A stretch of 64,000 nucleotides of DNA, taken from positions 108,498 through 172,497 of the forward strand of contig LSYV01000020.1 of the NCBI GenBank assembly GCA_001584585.1, written 5' to 3'. The stretch comes from Gonium pectorale. Its lineage: Eukaryota; Chlorophyta; Chlorophyceae; Chlamydomonadales; Volvocaceae. The position numbers and the translations under genes are program-made. The notes beneath the pieces are model-generated. The model was not told where the DNA came from. It made no database searches and saw nothing but the letters and a program-made list of their open reading frames with translations. Below are positions 1 to 64,000 of this stretch, one piece after another (the first letter of the stretch is position 1; each line of letters begins with the position of its first letter).

Positions 1-29
1 AAAGGGGAGGGGGGGGTGAGCGGCTCCCG

Positions 30-74
30 TCGCATGTCGCATGTCGCGTACATCGTACATCGTGCATCGTACAC
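30..74. repeat. Short GTACATC/CATGTCG tandem repeats
   Basis: Seven- to nine-base units (GCATGTC twice, then GTACATC-like units three to four times) sit near the window edge, in what is probably an intron of the Ala/Gln-repeat gene. No coding match was seen between 1 and 355 on either strand. Confidence 0.6.
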
Positions 75-324
75 GGGCGCGTTCGTAAACAGAGGAGGGA
101 GGCCGAACGGCGGTGGGGGCACACACATGACGAGGTGCATGGTACGCCCGGCTCGCTCGCTCGCTCGTGGGCGAGCGGACCGGCCGGCCGGCACAGCCAC
201 CTCGGGTGGATTGCCGTGCAGGTGGGCCCGGGGCGGGGCGGGGGCGCATTCCGCTGATGTCTTGACACCTCGCATAAAGCTCTGCACGCAGCTGGGTTCC
301 GGCAACACACGCGGATCGCACGCC

Positions 325-356
325 GACCCACCCACCCACCTACCCACCCACCCACC
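325..356. repeat. CCCA-type microsatellite at a splice donor
   Basis: A run of CCCA/CCTA units directly abuts the donor of exon 10 (minus-strand GTGGGTGGGTGG). It offers several alternative in-register GTGGGT donors. Confidence 0.7.
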
Positions 357-3300
357 TGGCTGTACGCCTGAGCGACGGCTTGCGCGGTGGCGGTGGCGGT
401 GGCGCCGCCCGCCTCCAGGCCGGTGGCGACGGCCTGCGCGGCGGCGTTGGCGGCTGCGGTGCCGGTGCCGTTGGCGGCGGCGGCGGCGATGGCCTGCGCG
501 GCGGCGTTGGCGGAGCCGCTGCTGATGGCTTGGGCGACGCCCTGTGGCAGGGAGGAGTGTGAAGGAGGGATTCACGAGGCTATCCACAAGCGGCTTGGGA
601 GGGTACTCAGGCGGGGTATGAACGTGAGTAATGAATTGTACAGCAGCCTGACAACCGCTCTTTCCTCACTGCTGCACACCCTTCACAGCGATCCTCGCTC
701 TGTTGCCCTGGCCCTGGCTCACTTCGCTCATCTTCTACAGCGCCCCTGCACCCGCGTCCCCACCCGTGCATGCCCCCACCCCTCGCATGCCCCCACCCAC
801 TTACACGCGCGCCTACCACCCACCTGTGCGACGGCCTGGCTGGCGCTGCCTCCCTGCGCGGCGGCCTGGGCCACAGTCTGCGGGGACATCAGCAGCAGCA
901 GGGGTGTCGGGGTTTCGGGGGCGTGAGCGAGGGTGGCGGTGCTTTCTCTCTGGAGTCATGCATCCATCACTAGCTCCACACCCCGCACGCCCGCCCGCAT
1001 GCTGTGTGAGCGCGTTTGCGTGCAGGCCTCAGGCCCCAGGCCGCAGGCGCCAGGCGCGCTCGCAGGTCCGCATGAGGAGCTGCGCATGCGCGCACCCGCC
1101 CCCGCGTACCCAGCACCCGCTTGACGGGTATGGGTCGATGGATGGATCGCATGGATTCAACGCGAGACGGGGTTTAGGTGCGCACCTGCGCTACGGCCTG
1201 GGCATTGCCGGACGACTGCGCCTGGGCGAGCGCCTGGGCGATGGCCTGAGCGGCAGTGCTGGGCGCTGAGAAAGTAGAAACCAGGGCGGGGGTGGGGAGG
1301 GGGAAAGGGTTCCAAGGGTTAGGCGATGTCGGCAGGGGACTCTTGGGACCAGGCGCCAGCGACAGCGCGCCCGACAAGGGCCGCACACCAAGTGACCCAC
1401 GGGTCTTGGCGCCTTCCAAAGGACAGCTGACCCTCCACTTCACCTCCCCCAGTGGGTCCCCAGTGGATCACCCTGCCAGTGTTTTGCAGGCCGAACGCAC
1501 GCAACCAGCTCCCACCCTCCTCCCGTCCGTCCGCACTCACAAGCAGCGGAGGCCTGCGACACGGCCTGCGCGACAGCCTGAGCGTTGGCGGCACCGCCCT
1601 GCGAGGACGCCTGGGCCAGCGCGTTGGCGGCGGCGTTGGCGTTGCCCGAGGCCACAGCGGAGGCGAAGGCGGAGGCGGAGGCGGAGGCGGACGAAGGTGC
1701 CGGACCCGGGGTGGGCGCAGGCGTGGCCTCAGGAGTACCTGCGACGGACAGGTATGGGGCCAGGGCGCGTGCGGCTTGTACGTACTTACGGTTTCTACGT
1801 ACCGTTTCTTCGTACGCGCGTGCGGCTTGTACGTTACGCACGTACGGTTTCTACGTACCGTTTCTTCGTACGGCTTCTACGTAGGTCGGTGCCATTCCTA
1901 CCGGACCACGGTTCAAGCCCCGATCTAGCGAACTTCCTGCCCGCGGGACATACGGCGCGGCAGTCCCAACGTCGCAGGCCGGGCGCTTACCCGCCGGGGT
2001 GGCTGTGGGCGCAGGCGTAGGGGCTGGAGTCGGTGCCGGTGTGGGCGCAGGAGTAGGAGCCGGGGTTGGGGCTGGAGTCGGTGCCGGTGTGGGCGCAGGA
2101 GTAGGAGCCGGGGTTGGGGCTGGAGTCGGCGCGGGCGTGGGCGCAGGTGTGGGCGCAGGGGTGGGCGCGGGCAGGCACTTGGACACGGCACCGGCCTGGG
2201 CGATGGACTGGGCAAAGGCGTTGCCGGATCCGGAGGCCTGCGCGTCGGCCTGGGCCTCTGCGGTGGGCAGCAGAGCAGGGGGCGGCGATGCGGGACGGGG
2301 GTCAACGGCGCTGTGATGCAAACACCCGTGTCAACAGAATGCGGGGTGGGGGTGGGGGGGGGGTGGGGGGGGAGTGGCGTGCACACCAGCCGGGTGGGCA
2401 CGAGTCGTCGACAGACCGGCTGCAGCGTACACAGATGCTCGGCAGCCATGCCTCGCTGTTAAGAGTGGTCACAGCGAAGCCACAGCGAAGCCCCGAGCCC
2501 TGAAGGAGCAACAAAGTCTCGCCCGAGTGCCCAAAACAGCTGCTGTGTGTGGCCGCATGCGTCTCCCTTCCCCTCCCCTCACCCCTCCCCTCACCCCTCC
2601 CCTCACCCCTCCCCTCACCCCTCCCCTCACCCCTCCCCTCACCCCTCCCCTCACCCCTCCCCTCACCCCTCCCCTCACCCCTCCCCTCACCCCTCCCCTC
2701 ACCCCTCCCCTCACCCCTCCCCTCCCCTCCCATGCACGTCCCCGGGCCCCATACAAGCCCGCCCAGTGGCTCAGTAGCCAGCAATGCAACGCAGCTGAGA
2801 ATCGCACTCACGGGCGAGGGCCTGGTCCAGCGGGCCGCAGCCGGACGCGACGGCTGTGGCGGCGGCCTGGCTGAAGGCCTCGGACTGGTTGCCGCCCGCT
2901 GCTGCCGCCTGGCTGAGCGCCTGCGCGGCGGCGGAGGCGTTGCCCTGCGACTCAGCGGTGGCCAGCGCCTGTGCCAGCACGTTGGCGACAGCGGTGCCGT
3001 TGCCCTGCGGTGACAATCGAGGAAGGGGGGTGGGCGGGGGGGGGGTAATTGGGGGCTACGAGGGTAGGTGGGGCGGCAGGGCGACGTGGGGAGTAGCCTT
3101 CCCTTATCTGTTCACGATCTTCTTGAAGAGACGCAGGTCGAAACGCGTGGCGGTGGGGAGTCGGCAATGTGGGAAGCAGGCCGGAGCGCCTCGCTTGGTT
3201 GGATGGCTGTACGCGGCCAAGCTGGTGGCAGTCAGCCAGCCCAGCCTCACATTCGTGCAAGGACCAAAGCTCCCAAAGCTTGTGGCTGGTACGGAAGCCA

Positions 3301-5053
3301 CAGTTTCGCGGGACTGGACATGCACTGCCGTACACCCCGATCCCGCACGTCACCATGCTGGACCCTGGCCTCCACCCCAAGCCAAGTGGGCAGTACCCCA
3401 CCCCACAAAGCGCCCTATGCCGCCCGAGCCGACGTGCCCGGACTCACCGTCTTGCGCACCACCACTGCAGGTCGTCCCAACGGATGCATGCAACCGACCC
3501 CTCCACCGCCCGCGTCCGTACCACTCACCTCGCCGTACGCCTGGGCTACAGCTTGAGAGACGGCCTGGGCGGTGGCGCCGCCGGTCGCGATGGCCTGGGC
3601 GATGGACTGGGCGGTGGCGACGGCGGTGGAGCCACCAGCGGCGGCGCCCTCGGCGATGGCGGCGGCGGCGCTGCCTGTGTTACCCTGCGGATGGGGGGCG
3701 GGGAGGGAGGGGCACAGCCGAGTGAGGGGCGCTTGTGCAAAGAGCGTGCTGTGCTTTTGCGCGCGCGGGAGAGGTGCGGACGGGCCAGGCTCGAGTGCGC
3801 AGCAGCGACGATCTGCCGGCCCTGCGCTGCTTCGCTTCGTTTCGCTTCGTTGGTGCACGCTCGGATCAGCCGGGCGGGAGGGCGGGCGGGCGGGAGGGAG
3901 GGAGGGATGCGGCTTGCGTGCCAAGCGACCTCCCGCATGACTATGCGGCCCTGGCTGATGCTCCGGAGGCCGAAGCCGCACCCGGTGCCCGCCTGCATGC
4001 GGAGTGCGAGCCAGCCCCTCCAGCCTTGCCCATCGACCTTGTCGACGCACGCTCCCAACCCCACACAGCAGTGCCTATAATACGGCCCCCACTCTCTTGG
4101 GTTCCCTCGCCAACGGCCCCTCACCTGGTTCACGGCCTGGGCAAGTGCCTGGGCGACGGCAGAGGCGGCGGCGTTACCCCCTTGCGCGACGGCCTGGGCG
4201 AGGGCCTGGGCGAGGGCGGACGAGGTGCCGTTGGCCTCGGCTTGCGCAAGGGCTTGGGCGATGGCCTGGGCGGTGGTGTTGGGCGCTGCAGAGGTGGCAC
4301 GGGGTGGGGGCGGCGGGCGGGGAAGGAGGGTAAGGCGCACGGGGGACTGAGAGCTTGATGGCGCCGAGAGGGCCGCCCGTTGTGTAGCGCAGCGGAAACA
4401 GCTCCCGTCAAATGACGGGCAAGGGCGATCGAATCAGAGTGTAAAAAAGCAGGGTGCAGGGCCTTGAACCCGACCGAGGTTGCGCCCGCGACCCACAGGT
4501 GGCGGCCGCTTGGGCGATGGCCGCGGCGGTAGCGTTGGCGCCGCCGGCACCGCTGGCGGACGAGCTGGCAATGGCCTGCGCAGCGGCGGAGGCGGAGCCG
4601 CTGCCGATGGCCGAGGAGATGGCCTGCGCGGACGCCGACGCGGACGCCGACGCCTGCTGCAGGGAGCGGCCTGCGGGGCGGGGGCGGGCGAGCGAGCGCG
4701 GTCGACGGGGCAAGGTTGATATTAATGGCCAAAGCGCTTCAGGAAGGGGCCCGCTGCGGTCAGCGGAGAGGCTGCGGCGCGGCATGCGACGCGCGCCGGC
4801 AGCGTCACGATCGTGTCAGCGGCCCGGGCACCCACAAGGCAAAACGAGGTCGCGGAATGGTCGCAAATCGGCATAAGGAACGAGCGACATTTGCGAGATC
4901 AGGCGGGAAGGCAGGTCAGCGCCGGCGATCGGCGGAGCGCGCCCCATTACGGAACCGAGCGGAACACGGCGGCGCGTCGCACCCACCCGAGGCGCTGAAG
5001 GCGGTCGCCAGCAGTGCTAGCGCCGCAAAGGCGAGGATCTTGGAGCTGCCCAT
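356..5053 (-). CDS. Secreted Ala/Gln-repeat (silk-like) protein, 3' end outside window
   Basis: I do not recognise this gene by name. Exons read 5053-4987, 4670-4497, 4285-4125, 3684-3529, 3004-2812, 2257-1991, 1738-1541, 1265-1186, 877-824 and 541-356 (512 codons). All junctions keep frame with GT-AG ends. The last exon ends at a GTGGGT donor, so the gene runs off the window. The start ATG opens a clear signal peptide ([20 protein letters not shown]), so the product should enter the secretory path. Every later exon carries units of the form AQAxAQAxxxG rich in Ala, Gln, Ser, Gly and Asn, with almost no charged or aromatic residues. N-glycosylation sequons recur (NAT, NTT, NGT, NAS). Exon 6 has one Cys followed by a long APTP tract like hydroxyproline-rich glycoproteins. 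I infer an extracellular-matrix, cell-wall or fibre protein. The exon chain is strong; the function is not known. Confidence 0.72.
1771..1875. repeat. ~51-bp tandem duplication with TACG/CGTA palindromes
   Basis: A block starting GCGGCTTGTACGT recurs 51 bases later, both times followed by CTACGTACCGTTTCTTCGTA. It lies in the intron between exons 6 and 7 of the Ala/Gln-repeat gene. The frequent CGTACG and TACGTA palindromes could form hairpins. Confidence 0.75.
2020..2171. repeat. Coding minisatellite (48-bp unit) encoding the APTP tract
   Basis: Two near-perfect 48-bp units start at 2020 and 2068, and a partial third starts at 2116. On the minus strand each unit encodes 16 residues, i.e. four APTP tetrapeptides. 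The tract lies in exon 6 of the Ala/Gln-repeat gene, and its length is always a whole number of tetrapeptides, so the frame is kept. Confidence 0.85.
2581..2724. repeat. 12-bp intronic minisatellite, 12 perfect copies
   Basis: The unit ACCCCTCCCCTC is repeated twelve times without a mismatch, with imperfect flanks. It lies in the 554-bp intron between exons 5 and 6 of the Ala/Gln-repeat gene. The strand asymmetry is strong (pyrimidine on plus, G-rich in the pre-mRNA). Confidence 0.95.
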
Positions 5054-8000
5054 GGTCGGGCGGCGGCGCGGCTTGCGGGAGGGGAGCGGCCGCAGCGGCT
5101 GCCGGGGTCGATCGCGGGAGAGTTGTCGGCCGACAGGCGCGGCGAAGACGAGGACGTGAGGAGCGGGAGGAGCACCCGCAATGCACAGTGACTAAAATGC
5201 ACGGTGCGAGATGGCGTCTGCGGCGAGAGCGGCCATCTTTAAGCCAGCCTTCCTGCGCCCAGTCGTACGGCTTTGGACTTTGGACTGTACGATTTGGCGG
5301 GTGCGCTGGCCGGAAGCTGGCGGCGGGGCCCTCGCGCCCTGGCACGTCCTCCGCGCGCTTAGGGCGCTGGGCGCTGGGGGCGGGCAAGACCCGCAGGCAT
5401 GACGCGCGGAGCGCATGCGCCCAGCGGAGTGCGAGCCCGCCGCCACCTGCCCGCGGATGCTGTGCGCGCCTGCCCGACGGCCCACGCACGAATGCACGTT
5501 TTCGTGCTTTGGTGCAGGCGCGGTCCCGGCCGATAGTCGCTCCTGGGACTCCCGGCTGCCAGATGGACGAAGGTCGCACCGGCGCTGATCACGCGCTGTG
5601 TCATCAACGCCCCCCCCCGTGCAAGGCTCGCTGATTGTTCTGCCACTGTTGCTATAGATATTCCCGGCGAGCGCATGAGAGCAATGCGCTCCGTTGGAGC
5701 AGCAGCGCGCTAGCCGAGTAGGCCGTCGCTTGCGTGCGGCCCACGGGTCAGTTCCTCAGCCGCGGCATCCTTTCGGCTGCGGCCAGTGCGCTTACTGCCA
5801 CTCGTTCTGGCAACATGGTTCCGGGGTGTTGATGGCGCTTTGCGCTCATGCAATGTTGTCAAAATCTCCGTCGCGGGGTGAGGATTGCTCGTCCGCTTTC
5901 GGCAATGCTCCACACGCTGAACGCATACACCAGGTGAAGCCAGCGCGGGGTGCGATGAACACGCAGCTAGGAATGGCACGGCCGCTGGCGGCCGCTCGAA
6001 CCGCGCGTCGGAGTAAGCAGGTTGAGGCGGGCATTTGGCCTAACCTGCCTAACGAACTTCGCGAGTGCCACAAGCATTTATACGTTAGGGGGCGCTACGA
6101 TAGGTCTTGCTGTTCGCTGCGCCGTATGCGCGGAAACACTAGTGGGGGCCATGCCCGTTCTGCAGGTTGTTGGCTTACAGGTTGCAGCTGGCTAGCTGGC
6201 TCGCTTCTTTTTGAAGGCGCACAAAGCCCGGAATCGTTTTAAGACTGTGGCAACCAAAAGAGTAATCAGAACCGCAGTGGTGTTGTAACGTTAGGTGCTG
6301 ACGGACTGCTCAGCGCACACACGCAGCACTGGCAAGGACCCCCAGATCGGCACCGCGCCCACAACCGCCCCAACCATGTGCGCTAATACAATGCTGGGGA
6401 GGGCATGCCGCTTGCCCCGCTCGCGCCCCGTGACAGAACTTGCCGCCTCCTGCTTTTTTTTCTGTGGAAAGGTTACAGGCGGAAAGGCGAGAAAGGGCGC
6501 AGACAGCGGGAGGGACATGCCGCCCTCCCTGCTGGCGGCGGCCAGGCGCGCTTCGTCTCACACGTAGGCGCCGGATCGTGCACGCATGCCGCATCGATTG
6601 AGCGGCACGCGTGGATGCGATCCCACGGCGGGACGGCTCATGAGCGCACATCCAGCAGCAGTTGCGGCCGAACAGCCCGATCCAGGGTCTGCACTTGCCG
6701 TGTCCATGGGCTAACAGGCTGCAGCCTCCTCAAGCCTGCAAGAGTCTCGCCCGGCACGCGCGCCGGAGCTGCCGCGGCTATGCAGGGACATCACCACGCC
6801 GCCTCAGCCGTCTAAAGCCCGAAGGTGCCCTGTCCCTGGGTTAAGAGTGCTTCGGACGGCAGGACAAGCATCGCCTGTCCCTGCGTGCCCGCGTTGAGCG
6901 ACTGGCATGGCGGCTTTACAAGGAAGCATCTGCTGATGGATGCGGCGGACCTGTGCGTGTCCGCACCCTGGGGGCACTTGCAGGAGCCTGGATCGGCTGG
7001 ATGACATGATATAATGCGCGTTTGTGGCAAACGCACAAACAAGCGGACGTTGCTCGAGGTGATAACGGTGAGTGCAGACGGAATGGGGTGGGGCGGTGCC
7101 GCGGGGGCCGCGTTGGGTCCCCCGTCAGCGCCATCTCACCCCTTCCAAGCTCCCGACTCGTGTACCCAACGTGCCGCACCTTCACCAACCTTTGCCCCCA
7201 CCCACCCATGCAATGGAGCATGGGTGAGACGTTGGAAGAGGATGAGGGGGGCGGCACCGCTAGCGCTAGGCCCTTTTTTGCTGCAATCGCGCTGGGGCGG
7301 GATGCGTGGCGTCAGTGACGTCTCGTGCCGGCTGCCGCGAGTATACATGCGCGGGGAGTGCCATGCAGGGAGCAGCTTCCACAGCACAGCTCAACGTCCT
7401 TGGGCGGTGTTCCAGAGGGCGCGCCATAACCGCTGGTTTTGAACGTCCCTGCGACGCGCCCTCCGAGCTGCTGCTGCCCTTTTGCCTTGTGGCTGCCCCT
7501 TCCACGCCCCTTTCCATGGTTCCTTTGGCACAGTTTCAAGTGCCGTACACTCCAGCTGCTCCAGCGCTTCACCCAGCACTCGCGCCCTCCATTTCCCGCA
7601 CCTCTATCAGCGCTCAGCCACTGGGGAGGGAGTGCTATAGCCGGCCTGCGCATGTTGGCCTGGCCTGGCTACACGCACACAGCCGCTGTGCGCTGTCCGT
7701 GACGGCCGATGCCCGGCTCCGCAATTTCGCCGACCCTGTACTGCCGCTGCGCGTCCTGAGTGCATGGGATGGGCGCACGTGTGTGCAGTCTAGTACCGGT
7801 AGCCGCTTATCTCCGAAGTACCGGTTAAGGTCTGAAGGAGCCAGCGACATTGGGAAGATGGGAACTGCGGCTCCCCCAACCTCCGGGAATTGCGGGGCCC
7901 CTTCGGACGGAAGGGCCGCCAGCTCCCTTGCATTGCCCACCTTGCCTGCTACCGTCCACCCCGACTGGCAACGCTGCACCTTCGGCTGTGTTAGTCCCTA

Positions 8001-8882
8001 ATGGTGGCCCCCTTTTCTTTGCAGATAATAAAGACTTTTGTTTTCCGGTGTCGAGCTACGGTCCCGACTGGGCCGCCTTTCAAAGCACTGGGGACAGCGG
8101 CCGTGAGCTGTTTACCGTGGAGGACGGGGGATGCCTGCACGAGGCAGTCGCAGTGGTGGTTGCCCAGGACGGCGGTCCCGGATGTTTCCTTGGATGCCAG
8201 GCGAGGGGATAGGCGCGGACGGGTAGACGAGGGGAGGGTAAGGGGAGGAGCGGAAGGATGCGTACGACTGGCGCCATTACACCTCGCCGGAGTGCTTTCT
8301 TGGCGGCTGGGTACTGCCGCTTAGACTTACCCGCCCCCGCCCCCCCACCCGCTGCAGGAGTACGTTGAACCCGTTGCATTACAACAACGGAAGAGGGAAG
8401 TCCTGCTAAGACCCGCAGCGTCTGCAAGAAGGTCAACATGGGCCCATTCATGTGCCAACTTGTGGGACTACGGCCAGGGCGGAAAACCCGTGCCTGTCGG
8501 GTAGAGATGAGGGTGGGGTGGGGGTGGGGCACGGCGGAGCAACTCGCAAATTGTGCGTACACGCGGGCATGCGAGTAGAACTTAAGTGAGTTCAGGCACC
8601 CACGGCTGGGCACAGAGTTTACTGCATTTTGCAACGTCAGCATACGGCCACCGGCTGGCCCAAGACCCCCTGTTCACTTAAGGCATTACAATAGCAACGC
8701 CTATTTCCTCTCATAGGGGTTCAATTTGCACGTCTCGGTCGGCGCTCTCAACCAACTTGGGGGGTCGCCGTTTGGCGCTGGGACTTTGTGACCGCAAATG
8801 AGCGCATCAACGTGACGAATCTGGACAAGCATGACGAGCGAAAGGGCGAAGGGCCGGAGCAGACTTTGACGCAGACCGCCAA
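5054..8882. other. Intergenic region between two divergent genes
   Basis: This 3.8-kb stretch separates the starts of the Ala/Gln-repeat gene (minus) and the SNF4 gene (plus). Open frames up to about 230 codons occur but have no recognisable domain and no consistent splice partners. I see no tRNA and no convincing transposon. It must hold both promoters and 5' leaders, which I cannot place. Confidence 0.6.
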
Positions 8883-11800
8883 ATGAGCTACTTTGTACCG
8901 ACACGATTTGTATGGCGCTTCGGAGGTCGACAGGTGCTCATCTTCCCGGCTATTTGACGGTCAAGGCCCCGGCTGCGGCAGCAAGCGGATGCTCAATTAT
9001 CGGGCGCCGTCTCCCTGGCCCTGCAGGTCCACCTATGCGGCTCCTTCACGCGTTGGGTCGAAACTGTACCGATGGCACCCGTGGACGGTACCCCTGGGGT
9101 CTTCGCCGTAGTTGTGCACCTGCCTCCCGGGTGAGCATGTCGGAGAGCGGGTCGCTCCCTTACTGCGCGGCCTGGCACCGCGTGACATTGTTGGCATTCA
9201 ATTTGCTTCGCAGATACCACCAGTATAAGTTCATCGTAGACGGCAAGTGGCGGCACGACGAGACCGCCCCGTTTATGCCAGACCCCCTAGGCAACGTCAA
9301 CAACTGGCTCTTTGTCCGCAGAATAGACCCTGTACCAGCACCCGCATCAAAGTAAGGTGGCGTGGGGGCGAGAGGTGTGCTGGGCACGCCCCGCCCCCCT
9401 TGTGTATGTACACACGGACCAGGGGCAGGGGGGCAGGGCCCAGAGTAAGCTCATGCGCAAGGGATTCCCCTATCGCGCATCGGTTTGACCCCAGGGCAGC
9501 AAATATGCTCGAGGCAGATCGTGGCTCCTCTTATGCGCATCCCCTCACTTGGGGTTCTCATATGCCCTCGCCGCTGAGGCTCTGCCCGTTCTATATGGTC
9601 AGCCCCAAATTCGCGTCTGTAAGGCATACCCCTTTTACCCCTTGACCCGTCCCTGCAGCCCCCTAGGCTACGACGCGCAATCCCTTGCCGCAGCACAGCA
9701 GGCGGCCGCCATCCAGGCCGCGCAAGAGCAGCAACAGCAGCAGCAGCAGCAAGCGGCACATCAAGCGGCGCAGCAGGCGGCGCTGCAGCAGCTGCACCCC
9801 GCACTCGCCAACGCAACGGTGGCGGGCGGTCTCTCGCAGCACCAGCAACAGCAGATTGTCATCCCCTCTCTCTCCGGCCAAAGCGGCCTGCCCGCGGGAG
9901 CAGGGATCGGGGCACACCCTGGGCCACTTGCAGCGGCCAGTCAGGCGCTCCACTCGAGCAAAGCAGCGACCGGATCGGGGCAGGACGACGTAGTCATGGG
10001 TGGGACGGAGGCGATCGTCATCCACAACCCCAAGGAGCCCGTGAGTGTGCGCACCGACCAGCGGGCGGGTGGATGGGCGGGCAGGCGAGGGGTAGGATGG
10101 GTAGGGAAGCGAAGGTGAGCGCCGTCAGGTGGACTGGAGGCGGCTTGGGGCGCGATAGGCTTCAGGGCGTGGAGGGTGGGCCAAGGCCTTCCACATACCA
10201 TCAGTCCTTCCCCCGAGTCCGTGATGTCTCCAAAGCCCATGGCTGGTCTGGGCTTGGCGTTCTTCGCATCAGGAAGTGCAAGCGGCCCACAGCGGTCGCA
10301 GTGTAGATGGGTCCCCGTCCCGCAGTGCCGTTGTTGGGGCATGTTGGGCCGTGGCGCCTCTGCGTCCTGCACGTCTCCCGCCGTGGTCGGGTCCGCTGTG
10401 CTGGTCTTGACTATGGAGCAAGGTGTTCCGGCACGCACTGCTGATCGCCACGTTTGCGCATCAGGAGCAAGGCAGCCCGCCAGAACCTGGCGCCGGGGCT
10501 CATCCGTTCCCTGCGGGCGGCTGAGCCAGCAGGCACACCTAATGACTCGCAGCCAGCCTACTGGCGAGGAGGCGGGAGAGCACCGGACCGACGCCTGGGC
10601 TGCCCTGCGCTCCCATATGTGTGTGGATGCTGCAAACCTTCGACTCACACCGCAGCATAGATTGTTGCTGGTCCGGCTGCTTGCCTCTTTGGCCTGTCTC
10701 GTATGTTTTCGACCCTGCAGCCGTTATGCCTCGTCTTGTGCCGAAACAGCCTCTTGACCCCGCTCCTCCTCCAGGAGTACACCCGCAAGAAAATCAGCGA
10801 CTTCCTGCACTCGCACACCGCCTATGAGCTCATCCCGGAGAGCGGCAAGGTGGTGGTGCTGGACGTGGATCTGCCCGTGAGGCAGGCCTTCCACGCGCTG
10901 CACGAGCAGGTTGGGCGGGAGGGCAAGCGGCAGCTGGGAATCCTGATTTGGAGCGGGATGGATGACCAGGCGTGCGCGGGGGAGCACGAGCGGAGGAGAG
11001 GGGCGGGGCATGCAGGCTTTTTACGGGGACCGGGGAGCGAGCTGGGTCGGTGAGCGCATACCGTTGCGTTTGGCCGGTCGGTGGGGTGTGCCAACCGGGC
11101 AGAGTTCGCACTATTCTACCATTAAGTACGGCGATGCGCCCGTTCATGTACCCTCCCCTTCCGTACCCTTCGTCGCCAGGGCACCGCGTCGGCGCCTCTG
11201 TGGGACTCGTGCGACCGCAGCATCCCCGGCGTCATCTCCGCCTCCGACTTCATCACCATACTGCGCCGCCTGCGCCACAGCGTGTCGGCGGGCGCCAACC
11301 CGCTGAGCGAGGCAGAGATGGACGCGCACACCATACGCGGGCTGCGCGAGGAGGCGGCGGCGGAGGGGCGGCAGCCCAAGGGCCTGGTGTACGCGCTGGC
11401 GGACGAGGACCTGGCGGCTGTGGTGGCGCGGCTGGCGGCGAACAAGTGCTCAATGGCGCCCGTACTCACCGCGCACCCGGGAGGGCCCGAGGTGCGCAGC
11501 AAGCGTCTGGGTGGGGAAAGGAGGCTGCCAGATCGGGGTTGGGTAGTTGGTGGAGAGCGAACGTGAGGGGCATTGTTGCGCTGGCGAGGATGAGAAAGGT
11601 GGGATGGAGCAGGAGGGAGCTCACCACCGTAGCGTCTGCGTCCGTCCGTCGTGCGCGCGTCGAGTACGTGTCGCCGCTCCCCCCACAGCTCGTCGTTATT
11701 CGTTCTCCTTTCCCTCNNNNNNNNNNNNNNNNNNNNNNNNNNNNNNNNNNNNCTCTCCCTCCCCCCCCCGGGATGACGCGCTCGAAACCCAACACTCTGG

Positions 11801-13199
11801 CCGTGTTTGAACAGGCGCTGCCCGCACTTCCCTTCTCCCCGTGCTTCTCCCGCAGCCCCCGCACGTGCTTCACCTGGCCACGCTGAGCGGCGTGCTGGCC
11901 TGCCTGATGCGCCACTTCCGCGCCTCGCTGGCCTCGCTGCCGCTGCTGAGCCAGCCGCTGGGCTCGCTGCCGCTGGGCACATGGAGCCCCGACGCGGCGG
12001 TGGCGCACGCCGACTTCCTGCCCGACTCGAAGGAGCGGAGGCAGTGGCGCAAGCTGCAGGTGCGGACCGGGGCTTGGGACGGAATGGAGCAGCGGGGTGC
12101 GGGCAGGGGTTGGCGCCCCTCTGGCCGCATGGAGTTACGGAAGCTTCAGCCGGCGTCTCCCCGCCCACTCATGCTCTGCTGTAACTCCTGACTTTCTCAC
12201 CCGCTCCCGCTCTCGTGCCGCCCGCCGCCCGCGGAACCCTATGCCGGCCTCTATTTGTCGCGCAGCCGCTGCACACGGTGACGCTGTCCACCCCGCTCAC
12301 GTCTGCGCTGGCGCTGTTGCTGGAGGCGGGCGTGTCGGCTCTGCCGGTGGTGGACGACAAGCGCTGCCTGCTGGACGTGTACGCGCGCAGCCAGATCACC
12401 GACCTCTGCAAGGGGGGAGCCTACAACAGGCTGCAGTGGGAGGACGTGACGGTGAGCAGGCGGGGACGGGGAGGCGCGCAGGGCAAGCGTGGAGGGGCGG
12501 GCAGGGGCCCGGGGAACTTTCGCAGGATTACGAGCGGATAGCCGCCGTGGAGGCGGCTTCCAAACATGAAGGGGAGCAGGCTTTATGGGGTAAAACCAAC
12601 CCTTACAACCTTTGCCTGGTGCTTTGGTTGTTGTGTATAGTCCGATAAGTGCGCCAAGTGCGCCCAAAGCGGTGGCGAGGTATGCAGCCGGCGTTGCCCC
12701 TGCTGTCGGCGCAAGGAGAGCTGCAAGCTCAAGCCCATCAAAAGCCGCACTTCCGCTCGCTCTCGACCTGCAGGTGGGCCAGGGCCTGTCACTGGCGCAG
12801 AACAGCCCCGTGCCCTGGTCCCAGCCGGGCGCGGCGGGGCCAGCCTCATCCACGACCGTGGCCGGGCCACACGGTCACCCGCCGCCGCCGGGCATGGGCG
12901 GCCTTGCGGCTGAGTTCGCGCAGCACCAAGCTGCTGCTGCAGCCGCGGCAGCGGCCGCAGCCAGCGGCGCCTCGGCGAGCGGCGGCAGTGGCTCGGTCCT
13001 TGGGGGCACCTCCTCTGGCTCCATCACTGCGCAGTCTGGCACCCGCGTGTGGGTGGTGTCCAAGGACGACACGCTGCGCACGGTGGTGGAGCGGCTGGCA
13101 GTGCCGGGCGTGCGGCGGTTGATCGTCGTGCACCCCGAGACCCGCCGGGTGGAGGGACTCATATCGCTCAGCGACGTGGCGCAGTACCTCTTCTTGTAG
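8883..13199 (+). CDS. SNF4: SnRK1/AMPK beta-gamma subunit (SNF4/KIN-beta-gamma type)
   Basis: Nine exons: 8883-8933, 9027-9130, 9214-9351, 9659-10040, 10775-10909, 11180-11491, 11856-12059, 12266-12451 and 12774-13199 (645 residues). The start gives [17 protein letters not shown], the conserved opening of plant KIN-beta-gamma. A CBM48 glycogen/starch-binding module follows (residues ~10-97: [25 protein letters not shown]). A Gln/Ala-rich linker (98-225) leads to four CBS repeats (227-645). CBS1 contains [17 protein letters not shown]3 contains SALPVVDD, and CBS4 ends [20 protein letters not shown]. In this family the subunit replaces the separate gamma of AMPK and links carbohydrate binding to kinase-complex energy sensing. 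The linker is unusually long and low in complexity. Poly-Ala also occurs before CBS4. No close TGTAA signal was found downstream. Confidence 0.9.
9727..9790 (+). repeat. CAG-rich coding repeat (poly-Gln/Ala) in SNF4 linker
   Basis: Runs of CAG/CAA and GCG/GCC codons encode QQQQQQQQ followed by [10 protein letters not shown] within exon 4. This is the low-complexity linker between the carbohydrate-binding module and the CBS domains. The frame is intact. Confidence 0.85.
11717..11752. other. Assembly gap (36 N)
   Basis: The gap lies in the intron between exons 6 and 7 of the SNF4 gene (11492-11855). Flanking phases agree, so no exon needs to be hidden there, but a small one cannot be excluded. 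Confidence 1.
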
Positions 13200-16100
13200 C
13201 ATGCCCGGGAGCGGCCGTGGCCGAAGTGCCCGGAGAGCGGCCGCGCGTCAAGCGGCTGCGGTGGCGGTCGGGCCTTAACGGCTTCAGCGCAGAGGCTCTG
13301 ATAGAGATACCATGCCGTTGGGGGGATTGTCGTGCGCGCGTGCAGCGAGCCATGAGCACCTGACGGGCTACGGGTCGCGATGGCGTTGCGTTGCGGGGCG
13401 GACACATGGCAGGCGAAACGGCTTGCCGGAGGTACGTCTCCGGGAGCAGCAGCTAGTCGCCTGGAGGCGGCCGCTGCAGAGAGGGCCGAGCTGACTCCCC
13501 GTCGCTGAGGGCCGACTGCGCCGCGCAGCGGGCTACGGCTCTAACTTCCCTCAGCTCCTGGAGCTGAGCTGAGCCATCGGCACGCCTCAGCGCGGCAGGA
13601 CACGAGAGGCTCAGCCTCTGACCGCGGTTACTGGGCTTTGCGGGCTGTCGCAACGGACTCGCGGGCCTGAGATGTGTGTGAGCGGCCCACGACACCACGC
13701 GTTTGAAAGACGTCCGCAAAGCGGCCAGGGTGTGGCAAGCCTTGCCCGGCTGTTTTGTGGATGACGCTTGCAGCATAGGCGCTCTGGGTCTGACACTCAC
13801 CTCGGCGAGCGCCCAAGGATTGCCGCGCGGTGCCGGTGCCTGGTTTCCGTGGCGCGGAATGGGACCTCAAGCTCACGAGGTGCGATGTAGGTGAGGGGCA
13901 GGCGCTCATAGGTCCGACGTTTCGCGGTGCATGAAGGCAGCCCGGAGGTGAGGTGCCGGTTCGCCGCAGCAGCGCAGGGCGGGCAGACGCGGTGTGATGT
14001 GGGCAAGGCCCAGCCCGCGAATGCACTGCGGGTTTGGCACAAGGGCTCGCGGGTTGGCCACCTTCCGCCGCTCGCGTCGCCATAAAGACAGGCCGCGTGC
14101 GTGGCGCCTGGCGCCTAAAAGCCGTGGAGCGAAGTGCGCGTTCGGCACCTGTGTCCGACTTCTGCGCGTTGGGGCCCTGAGGTTGCTGGGAGGGTGTCGG
14201 TGACGATGACGACAACGACGCCCTGTACAGGTGGCTGCGGCAACGGGAAGAGCAGCTCAGGCATCCTTGCCCTTTTTGTGAAGCGCGGGCGCAGCATGTG
14301 GGATGCCTTGTGCTGCTCGTACCCAGCCGCACGACGGCATGCCGGCCGGTCCTCCGTTGCACGGTCTGCCGCCACCGGGCGCCGGCAACATTCATACTTG
14401 TGGGGTGCGGCGCCTTGCTGGGTGCGCTGTCCTGCCCGGGCAGCGCGACCAGCTTGCGCTGTTTGAAGTTTGGTGTGGTGGTTTACAGTGATGTTGCGCA
14501 CGTGGCTGAACGCGGAGTGAAACGCCGGCTGCATGCGGCGGTGTGGGGCAACGCTGCCCAAGCTCCGTCCCATGGGGACACGGCCCTTCCTCAGCACATC
14601 GAGGAACTGATACGGGCCTCGGGGCCTCTTGTCCGCGCTCGCTGGCGGGCGCATCTGCATACAAGTACATGACTGCTGCTCGGCCCGCCCTCTTGCGCAC
14701 GGCCCATTGCTGTGCAGCCCGTAGGGGCCGTGGCATGGGTGAGCGTGCTTCCGGATTTCACCAGGTGTAGGGTTGTCGGTCTAGTGATGGTGAAACTGCG
14801 TTTGTTTGACGAGTTTACTTAGTACCTGTGTGTGCACTGTGCTTGTGTGTTATTGCAGTGATGAGCGGGAAGGAGCGTTCCGCGGGCTCACGCCGGTGGT
14901 GGCGATGGATGATGAGCCTGCCTCTGTGTCATGCGATGTAGTTAGTAGATGAGGTGCCGTTCCGAGCGCCAGCCTGGTCGTTGGGGTGTCTAGAAGCGTA
15001 GCGATGAGCGAAGGCTGTAGTGCCCTTTCGGCCCTTGTATAAAAGCACCACCGCAACTTGAGTCTGACAGCTCAGATTGGTGCACATGTTGATTTTACCG
15101 TCACATGTGTTCGCATGATGCGTTCGCTTGGTTTACCCTCGTGTTGCACGTTGTGCAGTAAACTAGCACGACAAGTCGGTCAGACAGCCGTCAACAGTTG
15201 AGGCCTGGGCACTGCCACTCGGGAAGCTTACATGAGCCTGCATGACACCGATATCAATCGGGCTACCGTCATCAACGGTCAACGGTCAGTACCCCGTGTC
15301 CCATCATGTAATTTAGCGCATGTCCTGGCAGCGGATGCAGCATAGCCTTGTGCGTTGTGCCCACAACTCAGCTTCTCCGCTTCTCCGCTTCTGCCGTTGC
15401 ATTGCCGAGACTCACCGGCGCCAGCGCCGCTTGCCGGAAGTCCTCCTAGTGGGCACCCGCATGGACTGTTGCACGGCGGACAACAACTTTAACCCATGAA
15501 GCCCCCTCGCTTCCACATCACGGCTCACCCGGGTTCCGACGTCATGTGTGCGGAAACCTGTGCCTATGAGCAGGAGCTTGAACAACAGCAGGCTTCCGCT
15601 ATCTGCCTAGTGGCAACGGTCATCCTTGACTCTTGGTGTCAGCAAAACCCGACCCGGCCACCGAAACGTTCGTCTGGCTCGAGTCCTCCGCATCTCCCCA
15701 CACGGTTGCGCGCTACTCAATAAAGCGATGGCTTCTGTCCGAGCCACGGGTTACGTGTGTCCTTGATGATGGGGGGCACGTCCCGCACGTTCAGGGCTCT
15801 GTATGTCAAGGCAGGTAGGCACGAGTAAAACGACCTGTGCACGGAGGGCTGGCATGGACCCGCTCAACCTACTTGATCTGCCGCAGAACACCGTCGCGCT
15901 CTGTATCTGTGAACAACTTTAGGACCCGCGGGTTCAGCTTGCCAAGCTCCAGGACACGCTGCAAAGACAGAGTGACGACATCAGCCTGGAAGTCCTTGTT
16001 GCTGCTTGTTTGTCTGCTGAAAGAAGCGCACCTGAAACAGATATAGGAGTAGCTCCTCGGGCACGCAATCGAGGCTCTCGTAAGTGTGGATGTTCGAGGC

Positions 16101-16672
16101 GACTGTCTCTAACGAATTCTCTAGCAGTGACGGAACATTCATGGCAGCAGCATTTGTAGGATGAATCAAGCTCGGCTCGCTGCAAGGGAACCAATATCGG
16201 TGTGACGTGGTCAAGTACGGCGGATGCGCTGGGTTTTGGCACGCTGTGTGGGAAGCGGTGGTCAGGGGACCTGTCCAAACCTGCTTAAACCCCTTACTTG
16301 CAACGATAATGGTGCAAAATCTGTCGTTACAAGGCTTAAGCAGGCCGCCACAGTCGAGGGGAGGGCAGGTACCCTGGCGCACTCGTCCTCAAGAGGTAAA
16401 ACCCATCACATCACGTCATGCCTGTGGCCCTTGTAATACATCCAGAAAGGATCTCACCATTCCGCAACTGCGGACCCCTGCAGCAAGGCGAGCCGAACGC
16501 AAACTAAAGCCTGTACCACCTCGCGGCGAGCGCAGTCAAGGCCAACAACATGCGCGCCACATACCTGGCGCAGAGATATACTCTGTCACTCAATGCACAA
16601 GATAGGGCAATGCCGGGGTTCGGCAGCCATCCATAAGGTCTCACACTATGTACAGGCATGCTCATGAAAACT
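13200..16672. other. Intergenic region between convergent SNF4 and dynein genes
   Basis: No supported gene. Open frames up to 255 codons (for example 13628-14395 minus) have compositionally random translations and no splice-linked partners. It contains the SNF4 3' UTR; candidate TGTAA signals on plus are distant (15307-15311 and 16432-16436). Short tandem motifs such as CTTCTCCG near 15375 are the only repeats seen. Confidence 0.6.
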
Positions 16673-16677
16673 TTACA
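16673..16677 (-). terminator. Polyadenylation signal of the dynein gene
   Basis: TGTAA on the minus strand, 90 bases past the TAG stop, at the spacing usual for volvocine algae. Confidence 0.6.
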
Positions 16678-16767
16678 GCCTGCCGCGCCATGCGGTCTTC
16701 CTAGCCAGCGCCACCCGCCCACCGTGCAATCCCTGCGCTACAACTAGTGCTGCTGCCATCGCTCCGC

Positions 16768-19700
16768 CTACTGGTCAATGTTGAGCACCAGTGCCACGCC
16801 CTGCAGCACCCAGTGGCTCGAGTGCTCCGCGCTTGCCAGGTCGGCGTCAAACACCAGCCCCACGCCCATGGCGTTGCGCCGCGCCTGCGTCACGTATACG
16901 GGCGCTCGGAAGGTGTTTGCGAGCTTGAGCTTGTTGGCCTCGATGGGTATGAGCTGCAGGATGGGCAGCTCCGTGACCAGCACCTTGGGGTCCTGCTTGC
17001 GCAGCTGGCCCTCCTCCAGGTCCCAGGCCGCGCCCTCCAGGTACAGGCCAGTCATGAAGCAGCCGTACTTTGGCCGCTCCGTGACCTGGTAGGGGTCAGT
17101 GTACTTGGTGACCTTGGTGTACAGCGTGCTCTTGTCCAGCGGCCAGCCCTTGTCGCGGCAGGCCGCCTGCACCAGCGCCGCGATGTAGGTCTCGGGGATG
17201 TGCAGCCCGGACAGCCAGATGACCTTGGGCTCGCCGTGCTCGGCCCACTCCTTGTACTGCCGATAGCGCCGCCCGAACCACAGCATCCACGCGCCCAGCG
17301 CCTTCTCGGTGGCGGGGTTGAGCCGCGCCCACATGGCGGGCAGCTTGCCGTTGAAGAGGCTGGACGCCAGCTCCTCCAGCCGGCTGCTGAAGCCGATCTC
17401 GCCAATGAGCGCGCGCTGCAGGTCCCGCAGGCTGGACACCATGACCGCCAGCACGCCGTTCCAGCGCTCCAGCTCCTGCAGCAGCACCACCTGCGTTGGG
17501 CTGGGGCTGCCCAGCTCCTTGCGCAACTGCGGCAGGTCGAAGGGCTCGGGGATCTTGGCGCTGATGTCGCGCGCCACGCCAGCGATGAACTCCTCGCGCC
17601 CCACGCCCGCTCCGCCGCCGCCAGTGCGCGGCTGCAGGTCCACCAGGTCGGCCCAGATGGCCTTGGTGGCCGAGGTGTAGTAGCTGATGTCCGCGTTGGC
17701 GTGCAGCCCAAACGCCTCGGGACTCTGCAATGAGGGTGGAAGCGGCGAGTGCGGTCATCGTCGAGAGGCAGGTTTAGGGTTGAGAGCCTAGGTGCTTCGG
17801 TGAGCCTGCTGCTGAACTTGACACGAGTGTGCCCCTTTCACCCGTTCCCTACGCAACACCCACGCTGGCAGCGTCCCCGCCGCACCTGCACGAGTGGCAG
17901 CGCTTCGATGGCCTTGAGGTAAACGTCTCGCGGGCCGCTCTGTGGGATGGAAATGGTGTAGTCCTTGCAGGCGTAGAAATGGAAGGGCTGGAAGGTGTCG
18001 AACAGGAAGTCGCCCAGGTACTCGTCCAGGTAGGTGGTCAGGATGCGGCGATCGTAGCTGTCCGATACACGGCCGCCGTACATGGCCTCGCCAATGAGGT
18101 AGCGCAGCGTGCCCCAGGGGATCAGGTCGTCTTGCGCGTCCCAGGCCTTGGTCAGGTAGGTGGAGATGAGCGCCATGGAGATGCGGAAGTCCGTCTCATT
18201 GAAATCGTACGGCACATTCCAGCCCAGCTTGCCGTACTTGCGCCGCTCCTGCACGACGGCGTGGAAAAAGGCCAGCACGTACACCAGCGGCCGGAATGCG
18301 CCGTGTGGGCAGTCGGCCAGCACCTCCTCGGTGATCTTGGAGTAGCTCTGCCGCATGTTGAGCTTGAGGCCGTTGGGCGGCTCCGTCACCACCTTGAGCG
18401 AGCGCTGCAGTACGCCCAGCGGGAAGCGGTCGGTGGGCTCGGTGGTGAGCCACAGCCGGAAGTCGTGGTGCGGTTTGGTGATCTTCTCCAGGATCTTCTC
18501 CAGCGTCTTGAGCCAGGTGGGCAGCAGGTGGCAGTTCTGCAGCATGATCCATAGGCCACGCGTGGCGCCCGTCTCAATGAGCTCCTGCGCCTTGGGGCCC
18601 ATGCCCTGGCCCAGAGCCATGTACTTGAGCTTGGCACCGGGCCTGAGCAGAGGGAAGTGAAGGCACGGGCCAGCGGGAGGCAGGTGAGCAACGACCCCAA
18701 CGACAATAGGTTAAGGCGTGCCAGACACCCGTTACGTACTTGGCCCTTTGCAGACTGCCCCAGCTGTGCAGCTCATCCGTCATTCGGGAATGTCTGAGAT
18801 AAATCGAATCAGCGTCTGTGTTCACGCAGGCAAGGACACCCGGGACGCAGCAGGGCCGCACCTGAAGCCCATTTCCTCGCCCAGCTTGAACACGTCAAAG
18901 GCGGGGTCGGCGCCGGGCGACAGCACAAACACGATGGGCGTGGTCTCGGAGCTCTGCTTGTAGATTGCGCGGTACTCGAGCACGGGCGGCTGCACGTACT
19001 TCTCGCCCATGATGCCAATCACGAAGCGCGTGATGCCCACCGTCACGCGGTCCATGCGCAGGCAGCGCAGCAGGCACAGCTTCTCAAAGTCGGTTAGGAA
19101 GGTGTGGTAGCCCATGGGCAGCTCGGCCTCCTCGGGGGCCTCCAGGTCGTAATAGGCGCGCCACGCGGCCTCGTCCGACTCCACATCGTTGGCCAGACTG
19201 TGTGCGGGGGGTGGGGGGTGGGGGGCAAGCGCGAGACCATGAAGCATGCGCAAGGAGCCTCTGTCCTTTCGCGTTCCAGTCAAATGCAGGGTCCTTACCG
19301 GCATCCGCCCTGCAGCCTGGATTGACATGTCTCATAAGCCCGATCCCTTCCCCAGTCCCCAGGTGCCGCCCGCACCTGGCCAGCGCGTGCATGCGACCGT
19401 CCGGGCCGGTCTTCTTCTGGCCCAGCTCCACGAGCCGCATGAGGTCCTGCCAGCCCGCGTCGGGGAACCACTCGAACGGCTTGCGCCGCGCCGCCTTCTC
19501 CAGAGACAGATTGCCCTTGAGGAAAAAGTCGAGCAGCTGCGCGTCTAGCGGCGAGTCGCCCTCCAGGATCTTGGCTGTCATCTGGAACGAGAACATCAGC
19601 TTGTGCCGCTCAAACAGGCCGAGGCACGTGTAGGCGTACACGTCGTAGGTGAGAGTGTCAATGATGTTGCGCAGTCGGCCCTCGATGGACGTGTCGCGTC

Positions 19701-22700
19701 GGCTGTTGTGCAGCGAGCCGTTGAAGACCACGAGGAAGGACGCCAGGCTGTACTCGTACATGTTTGTGATGGCGGACAGGCCCGCGATCACGAAGAACAG
19801 GATGGCGCCGCGCTTGGCGGCAGGGCTGTAGCGTACACGCGTCTCCTCGATCTCCGCAGCCGTCACCTGTGCACACGACAGCAGGGGCAAAAGGCAAGGC
19901 ATTACGAGCGGCCCGTGGGCAGCCCACATGCTTTCGATGTGCGCGATACTTAACGGCATCTTTCTGTCCCAGTCGGCTGCGATTGGTGCAATCCGATAAT
20001 CCCGCCGCCCCATCTTCAATGCGTTGCCCTTTGGTGCCCTACCCACCTTCGACGCCTCGAGCTTCTCGGCGATTTCCACTGCCTTGAGCTTGGCGCTCTC
20101 CAGCGTGGCGATCAGCTCGCTGTTGTCCAGGATGTTGCCCTGCGCGTTGGACAGCTCGCGCAGCAGCGTGTCCTCCAGCGACTGCAACGTAGCCTTGTTC
20201 TCGCTCATCTGCTTGATCAGCGCCTCGCGCGCCTCCTCCAGGTCGGGCCGCTCGTGGCGCAGAGTCACGTTGAGCAGCTGCTCCGTCAGGCCCTGTGTGT
20301 GGGTGGAGGCGCAGCGACAGGGAGCGGGAGCCAAGACAAGAGTTGACGTGCTGGGACCGAATTAGGTGCACTGGGACACAAGAGAAGTTGTTAGGACGAG
20401 GAAGGAAGGATTGGTGTAGACTTTCTATATCGTTTCTGCGTGCAAAGCATCCGCTCGTAGTTCGTACCTGCTGCGTAACTCCGTAGTTGATAATCATGGT
20501 CTTGCCACTGATCTCCGGTCCGTAGTGTGGATTGGACAGCTTGGAGGTCATGTAGAGGCGGAAGTTGTTGTCCCACTCCACCTCTTTGTCGCCCAGCTTA
20601 ATTACCGCCTTGCCGGTGCTGCCTGCGGGCGACAGATGCGCACATGGGTTCAGTGCTGTGCCGGCTGGCGTTCGAGGTGGCAACTGTCAGGCACAGAACG
20701 GCCAAGGGGCATCACAAGGGCCACCAGCACACCACACTGGGGCTGCTTCCATAAAACACGGTACGTGCTCCCACCCGGCGGGCACCTCTCCCTCCCTCCC
20801 TGGGTGGGTACTCACCCGGCACCAGGTTCTTCTCCAGCACCGGGTCGATGACTGGGTCAATGTACTCGTCCAGGTTCTCAAACAGGAACGGAAAGCCGTA
20901 CTGGATCGCCAGCTCCAGCTGCTTGAGGAAGTCGCTGTCGTTGAAGGTCTTGACTTTGCCCTCAAGCATCTTGCCCTCGCGGCTCTTGATCCAGTTCACG
21001 GCTTGCATCTGGTGGCGACAGCAGAGGCGCACATGCGCCGCATGTGATCTCGCACTGTCTTGCCTGCATTGCCTCTTAGCGGCTGCCTAAATCGCATTCC
21101 AGTTTTGCCTATGCTCGTTAAGGAACTTAATTCCGATTGTAACGCCCAGCCATTCAGAGAAAGGTGCGCCACCCCAGCTGATACATCCCTCCCTCGCCGC
21201 ACCTGCGGGTCGATGCAGAGCGGCCAGCGGTTGGCGCGCACGGTGAGAATGCCGTTCTGGATGCTCAGCTCGTCGCCGGGCAGGCCCTCGCTGGCCCAGG
21301 CTGTCGTCTCCACGTCGCTCGTCAGCAGCGCCTCCAGGCGGAACGGCTGCGTCAGCGGCACGCCGCGCTCGCGCACGTCGTCCTGCCACATGTCGTACAC
21401 CATGGCGTGGCGGTAGGTGGCGGTGAAGGCGCCGGTGTAGGAGAGGAAGGAGCTGGTGAGCAGGCAGTCGCCGATGAGGCGGTCGCGCCGCGCCTCCAGG
21501 TCCGCAATGTCGCGCGTCCATCGCTCGCGCTCCGAGCCCAGGCCAGCAATGAGCTTCGAGGCGGCGATGAGGCGGCGCTCCATAAGGTCTGCCTTTGTCT
21601 TGAGGTCCTGCTGCTCCGCGGTCTTCTCCTCGAACTGCTGACGCAGCTGGCTGAGCTGCGCATTGAGCGACTGCACCTCGGCCTTGGTGTTGGCCAGGTC
21701 CTTCTGCGCGATGCGCAGGTTGCGCTCGCTCTCCGCCACCTTCTTGCGCTTGGGCTCCACCGTGCGCGCCACGTTGTTGTAGTTGACCATGGCAAGCACC
21801 CACTTCAGCAGGCCCGCGCCGGCGATCGAGATGTTCTGTGGGGCGCAGAAGCAATGCCTTTTGCAGAAGCATGGTGGGACTCGGGATGGGGGCCGGGCGG
21901 GACAATGCAAAGGCTCCAACTGCAACAAGCATGCCGAGACGGTGGGGTTTGCCTGCCGGCTCTCCCACTGACGCCGAACTGAGCCACTTTTGCCCACCTT
22001 GAGGTTCTCAAAGTTGAAGTTCTTGTCTTTGAGGTAGTCCTTGACGCGTCGGACCTGCTTGTCGGTGAGGCTGTCCTTGTCGAAGTCCAGCAACGAGCGC
22101 AGGAAGTTGCCGTCGGCCATCATGGCCTTGGCGCCCGCCCAAGATACATCTTTGAGGTTGCGCAGGATCACCACACACTCGCACACCTGCAAGCAGGCTC
22201 GGGAAGGGCAGCATTGTGAAGATTTGAGGCAAAGAGCGGCCTGTGCAGCAGGCACAAGGGCTGTAGCGCTTAGACAAGGGCTGGGATGCGTCCGGGCGGA
22301 GACTTTAAGCCTGCGGCTTTGTGGCTCTTGCGCCGTATCACGCGCCATATGCGTCACCATCCACCCCGAGGCGCACAGGCAGCGGGAGGTCCTCGGTTTG
22401 CTCTGGTGCCGTACCTTCTGCACCATGTCGTGCGGCTTGGCGAACGAGCGGATCTCAGTGATGTGGTCCTTGGACAGGTCCTGCAGCGCCGCCGCAGCCT
22501 CCTCCAGCGCAGGGATGGCCTCCTCCAGAGCCGCCTCCGCCTCCGCCTTCTCCACTGTGATCTGCTCTGCGTCGATCTTGAGCTGCGCCTCCTTGACACC
22601 GGCCGCCTTGGCCTTGGCCTCCACCTCCACCGTGTTGGTGCTGATCACCTGAGGCGCGACGCAGGCAAGGGCAACCGATGTGGCATGTGTGATTTAATGG

Positions 22701-23063
22701 CACTTACGGCATACGCGGAGAAAGGCTGAGAACTCGTTGGCATAGTCACATGGTTGGGTACTACCGGTAAGCTCGCTGGCACCTTGGTTGCTTGCTGAAG
22801 CCCGACTCCCACCTCTCCCTACTAACCTCGAGCAGCTCGTTGCACTCCTTGGTTGCCTTCTCCACCACCACCTTTGCCTGGCTGAGTTCCTTCTGCATGG
22901 CGTCCACCTCCACCGCCGCCTGGATCAGCTTCTCCAGGCCGCCCGACAGGCGGCTGACTGTGTCCTGAATGGTGCGCCGGTTGGTGGCCAGTGCGCGCTT
23001 GTAGTTGTTGATGAAGTCCAGGTAGTTCTTGGGCGTCACGTAGTTGTAGCGCCTCAGCTCCTC
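16768..23063 (-). other. Dynein stalk, AAA5, AAA6 and C-terminus: exons 42-52
   Basis: Exons: 23063-22827, 22648-22415, 22186-21998, 21835-21203, 21008-20816, 20622-20468, 20292-20047, 19866-19376, 19197-18862, 18642-17886 and 17724-16768 (residues 3175-4650). Two Ala/Glu/Lys-rich coiled-coil arms (exons 42-43 and 45) flank the microtubule-binding tip (exons 43-44, [20 protein letters not shown]). AAA5 contains [20 protein letters not shown] and AAA6 [20 protein letters not shown]. The last two exons give the C-terminal cap with [14 protein letters not shown]. Confidence 0.88.
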
Positions 23064-26000
23064 CTGCAAGGCACGCATGAGCGCACATCGCATCCTTGAG
23101 CACACAAATTCAATAGCAGCACTCAACAGTCACTGAAGGAGCAGGACAAGACACAAACTCCGTGACCCGGAAGATATTGGGAGGTCCGTGCCTTCTCGCG
23201 TCACCCCAGTTGCTACCGCACTGTGCGGTTGTGCGGTTGGCAGCCACAGCCCACCAGCCGCCAACTGTCCCTCAACCGCGCGCACCAGGAAGCGCGTCGA
23301 GAAGGTCCGCACGCTCTGGTGCACCAGCACCATGTGCTCCACGATCTGCGGCCGCAGCGTCTCGGGCAGCGCTTCATCCGCCAGGAACACAGAGGCCACG
23401 CTGGTGAGCGCCTGCTCGGGCCAGGGCTCGAACCAGTCGATGACGGTGTTGTTGACCATGCCCGGGAAGTTGCGGCAGCGCGAGCGGAGCGACTCGCCGA
23501 CGGGGCTCATGGCCAGCACCACGTGCAGGTTGTTGCGGCACTTCTCCACGTAGTAGGACCAGCAAGACTCCTTGGTCGCCAGCATGCCCCTCTTCTCCAC
23601 CTGCAGGGTTTGGGCCATTGCGGCGCCAGGTGCTGAGACGTCTAGCAGATAGTACAAGCAAGCGCGCATTAAGCCCAAGCCGGTCGTCTGTGTCCCAAGT
23701 GTTTGCCGAGAAGAGAGGGCGGCGTTCCATAGAGCATAACACGTGATGCGGTTACTCTGAAACCGCCGGATACAGCTGCCGTCCCCTTATGAGTAAGCTA
23801 GTAGTGCCGACGCACCTCGCCGCGCACGGCGCTGATGAGTCCGTCCTTCTCTGATCCGTCGTACAGCGCGGGCACCATGCCGCTGGTGAGCATGTTGTTG
23901 ATAAGCTCCAGGAAGCCCTCGTCCGCCACGTGCGCGTCCGTGAACAGGAACATGACGCGCTTGTTGTCTGCACCTAGCATGCCGTACAGTCGCTTCAGGT
24001 CCTCGCGGAAGGCCGCCTCGTCGTAGCCGCGAGTCAGCGTGATCTCAAACACCTCGCAGCCCGCAGTGAAGGCCGCCAGCCGAGACAGGCTCTGCTTGCC
24101 GCTGCCGCCCACGCCAACCAGCAGGCAGTTGCCCTGCAACGAACAGGAACGACAAGCGGCACGGCATCATCACAGGTCCACGACGCTGTGCAGCTGTCGA
24201 CGAGTCAGGATCAGGCTGGTTCACACGCTGCCTTCTGCTGCGGGTTGCAGAAAAGTTCGGCTGAATCCCACAGACCCGCCCACGGATTTCCCAGCCCCAC
24301 GAACCTGCGGCAGCCGCAGCGTGCGGTGGATGCGGGTGAGGTGCTCCAGCGCGTCCTCAAAGAACACCAGGTTGAGCGGCTTGCGCTTGCGGTTGTAGAT
24401 GGCCATGATCTCCTCAAACAGCGGCTTGATGGCGGCGTAGTCGCCCAGGTCGTCGTACATGCGGGGAGTCACCTCACCTTCGCCAAGCAGCTCGTTCACG
24501 GCGTGCCTGCGGGGAACAACCAAGGCGCCGCAGCCGCAGTCCAGTGAGGGGACGATCAGGGGGGCAAGCGGGTTGCATCGCAAGCCGTTGGCGGCTTGAG
24601 CTCTATGCATGCGGCAGGTAGGTCCGGGCCGCCCATGGTACCTACTTGAAGTCGCCGAACAGCACGGGCGAGGTGAGCGTGTGCGCCGCCAGGTTGGGGA
24701 ACTTCTGCTGCACCAGCGCCTCCATGCGCTCCACCACTAGCCGCTTGTCCTCGGTGCTGATCAAGCGGTCGTGCAGCACGCGAAGCGACTCGTTGCGCCA
24801 CAGGCGCAGGAACTGCTCTGCCGTCTTGAAGCAGTCGCCTGAGGGCGGGAAGGCATGGCAGCGCTCAGAGCCGTGGGCAACGCAAGCGCATAGCATGCGC
24901 CTGCGCTAAAGACAGGTGCCGAACCCATGTCGACAGCCTTGATAAATTATCCTTCGGCCTTCTTACCCACGGACAGCAGCAGTCCCTCGTAGATGCGGGA
25001 CAGGTCGCGCAGGTTAAAGATGTAGTGGAAACGCGAAGGCGTGGGCGGCAAGCGGTCGATGATGAAGTTGTACAGCTCCAGTGTCACGTCCGTCAGCCGC
25101 TCGCCCAGCTGGTCACGGATCTCGTCTGAGGGCAGCTTGGCCAGGTGGCGGCTCAGGATGGCCTGAGGAGAGGCGGGATTGGAGCAGCTGGGTCAGGCGG
25201 CTCCAGTGCCGGTTCGATTGCCCGCTGTTGACATGCATGCAGATAACTGTCCACCTGGGCTTGCGAGTACCGGCCGTCTGCGCCACGGGCGAGGCAGCAC
25301 GCACCAACCTGTACACCGGGCGCCGCCAGCCCTTTGGCCCCACGCTTACCTGGTAGATGGTGCGTAGGTTCTCATTGCTGGGGAACTGAATCTCAAACAC
25401 GCTGAACAGGGACACGAAGCGCGGATCCACCGGGTTTCGTGCGCCGCCGGGCGGTCCCATGGCCGCCACCACCTGCACGTCCTTCATGTTCTTCCAGCTC
25501 AGCTCCTTGCCGCGGTCGTACAGCCCGCGCCGCTCAATAAACATCTTCAGCAACGCGATGGGCTGCTGCGTGCCGTACGTGTCCACGCGCGGCATGTTGA
25601 GGTCGTCAATGAACATCAGCAGCCGCTTGCCCATGGGCGGACCGTACGTGTCCTGGTGGCGTGGGACAGGGCAGCAGATGGAGAAGGTCACCCACACATC
25701 AAAAGTAGGACCGGAACCGCGGTGTCCATGAACTGAGATTGGATTGCAGTTTGAGCACGGCTCGCTCTGCCCGCACCCTTCAGCCCACACCGCACTGCCC
25801 CTTGCTTGCCCACCTTGGTCCGCTTCTCGGTCGAGTCCTCGATGGCGCGCTGCACGTCCAGCGAGGAGGTGCGGCTGGAGAAGTTGACGTTGAGCACAAT
25901 GTTGATGGAGCCGTCCAGATGCGCCAGGTAGTTGGCGATGGTGACGCTCTTGGCAGTTCCGCTCTCACCCACGAACAGGCAGGGCTTGCCGGAGGACACT

Positions 26001-29000
26001 ACCGTGTTGAGCAGCCAGGTGGACCTGCGAGGGGGGGCGGTGGCAGCGGATGAGTGTTGCAAGGTAAGCATGCCTGCCCTTAGGGGCCAAGGGCCGTGTT
26101 CGCCAGTGCATCTGGGACAGCGACTACGGTGGGACCACCACCTCATCAGCAAACACATTCAGCCAGGATAAGATGGACCCGCCAAGCTGTAGGTGTATGC
26201 GCCCACCTGACCACGTCCACGGTGGGAACCAGGATCTTGCTAAACGCGCCGTCAGCGGGCGGCTCGTAGGGCTGCAAGTAGGAGCGCCAGCTCTTCCACA
26301 CGCCCTCGTTGGTGTCGAAGCAGTACTCGTACAGCGAGCGAGCGGGCAGCTGCGTGGCGGCCACGCGCTCGCCGTCCACCAGGCCCATGGAGGCGATGTG
26401 CTTCAGGAAGGCGTCGAAGCGGTCGCGGTCCGGGCAGTCGGGGCGCTGGACCAGCGCGGCGCCTGGGGCACACGCACGGATAGATGCAGGTGTGAGAGGC
26501 AGCGTATTGCCCAGCGTGAAAGGCAGCGTATTGCCGAGCGTACAAAGCTTAAGTCAAGCGATTCTGGATGCAGGCAGCGTTTCACCTGCGCCGCCTGCGG
26601 ACCATCCTTTTGGCCCGCACACACACTAGGCAGCGTGCGCTTACCCAGAGACCAGATGGTGCAGAAGATGAAGATGGCCTCCAGGATCTGCGGGTCGCTC
26701 ATGCGCGGGTGGTCGGTGATGACGGTGTTGAGCAGGTTGCACAGCTGCGCCACCATGTTGAGCGACGTCACCGGCACAGCCTGCTTGGGCCGCCGGACCA
26801 GGTCGTCGCCATCAATGCCCTGCGGGAGCGGAAGCGGGAAGCGTGCCGGTTTGAGATCACAGGTGCTGTCGCTCGGCATAAGCATTTCTAGCTTCGACAT
26901 GGCCCGGCCGTCCGAAACGTTTCCCATACCAGCTAGGAGGAACAACGCCTGGCCCCACCGGCACGTGTTCGCCAGCCTCCGCTCCTTACCTCGAGCACCC
27001 AGTCGACGGCGGGCACCGCGTACTTCTCAAACAGGCCGCGCAGGATGTCCACCTCGCCCTGCTTGGAGCGCGCGTTGAGCCAGGTGTAGATGTACGGCTT
27101 GTAGCCCAGGTTGCGGCTGTCCACGTACACCATACCGCACCTAGGGGGGATTTGCGCAGGATTGAAACCTATCAATGCCTGATACTGAGCACAGCGCACA
27201 TAACATTACGAGGCAGCTCCTTCCATACATTCCACTCCCTGTGTGCGTGTCCTTGGCCACCCGCAAGTGCCGGCCTGCCGCCCGCAGAAAGATGAAGCGT
27301 TCATCCTTGGGCCTGCGCGCTCACCGACTGATGGTGGCGGGCGAGGCGAACTGCAGGTCAAACACCTCGAACAGCAACTTGCAGTGGTTCTGCAGGCGGA
27401 TGCGTTCGCCGTTGGGCAGCGTAAGCAGCTTGTTGTCGTCCATGACCGAGTTCATGTTCTCCACCCACACGGCGTCCACATCGCCATCAAACACCAGGTA
27501 GCGCGCCTCGTCGCGCTCGGGCGGCAGCGGCTTGTTCATCTCTCTGCGGGACGGGCATCCCGTGACAAGCCAGTTAGCTGACGTCACGCGCACGAACACG
27601 CAGTATGCAGGCCGCAGGCACATTCCGACACTCAAGTTCCATGAAATATGCCGCAGTTGCAGGGGCTACCGTTCCTGCCCCAACACGAGACGCAAGAAAG
27701 CGCCGTAGCCTGCACGGGCCTACGGCTTGATTCTCGTCAGCCCCCCTCAGCCGCACACCTGAAGATGTTTGAGAGTAGGCCGTCCGTCCAGTCGCGCGTG
27801 TCCTTGTCCAGCACGCCGTACAGCTCTGAAACAGAGATGGCCTTGGGGTTGATTGTGTACAGGTGCGTCTTCTTGCCCAGCTTGGTCTGGGCGCGCGCCA
27901 GCGTGTTGAGGATGACGGTCTTGCCGCCGCCCGTCTGGCCAACCACCATGGTGGTGTGTCGCGTCATCATTACCTCGTACAGCTGCACGATCTTGTCCAC
28001 CTGCTCGCTGGGCTCGATGAGCACCTTGTAGCCCTGATCGGCCAAGTCCGCCTCCACCACATCGTTGAATTGAGGGTAGCGCACACGCGGGCAGTCCATG
28101 CCTGCAAAAGCGGGACAGGAAAGGGGCACGGGGTACACGTATATAGCAGTGTAAGGAGAAAAGGCTGTCCGGCACTACCGAAAACCGTGGTCGCGGCTAG
28201 ACAAGGCCACCGTTCCGTAAGACGCCGGGCTGGTATGTGGGCTCACCTGGAAAGAGGTCGTTAATAAGGCCGAGGAAGAGCGGCACGTCGTCGAAGATGA
28301 ACTTGGGCAGGTTCATGTCGCGCAGGGCGCGCATGAGCACCAGCTGCTCCGACATGTCGGGTGCGCCGCGCTTGAGGCTGCCCGCCATGACCAGCACCGA
28401 CTTGAGCGCGCGCAGGCCGAAGTCGTAGTGGTGCTGCTTGGACAGCTGCTCGCGCGACAGCTTGTACAGCACCGTCATCTTCTTGGCCAGCACCTTGGCG
28501 CTGTCGAAGCCCTCCGAGAAAAGCATGATCTCGCAGATTTGCTCCAGGTCCGGCACCACCATGGTCACTGGACGGAACAACGCCTGCAGGGGAGGGAAGG
28601 GAACGAGCGTCGCAAGGAAGTACACGCACATAACTACTATGTAGGAACATGGCACCAGGACAAACCCAGCCCACGGGGTTGCAACGCTCGCGTTCGAGCA
28701 GGGCGGCATCCCATAGGGCCCTGCGGACCTTGAGGTTGTCGGGCAGCTCGGTGCGCCCGGCATAGCCAGGATTCATGGTGATGAAGATGCCTGTGCGCGG
28801 GTCGATGTTGATCTCCTTGCCCTCGAACTGGAAGCGCGTCAGGTCGTTCTTCAGCGCCTCCTGGATCTGTTTGATCTGGCTAGACACCACCGACAGCACC
28901 TCCGCCTCAATCCGATTGAACTCGTCAAAACAGCCCCACGCGCCGCACTGCACCAGGCCGCTGAAGATAGAGCCCATAGCCTGCGGGCGGTTAAGGTTGC

Positions 29001-32000
29001 GGGCAAGAACCCAGACAGGGGAAGGTTATCTCTGGCCCCCAGCACGGCGGCGCGTTAGTCCCATGACCGCGTGAAGGTACTACGTTAAGCTACTATATGG
29101 CCGGGTTGTGGTGTGAGAGGCAAGGGGAGACACGACACAATAGCGGTATCGAAACCGATTGCGGCTTTGCTAGTTAATCTGGCCCGATGACGGCATTCCA
29201 TACCCTTTCCCTCGCACCTTGTAGTCCAGGCCCTCGCCGCAGTTGAACACGACACACAGCAGCGCCATGGACTTGGCCAGATCCTTCGTGGTCTCCGTCT
29301 TGCCTATGGCACGCCGAGTACAAGCATACGGTACAGCGGTTCAGCCATGAAGCCGCTAGCGTGCATAGCAACCCGCAGGAGAGTCTTCGGATGATGAAAA
29401 CATCTAACCTCTCCTCCCCAATCTTGCTTCAGGCAGTCCCACGCACCCGTGCCCGCGGGGCCTGCCGGGGCGCCTCCCAAGCGGTATGTGAGCGCGGTGG
29501 TCAGCGTCATGTAGCAGCGGTCCGTGAGCGCCGTGATGACCAGGCGGCCGTTGAGGCCCATGTACTCGTAGCCGTACTTGAACAAGCCTGGAAAAATGCA
29601 TAAACACACGTTGGAAAGGGCGAGCTGCCTGCACCCGCATGTGGTGAGAGACACCAGAACCCGCCGCCCCCGGCTCCAAAGGCCCTGCGCACCCGTGCAC
29701 TGGCGGATGAGGATGTCGTCCTGCTGGCGGTCCCAATAGAAGCGCAGCTGGCTCTCCCATGCGAACTCGCGCGCGTCCACAATCGAGTCGCGCACGTAGG
29801 TATCAATGATGTCGCGCGCGTGCACGTCGATGATGATGAGCGTGTTGACCTTCTTGCGCACCTCGTTGCTCAGGTCGCTGCGAACCTGTGGGAGGCATGC
29901 GAGCAAGCGGGGGACCCTGAGCCTGTGGGCGGTTGGAAGTGCGTGACAAGCGCTGCGGCATCGCACGTTGACAGCTTCCGAAGTAGTTCCCGGGATGGTT
30001 TCAGCGCTGTTAGACTCTCTGGTGGTAGTTCTGAAAGGGAATGTTTTGCAGCAGCCGTGGGACTGCCTGAGCCAGCTGCCGTTTGGTGTTAGATTGATCC
30101 CACCCGCTCTCCGTGCCAACATCGCCTACCATGCTGGTCAGCTCCGAGAGCTGGCCCGTGAGCTTGGCCGCAAACTCCTTCATGGCGTGCTTGTTGCCAT
30201 CGCGCACGCGACGGAAGACGTCTTCTGTCTCCCAGGTCCACCAGATCTGGCTGCCCACCAGCGTCACCATGCCCAGGTTCTCGCTGATCCACTTGGTGCG
30301 GGGCGACTTGGCGTAGTAGAATATGCCCTCCTTGGTAATCTGCGGGCACACGCTCCGCCAGTTTGATGACCTGTTTACTTCCATGCAGAGAGACGGGCCA
30401 GAGGCGCGCAGCGGCAGGGGACAGGCCAATGGGGCACAAGGAAGCGGGGAAGGGCTATCGACCGGGGCCACACTGCTGCCGCACGCACCTGGTAGAGCGT
30501 CTTGCGCATCTCCGCCTCCACGTTGGTCATCCACATCTCCACCGCGCCCTCGATGGGCACCACGTTGCGGAACTCGAAGCCCTCCTTCTCGCTGCTGACC
30601 ATACCGGTGATGGTCTTGTTGCCGCGGCCAAACACCAATGACGCGCAGTTGTCGAAGAGCTTGAGCATGTGCTCCTGCGCGGTCCCATGAGGATGGAAGT
30701 GTATTGGACCAAGCGCTACGGTCTCTGCTAGCCACTGGGGTGCTGCCCGACGGCATGACAGGTCCTGTTGAGCTGTCTAGTGCTGCCGCCTCCGCCGCCG
30801 CAGCCGCTACGCCCAGTGCCCTGGCCAAGCAACAGCCCGCCCGCACCTGCACGCTGGTAGGGTCGGACGTGCCGAGGATGGACAGAAGCTCATCGTCCGA
30901 GATGAAGAAGAAGCGCGGGAAGGCGCACCGCTTGGTGTCCAGGTACTCGGACAGGCTCTTCTGGCAGATCTCCAGCTGCTCCGACAGGCTCTTGAGCAGG
31001 TCCAGCCGCCCGTCTGCCGTGCAGGCGTCCAGTACCACCGTGTTCTTGGCCGTATCGTTCATGGTCTTCTGCCACTGCCGGTCGATGTTGTCGAAGCGCT
31101 TTGCTTCAGCTGGCAGCTGGTGGCGGATGTCGTCGGACCCCACAAAGATGGACTCGAGGTACATCCATTTGCGCTGGACGTGCATCCACACCTCAATGCA
31201 CTCGCCGATGAGCGACAGCTTCTGCTCCCAGGCGCGGACCTCCGTGAGGAAGGGCCGCACGAAGGGCGAGGCCATCATGGACTGCAGGTTGAGGCCCATG
31301 TCCTCCAGCAGCACCAGGATGTCCTCCGTGGAGCGAAGCACCCAGCCGCGGTCCTCGGGGCCCTTCATGTACTTGCCCAGCTCGAAGCGCTGCTCGCGCC
31401 AGACGTCGGCGAGCTTCTTGATCTCCGACTCAATCTACAGGTCCACGGCGGGAGAGGGCTTGTAACGGCACAGGCAGCGAGCATCAGCAGGGGCAACCTC
31501 CCAACAATGGGGGGGCATCCATGCGTGTGAAAGGTGGCAACAGAGCCGTTGATAGCTACGGGAAAGTGCGCTTGTTGGCACAGGGGGCAAGGCACTCTGC
31601 GCCGGCGTCCTCACCGTGAGCTCCTTGACCGCGGCGTTGGTGATCTTGCCAATCTCCTCAGCGTATTTGTGCAGCTGCATGGAGAACATGTTGCCCAGAG
31701 TGAAGGTCTTGGGGTCCATGTCGAACTCCTGGCCCGTAACCTCCATAAGCCGAGTCCAGTGGCGCTTTCTGCGGTGGGTGCCATGGAAGTTGAGGGTGGT
31801 TGGGGCACTAGGTTATGGCGCTGGTGTCTTAACCCGCTACATGCCTGCAAGGGAGACACCGCGTCGTAGCACGATTTGCGCGGTTCCAACGCCGCCGCCC
31901 ACGTGAGGGTCCGCACCTGAGCGCCTCGCTCTTGAGCTCCTTCATGAGCGGCAGCGAATTGTGGAAGCCCTGTATCTCTTTCTCCACCAGCTCGTACACG

Positions 32001-35000
32001 GGCAGCAGCTTGAGGCTCTTGAGCTTCCGCAGCTTGATCAGCACCGCCTCCGTGCCCGCCATCATCTTGCCCACGTCCAGCTCACTCCACAGCTGGCTCG
32101 AGTACTGCCGCACAGCCTCGGCGTGCTCGGCGTACACACCGTACACCTGCGTGCGCAGACAGGCAATTCATGGCGGATAACGCACGTAGCATATTTGCAG
32201 GAACCAAAGGACCCCAATGCTTTCTGTGCTCCGCCGCCAAGCGTGTGCGCACCCGGGTGCTGAGCGGCGATAAGGGCCGCTGGGCCCAAGTTCTGTGGTG
32301 ACGGCCGCCATACGGCCGGGTGAATTGGTGAAGACTCTCTACATCACCTTGCACCTGGGCCGCATCTAGCTGCGCAGACCGCAATGCTGGAAAATACTAC
32401 AAGAGGAGGGCTAGTGGAACGCATTGAGAAGTGATTCCTGCAAGTGATTCAACGCCCGCTTCTGCCCGCACCTGCGCCAGCTTGCGGATCTCCGCCTCCA
32501 ACTGCGCCAGCTCGGGGTAGGCCGTGATGGGCATATCGAACAGCTTCTCCGCCAGCACCAGCTGCTCGCGCTGGCGCAGGCAGTTGGCCAGCGCCGCCTC
32601 ATACTTGTGGAGCTCGTCCAGTCCGGTGGTCAGCTCGACGGTGGGAAGGCCAGGGCCGCTGCTGCGGAAGCGCTCCCACAGCTCAGCGCTGTGGGCCATG
32701 AAGTCAGACACCTGCTGCCGCGTGGTTTCGGAGAACTTCTTCTTCGTGTCCTCCAGAGACCAGTCCACCTCCTCCGCCTCGTTCAGAAGCGAGAGCCACA
32801 GCGCGCGGACCTGTGGGATACGAGCGTGGTGTGATGGAATGCAGACAGTTGGCGACTGCGGACATGCCAAACGGACTGCAAAGATGATAAAAAAAGCCGG
32901 TAAGGTTTCCAGGCAAACCAATGTAACACTCGTCCCGGCCTTACCTCGCATGCTGACTTCAGCTCAGCTTCACAGGTGGCCGTCTCGTCAGGGTTGGTTG
33001 CGTACAGCAGCCGGGTGCGGTAGCGCTCTTCAAGATCGGTGTAGCGCAGCTCCATCACCATGCTCTCACCCCTGGGGCCAGGAGCGCATGCAAGCAGTCG
33101 GAGAAGGCTCAGAACGGGAAGCAGGGAGCTTCGGGACATGCGAAGCGTCCTTCCTGAACGGCATCCGTGCAAATTCGCATGCGAGCCCGAAGTTCATTGC
33201 CTGGGCGGGCTTCTATGAAGCTGTCGCCTCGAACACGTCCACGGTCATCCATCCTCTTCCCCTCATATACAACACCGTGGGCGAAACTCCGCTTCCGTGA
33301 AGGCCCAGGGAAACCCATCGCCGATGCTGACGGAAGAGCCCGCACCTGATTTGGTTGACCGTGTTCAGCACCTGCTTGAGCTCCTCCAGCGTTGAGGGTG
33401 GCCGGTGCAGCGCGGTCTGGTACTTGACCACCTTGTCACGCAGCGCCGCCTCTGTGGTGGCGTCCAGCTCCCGCATGGTTTGGGCGATAGCGCGCACCCA
33501 GCTCAGCGCCTCGTCGCAGACCGAGGACGCCAGCGCGTGGCAAGAGACGCGGATGAAGTCCTGGTCGAAGTCGTTGGCCTGGGCCGAAATCTCGACCGCC
33601 ATCTGCAAGGCACAAGCCACGCAGATCGAGGCTCGGTGCGCAAGCTAAGAACTCATGCCAATTGAGACGTTTGCAGTTGGCAGTATGAGACGGCGCTACA
33701 GAGTTTAGGTAAAACATGAGCTACTGCTTGGCCTGCAGCACCGCATGTCGTTGGCAGGAGGCACAATCCTTGCCGCAGTAGCGCACCTTTGCGTACTTGG
33801 ACAGCTTCTCCTCAAATTGCGCCGCTGGTGGGTCGCGGGCCTTGAACTTATCCAGGACGCTGCTCTTGTCGGTCTTCCAGAGCGACTGGTGCCGCCGCCA
33901 GCTCTCCGCGTACTTGTTGACGCTGGTGATGGCCTTCTGGATGGACTGGTTAAGCTGAAGCATGGTCTTGATGACCTGCGGGAGGTGGACACCACAACAG
34001 GATCAGTGCCCAACCTCTTTACGCCGTCTGCACTCGGCCAGTGAGGGCGCAAATCGGCCACCATGTCATGAGTCAAGGGGGCCGACCGCGAAATGCCGTG
34101 TCGAACCTACGCCCCGCCGTGCGCGCAATCTTCACCTGTGGGTTGGCCGCAACGTCCCAGTAGAAGGTGAACACGATGGGCTCGTCGTCGTCTGTGGCGC
34201 CGCGCTGCTCGGGCGTCTCGATGCATGTGCCGTCCATCCAGCGCACAAAGGCCTTGGTGGACTCCACCAGGCTGCGCACCAGGCGGCCCAGCGCCTTGTT
34301 TACCTCGGCCATGGGCGGCTGCACCACCACGTCCACCGTCTGCAACGAAACCGTCACCTTGAACAGCGGAGAGCGGCGCGGGCCGTCATAGTGCTTGCTA
34401 CGCTCGTCTACCATGGTCTGCAGGGCGCGGCACGGCAAGGGAGGATTATACGGAAGCTTAACAGAGGATGCGGGTTACCTGCATCATACATAGCAGCAGG
34501 AGGGACACCAACGGAAGGGCTGCGTCCCTGTACCACAACTGCACTACCATGGCCCTAACCCTTAGCGAAAGGCGGACAAGCACACTCTCCTGTGCGTTAC
34601 GCACCTGCAGTTTGGTCATGGCTGACAGCACCATGGTGTTGAGCGCGTTGAAGATGGCGCGTTCCCAGAACGCGTAGTAGCCCGCAAGTGCCGGTGACTT
34701 GCCGCTGTTGGTGCCCGCAACCACCTCCTCGATCTTGCCCAACAGCGGGCTGATCGTGCGGTACTTTTTAACCAGCGACTCAAGCGCCGCCAGGCGATGC
34801 CGCTCAATGTACTCGTAGAACTCTTGCAGGTCCATCACCTCCGCGCCTGTAGCGGAAACGGTCATAGGAAGTGCCAGCAGAGGGCGATTCAGCAGGCCAG
34901 CACGGAATACCAACTGTCCAGTAGCGCGCAAGGGACGAAAGCCGCCCTTGGCACCTACGCGCATAACCATTGGCCAGTGCCTCCCTCCCTGGCCGGCCCC

Positions 35001-38000
35001 TCACCGGCTCTCACTCACCCTCCTCCGGCTCCTTGACCAGCTGTGCCCCCGCGATGGCGTACACGACCTGCTCGATAATGCCGCTGTTCTTCTGCACCTG
35101 TTTGACGAGCTGCTGGAAGGTGGCGATGGCCTTGTCGCAGGTGCCGATGAACTCGCTGATGCCCAGGCTGTTCCAGTTCAGGATGGTGAAGCCCGGCTGC
35201 AGACAGCCCTCCAGCTCCTCCAGCTTGCGCTCCATCAGCTCCCGCTCCACCGGGGTCAGCTGGTCGATAGACTGCGCGAAGAATGAGGAGGAGCGTGGCG
35301 ATATGGGTGCGTCAGAAATGCCCTTCACAGCGAAACGGCATCTTGCGCGCTGGCGTGCACGCGGCGGAGATTTTGCGCAGGGCACGGATACTCCCGCCAG
35401 GTCAGGGTCTTCTCAAGGCAGTTGCTCGGCAATCATTCCCGCAAGCATTCGCGGAGTCTGCATGCACTGCTCTGGGTCGGCTTCACCTCATAGTACTTGG
35501 CCAGCATGGAATTGAGCCCTTCGAGCCACTGCAGGAACTTGTCCTCCTGCAGCGCCACGTTGAGCGCGATTTCGGGGATGGGGAAGCCCATGCGGTCCAG
35601 ATAGCGCGTCTCACGAATCAGGCGGACCAGGTCGGCGTGGAAGTTGACCTCCACGCGGTCTGCGGCGCAAGGGAGGCGACAGGCAGACGCGGGTTGCTTA
35701 GCGAACCCCGTTTTCCCACGGCTAGGCAGAGCGTGGCCAAACCCGATCGTGTTACCGGCAGGTAAAGTGTAAGAGGCACAGAGGCATCCTTCCTGGTCAC
35801 GAAATCCCAGCGGTTGCTGTGATGTTGCGCCGACCTATCTCAAGTGCGAAACCGAGGACACCGGCGGAGCACACGTCGTAACGCAAGAGCCCGGTAGACT
35901 TACTGGTGGTGGAGTTCCTGCGGAAGATGGTCTGCTTCAGGTGCTGCATCGCCACACCGTTGATGCTGTCGCTCCAACCGCTGAACCACTTCTTTTCCGT
36001 CTGCATGACAGCCCGTGCAAAGGCCTTGAACTTCGCCTCCACTGCCTGGCCCACCTCCGTGGTGCGCACGATTTCCTGCAAAGGGATGGCAAGCCGAAAT
36101 GCATAACGGCTCGGATGCTGGCGCGGAGCAGACGCCTCACTGGGTGGAAACGCTTCGGTGCAATACCCCTGGTTTCCTCGATGGGGCTGGTTGCGTTGTT
36201 TAGTCAGAATGCCGTGTGGGCGCTGGATGGTTGCGTAGGGAGCTCCGTAATACAGGGGCTCAACGAACCAGCTCCCCCCCACACACACGCACATTCGCAT
36301 GACGTAACACACACACGCGTACAACCGCACCTCCTCCGTTGAGAGCAGCTTCGCCATAGTCCGCTTGAGCCGCTCTAGCAGCGAGCGCACCCACTTGATG
36401 GCGCCCGCCACCGGCGGCTGATTTTTGGTGACTGGCGGCGAGTCCTTGTTGCGCTCAAATATCTCAGACGTTTGCTCGATTTCACGAGCAAATTGCTCCA
36501 GAATGTCATTGAATTTGTTCATGACCTGAGCAGGGAAACACAAGTGCATGCGGGCTATAGACTAAGCAACGGTTTCTGGGATCTCAGCACATCTCCACGG
36601 CATCTCTCTTGACCCTGCAGCATCAGTTGGGTTTTCCCAGTTGCCCCAAACAGCTCAGGTCAGATAACACTCGCAAGACTGTTTGAAATCGTGCAAAAGA
36701 AGTCTCATCGGACACACCCTCCACTTGCTACCCATCAGTATGCACGTGCAATCAAGAAATCAGCCCATATTTGAGTTTACCGTATACTTTCAACCAGACC
36801 GACAGATTTTGTAACAGTACTACCGACGCAAAACGACGCAAGTTGCACATCGGCAGCAGGGTTCGAATCCCTGTTGTACGGCAAGTCGTACTGGATCCAA
36901 CTGAAAACGGTTTGTCGTACACTTGATACGTTTATACATATGAAATTTACTCACAATGTCATCCCGCGGGCGTGGCGCAGTGGTTAGCGCGTAGGTCTCA
37001 TATCCCAGTAGATATGACTTGGGACATCCTAAGGTCGAGGGTTCGAAACCCTCCGCCCGCACTTTATGTAGATATATTTGTGCATCATCGCACCCGCCGG
37101 TGATCGGATAATGTTTCCTTACTGGAGGGTTGGGTTTAACAGTGCCATGCCAAGCGAATCAAACCCTCCAAGCTCAAGCCTATCCCCCCGCTCAACTTCG
37201 AGGACGCCTGGGTCTGCCGCCGCTCAACGACGTACCTGCTTTTGTATGGCGCCTTTCGATTTGATTGACTTGAAGCTCTGCAGCAACTCGCAGGCGCCCT
37301 CCGCGGAGCGCAGCTTACGGAACGACGTGTCGATCAGCTCGCGCGTGGCTGCCTTGATGTCCTCATTGTCCGAGTAGAACTGCGCCTTGGCGGCCTTCCA
37401 CTCATGCGCGTTCCCGTAATCGAACACATTGAACGGGATGGTCTCGATGGGCTCATACATGGCCACCACACGGTGCACAACGCGGTCTATGCCCGCGGTG
37501 TCGCCTGTTTTGAAGTCACAGGAAAGGGGCAATCCGTTAACACATGGGCAGGGAACAAGAGGACCATATGAGAAGAAAGCAACTCATGGCCGCACTACGG
37601 GGCCTTAACACGGGTGAACAAGCATATTCAGCCCCAGCTGCTGCTTATCAAGGCAACGCGTTCTCTTGTTAATGACTACCAGTGCTCTTGTAAGCGCCAC
37701 CCACCCGTCACAGCCTTCAGCTCCGGCCCCAGGAAGCGGAAGAAGTCATCGACGATCTCCACCATCTCAATCAGATCTGCGCAGATCTCTGCCATGTAAT
37801 TCGTGCGCGCAAACAGCAGCTGTTTGGGAAACTCCCAGCGCGCGTCGCGGCCGCTGAGCTCAATCTTCTCACGCATGGCCATGTAAGTGGACAGCCAGTG
37901 CTCAAGCACGCTTTTGCAGACCTGTTAGGTACAAGGGCATGCGTAAAGGCACAGCTGAAATGATAGAAAGCCAGAACCCAGGGCGTTAGGCTCGAGAGGC

Positions 38001-40884
38001 CCTTCTGTGCTGCGGGCTTGCGTGGGCAGAGTGTATATACCGCTTTGGCGGTGCTGTTTCTAAAACATCACGGTGGAGCGTCGTCGGATGAGCGGGAGCG
38101 GGCTTGGTCTGGAAAGCAAGTTGGGGTTGGGATGGTCCGCGTGGGTCCGGAGGCGCGTCGCAGGCAGTCCCTTCTGCCCTGTCTGCATCACGGCCTCAAC
38201 TCTACCAGGCCTGCCCCTGTTCGTGCAGTTGACATTCTGACGTTGGATGCAGCCCAGTCCGTTCCGGCATTAGCAACGGGATGACAAGAGGTTATGATAC
38301 GGCGCGCTTTCCATCCAAACCATGGCGCACCTTGAGCAGCTCCACGGCATCGGTTGAGGACATGCGGAAGATGTGCCGCAGGTCCACAGCCGACTCGACT
38401 CGGTCCCCAATCTCACGGGCGATGCGTTGGAAGAGGCTGCCCATGCGCTGGTCGTCCGAGTAGTGGCGACTGATGATCCACACCATCCGCAGCGCGTTCA
38501 TCATGGGCGGCAGCGTGTCCAGAATGCCCGCCAGTGGACCTGTGGAGATGTTCTTGAAGTGCCGCTCCAGCGTTGTGAGGAACTTGACGTTGTCGCGCGC
38601 CTCCGTGGCCAGCTTGGTCAGCTCGCCCTGCTGTGACTTGAAGCCGGCAATTAGGTTGCGGTCGTACGAGCCCTTCTCCACCGCGCTGATCATGCGCTTG
38701 ACCTGCGGGGGAGCGCAACCAGCCGGGAAGGATTGGGATTTATATGTGAGTGCACGGCGTCCACGCAACACTTAACGCAAACACAGTGCGATTCGCACCA
38801 AATACGAGCGGTGGGCAGTCTGGACCTGATGCAATGAAGCATGCTGAGAGGGTGCCGTAATGGCACGAGATCCCGGACATTCGCGGGGGCCACTTGCCTG
38901 CGGGAGGTTGAGCTGCTCGTGGAGGCTGGACAGGACCGCGTTTCGCTCACGCCAGAACTCAATCTCCGCCAGCGGGCCCTTGCCGGTCGGGTGCTTTTGA
39001 CTCTCACGTTGCAGCACACTTGCGAGGACCTGCATAGGCATGGCAGGTACGATTCTCACTGAAAGGCTCCCCTGCCGCCAGCCTACTGAGAGAGTTCCCT
39101 CCCTCACACGCATACACAGCGCATATAATCAATAAGCACCGACAACTCACAAGCTGTTAACACTCACTTGCCCGAGCATTGGGCCCGCTGGTACGCTGGC
39201 CTACCTGCGACCACTCAGCCATGTATTGCTCCAGCTGGTTGATCAGGTCGCTGTCCGCTGCAGCGCGATCCACATCCTCGAGGGGCATGTCGGGGACCTA
39301 AGGGGGGCGTTGCGAGGCATGCCGAGGATAGCTCACGCACCAGCCATAGATACACACCTGAAAGCGCACAGCACGAGCGGTCTCCATGTTTTGACTTATC
39401 CCTAAACTCTAGACCGCCAGGGTGACCCACCAAGGCACAAGCCCGAGCCCCTCCACGGGCCGTCAACGAAGCTGCTTGGGAAGAACTTGCTACAGTCGCC
39501 ACGGATTCTTGGTAGTCGTTCAAACGTCGGAGTAACCCTCCCCTCACCACGCATGTACGCCGCGGATGCAAGCAAGCGCCGAGCAACGTCCTAAGCACGA
39601 ACCATCATCCGCCAGCCGCGCAGGGGCCGTTTCCCACCTGCAGCGTGATATCGCCCGTGAGCTGCTGGAGCGCCTGAGTGACCTGGCTGTGGAACTTCTG
39701 CATGTTGCCCAGTAGCTCCCGGTGGGAGCTGTTGGTCATGGACTGCATCAGCACGCCGCCAGACGCAACATCCCCACCGCTCATCTGTAGCAGCACCGGC
39801 ACGAAGACGCCAGACAGCATATGCTCCAGGATGCGCAGCGAGGGCCCCTCGCTCAGCAGCCCAAACTCCACCACTGCATCCAGCTCGTCCGACGCCACAC
39901 GGCCGGGTCGGTTGAGGATGAAGTAGAAGGCGGGGCAGCTGCTGAGGTCCTCCGGCAGGCTACCAAGGGCAACTGAGAGCTTGCTGACCACCTTGGGAAC
40001 GCTTATCACCTTCCGCACGTATTTGGGTGCAGGAAGTGCCAGAGCGGGCGGCTCTTCCCCCTCGGCACCTTCCTCGGCGCCATCCGCTGCAGCCTCCCCG
40101 CCCTCGGTTGCGGGGCGGCTGCTCTCGCCCTCGGGCGGAGCCTGTCCGTCTGTCGTTGTCGCAGCTCCGGGTTCGCTGCCGCCGCCCAGGGTGCCCTCTG
40201 TGCCCTCCGGGTTTGGCTGAGCGTCCGCATTCTCGCTGGACTGCTGCGCTACTGCAGCACTGCCATCGAAGCCAGGCTCGGTAACCTCGCTCTCAGGTGC
40301 GCCTGCTGGATGATGTTAGACCAGCACCATGTGAACACGACTTTACAGTGCATTCCCAGGCTCAACTACACCGCGTCCCGTGATCGCCGATAGCAGTACT
40401 CCCTAACCCGCCACGCCCAGCCCCGCTTTCCAGCGTACCTTCACCGGCGTCACCCTCACGAGCCTCAAAAGCATCCTGTGCGCCGCCTTCCAGCAGGAAT
40501 GAGTGCGGCTCGTGCCTGCAAAGAGCAAGGGTGGAACCCCCGCTCAGACGCGTGCCCGCCCACGCGCGCTCTCGCCTCCCCGTCAACTTACTCCTCCACC
40601 AGGACGTCCTGGTATTCGTCAACGTATACCGTTGCTTGCTCGAGGGCAAACAGCAGCGCCGAAGTTGCCGCAGCTGCGCACATGGCACGGCAGCACGGAT
40701 GAGCGAACCCCACCCCTGGGTATACGCTGTATCGCTTCGCTTTGATACTCATACCTCCATCAAGGAAGCCCACGACCTTGGCTCTGGTCTCTGGGGCGCT
40801 TATAGCCTGCTCGAAGAGCTCAGGAGCGACGCTCAGGCCAAGGCATGCCTTCTCCCGAACCCACTCTAACCTACGGTCAGCCAT
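16768..40884 (-). CDS. DHC10: Axonemal inner-arm dynein heavy chain, DNAH10/I1 1-beta type
   Basis: This is a 52-exon gene encoding about 4650 residues. Every junction keeps frame; exons are listed with the domain entries. The motor ATPase of a ciliary inner dynein arm moves along B-tubule microtubules. Visible parts are an N-terminal tail ([16 protein letters not shown] start), a linker, six AAA units with four P-loops, a coiled-coil stalk with microtubule-binding tip, and a long C-terminal domain ending [18 protein letters not shown]-loops are GPAGTGKT (~1987), GQTGGGKT (~2269), GESGTAKS (~2615) and GVGGSGKQ (~2971). [20 protein letters not shown] after AAA1 and [20 protein letters not shown] match my recollection of the DNAH10 family better than other heavy chains. 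That points to Chlamydomonas DHC10 (IDA2), the 1-beta chain of dynein f. Family assignment is sure; the orthologue name needs a tree. Oddities are an acidic N-terminal insertion, one GC-AG intron and a tRNA gene inside an intron. Confidence 0.92.
23286..28583 (-). other. Dynein AAA2-AAA4: exons 29-41
   Basis: Exons: 28583-28247, 28101-27759, 27543-27325, 27140-26990, 26819-26645, 26462-26207, 26024-25814, 25652-25350, 25162-24967, 24838-24646, 24506-24305, 24133-23816 and 23600-23286 (residues 2102-3175). AAA2 has [21 protein letters not shown]3 has [15 protein letters not shown] with Walker-[12 protein letters not shown] and sensor [11 protein letters not shown]4 has [19 protein letters not shown] and MFLFTDAHV. 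All nucleotide-binding loops keep the lysine and the S/T (Q in AAA4) usual for axonemal dyneins. Confidence 0.88.
28729..33071 (-). other. Dynein linker and AAA1: exons 18-28
   Basis: Exons: 33071-32945, 32810-32472, 32146-31917, 31768-31615, 31434-30847, 30674-30489, 30339-30130, 29885-29693, 29587-29447, 29303-29218 and 28980-28729 (residues 1267-2102). The linker (DHC_N2) shows [15 protein letters not shown] and DAEFRFYWDR-like text ([11 protein letters not shown]). AAA1 is the main ATPase site. Its P-loop [14 protein letters not shown] is split by the intron 29446-29304, between the second glycine of the loop and the lysine. Walker-B side CFDEFNR follows, then [17 protein letters not shown]. 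Confidence 0.88.
36780..36892 (+). pseudogene. tRNA-like element with intact B box only
   Basis: CAGGG-TTCGAAT-CCCTG forms a perfect T arm with B box GGTTCGAATCC, followed by TTGTACG that could pair (6 of 7) with CGTATAC near 36781. No D arm or A box is visible between them and the spacing is too long. It is either a decayed tRNA gene or a tRNA-derived retroelement head, 75 bases upstream of the true tRNA-Met gene. Confidence 0.35.
36966..37061 (+). tRNA. trnM(CAU): Elongator tRNA-Met (CAT) with a 23-nt intron
   Basis: The cloverleaf closes fully: acceptor GCGGGCG with CGCCCGC, D stem GCGC/GCGC around AGTGGTTA, T arm GAGGG-TTCGAAA-CCCTC and discriminator A. The anticodon loop CTCATAA is interrupted after position 37 by 37003-37025; removing it leaves 73 bases. 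The CTCATA/ATCCTAAGG context and an intron at this site match plant elongator tRNA-Met, not initiator. Internal A and B boxes are intact, so it should be transcribed by Pol III. It lies antisense inside the intron between dynein exons 9 and 10. Confidence 0.93.
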
Positions 40885-43698
40885 TCCTTAAATATTTGAT
40901 CGTCACGAGCGGGCGCGGCACATTGCGACAGGAGTTGGACTCCTCTCTCTCCACTTGAAATAAATGGTATGTGATTAACCTATCTATATTTGCTACAAAG
41001 CGATTGTTGCGTTGTGGACCTAGGTCTAATTGAGTAGTGACTCCGTACCTCTCGTGATGCGCCGCGGGCGAGATTGTTGATTTTTGTAAATGTAAAAATG
41101 TAGAAGGGAGGGGGTTGCACACTGACACGGTTGGACGGGGACACACGCCCAAACACATTCGGAGGGCGGGAAAGAGCTCTCCCCGGGTGTGTTCGCGCAG
41201 TTATAAAGGGGCTAAACACGGACGAAGCTTGATTGACGCGAGCAAATGCATGGACAACATGTACAAGAGCGGCACTCCGCCCTGAGCATGCCCGACACGG
41301 CAGCTCTGTGTGAACGGCGGCCGAAGGCCTCCCCCCAGGCCCGAATCCCTTCCTTCCTGACCGTCAAAGGTATGTTCGTTACATGGGAAACTTTCCTAAC
41401 CTTTTGTGTACGGCCGGGTGCTCCGGTCCCGCCATACAGGCCGCCAGGCGTGGTCCTTCACGTTACAGGGTGTGAGAAGAGCTTGCCGTTGTAGTCTCCC
41501 ACTGCAGAAGGTTGTGGTGGACCTGATGCTAAGCTTTGCCTCCAATTACCGCGCCGTGAACTGACAACACACTATTGGGTCTCGGGCCCCTAGCTTGCCG
41601 GCTGTCCGCGGGGAGTTGGTGGCTGATGGACGTGATGGTGTCCCAGCGCGCATCGGGAGCGCCTATGTGCCTGCGTGCACGCACGTTACGCACGCACCAT
41701 GGAGCTCTTGCCCTTGTGCCTTCTGATAATCATAAGTGATCGTTACAGGACCCCGACACTGGCGTACGGACCCTTCCGGTCCGAAAGCTCTGTGCCGACT
41801 GATCATCCACTGAAACACGGCAGCCAGACTTTTTTGTCTGCTCCAGAAGCCCTCTGGTGTGTATGGCTCATTCTGGCTCTCTGAGTGGCTCCTTTACTTC
41901 CGCTGTCCCGTACGGCACACTTTGGTACACATTCCGCGCACGCAACACGTGCGTTTTTTGACATAGTCATCTAGCACTGTGACCCACCGACCCGCACTCC
42001 GTTTTTGCTCATCCGAGGCTAGCTCAATCGTCTGTTTGCAATGCGGAACGCATAACCGGACTGTGCTAGTAAAGACCACTCCAGACGCGCAATAAATTGT
42101 TCAATTTGGTGACCGTCAATATTGGGCACGCCGTGTCATACCGCCGTGTCATAGGTTTCTCTCTTTTTTCATACCCATCGTACGGCGCACACCGTACGGC
42201 AGGTTGGGAATCTTCTGACTAGCAAAAGGTTACAAAGGTTACAGGTACCCGTCAAAGCCTGTGTGGCCATGGGTAGATTGAAAGTAGATAGTCCAAGGGC
42301 CAACTCCCTCCCAGGCAAGCCAGCACCTCGGGACTCCGATTAATGGTCCAGCATCAACTACTCCCTCCAAGGCAAGCAGCATCCGCCAGACAAGTAACTG
42401 GCTTTGCGATGTGTAAACACGATGCAGCAACCACCACATCCAAACCTCACACCACTCACCCCCGAAGCCGAACGAAGACTAGCACTGGCCCGTAGCAGTC
42501 CCCGAGACGAGGCCTTGGTGGATCTGTGGCTTTTGCCCCAGCCTATCCTGATGATTTCCAAGGGTGTTGCGACCCCTCAAGGTTTGGCCTTTCCCGGACT
42601 CAGCCCAGGCAGGGAGTACCCGCGTGGCCAGCGGGAGACTTCCCTTGTAGGATGTGGATGTAGAAGGCTTGCTGGGTGCGCTGTCGACGATTCGCTCTTC
42701 GGTCTTAGACCCAGGACAGCGGCTACATGTACAGGGCAGTGGAAAAAAAGAGAACCAGAAACGGGGAAGGCAGCCTCTACGGACATACAAACTCGAGGGT
42801 GTGATGTTTCCAGCAGGGCGCCGATTAAAGGGCATGGCGGGCGAGGTATACGGTGTGTCACCGGGAGGTGGGTAGCGCGTGGATCTGTACCCCGCTACAA
42901 CGCCTCTTGGCAGTGGCGGCAGTCGCCTGCAGTGGCTTTGGCTGTGGATCTCAACTGCAGCCAGCCCGTAGCTTGCAACAGACATACTGTTCCATGGCTG
43001 TCAACAAGGGGGCGCCAAACTCGGGCCCACTGTGTTGCCCAGCAAAGCTGAACCACTGCTGGCGTGCTGTCTGGCTGCGTCGCCACTGTTCGCGGTTCGC
43101 TCACTCGGGCAGATACGTAACCTATAGGCTAGGAGTATCCGATGCCCAGCCCTCGGGCCAGCATGTCTCCAAGGTCGTATCCCCGCGAGGGCTTACAGCA
43201 AGCTACAGGGCAACCTTCCACAGGAACCCACGCACGTCGCCGACATCTAACCAACCCTTACCGTACAGGATAAGTCGCATAATTGCGCACAAGAGATCGC
43301 TCCGAGCGTCAAAAGGTAACGATCAAGACCACAGGTCGCACTGCAGCCGCACTCATCTCGGATGCGTATGTCTTCTCACGTGCGGTCACTCCAACGACGC
43401 TTCAACTCCATGATGTCCGTGCCAGGACACAGCCCGACAAGTGAGGCACGCTAGCGGCTGCCACTCAGGCTCTACCTTCTACCATCTACCTCCTATTTCA
43501 CATGACCATAACACCTGTACATAGAGTATGTCGCGTTCTTCTACCTATGTAAGTCCAGTCATCCTACCTACATACAACATGTCCGTGCCCAGGGCGACAG
43601 GTATCCAGAGTGCATGGCTCCAGTATGGTCAATAACGTAACCCCCAAGCCCCAGCACATGCCGTATGTCTTGCGTCCACCCCGCGTCCATCCAACCCC
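40885..43698. other. Intergenic region upstream of dynein
   Basis: No supported gene. It holds the dynein promoter and leader on the minus strand, a plus-strand TATAAA at 41202-41207 whose target is unclear, and one copy of a dispersed ~110-bp repeat (42743-42851). A candidate TGTAA signal for GGPP synthase lies on minus at 43197-43193. The 215-codon frame at 42404-43051 has no recognisable domain and overlaps the repeat. Confidence 0.55.
42743..42851 (-). repeat. Dispersed ~110-bp repeat, copy 1
   Basis: This is the reverse complement of 51302-51412 with about seven mismatches by eye, starting at GTATACCTCGCCCGCCATG and ending in an A/T run. Sequence outside these limits does not match. It is probably a transposon or SINE fragment. 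Confidence 0.8.
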
Positions 43699-46662
<2,964 letters not shown>

Positions 46663-47080
46663 GGTTGGCAGGACTAACAGTAGCGACTGGTGAAGCAGCT
46701 CAGTGCGAGCGCGGCGCAAGGGCTGCTGTCCGATGGAGCCGAGATGCAGCGCCGCGCTATGACCTGAATTGCAACCTAGAGGCGCGGGAATTGGCCTGCC
46801 TGAGTGTGGAGGGGAAGCGGGGAGTGGGGAGATGTGAAACAACCACTCGCCGTACGTGTTGCGCCGTGTTGCGCACCTAGCAGTCCCGCGGTCAGCATCG
46901 GGCATCCGTGTACCCTACACTGTTCCTTGAGCCGACTGAACCACGTAGCAGGGGCCATATAGCGATTGCAGCTGTTCCCCCGCTCTTCAGCCCAGTGGCT
47001 TTTTGCCAATCATGAGGCTCATCAAGATTTGGAAATTCGTAGGTTAGCATTTACCGCTGTAGCCGCCAACGAACGCAGAG
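46663..47080. promoter_or_regulatory. Shared upstream region of GGPP synthase and SAPS genes
   Basis: Only 418 bp separate the two proposed start codons on opposite strands, so both promoters and leaders must lie here or in the flanking 5' exons. I see no clear TATA box. Confidence 0.5.
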
Positions 47081-50000
47081 ATGTTTTGGAAGGTCACCGG
47101 CTTCAGCCAGCCGTCTCCTGTGGAGGTGTGTCCCTGCTTCGCTTGGTCCTAAAATGGGCGGTTCGGGGCCTGAACACGGGGCGACTGCGGTGCCTGCAGC
47201 AAATATTGGACAAAGAGGAGTTCACGCTCGAGGAGCTGCTGGAGGAGGATGATATTGTGCAGGAGTGCAAGTCCTTGAACGGCCGGCTCGTGGCTTTGTA
47301 AGTGCGGGTGGCACGGGAAGCGAGTCGCTGTCGATCTCCCCAATCCGACACCCGGGTCGCCCCTTGCAGCCTGCGCGAGCGGAGCACCGTCGAGCAGCTC
47401 ATCAAGTAAGTGTGCATAACGGATCCCGCTGCTGCTGCTGCTGCTGCTGCTGCTCGGGCGCGTTCAAAGTCGAACTCTGCGCGCAGGTACATTGTCGAGC
47501 CGCCTGGCGAGCTAGATGACCCCAAGCGGACCTACAAGTGAGCGTGAGCGTGATGACATAGCGTGAAGGGTGCAATGGCTCACTCGCGTGGGGCCGGGGC
47601 GCAGGTACCCCTTCACCTCCTGCGAGGTCTTCTGCTGCGAGGTGGAGGCGGTGTTCAACACGCTGCTGGAGGATGCCGACCTCATGCGCCTGCTGTTCTC
47701 CCTCCTCGACTCGGACCCTCCCCTCTCATGCAAGACCGCGGGGTACTTTGGGCGGGTGGTGTCGCACCTGCTGCTGCGGAAGACCAACGAGATGATGCAG
47801 TACCTCCAGGTATTTGACACGGTCGGCGCTCTGGCCCCCGTCCTCGCACAATGCCTGCATAATGAACAAGGCAGCGTATGCGTCCTGTCACACAGCTTCC
47901 TGAGCGGTGGCGCGCACGCCCCAACCACCCTACAGGAAAACCCGCACATCCTGGAGAAGCTCATCAACCACGTCGATACCACTTCAGTGACAGAGATCGT
48001 CAAGCGCCTCGTGGGCGCTGACGACCAATCCAGCATCATGTTCATGCCGACGTACGCGCAGTGGCTGGCGGACACGCCGCTCGTCAACCTGCTCCTGAGC
48101 CGCCTTAGCTCGGGGCACTCGGTTGAGGTGCAGACGAACGCAGCCGACATCCTGTCAGCCATAGCGCATACGCAGCCCTCCCCTCTGGCTGCGAAGCTTA
48201 CCCGGGAGGAGTGCATTGGGGCCCTCTTCCAGCATGCGCTACAGCCGGGGCGGCAGGTGCTGGTGGCGGCGCTGGACGTGTGCATTGCGCTGCTTGAACC
48301 CAAGCGCAGCAACCCAGAACTGCTCAGCGACGGCTCGCCAATTCAGGAATCGGCGCGGCGAGCCAAGTCGGAAGCGGTTGCGGCCATCGTCAATCACCTG
48401 CCCAGCCTTGTGGCGCTCCTGCAGCAGCAAGAGGGTGCCACCGCGCTCGACACGCCCTATGGCCTGCTGGCGCCGCCGCTCGGGCGCGCCAAGCTCAAGG
48501 TCGTTGAGCTCATGGCTGTGCTCCTTCGCAGCGGCGACGTGGTGGCGGAGCGCGGCCTAATCGCCAGCAACAGCGTGCCGGTGTGCCTGGAGCTGTTCCG
48601 CAGCTACCCCTTCAACAACCTGCTCCACCACAATGTCATGGCAATGGTCCTTGCTGGGGTCGGGCGGCCGTCGGAGAGCCTGATTCCGTACCTCTTTGAG
48701 CACTGCAAGCTGCTCGATTGGCTCACGACGCTGCCCACCGAGGTCAGGCCCACGCCGCGGCCCGGCTACGAGGCGCTGGCGGCATGCAAGCCGCCGCTGC
48801 GGGCCGGGTACCTAGGGCATGTGATCCAGATCGGCAGCACGCTGGAGGGCGTTGCTGGTGCATGCGCCGGCGTCTCGGCCCAGGAGTCGATCAACAAGGC
48901 TGCGGTGGAGGCGTACCTCGCGGCGCACTCGGGCTGGCAGCAGTGGCTTGCGAACGAGCTCCACCCACGGCAGGAGGTGGAGAACATCTCTAAATGGCAG
49001 TGTGGGCGGCCAGCGGCGACTGATTTGGCGGGGATAGACAGCGATGGCGACGAGTACCAGGTCAGTCTTAGGGACTATCAGATGCATCCGTACATGACGG
49101 TCTGATGAAGTCTGGGGAGGGTAATGTGTTGGGTGAACTGAATGTAGGACTGAACGCGTGGCCATGCCCACGTCGAGGCGGTTAGGTGCTGTTTCGGCTA
49201 TTCGGCGTTGCAGCACTTCTCACTTCCTTCCGAACTGCACCGCATTGTCTTCTTCGCACCGGTTGCCTCCCGTTTTGGGCCTTAATATTTGCAAGGCAAG
49301 GGGGGGTAGTGCATTAGTCAGAGCTCGTGCTCAAGACTAGATGTGTGTATTGACTTTAACCTGGCATGTGCTCACCATGCATGTTTCATTTATAAACATT
49401 GTTGGCGTTGCATTCTAAGGCTATTTCTATCTTGTGTTGCTGTTTTACGGATTGACAATGCAGTTCACAGGCATGTGAATTATGCGAAGGATAGGTCATC
49501 ATCATTCAGCCGGGATTCTACGTCGTGTCGTTGTCCAGGACCGTGCGCAATAAAGGCCTATGGGTTTTGAGGGGAGCTGTGATGTTACGCTCTCCGCTAT
49601 GCGGGGTTTACTGGTTACGGTCTTTCGATCGCAACCAGCGCTGCAACACGCACACTGTACCTTATGTCACCCGCTTCCCACTCTCCACGCCTCACGCGCC
49701 CGCCGCGAGCAGAACGATATGGACTTGGGCGACATCCAAGGGATGCAGCCGGCCCTGTACCACCGATACAACGTGGTGGATGAGGGTGATGACGACGAGG
49801 ACGAGGACGACGAGGCGGACTATAAGGGCACCTCCATGTTTGACGCGGGCAGCAGCGGCCTGGAGCGGGACAAAGCGGACGGCCTCGGGGACGCGGCAAA
49901 CGCGGACCTGACTGAGGCGCTGAACAGCATGAACCTGCGCGACCGCGACCTTGGGGAGGCGGCGCCCATGGAGGAGGCTGAGGCGTCAACGTCGCAAGGG

Positions 50001-50707
50001 GCACGGATAGGTGAGGCTCTCGATCTGCGGACCTGTCAATACGGCTGGGCGTGTCTCGCGGACCGGTTGGACCGGTTCGCACTGGCTGCGGTTTTTGAGA
50101 GAACGGGTTCGAAAGGAACCGGCTACTGGTCCCATCGAAAGATTCTCGTGCCGCCTTGACCCGATGCGAGCTGCCAGGCCTTCCTGTAAGTATCTTGCGC
50201 TTTGCTGCTCAGTTCCTCCGTTTCCTGACATCATGTGTTGACCACATGGGCCAGCATCAAGCACGCACGAAATCGGGCGCCACAGTTATGCAATCTGCTA
50301 TGGACCACGGGACTTGCCTCCCGCCTTGCGGAATGCCTCATCTGCGCTTGCCTGGCTGGCTCTGTCGTCATGCTGAGTCGATACGCGCCCATCTACGCCA
50401 CGCAGGTGATGGCTCGTCGGGACAGGACGTGCACATTGACGATGATGAGGTGCTGCTAGCGACCAGCGATGACGATGAGGATCGCTCTGCCGCTGGCGGC
50501 GCGAGCGACCCGCCGGACTCTGGCGGCGGTGCGGCGGCGGCGGAACAGTCGGGTAGCAGCACCGACATGGTGATGGGCGACGAGGAGGCAGCGGCGGATG
50601 CAGCGGGGCAAGGCAGCGCGCAGCCGATTGCGGGCGGCGGTGACATGTTTGGCGAGGGCGGCGCCTGGAAGCCGAGCTGGCCAACGGAAACCGTTGGCAC
50701 TTCGTAA
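47081..50707 (+). CDS. SAPS-domain regulatory subunit of PP6/SIT4-type phosphatase
   Basis: Exons 47081-47125, 47200-47297, 47370-47405, 47487-47537, 47605-47809, 47936-49060, 49713-50010 and 50406-50707 give 719 residues. The start MFWKVTGFSQPSPVE and the following ILDKEEFTLEELLEEDDIVQ match the plant SIT4-associated family, as do QECKSLNGRL, FLRERSTVEQLIKYIVEPP, AGYFGRVVSHLLLRKTNEMM and VKRLVGADD. These helical-repeat proteins bind the PP6/SIT4 catalytic subunit and set its targets in cell-cycle and stress control. The C-terminal ~200 residues are acidic and low in complexity (DEGDDDEDEDDEADY, TSDDDED), as in plant members. Intron 5 (47810-47935) is a multiple of three and open. Failure to splice at 49060 gives a short alternative C-terminus ending at 49105. 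Confidence 0.88.
47431..47456. repeat. CTG/CAG triplet repeat in SAPS intron 3
   Basis: About nine pure CTG units lie in the 81-bp intron between exons 3 and 4 of the SAPS gene, close to its acceptor. Length change here could affect splicing. Confidence 0.85.
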
Positions 50708-51047
50708 ACCGCGTGCGTGGATGACGGGGGTGTCGCGGGCAGCGCGTTTGCATCCCAACAGGACTCGGAGCGCTTGCGTTCTAGGTGGAGATGTAGCTTG
50801 CCCGTATGCAGAGACAAGACTGTACCGGTAGTGGAGCGTGACAACCTGGTGACTGATGGTGTGTTTCGGGTGGCTGTGGCGTTACCACAATGGGCTGTTG
50901 CTGTGGGTTTGGTCGCTTTGCTCTCAATGATAGGCCGCAAAGAGCCCATCACGCCACTGCGGTTAGGGTACATGCTATGAGCTGCTTCTGCAGAGTGTTC
51001 CGCTCTCTTGACTTGGAATACGGGCTGTATTGGGGTTAAGCCCAGCA

Positions 51048-51052
51048 TGTAA
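51048..51052 (+). terminator. Candidate polyadenylation signal of the SAPS gene
   Basis: TGTAA about 340 bases past the TAA stop, the first such signal I found downstream. Confidence 0.5.
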
Positions 51053-51301
51053 GGCACTGCTTGCAGTTACCGTAGTCGGTCCTCTGAGGCCTGCCTCACC
51101 ACTACTGCGCATAGCGTGAGCTATGTATGCTGGATGTCCTGACTGTGAATGAATCTCTCATCCGGGCGTAACGCGTACTATCCCACGGCTGCCAAAAGGC
51201 TAACATCAGGATCTGCCTACGCAGCAGAACTGGTTTGCTTGCGGTACTGTGTGCCACAAGTAATTTACACAGCCGCCTCTCGACAGCACTGGTACGTGCT
51301 C

Positions 51302-51412
51302 GTATACCTCGCCCGCCATGCCCTGTACTCGGCGCCCTGCTGGAAACATCACACCCTCGGGTGTGTATGTCCGGAGAGGCTGCCTTCCCCGTTTCTGGTT
51401 CTCTTCTTTTTT
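51302..51412 (+). repeat. Dispersed ~110-bp repeat, copy 2
   Basis: Inverted partner of 42743-42851, about 8.5 kb away, ending in CTTCTTTTTT. Both copies share the core GCTGGAAACATCACACCCTC. Confidence 0.8.
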
Positions 51413-52066
51413 ACGTGCTAAACGGCACTCAGCGCCACGGGGGGCAAGCCATCATCACCGTCTAATTGGTTCGTCGTAACACAGGCATAGAAGACACATT
51501 CCCAATGTGCGGGAAACAAGCTGAAATTCCTAACCACTGCACAACAAGGACACCCTGCGCAAGAGGTAACAAGCATTACAGGCTTCCTTCCTCCGACCCA
51601 CCTAACGCCTGACCTGTATCGGTCCCCACGCGCAGCGGGCTGCACGATTGCCGAGTGGACCAACACCCATGCGCCGTTACCCCAAGTTGGGTACCGTTCA
51701 CGCCGGGCCAGTGTCCTGGCACCACATCGGCAAGTGCGCCACGGCCTCCCCACCAGTGCAGTCGGTTCACCCAACAAGGACTTCAGCCGGCCAGACGCAG
51801 CCGGCCAGACGCCACGCTTCGCATCAGTGCTAGCCAAGGCCACCGCTGTCAGCCAATTGCCCTGGGCGGCCGCAGTCGCATCACAGTCAGCTCTCTAAAG
51901 AGGGGTACGGGGTAGTAGCAGTAGTCCAAGCAAAGACATATTTCCGACACGTGCTCACCGACGCTGCTGGCTGCGTCGTCGCTTGCCGTTTGCAACGGCT
52001 TGTAAGTCCAGATCTCTCCCCCCGCGCCCCATGACACGTATCCAAGAGGCAATGCCAACGGCCAGC

Positions 52067-52894
52067 TCAAGAGGCCTTATGCTGGCCCCCTTGTTGGTAG
52101 GCCGCCACCGCCGCGGTCAGAGTGCTGCGCATGTGGCCGCACACCTGCTGCAGGTCCTCACAGGCAGCTTTCACCGCCTCCATGGCAGTCACCTGACCTG
52201 CGCCGTGCAGATCGGGGCCATTCACGGGCGTCAGTATGAAGTCCGCAGCGCCGAGCGCCCGAGCGCACTGTGAACCAACACAAGAAGGCCGCATCGCATC
52301 GGGGCATGTCGTCAGAAGCGTCTGCCGCAGTGGCGTACTGCCGACTGCCGTTCCGCTTTCTTGGGGTACCCCTCCATCGGGGGACCTCTCCCGCGTCACC
52401 TGAGCGCCAAGCAAGCACTCAAGGGCTGCCGAAGGCGTGGAAAGCCACATGACGTAACAGCGCAACGCCCCAATAATGACCAATTGCTGGTCGGGCCACG
52501 TTCGAGTGCCACCGCGCTATGCCCCTCCATCTAGAGCTGCATGCCAGCGCACCAGCCACAGGAGCATGGACATCCGGACGGGTGCTTCCGGGCACCGGGT
52601 CCATCACAGCAACACTTCCGCCCCACATTTGGGACCCCACCTGTTGTCTGAACTCGCAGATTGACAAGCTCCTCTGAGGGATGTGGCATACTGTATCCGC
52701 AGAACGACACGTGGGGGCTGCGGGGCAGTGGGGCCAAGGTTACGTGCCGGCGCTATGAGGCCTAACAGTGAGGGCAACGCCCTAGCGACCCCGCACTTCT
52801 TGTTCAGGAAGAAGCGCAGCCCGTTCGCCAGTGTGTGGTCTTCCTCCTCGATGCTAAATGTTGCGGCGAAGAAGTCCGTTGCCTCCGAGTCCAT
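52067..52894 (-). CDS. RPAC2: RNA polymerases I and III subunit RPAC2 (AC19)
   Basis: Three exons, 52894-52797, 52717-52641 and 52197-52067, encode 101 residues. AC19 pairs with AC40 as the alpha-like platform of Pol I and Pol III. The text FSIEEEDHTLANGLRFFLNK, then NPHVSFCGYSMPHPSEELVN and LRVQTTG is the family signature. FCGY and HPSE favour AC19 over RPB11 (which has FAGY and HPLE). Helix VCGHMRSTLTAAVAAY closes the protein. It is short for the family and lacks the acidic N-terminal extension of many orthologues. The exon 3 acceptor is chosen because only the upstream CAG (before GTCAGGTG) keeps frame. Confidence 0.87.
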
Positions 52895-53239
52895 GGTGGC
52901 GTGTGCTTTGGCAGGGGCGTGTCACAGTGACGGCGGGGCCCTAACAGGCTTCCCAGAGCGAGTGCACGATGCTGCGTAGACTGTCTTTATGGTTTGTAGG
53001 GCGTTATGCTGAAGCCGGGGCGATAGGAGCGGCACGGGGGCGCAGGTGAACCCGCTCGGAAGTTTCGGTAGCGTGGGGCGTAAGAACCGGCTACGTCAGT
53101 AATGTATTTGCAAGTGGGGATGCCAGGTGCGAGCCAATAGGGAAAACAGCGCGCGCCGTACGCCGTAACTCAGCCCGCCGAGCCCTACACTGACCTCCTC
53201 GCCAAACGTGCTCTCCCTTTCTCGTAGATAAGCACCAAA
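52895..53239. promoter_or_regulatory. Bidirectional upstream region of RPAC2 and eL36
   Basis: 345 bp between start codons on opposite strands. The two genes serve ribosome production (rRNA/tRNA/5S transcription and a 60S protein), so joint control from this short region is likely. I cannot identify individual elements. Confidence 0.55.
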
Positions 53240-53729
53240 ATGGTCGCGACGGGCCTTGCCGTGGGCCTCAACAAGGGGCATGTGGTCACCAAGCGGGAGC
53301 AGGCTCTGCGGCCGTCCCGGACCAAGGGGGTAGGCCTGCACTTCCAGCTCTTTTATCACGAATCGAGCCATTGACGCGATGTTCTCCTTGCTCACAGCGC
53401 CTGGGCAAGCGTGTCAAGATGGTCCGCGAGGTTATTCGCGAGGTGGCTGGCCTGGCTCCCTATGAGAAGCGCATTATGGAGCTGCTGAAGGTTGGCAAGG
53501 ACAAGCGTGCCCTGAAGGTCGCCAAGCGGAAGGTAAATGGCGTCGCCTTGGCGGCTGCCGAACTGTCTGCTACGCAATGCTCCCAGAATAGAAGTTATAT
53601 GAAGGTTAACACAGTATATTAAGTATCGGCCTCCGTCCGCAATCCTCTCCGCAGCTGGGCACCCACATCCGCGGCAAGCGGAAGCGGGAGGAGCTTGCCG
53701 GCCTGATGCGCAAGATGGCGAAGAAGTAA
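53240..53729 (+). CDS. RPL36: 60S ribosomal protein eL36
   Basis: Exons 53240-53329, 53398-53532 and 53655-53729 encode 99 residues, the normal length. The protein is a basic component of the cytosolic large ribosomal subunit. The sequence opens [20 protein letters not shown] and contains [40 protein letters not shown] and [14 protein letters not shown], ending MRKMAKK, all typical of eL36. The A-rich start context (ACCAAAATGG) and small introns fit a highly expressed algal gene. It is divergent from RPAC2. Confidence 0.97.
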
Positions 53730-53766
53730 AGCTGATGCGGTATCAGCTTTGCTGCTGGGGGAAGTG

Positions 53767-53771
53767 TGTAA
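53767..53771 (+). terminator. Polyadenylation signal of eL36
   Basis: TGTAA 38 bases after the TAA stop; a short 3' UTR is usual for ribosomal protein genes. Confidence 0.65.
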
Positions 53772-55059
53772 CGCTGCGTCCTCGGCTGCCTGGAACGCTT
53801 CCCGCCTATACCCGCCTATACCCGCGCTCCCCGAACAGCAGCAGCAATGGCAGCAATGGCTGGCGGATCAGCCAAAGGTGCTTCATACGGCCCCAACGTA
53901 CGCGGCGATTCTGGGCCGCCCTGGGAGGGAGCGACTACCCCTGTGGCCTTGCCTGGGAGCGGGTGCCAAACCCACCCCTACCGCGGCGTATCGCCGCGTG
54001 GCAGGCGTCGATGCGCTTCCTAGCGAGCTTGCCACGCTGGAGTGGAAGCCAGGCAAGGCAGCGCCCTGACCCAGGCTGACCCAGAGCGCCCTTGAGGCGC
54101 AACTGGCACGACAGCGGGGCGCGTGGAAAGGCTACGCGTGAGGGCCTTGGCTAAACCGCTGCCGCAGCAACCACAGCTGCTAAAACCCGCAGCTTAGTGA
54201 ATCCTAGTGTGTGCTGAAAAGGAAAACGCATACGACGAGCGAATCCTAGTGTGTGCGATGGCCTCAATAGCCTTAGTGTATCAGCCAGTGTGTAAAGCCG
54301 TGTGCTGCCGGTCGAACCAATCATGATGATCCTCACCCCACCAATGCGAGGGGACAGTGCAGCCGGGATTAGGGTGCGTTGACAGCTTGCTCTTAATGCC
54401 GCCTAGCTTACGGGCCGTGTTTGGGTTTGGATAACAGCCATGCTGTTCGGGATTCCAGACCCAGCCTAAATTGTAGCATCTCTTGCAGCGGGGTCTATGT
54501 ACAGCACGCGGCCCCTCGCATAAGGTCGAGATGTGGGGGACCTGGAAGGGTGCCGAGGGTGCCGTGAGCACTGTACTGTAGGCAACCAGCGTTACGCGTC
54601 AACCCCCGTGAAACCCCCCTTCTAGCTTAACATGGCGTTAACCGCGTGATACCTAGCCAAGTGCCGGTTGGCGGGGTCACGCCAAACCTGCAGCCGCCAG
54701 TTGATGGAGCGGCTCTGGGGGCTGGAATTCAGTGTTCACTGAGTGTGCGGCTAAATGGGTTAATTTATATTGTAATGCCACCATCCATAGTCCGCCGTGG
54801 GAGCAAATTGCGTACCGTACGATGTTGGATCAGGCACGGCCCTGCTTCACAGCTCAGTTCGCTACTATTCCAAAGCGACTGAAAGTCCGTTCGCATCACT
54901 CCCTGCTACTCGGTGTCACCGGTGCAGGCACGTCAGCTTGCTCTTTATTGTGGGGCTCAACCGTGTGCTCCGTGCATAGGACGCAGCAGAGTGAATTCTT
55001 GACTGAGTAAGTCAGGATCGCGTCGGTACCAGCAACGCACTGTTGAGAGGTAGAGGAGG
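53772..55059. other. Intergenic region between eL36 and accD
   Basis: No supported gene. GAATCCTAGTGTGTG occurs twice (about 54197 and 54240), and CCCGCCTATA twice near 53805. Two frames look less random than most: a 106-codon plus frame (53749-54069) and a 96-codon minus frame (54281-54571) with CxxC and Trp/His-rich text. Either could be a transposon relic. Confidence 0.5.
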
Positions 55060-58000
55060 ATGCTCAGCGCTGGAACGTCAAAGGGCTGCTGCGCCCAGCG
55101 CAGCTGCAATGGCCCCAAGCTGGTGCGTGGTCGCGCTGGCGTGGGCTCGCTGGCGAGGGGGCGGGGAGCGGCATGCGGCGCACGGCCGAGCGTGTGCGTT
55201 ACAGCGCGCCTCGCAGCGGGGTTATCCTAGCCGTGAACACAACTGGTATTTGTATTGTTTTGCGTCACAAATTGAACTGATCTCCTGCTCGACAAGCGTT
55301 GTAGGCGTTAGACTCCCGGCCCAAAACCCCGCACGCACACCCTCGCTTGTACGACCCGCCGGCTCGCCCCCGTGCCGCAGGCTCAAGCACCCAAGGCCGT
55401 CGCGTGCAGGACCCCCGCCGGCCGGGCGGCCGGCTCGGTGCTTGCGCACGCTGGTGACGCGAACGGCAGCCTCATCGTGAGCGGCCCCATCTCCGTCAAC
55501 CCCTCCATGTCGCCCGCGCTGGACCCCGTTGCCGCCGCCTCCTCCTCCGCGCCCGCCGGCAAGGCCGTCGATCGCAGCAAGGGCCTGTGGACGCGCTGCG
55601 ACAAGTGCGGCACCATCCTGTACATCAAGCACCTGAAGGAGCACCACCACATCTGCTTTGGCTGCAACTACCACCTGAAGATGTCGTCCTCAGAGCGCAT
55701 TAACCACCTGATCGACGCCGGCACGTGGCGCCCGCTGGACGAGACGCTTTCCCCCGTGGACCCGCTGGAGTTCAGCGACCTCAAGCCTTACACCGACCGC
55801 ATCAAGGAGGCGCAGGAGAAGACCGGCCTGCAGGACGGCGTGCGCACCGGCACCGGCCTGCTGCACGGCATCCCGGTGGCGCTGGGCGTCATGGACTTCA
55901 CCTACATGGGTGGCTCCATGGGCAGCGTGGTGGGCGAGAAGCTGACGCGCCTGATCGAGTACGCGACGCAGGAGGGCATGCCAGTCATCATCGTTTGCAC
56001 CAGCGGCGGTGCGCGCATGCAGGAGGGCATCTTCTCGCTCATGCAGATGGCCAAGATCAGCGCCGCGCTGCACGTGCACCAGAACTGCGCCAACCTGCTC
56101 TACATCGCCATCCTCACCTCGCCCACCACGGGCGGCGTCACCGCCTCGTTCGGCATGCTGGGCGACGTCATCATCGCCGAGCCGCAGGTGGGCGGGAGGC
56201 GGGGGGCGGGAGGGGGGGGCGGAAGGGGGGGGGCGGGGCGACAGGAGGCGGGAGGGGGGAGGCGGGCCGAGTCAGATCGGGTGGGATTGGGCGGGCGATG
56301 GAGCTGTGCGGGACTGAGTTTATGGGAGTTTGGAGATGCGCAGGGTAGGACGGGGCGGGGCCACCAGGGCTTGATGGCACGCGGCAGACGCAAACCGCTC
56401 AGTGACTCACGACGTGCAAGTTGGGTCGCTCGTCAGGGGGCTATCCACGCAAGCAGGCAGGCCAAGGGGCATCGGTCTGTGTTGACGCAGGGACAAGCAT
56501 AGGCGGGAACGGCATTGTAAAGAAAGGCAATGGAGAAGTAGGGCGGCCCGTGTCCTGGTGCGCCCGTCCCGTTGGCCAGTTTGGGGAGGGCATGTGCGCG
56601 CTGGTCCCGGCTTACTGTTTGTCCATGTATTACATCTGCCCCTGCCCCCCGCTCCATGCCACCGCCTCCCCGCCCCCCACCCCAGGCCATCATTGGCTTC
56701 GCGGGTCGCCGTGTGATTGAGCAGACGCTGCAGGAGCAGCTGCCCGACGACTTCCAGGTGGGGCAGGGGCCGGAGGGGTAGGGAGGGAGGAGAGCGGGGG
56801 GTGGGCTGCATGTACATGGGTGGACACTGGACAGCAGCCGAATTGGGCGAATTGGTGGCACCGGCACTGGATTAGGGACACGGTGACCACGCGGTAAAGC
56901 TGGCAGGGAGGACCCGGACAGGGAGGCGGTGAGGCAGGCAAAGGGGCGGGCGCAGCAGGCGTGGGTCAGGTTCCCCCACGGTTGGAAGGCGCCTGGTGTG
57001 GCCAGGCCAGATAGGGCGCTAAGGGCTCGAGGCAGCGGCAGCAGGCTGCTGCAAGCCGCTTTTGGGGGCTCAGCGCTCCCCCGGCGCTGCTTCACGGATC
57101 GCGATGATGGGGCTCGTGGGGCTCAAGAATGGACGCCTTCTGCCGGTATCTGCACGGGTCACGTCCCGGTCCGTAATCGGACACGAACGGCATCGTGGTG
57201 GGAGGAGGGGAGCGTGCCGCCGCCCAAGGGGCGCTGGTGGTGTGACGCTGTCCGCGTGCAGCGTCCAGCCGCCAGCCTGCAGCTGGCAGCGGCAGTCGTG
57301 GAGCTCACCGCTGCCATCCGGCCCTGCGCTCCGGAAGCCGGGCTGAGCCCCCTACCCGTCTCCGCAAAGGGCAGAACAAATACCCTTTCCCCGTCTTCAC
57401 TGCTCCTCCGCTCTCCTCTTCCGCCCCCCTCTTTTGCCCCCCAGACCGCCGAGTACCTGCTGGAGCACGGCCTGCTGGACCTGGTGGTGCCGCGCTCCTT
57501 CCTCAAGGGCGCCCTTTACGAGATCATCGACTTTTACCGGGCCGCACCCTACAAGCGCCGCGGGAGCATCCCCTACGGCGTGCAGCACGGCACCTTCCTC
57601 ACCACCGAGGAGAAGGTGCGGCTTGCGTCGGGGGCCACGGCGGGGCGGCTCCAGGCGGGAGTGTAGCAGTGGGCGGTGCCGCCGCGGCAACCGCAGCGGT
57701 TGCGCACGTGCCGGTTTCAGGTCTTGGGGAATGGCCATTGGAAGGGCATTGGCCAGCGACATCCAGGGCTGACGCGTACACGCCACGCTCTTGGTGGAGC
57801 AGCAGCGGCAGCGGCGGCTCCCGGTCCGCCGTGCCCTGCAGGCTGAGGCGTGACGGGGGCCTGGCCTGGCCTGCAAGCCGGCTGCGCCTCTTGCGCTGCG
57901 CCCTGACCCATGTCGCCAGCTCCCGGGATGCTTGCACCCCCACCCCACGCCCCTTCAACACACCCCGGCCATGTTGGTCCATGAATGCGACGGACCACTG

Positions 58001-58972
58001 GGAGTTGCGGCATCGGGCGACGGAATACCGGGACCCCTGGCCCCTCCTTTCCACCCTCAGCGCTCAGCCTGTTGTTGTTTCAATGGTCGGGAGATGAATG
58101 CGCCCCAGGGCTTCTCTACTGAGCATGCCTTCCAACCCTCTAACCCCCTTGAACCCCCAGGTCCGCCGCCGCTGGGCGACCTGGAGCCGCGGTGGTAACG
58201 GCAACGGCAAGAGCGAGCAGCTGGCGGTGGCGTCCGACTCGAGCACAGTGTCGTACAGGGAGCTGGTGAACAGCTACCGGTGAGGCGTTTGGGGCCGCGG
58301 GGGGTCGAGGGCTTATGGGCGGGGCTTGCGCCATCCAACGAGGGCGAGGGCGCTCCAGCGCCCCGGTTCGGCCGTCCTGCCCCGCCGGCTCCGCCGACCG
58401 GTCACTCGCGCCCATGGGGCCGCTCTATCCCCCCTGGACCCTGGCGCCAAGGGCGGGCGCTCGCCAATACTGCGCTGGTTGCGGGAGCCCGACTGGGCCT
58501 GGCGGTCCGGTTGGGGGCTTCGGGGTTGGGCCCGGCGGGAAGCCCGCTCTGCACGACGCTGTGCCGTCGCTGGCACCGCTGCGAGTCCTTGCCCTTGCTC
58601 TGGCCCTTGCGGTGTTGTTCTGGCCCCGAGGCCCGAGCTGCCGCCTGCCCTGAGACCTCCTTTGCATGCAGTGCCCTGCGTAGCCCCCACGTGCGGCCAA
58701 CGCGAACCCCTCTTGTTCGACCGCGCTTTCACCAACACGGCCACGCACGCTGCCTTAGTTGCCTCCGCCCGCCCGCCCGCAGCACGCTGGTGTCCGGCGA
58801 GGCATCCAGCAACGGCGGCGCCCCCCTGGAGCTGACGGAGCTGCTTGCCGACCCGGAGGCGCTGCCCTCGGCCATGGCGCTGGCGCAGCAGTCCAAGATC
58901 GAGTGGATGCAGCGCACCGAGAAGCTGCTGGGCAGCGAGCAGGAGGCGCAGTACGTCTTCCGCATGAAGTGA
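55060..58972 (+). CDS. accD: Acetyl-CoA carboxylase carboxyltransferase beta subunit, nuclear-encoded
   Basis: Exons 55060-55122, 55381-56187, 56686-56757, 57445-57615, 58161-58279 and 58783-58972 give 473 residues. With the alpha subunit it moves the carboxyl from biotin to acetyl-CoA, making malonyl-CoA for plastid fatty-acid synthesis. The zinc ribbon has Cys94, Cys97, Cys113 and Cys116 (CDKCG ... CFGC). The crotonase-like core has [62 protein letters not shown] and [14 protein letters not shown]. About 85 residues precede the zinc ribbon, rich in Ala, Ser and Arg, fitting a chloroplast transit peptide. Most land plants keep accD in the plastid; green algae of this group have it in the nucleus. 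The C-terminal ~90 residues are an extension beyond the bacterial protein. Exon 1 is chosen because its phase and GTGCGT donor fit; it is the least certain part. Confidence 0.9.
56188..56263 (+). repeat. G-run tract in accD intron 2
   Basis: Runs of 5-9 G separated by one to four bases start directly at the splice donor. This can form G-quadruplexes in the pre-mRNA. Confidence 0.7.
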
Positions 58973-59686
58973 AGGGGAGGGGAAGGCGGAGGGGAGGGGA
59001 GACCGTGGAGCTGGAAGGGGGGCGGGAGCTTGGTCAACAGTAGGGCGGGGGCGCGAAGCAGGCTGTGAGGCGGCACGTCGTCTTGGCTAACGGTATACTG
59101 GCATTGTTTACTAGCGGTGTGGGGCTACTGGCTACACGGGCCGTCAACACAAGAGCGGGTTGTGGGAGTGAGGACTGGAGACCGGCCGTGAGGCTCTTAT
59201 TTCCGTCGGGTGACTTGCGCGGCGGCCCCCGGGTGTGTGGTTTCTGTCGGGCCCTGCCCCGGTATGGGGGGCAGAGGGTGGACCTGCATGCGGGCGGCGC
59301 AGGTATGTGTGCGTTTGCCGGTTGGATCCCGGCACAGAGCAGCTGCTTGGTGAAGCCGCCGTTTTGGGAGCACGCTTTGCGCCGCGGTAAGATTGCGGGT
59401 GATTTGGGTTTAACGACGCGCTTTACGAAGAAGATTTCGGTTGTGCGCACCTGGTGTTGAAGAAGACCACGTATCGAAGAACTTTCTGTGGAAATTATGG
59501 TGTCAGTCAAGGTTTGAAACCGCATATAACCGAGAGCGAAACCTGACTTGAGATGGGCGGCCGGGTGCTGACGCACTCCGAACGGCGCTGGCCAACCATT
59601 TGTGCGGCTGCGTGGTCAGAATGCGACCCAGCTGTAGATATGTGCCAGCTGACGAACGTGGTACAAGAAAACGACCTTGCTCCGTT

Positions 59687-59699
59687 TTACATACTGTAA
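59687..59699. terminator. Bidirectional TTACA...TGTAA polyadenylation element
   Basis: TTACATACTGTAA contains TGTAA on both strands within 13 bases. I saw no nearer TGTAA for accD (stop at 58972) or, on minus, for malate dehydrogenase (stop at 60066), so both convergent genes may end here. Confidence 0.55.
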
Positions 59700-60065
59700 C
59701 ATGAAACCAAAACTCCCCACACACAAGCGAGACACATAGCGATGGCTGAAAGCCTGCCGCGACGCTGAGACCACTGAGTCAGGTGGATAAGCTAGCTCGC
59801 CTGCTCCAGGGCCGCGAAACCATTCCGCAGGGGCCCATCCCAGCTGGGACGGCCCGCTGCCCCAACGCAGCCCAAATACGCGCTCCACTCCCGTCACTCG
59901 GGAAGCGTCCAGCGCATACGTGCCGTGTCCGAAACGGCAGCATCGCACGCCGCCGCCCCTCACACGCCAGCCGTTGGCAGGGGCGCGGCCGCCGCGCCTC
60001 GCATTCTCAGCGAGGCGTGCTGCGGGGCCGGGGGCGCCAGTGCTGGCTCCGGTGCGACCGCCCCC

Positions 60066-63043
60066 TTAGGCGCCCTTGACGAACTGCACGCCCTTCTCGA
60101 TGGACGCGAGCAGCTCGGGCATCATGGCCTTGAGGCCGTCCTTCTCGTAGTCCGTCAGGGTGCCCAGGTCGTGCACCTTGTCCACACCTGGGCGGGGAGG
60201 GGAGGGGAGGGAGGAGGAGGGTTCAGGCGGAGTCGATGAGGCCACCATCCCGCCTGCGGGTCCGACAATTTCTCCTCCTGTTGCGAGTGCCGGGCTCAGA
60301 TCTGTCCCGGAGCGGGAGGGGCACCGCCTGTAGGACGTCGGTCCGGTCGCTGCCGCCGCGCAACAGGTCACGCCCTGCACAGCCATGGCACTAGACGCCG
60401 GGACAGTCCGCCAGTGTTTGCAAAGCCCAAACCTGACGACCACGGCACCAGCCGCCGCGCCCTCTCCTTGCCCACGTTACCCATCGCCCCTGTGCACCCT
60501 CCCTGCAGGACCCCACAAACCCTAATCCGCCTCACCCTCGGTGCTGAGCTTGACCTTGGACGCGAAGTAGGGCGCGTCCGTGATGGTGCTCTCCACGTAG
60601 GTGCACTCCACCACGGGGGTGCCGTTCAGGCCGCGCAGGCACGAGTCGGCGAACAGCGCGGCGGCGTACGCCATGGACAGGGTGGCCGAGCCCTGCGGTG
60701 GGTGGGGGGTTAAGAGCGGGGAGACCACGACGGGGCATGGGCATTGGGTGGGCGCGACAGTGGTGTGCGGCGAGACATGGGGTAAACGGCAAGAATCTTC
60801 GTACGTGAGAAGAGAATCGGGCAGACGGGTGGTTGGCCGGGGGAAAAGGTGCAAAGAATCGCCCCGCTGCTTTCGTGACGCTTTTGTCCGGACATTAGGG
60901 GCGTCCTTCGTGTTGTCCAGGACCGGGTGCGCAGAGACCGGATGCGCTGAGACCGGGTGCGCAGCACAAGTCCAGGCGCGTGCACGCCAAACGAGCCGTG
61001 GGTGGCGGCAGGCCGAACTACATGCAGGGTTGGCAACGAACGCCACGCGGCTGCAGGGCTAAAAAGGAGACGGTCAAACACGGCTGTAGGCCAGCGGCTG
61101 CTCCGCCGGTTAGTAAGTCGCCGACGTGAGGATTCGGTGCGCACAGACGGGGGGACGTGCTCCACCGCCTAGCGCAACTACAGCCGGCGCCTCGCCTACG
61201 GGAGTGCCACCGCGAGCGCCGCGCCCCCAGCCCCCCTCGCCCGGGTCGGGCCGGAGGGTCCGCACGCGTCGGGCCACTGCATTGGCTTGTACGGGCGAGA
61301 CAGCGGGAAAGGGCGCCGCACGGCTGCACTCGATGCCCCGGAGAACGGCCGCCGTTGACGACGAGGGACACCCGAGGAGTGTCGGCCCGGCCTCTTTGAT
61401 CGGTCCCAGCTGCCGTACATACGCTGCCATACACCGCAGCGCTGGCGATAACGCTGGCTCCGGCGGCTCTGTCGGCGCAGGCTGGCCAGGCCCTTGCGCG
61501 GCCCTCCAACGCGCACCCTCCCCGCAGCAGGTATTGGACACATGAGCACAGGTGCCCCGCCCCTCCCGCCTCCGCCCACCTTGCCGGCCTTGGCCTGCAC
61601 CACCTCAGTGCCGCCGTCCTGGGTGCGCTTGGTGAGCGCGTCGAGCACGTCGGCGGGCATAGACACCTTGGGGGTGGCCTGGGGGAGGGAACGGAGGGAC
61701 AAAGGGGAGGAAAGGGTGGGGACTGGGCCAGAGTGGGAGAGAGGGGGCCCTTCAGGAGAGGCGCCCGATGACTACCGGGCAGGCAGGCGGGCCGCTGCCG
61801 CAGCGGTACGGCAGCAGCGGGTTGGTGCCGGCCGGGGTAGCACGCCGTCCACCAGCGACAGCAGCAGCACCAGGCCGCCGTGCGGCAGCCCGACTGCGCT
61901 CCCCGGGCAACGTGATACACCTTTGAAGCCACCCAACCCGGCCCGCACGGCACGTCGTACGTGAGTGCGCCGAGGGCTTCCACCGCTTGATGGCGGTGTG
62001 GCGGAAACGGCGTGTGCGCTGTGCCCAACAAGCGGCTACACATCCACCGAGTCCCGCGGGTGCTTTCTGTCTCCAGAGGCTGCGCTGGTCGCGACGGCCA
62101 TCAGGCCCTTGCGCTACCCCCTGCGCCTGGGCCCGCCCCTGCGCACCTGCGAGAAGAGAGGCAGGATGGTGACGCCAGCGTGGCCGCCCACCACGGGCAC
62201 GTCCACCGAGGCCACGTCCAGGCCGTTCTTCTCAGCGTAGAAGGTCTTGGCGCGCACCACGTCCAGGGTGGTCACGCCCATGATCTTCCGCTTGTCGTAC
62301 ACGCCCATCTTCTTGAGCTGCTCCGCCGCGATCGGCACGGTCGAGTTGACGGGGTTCGAGATGATGTTAAGGACGGCGCCGGGGCAGTGCTTGCCGACCG
62401 CCTCGACCAGGTCGCGAACAATGCCCGCGTTGATCTGTTGCATGGTGGGGGGTTTCGAGGGGTTTAAGGTGGACAATGGCGGGCCATATTGGCGAACAGC
62501 AAATGGCGATTGCGCCCGGCGCACCTTGAACAGATCGTCGCGGGTCATACCCGGCTTGCGGGGCACGCCGGCCGGGATGATGACCAGGTCGCAGCCGCGC
62601 AGAGCCTCGGCCAGGCCCTCCTTGTCGTAGCCCTGCATCAAGGCAAGTAAAGCGTGTGTGAGCAAAACCCCGCCCCTCCTAGATCACCAACTGAGCCTCC
62701 AACCGTAGGAGCATGTTAGGGGTTGCACACCTTTGCCTGGGCCTTGGTGTTGATGTGGCCCACATCAGCAGCAACGCCAGGGGTGCCGGCAATATCGTAG
62801 AGCGACAGCTCGGACACTTGGGCGTTCATCTGCGCCGAGACCCGGGAACAATCGTCGGAACGCCCCGCTACTCGCTTCCTCGAGCGCACTGACCTTCATG
62901 AGCATGGACAGCGGCTGGCCAATGCCACCAGCGGCACCCAGGACGGCCACCTTGCGGCCCGGGCCACCCGCAGCACCGGCAGCAAAGCCGCGCGAGGCAG
63001 CCTGCGCCCACTTGAGCAGAGCCGAGGACGCGTTGGAGGCCAT
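60066..63043 (-). CDS. MDH: NAD-dependent malate dehydrogenase, mitochondrial
   Basis: Exons 63043-62894, 62829-62731, 62632-62525, 62434-62147, 61678-61580, 60692-60536 and 60187-60066 encode 340 residues. The enzyme interconverts malate and oxaloacetate. The nucleotide-binding loop [10 protein letters not shown] is at 36-45. Substrate arginines are Arg108 and Arg114 ([11 protein letters not shown]), and Arg180 in [11 protein letters not shown]. The catalytic pair is Asp177 and His204 ([14 protein letters not shown]), with ISNPVNS at 145-151. The first ~20 residues ([20 protein letters not shown]) form a basic amphipathic presequence with an R-G-F/A cleavage context, so I favour the mitochondrion over glyoxysome or plastid. 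It lacks the extensions of plastid NADP-MDH. The gene converges on accD. Confidence 0.93.
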
Positions 63044-64000
63044 CGTTATTGCTATACCGCAAAAGGTACACGGTGGCGATCAAGCAAACCGTCTATTGAG
63101 TCGATCCTCTGCAAGGCGGTCACGACATGTTACGACGCTGAGCAAACCAGGCCGATCCCTCAGACCATAGACTTAGGATAACATTATTATGTTCGTGTCT
63201 CTGTTGGGCTTTTGCAGGCGACCGAGAAACACGCGCGTGCACGTGCCAAACCGTGGTGCCAAACCGTGACGCCAAACCCAAGTTGCGACGCCGTAGCTTG
63301 ACGACCTCTGTAAGCGGCCAAGTGAGGGACGTTACATTTTTGGGGGAAACGGGGTAAGGGTGACGCGAGCTAATTGTTGGGGGCGCCGATGCGCCCTGGC
63401 CAAGGTGCCGAACACCAACCGCAAACGGTCCCACGCCAGCACACGCCCCCCCAAGGGGCAGGCGGCATCCATGACAGCGTTACCAGGTACGAGCAGCCGT
63501 CATGCTCTGTACTGCACGCACATCCACGGGCGGGGCAGCGCGGACAGCACGGAGCTCCAACCGACAATTACCCGTAGGACAGGTTACAGGTTACAGGTTA
63601 CACGTCCGTCAAAGCCGGGGGGGGGGGCATGGACGAATTGCGAATATTGGGGTGGGGAAGCGGGTTATGGTCCTCGTCTCTACCGGTACCCCGCTTCAGC
63701 GCCTGACGCCGAAGTATCGCGTGCCTGGTATCCCAGACAAAAGCACGGCCCAGCTGAGACGCTACCAAGCAGCGCACCAGATGCCAACCAGCGGGGGGCT
63801 CTCGCGGTGCTAAGCGCCAACTTTCACATGCTGACCACCACAGGGGGGCCTTATGCCGTGTGCACCCACCTACGGTACCAGGCGAGCGCATCCCCCCCCC
63901 CCGCCGCCACGGGCGCAATCGTCTCCCTCCGCTTCGTCTAGCCGGCCAAGCACGCTTCCAAGCACAGTCCACCGGTCCGCATGCCCGACCTCCTGCCCCC
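63044..64000. other. Region upstream of malate dehydrogenase
   Basis: No gene seen. It should contain the MDH promoter and leader on minus. Small repeats include GTGCCAAACCGT-like units (63241-63282) and GGTTACA three times (about 63580-63601) followed by CGTCAAAGCC. Confidence 0.5.

Follow-up and report, generated by a model that had tools for sequence, protein, structure and literature searches.

A putative secreted helical-repeat glycoprotein rich in alanine and glutamine from the colonial green alga Gonium pectorale

Volvocine algae serve as a standard model of how multicellularity arose; their extracellular matrix has been described mainly via pherophorins and hydroxyproline-rich proteins. 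What, then, is encoded by a gene at one end of the window (the whole 64,000-nucleotide stretch of Gonium pectorale DNA analysed here) whose product is built largely from alanine and glutamine? If the reading given below is true, a separate secreted, non-proline helical-repeat family is a missing structural class of the volvocine matrix. This family would be common to other green algae, have related genes in the Gonium genome and form an unusual natural solenoid made of nearly nothing but Ala, Ser, Gln, Gly and Thr.

Independent hand splicing of the minus strand from position 5053 to 356 joined ten exons into 512 codons (1536 nt) free of stop codons, reproducing exactly the coordinates of the ten-exon chain proposed in a preliminary description of this DNA. 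All nine introns (211 to 554 bases) are GT...AG and in frame. No 3' terminus is reached: leftward of the window, the 16,498 contig bases examined (C20:92000-108497) are all N. Its features are as follows.

4987..5053, minus strand: exon 1, signal-peptide-like start (22 protein letters not shown), phase 1 exit; from splicing and the N-terminal hydropathy maximum
4497..4670, minus strand: exon 2, Ser/Ala-rich lead and first units, with the sequon NAT; from splicing
4125..4285, minus strand: exon 3, first solenoid (16 protein letters not shown, ...AVNQ); from splicing and from the alignment to, and model of, the Monoraphidium relative P0001
3529..3684, minus strand: exon 4, first solenoid continued (13 protein letters not shown, ...AYGE); from splicing
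2812..3004, minus strand: exon 5, first solenoid continued and first hairpin cysteine, C242 (2839-2837)
1991..2257, minus strand: exon 6, second part of the hairpin with C278 (2177-2175), then the TPAP tract
2007..2168, minus strand: proline tract within exon 6, residues 281-334, 54 residues alternating AP/TP; from the sequence, a putative extended rod and O-glycosylation target
1541..1738, minus strand: exon 7, remaining proline linker and beginning of the second solenoid; from splicing
1186..1265, minus strand: exon 8, second solenoid; from splicing
824..877, minus strand: exon 9, second solenoid; from splicing
356..541, minus strand: exon 10, second solenoid; splice donor at 355, the gene running on beyond the window

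The locus is a real, as yet unnamed gene and not a product of chance, since its spliced first half aligns collinearly with hypothetical protein J3K34DRAFT_489259 of Monoraphidium minutum (P0001), the best relative found by protein search; 127 of 244 aligned pairs are identical (52% over the aligned part). This first half scored 92 bits (maximum of 600 shuffles, 25.4) and the second half 48.5 bits, above all 600 shuffles (maximum 25.8). The alignment continues across four exon junctions, with a one-residue gap at one of these. The high GC content of the region (69-70% over the first 6 kb of the window) and the low complexity of the chain might point to fortuitous open frames or to a gene in decay, but this is scarcely credible: all nine junctions are GT-AG and in frame, GC3 is 0.84 against 0.72 and 0.73 at codon positions 1 and 2, the homology crosses exon junctions and shuffled sequences fail to reach the alignment scores. 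On these same grounds chance open frames are already contradicted.

Twelve relatives were tested against 600 shuffles each, and for 10 of them the match to the first half clearly exceeded what composition alone gives. P0019 (Haematococcus) was discarded, its match to the first solenoid (17.3 bits) lying below the shuffle maximum of 24.3, and P0029 (Scenedesmus) was marginal (29.3 against 26.6 bits). P0001 shares the repeat units, the cysteine hairpin and the hydrophobic N-terminus with the window protein; it differs in having no TPAP rod, its Cys-rich tail following directly after the cap, and is itself uncharacterized. Protein searches also revealed relatives in Chlamydomonas sp. UWO241 and among EukProt transcriptome proteins. 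Both UWO241 proteins (P0002, FOA52_001225; P0099, FOA52_011091) have Ala-rich domains, P0002 with the cysteine hairpin and P0099 with Pro/Ser linkers and a CC tail, although in P0099 the abundant tripeptide is ATA, not AQA; in both, the gene model seems to have been joined to unrelated domains (PF00454, HECT). The EukProt proteins P0003, P0097, P0098, P0100, P0101 and P0102 have Ala-rich units and two-Cys caps as well, but differ in their additional N-terminal Cys-rich parts and Cys-rich C-terminus; the three scanned, out of six, had zero Pfam families at E ≤ 0.05. Seven relatives in all were scanned at this threshold, and the only family found was HECT, in one of them. The window protein is not unique, as might have been supposed from the preliminary description: homologs occur among other chlorophytes and EukProt transcript proteins, and its own genome has related genes.

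The first protein search gave 96 matches, 13 of which were examined; many of the other 83 presumably match via the TPAP tract. Searches covered lengths of 281-896, 481-1529 and 961-3059 residues. No other volvocine protein appeared among the approximately 8000 candidates scored per search, from which records near the window genome were possibly excluded, and therefore absence from volvocine algae is not indicated. In viral contigs 181 stretches matched a pattern, none of them a relative, and among the papers listed in literature searches none appeared to describe a protein of this kind.

Alanine makes up 37% of the chain, followed by S 11%, Q 10%, G 8%, T 8% and P 7% (counted on a 513-codon version). 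Lys and Arg together occur just three times in the 512 residues, at 5, 24 and 277, so that a tryptic digest would miss the protein. AQA occurs 32 times (500 shuffles: mean 7.1, maximum 17) and AQA.AQA nine times (maximum 2 in 500 shuffles). In the window protein a run of Ala-rich units, each of about 18 residues, leads into a two-Cys hairpin some 37 residues long, the arrangement that defines the P0001-type family. This conserved hairpin (C242, C278) ends the first solenoid, and the spacing of its cysteines is identical in P0003 and similar in other relatives. Several P0001-type relatives also have a Cys-rich C-terminal end; the corresponding 3' part of the window gene lies in sequence given as N.

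In the first half, turns recur every ~18 residues, with motifs (in a pattern chosen after inspecting the sequence) at residues 81, 99, 116, 135, 151, 169, 187, 207, 223, 241 and 260; there are additional motifs at 45, 65 and 138, and those of the second half fall within 371-495. Autocorrelation of the first half is strongest at lags 4, 18, 2, 16 and 53, with a further peak at 71 and a weak one at 35/36. Hydrophobic residues peak at 85-95 degrees and, nearly equally, at 180 degrees, and alternation of alanine at period 2 is very strong.

A helical stack, as modelled on the two relatives P0001 and P0097, is the best reading of the window protein. AlphaFold2 predicted stacked helices, mostly of 14-18 residues, from residue 90 of P0001 onwards (block pLDDT 79-90 for 91-310 and 72-75 for 311-330), and modelled P0097 as helical in residues 401-770 (block pLDDT 56-81, except 511-530). 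The 5' junction of exon 3 falls between two of the modelled helices of P0001. When the first 278 residues were used to search PDB sequences, the top match was a designed 35-residue helical-repeat toroid, at a weak E of 0.019. Foldseek gave no significant fold match and no single family stood clear of the others in the VIA comparison; Armadillo/HEAT-type and designed helical-repeat proteins were prominent in fold comparisons. They resemble the window protein, as modelled on its relatives, in their stacked short helices, but are intracellular or man-made and far less rich in Ala and Gln, and no Armadillo, HEAT or TPR repeat profile was found in it by Pfam scan (E ≤ 1).

We consider it moderately probable that the locus encodes a secreted modular glycoprotein, with an alpha-solenoid, a disulfide cap, a proline rod and a second solenoid, acting as a wall or matrix scaffold or spacer. 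The 512 residues would be its first part, led by a signal peptide; the signal-like start noted earlier is present and suggests secretion. Ala/Gln-rich helices with Gly/Asn turns would stack in the ~18-residue repeat into an alpha-solenoid, the last two forming a hairpin closed by a putative C242-C278 disulfide. Next would come a stiff rod of alternating (Ala/Thr)-Pro bearing the second solenoid. The mid-chain proline tract of the preliminary description is indeed there, and is likely to be an extended rod and O-glycosylation target. By analogy with other algal wall proteins it is probably hydroxylated and O-glycosylated, and would supply spacing and hydration while the solenoids supply binding or packing surfaces. 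N-glycosylation sequons had been described as spaced along the chain: seven were counted, six of them before the proline tract, and as body shuffles (n = 5000) have a mean of 3.3, with 2.8% reaching seven, their excess is mild. The proposed role as an extracellular-matrix component is a presumption.

The AQAxAQA modules had first suggested a silk-like polymer, and silk does resemble the window protein in composition. Its A-x-A-x alternation might stack as beta strands to give fibres or mucilage, as the very strong period-2 signal of alanine and the 180-degree peak of the hydrophobics would allow; since the periodicity is compatible with strands, such a fibre was kept as a rival. Strands and coil were seen by ssNMR in a related wall (PMC10837150). 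A fibre of this kind is nevertheless unlikely. The body is AQA-rich, but its unit is a helix plus turn of ~18 residues with a two-Cys cap, a conserved hairpin; hydrophobics peak at 85-95 degrees too, and relatives of higher complexity retain Ala-rich units and caps. On the helical model of the homolog, the hydrophobic periodicity and the turn spacing, the polymer was set below the helical solenoid. Terminal domains of silk fibroin or spidroin had no Pfam match at E ≤ 1 in the 512 residues.

That an Ala-rich helical part and Pro-rich stalk present binding sites in gamete or cell-cell contact, like streptococcal antigen I/II, is distinctly improbable. The layout is similar, a member of that family reportedly having alanine-rich and proline-rich regions (PMC3178794), but the 512 residues contain zero Pfam families at E ≤ 1, and any C-terminal anchor would sit beyond the 3' end, outside the sequence read. 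More doubtful still is a function in ice binding or stress like that of the Ala-rich type I antifreeze helices, despite the Ala-rich helices proposed here and the relatives P0002 and P0099 from UWO241, an Antarctic alga. Type I antifreeze proteins form one long helix with an 11-residue Thr/Ala repeat, whereas the repeat here is ~18 residues with Gly/Asn turns; lag 11 was outside the 14 best lags in either half (peaks 4, 2, 16, 18), and the best relative is from Monoraphidium.

As for the secreted solenoid protein preferred here, the view that it belongs to no nameable family agrees with the Pfam result just given; NCBIfam matches (SslE and two others) were rejected, with scores far below their cut-offs. 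It shares a signal-like start and proline rod with pherophorins and volvocine hydroxyproline-rich wall glycoproteins, the proline tract perhaps being modified as in the latter. Yet it is not pherophorin-like, as had been stated, for PF12499 was not found in its 512 residues (E ≤ 1), nor do pherophorin domains flank the rod there; in the same genome, 54 matches to the pherophorin domain were counted at exon level. A bolder proposal, that chlorophyte walls owe a substantial part of their protein to an unnamed, old extracellular family of Ala/Gln alpha-solenoids carried by proline rods, which would help to explain why Ala, Gln/Glu, Gly and Asn/Asp, not hydroxyproline, prevail in a C. reinhardtii wall extract, is a long shot.

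Related genes were found in the Gonium genome on two other contigs (C34 and C8). They surfaced only with P0001 and second-half queries, the own-genome search with a 145-residue part giving nothing but the window gene and that with P0101 no matches. The direct match between the window and C34 genes is weak. Hand splicing of the C34 gene placed an intron in the cap, at the ninth codon after the first cysteine and in phase 1, the same as in the window gene.

Hand splicing of the window gene (minus strand of 1-5200, read in three frames) joined ten exons from 5053 to 356 into 512 codons without a stop, reproducing the coordinates, exon count and codon count of the preliminary description. The nine introns are all GT-AG and 211 to 554 bases long. 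In the joined exons, GC content rises from 0.72 and 0.73 at codon positions 1 and 2 to 0.84 at position 3 (GC3). As the last exon is closed by a splice donor (355), the gene continues further; on that 3' side, the contig left of the window is N throughout the 16,498 bases looked at. Intron 5 contains a ten-base minisatellite of the cccctcaccc type (window 2570-2730, read by eye).

The motif AQA occurs 32 times in the protein (shuffle maximum 17) and AQA.AQA nine times (shuffle maximum 2). Homology was judged against three kinds of shuffle, 200 each: full, of non-Ala residues only and within blocks of nine. The first half, preceding the alternating Ala/Thr-Pro (TPAP) tract, scored 92.4 bits against P0001, a hypothetical protein of Monoraphidium minutum, while shuffles reached at most 25.4 bits (28.1 when the control was redone with other random draws). 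This alignment covers residues 34 to 279, with 127 of 244 aligned pairs identical, and spans four exon junctions (following residues 80, 134, 186 and 250), with a gap of one residue at the third; at one junction, for instance, AVNQ/GNTG stands opposite SVNQ/GNTG. The second half scored 48.5 against the same protein (shuffle maximum 25.8). Ten of 12 relatives were clearly above all their own shuffles with the first half; the margin of Scenedesmus P0029 was narrow (29.3, shuffle maximum 26.6), and Haematococcus P0019, not above its shuffles, was rejected.

The window protein has only two cysteines in 512 residues, C242 and C278. Their spacing is that of P0003, a EukProt transcript protein, and an unbroken 11-residue segment is identical in the two. 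Cys pairs 31 to 42 residues apart also lie in Ala-rich stretches of P0001, P0002 (Chlamydomonas sp. UWO241), P0004 and P0029, and similar pairs were found in the EukProt proteins P0097, P0098 and P0100-P0102; the Ala-rich part of P0019 has no such pair. The six EukProt relatives share extra Cys-rich parts, four of them with a nearly identical C-terminal LYVYNDIGNRxCKC-like motif.

No Pfam family matched the window protein at E ≤ 1, nor did any match the three EukProt relatives scanned at E ≤ 0.05. Among seven relatives scanned, one gave a hit (HECT), and looks like a fused gene model.

The Gonium genome (128.9 Mb, 352 contigs), in which the window lies at C20:108498-172497, was searched for related genes. 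P0001 gave five matches, of which three fell in the window gene and two on C8, at 985-986 kb. The second half gave eight at E ≤ 0.1 (six own-gene pieces, one at C34:822.6 kb and one on C8), a query of 145 residues from the first half gave three, all in the window gene, and EukProt P0101 gave none. Related genes lie at two loci:

G000:C34:821078-825541, whole-looking gene, hand-spliced, signal-like start at ~821.08 kb, stop at ~825.54 kb
G000:C8:981569-992609, apparent tandem pair of ATA-type Ala-rich genes resembling UWO241 P0099

The C34 gene runs from its signal-like start through Ala/Gln exons, a Cys cap and a Pro/Ala tail to the stop. Its joined protein scored 45.1 bits against P0001 (shuffle maximum 23.9) and 30.8 against the window second half (25.0); with the first half, 28.5 was below one kind of shuffle (30.4). 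The cap, SGCGAISNVLA/AAQ...AAATCL, is interrupted at the ninth codon past the first Cys by a phase 1 intron, the same place and phase as in the window gene. If the splice holds, made by hand at a GTGTGT donor that is not of the commonest kind, this shared intron would be good evidence of common descent.

On C8, one exon scored 30.4 against P0001 (shuffle maximum 21.6), and the locus seems to comprise two or more neighbouring genes whose ATA-type domains are similar to P0099. It has two CC...CNC ends, each with a stop. The first is in the same open frame as an ATA-type domain exon; the second, matching the P0099 tail at E 1.2e-4, is in a separate frame downstream of a long TPAP tract, and we infer that it is spliced onto the TPAP-tract gene.

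A hydrophobic start (N-terminal Kyte-Doolittle hydropathy up to 1.65, against no more than 1.04 in 19-residue windows further along), sequons located in turn segments and a 54-residue AP/TP tract point to entry of the window protein into the secretory route. Alternating Pro tracts of this kind are hydroxylated and O-glycosylated in algae and plants. The most likely role would be as a scaffold or spacer of wall or matrix, in which two Ala/Gln solenoids, the first with a disulfide cap, may offer packing or binding surfaces and be kept apart by a stiff proline rod. When the C. reinhardtii wall was analysed by ssNMR, the most abundant residues were Ala (13%) and Gln and Glu (9% each), hydroxyproline was low and unassigned low-weight glycoproteins were present (PMC10837150). 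This composition is no more than suggestive, and the strands and coil seen there, with no cysteine, argue against a large helical, disulfide-capped share.

Proline rods are the familiar part, being usual in algal walls. Here they are joined to an almost purely small-residue/Gln helical-repeat family, probably secreted; among the papers listed by literature searches (one covering the best 10 of 390, with subscription papers mostly outside), none looked like a description of it.

Other features of the window are as follows:

16771-36561, minus strand, dynein exons, DHC_N1 to Dynein_C (domain scan)
36966-37061, tRNA, Rfam match of 58.9 bits, without an ARAGORN call
47567-49102, open frame with SAPS domain
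55312-56499, nuclear accD-like open frame with a carboxyltransferase domain and an acetyl-CoA carboxylase zinc finger
62117-62683, open frame with lactate/malate dehydrogenase domains

Of the ten open frames scanned in the window, seven had dynein heavy chain domains; they lie within 16.8-36.6 kb and are probably exons of one axonemal dynein gene. The last frame aligned over 321 ungapped residues with chain 8glv_Cn, from a C. reinhardtii structure, at 677 bits (next chain 426 bits). In the genome as a whole, the pherophorin domain PF12499 had 54 exon-level matches and none in 14 control genomes, a weak comparison as the controls are prokaryotic as far as named. Such gene content makes a volvocine alga, or a close chlamydomonadalean one, the likely source. 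The 96-base length of the tRNA match suggests that it contains an intron.
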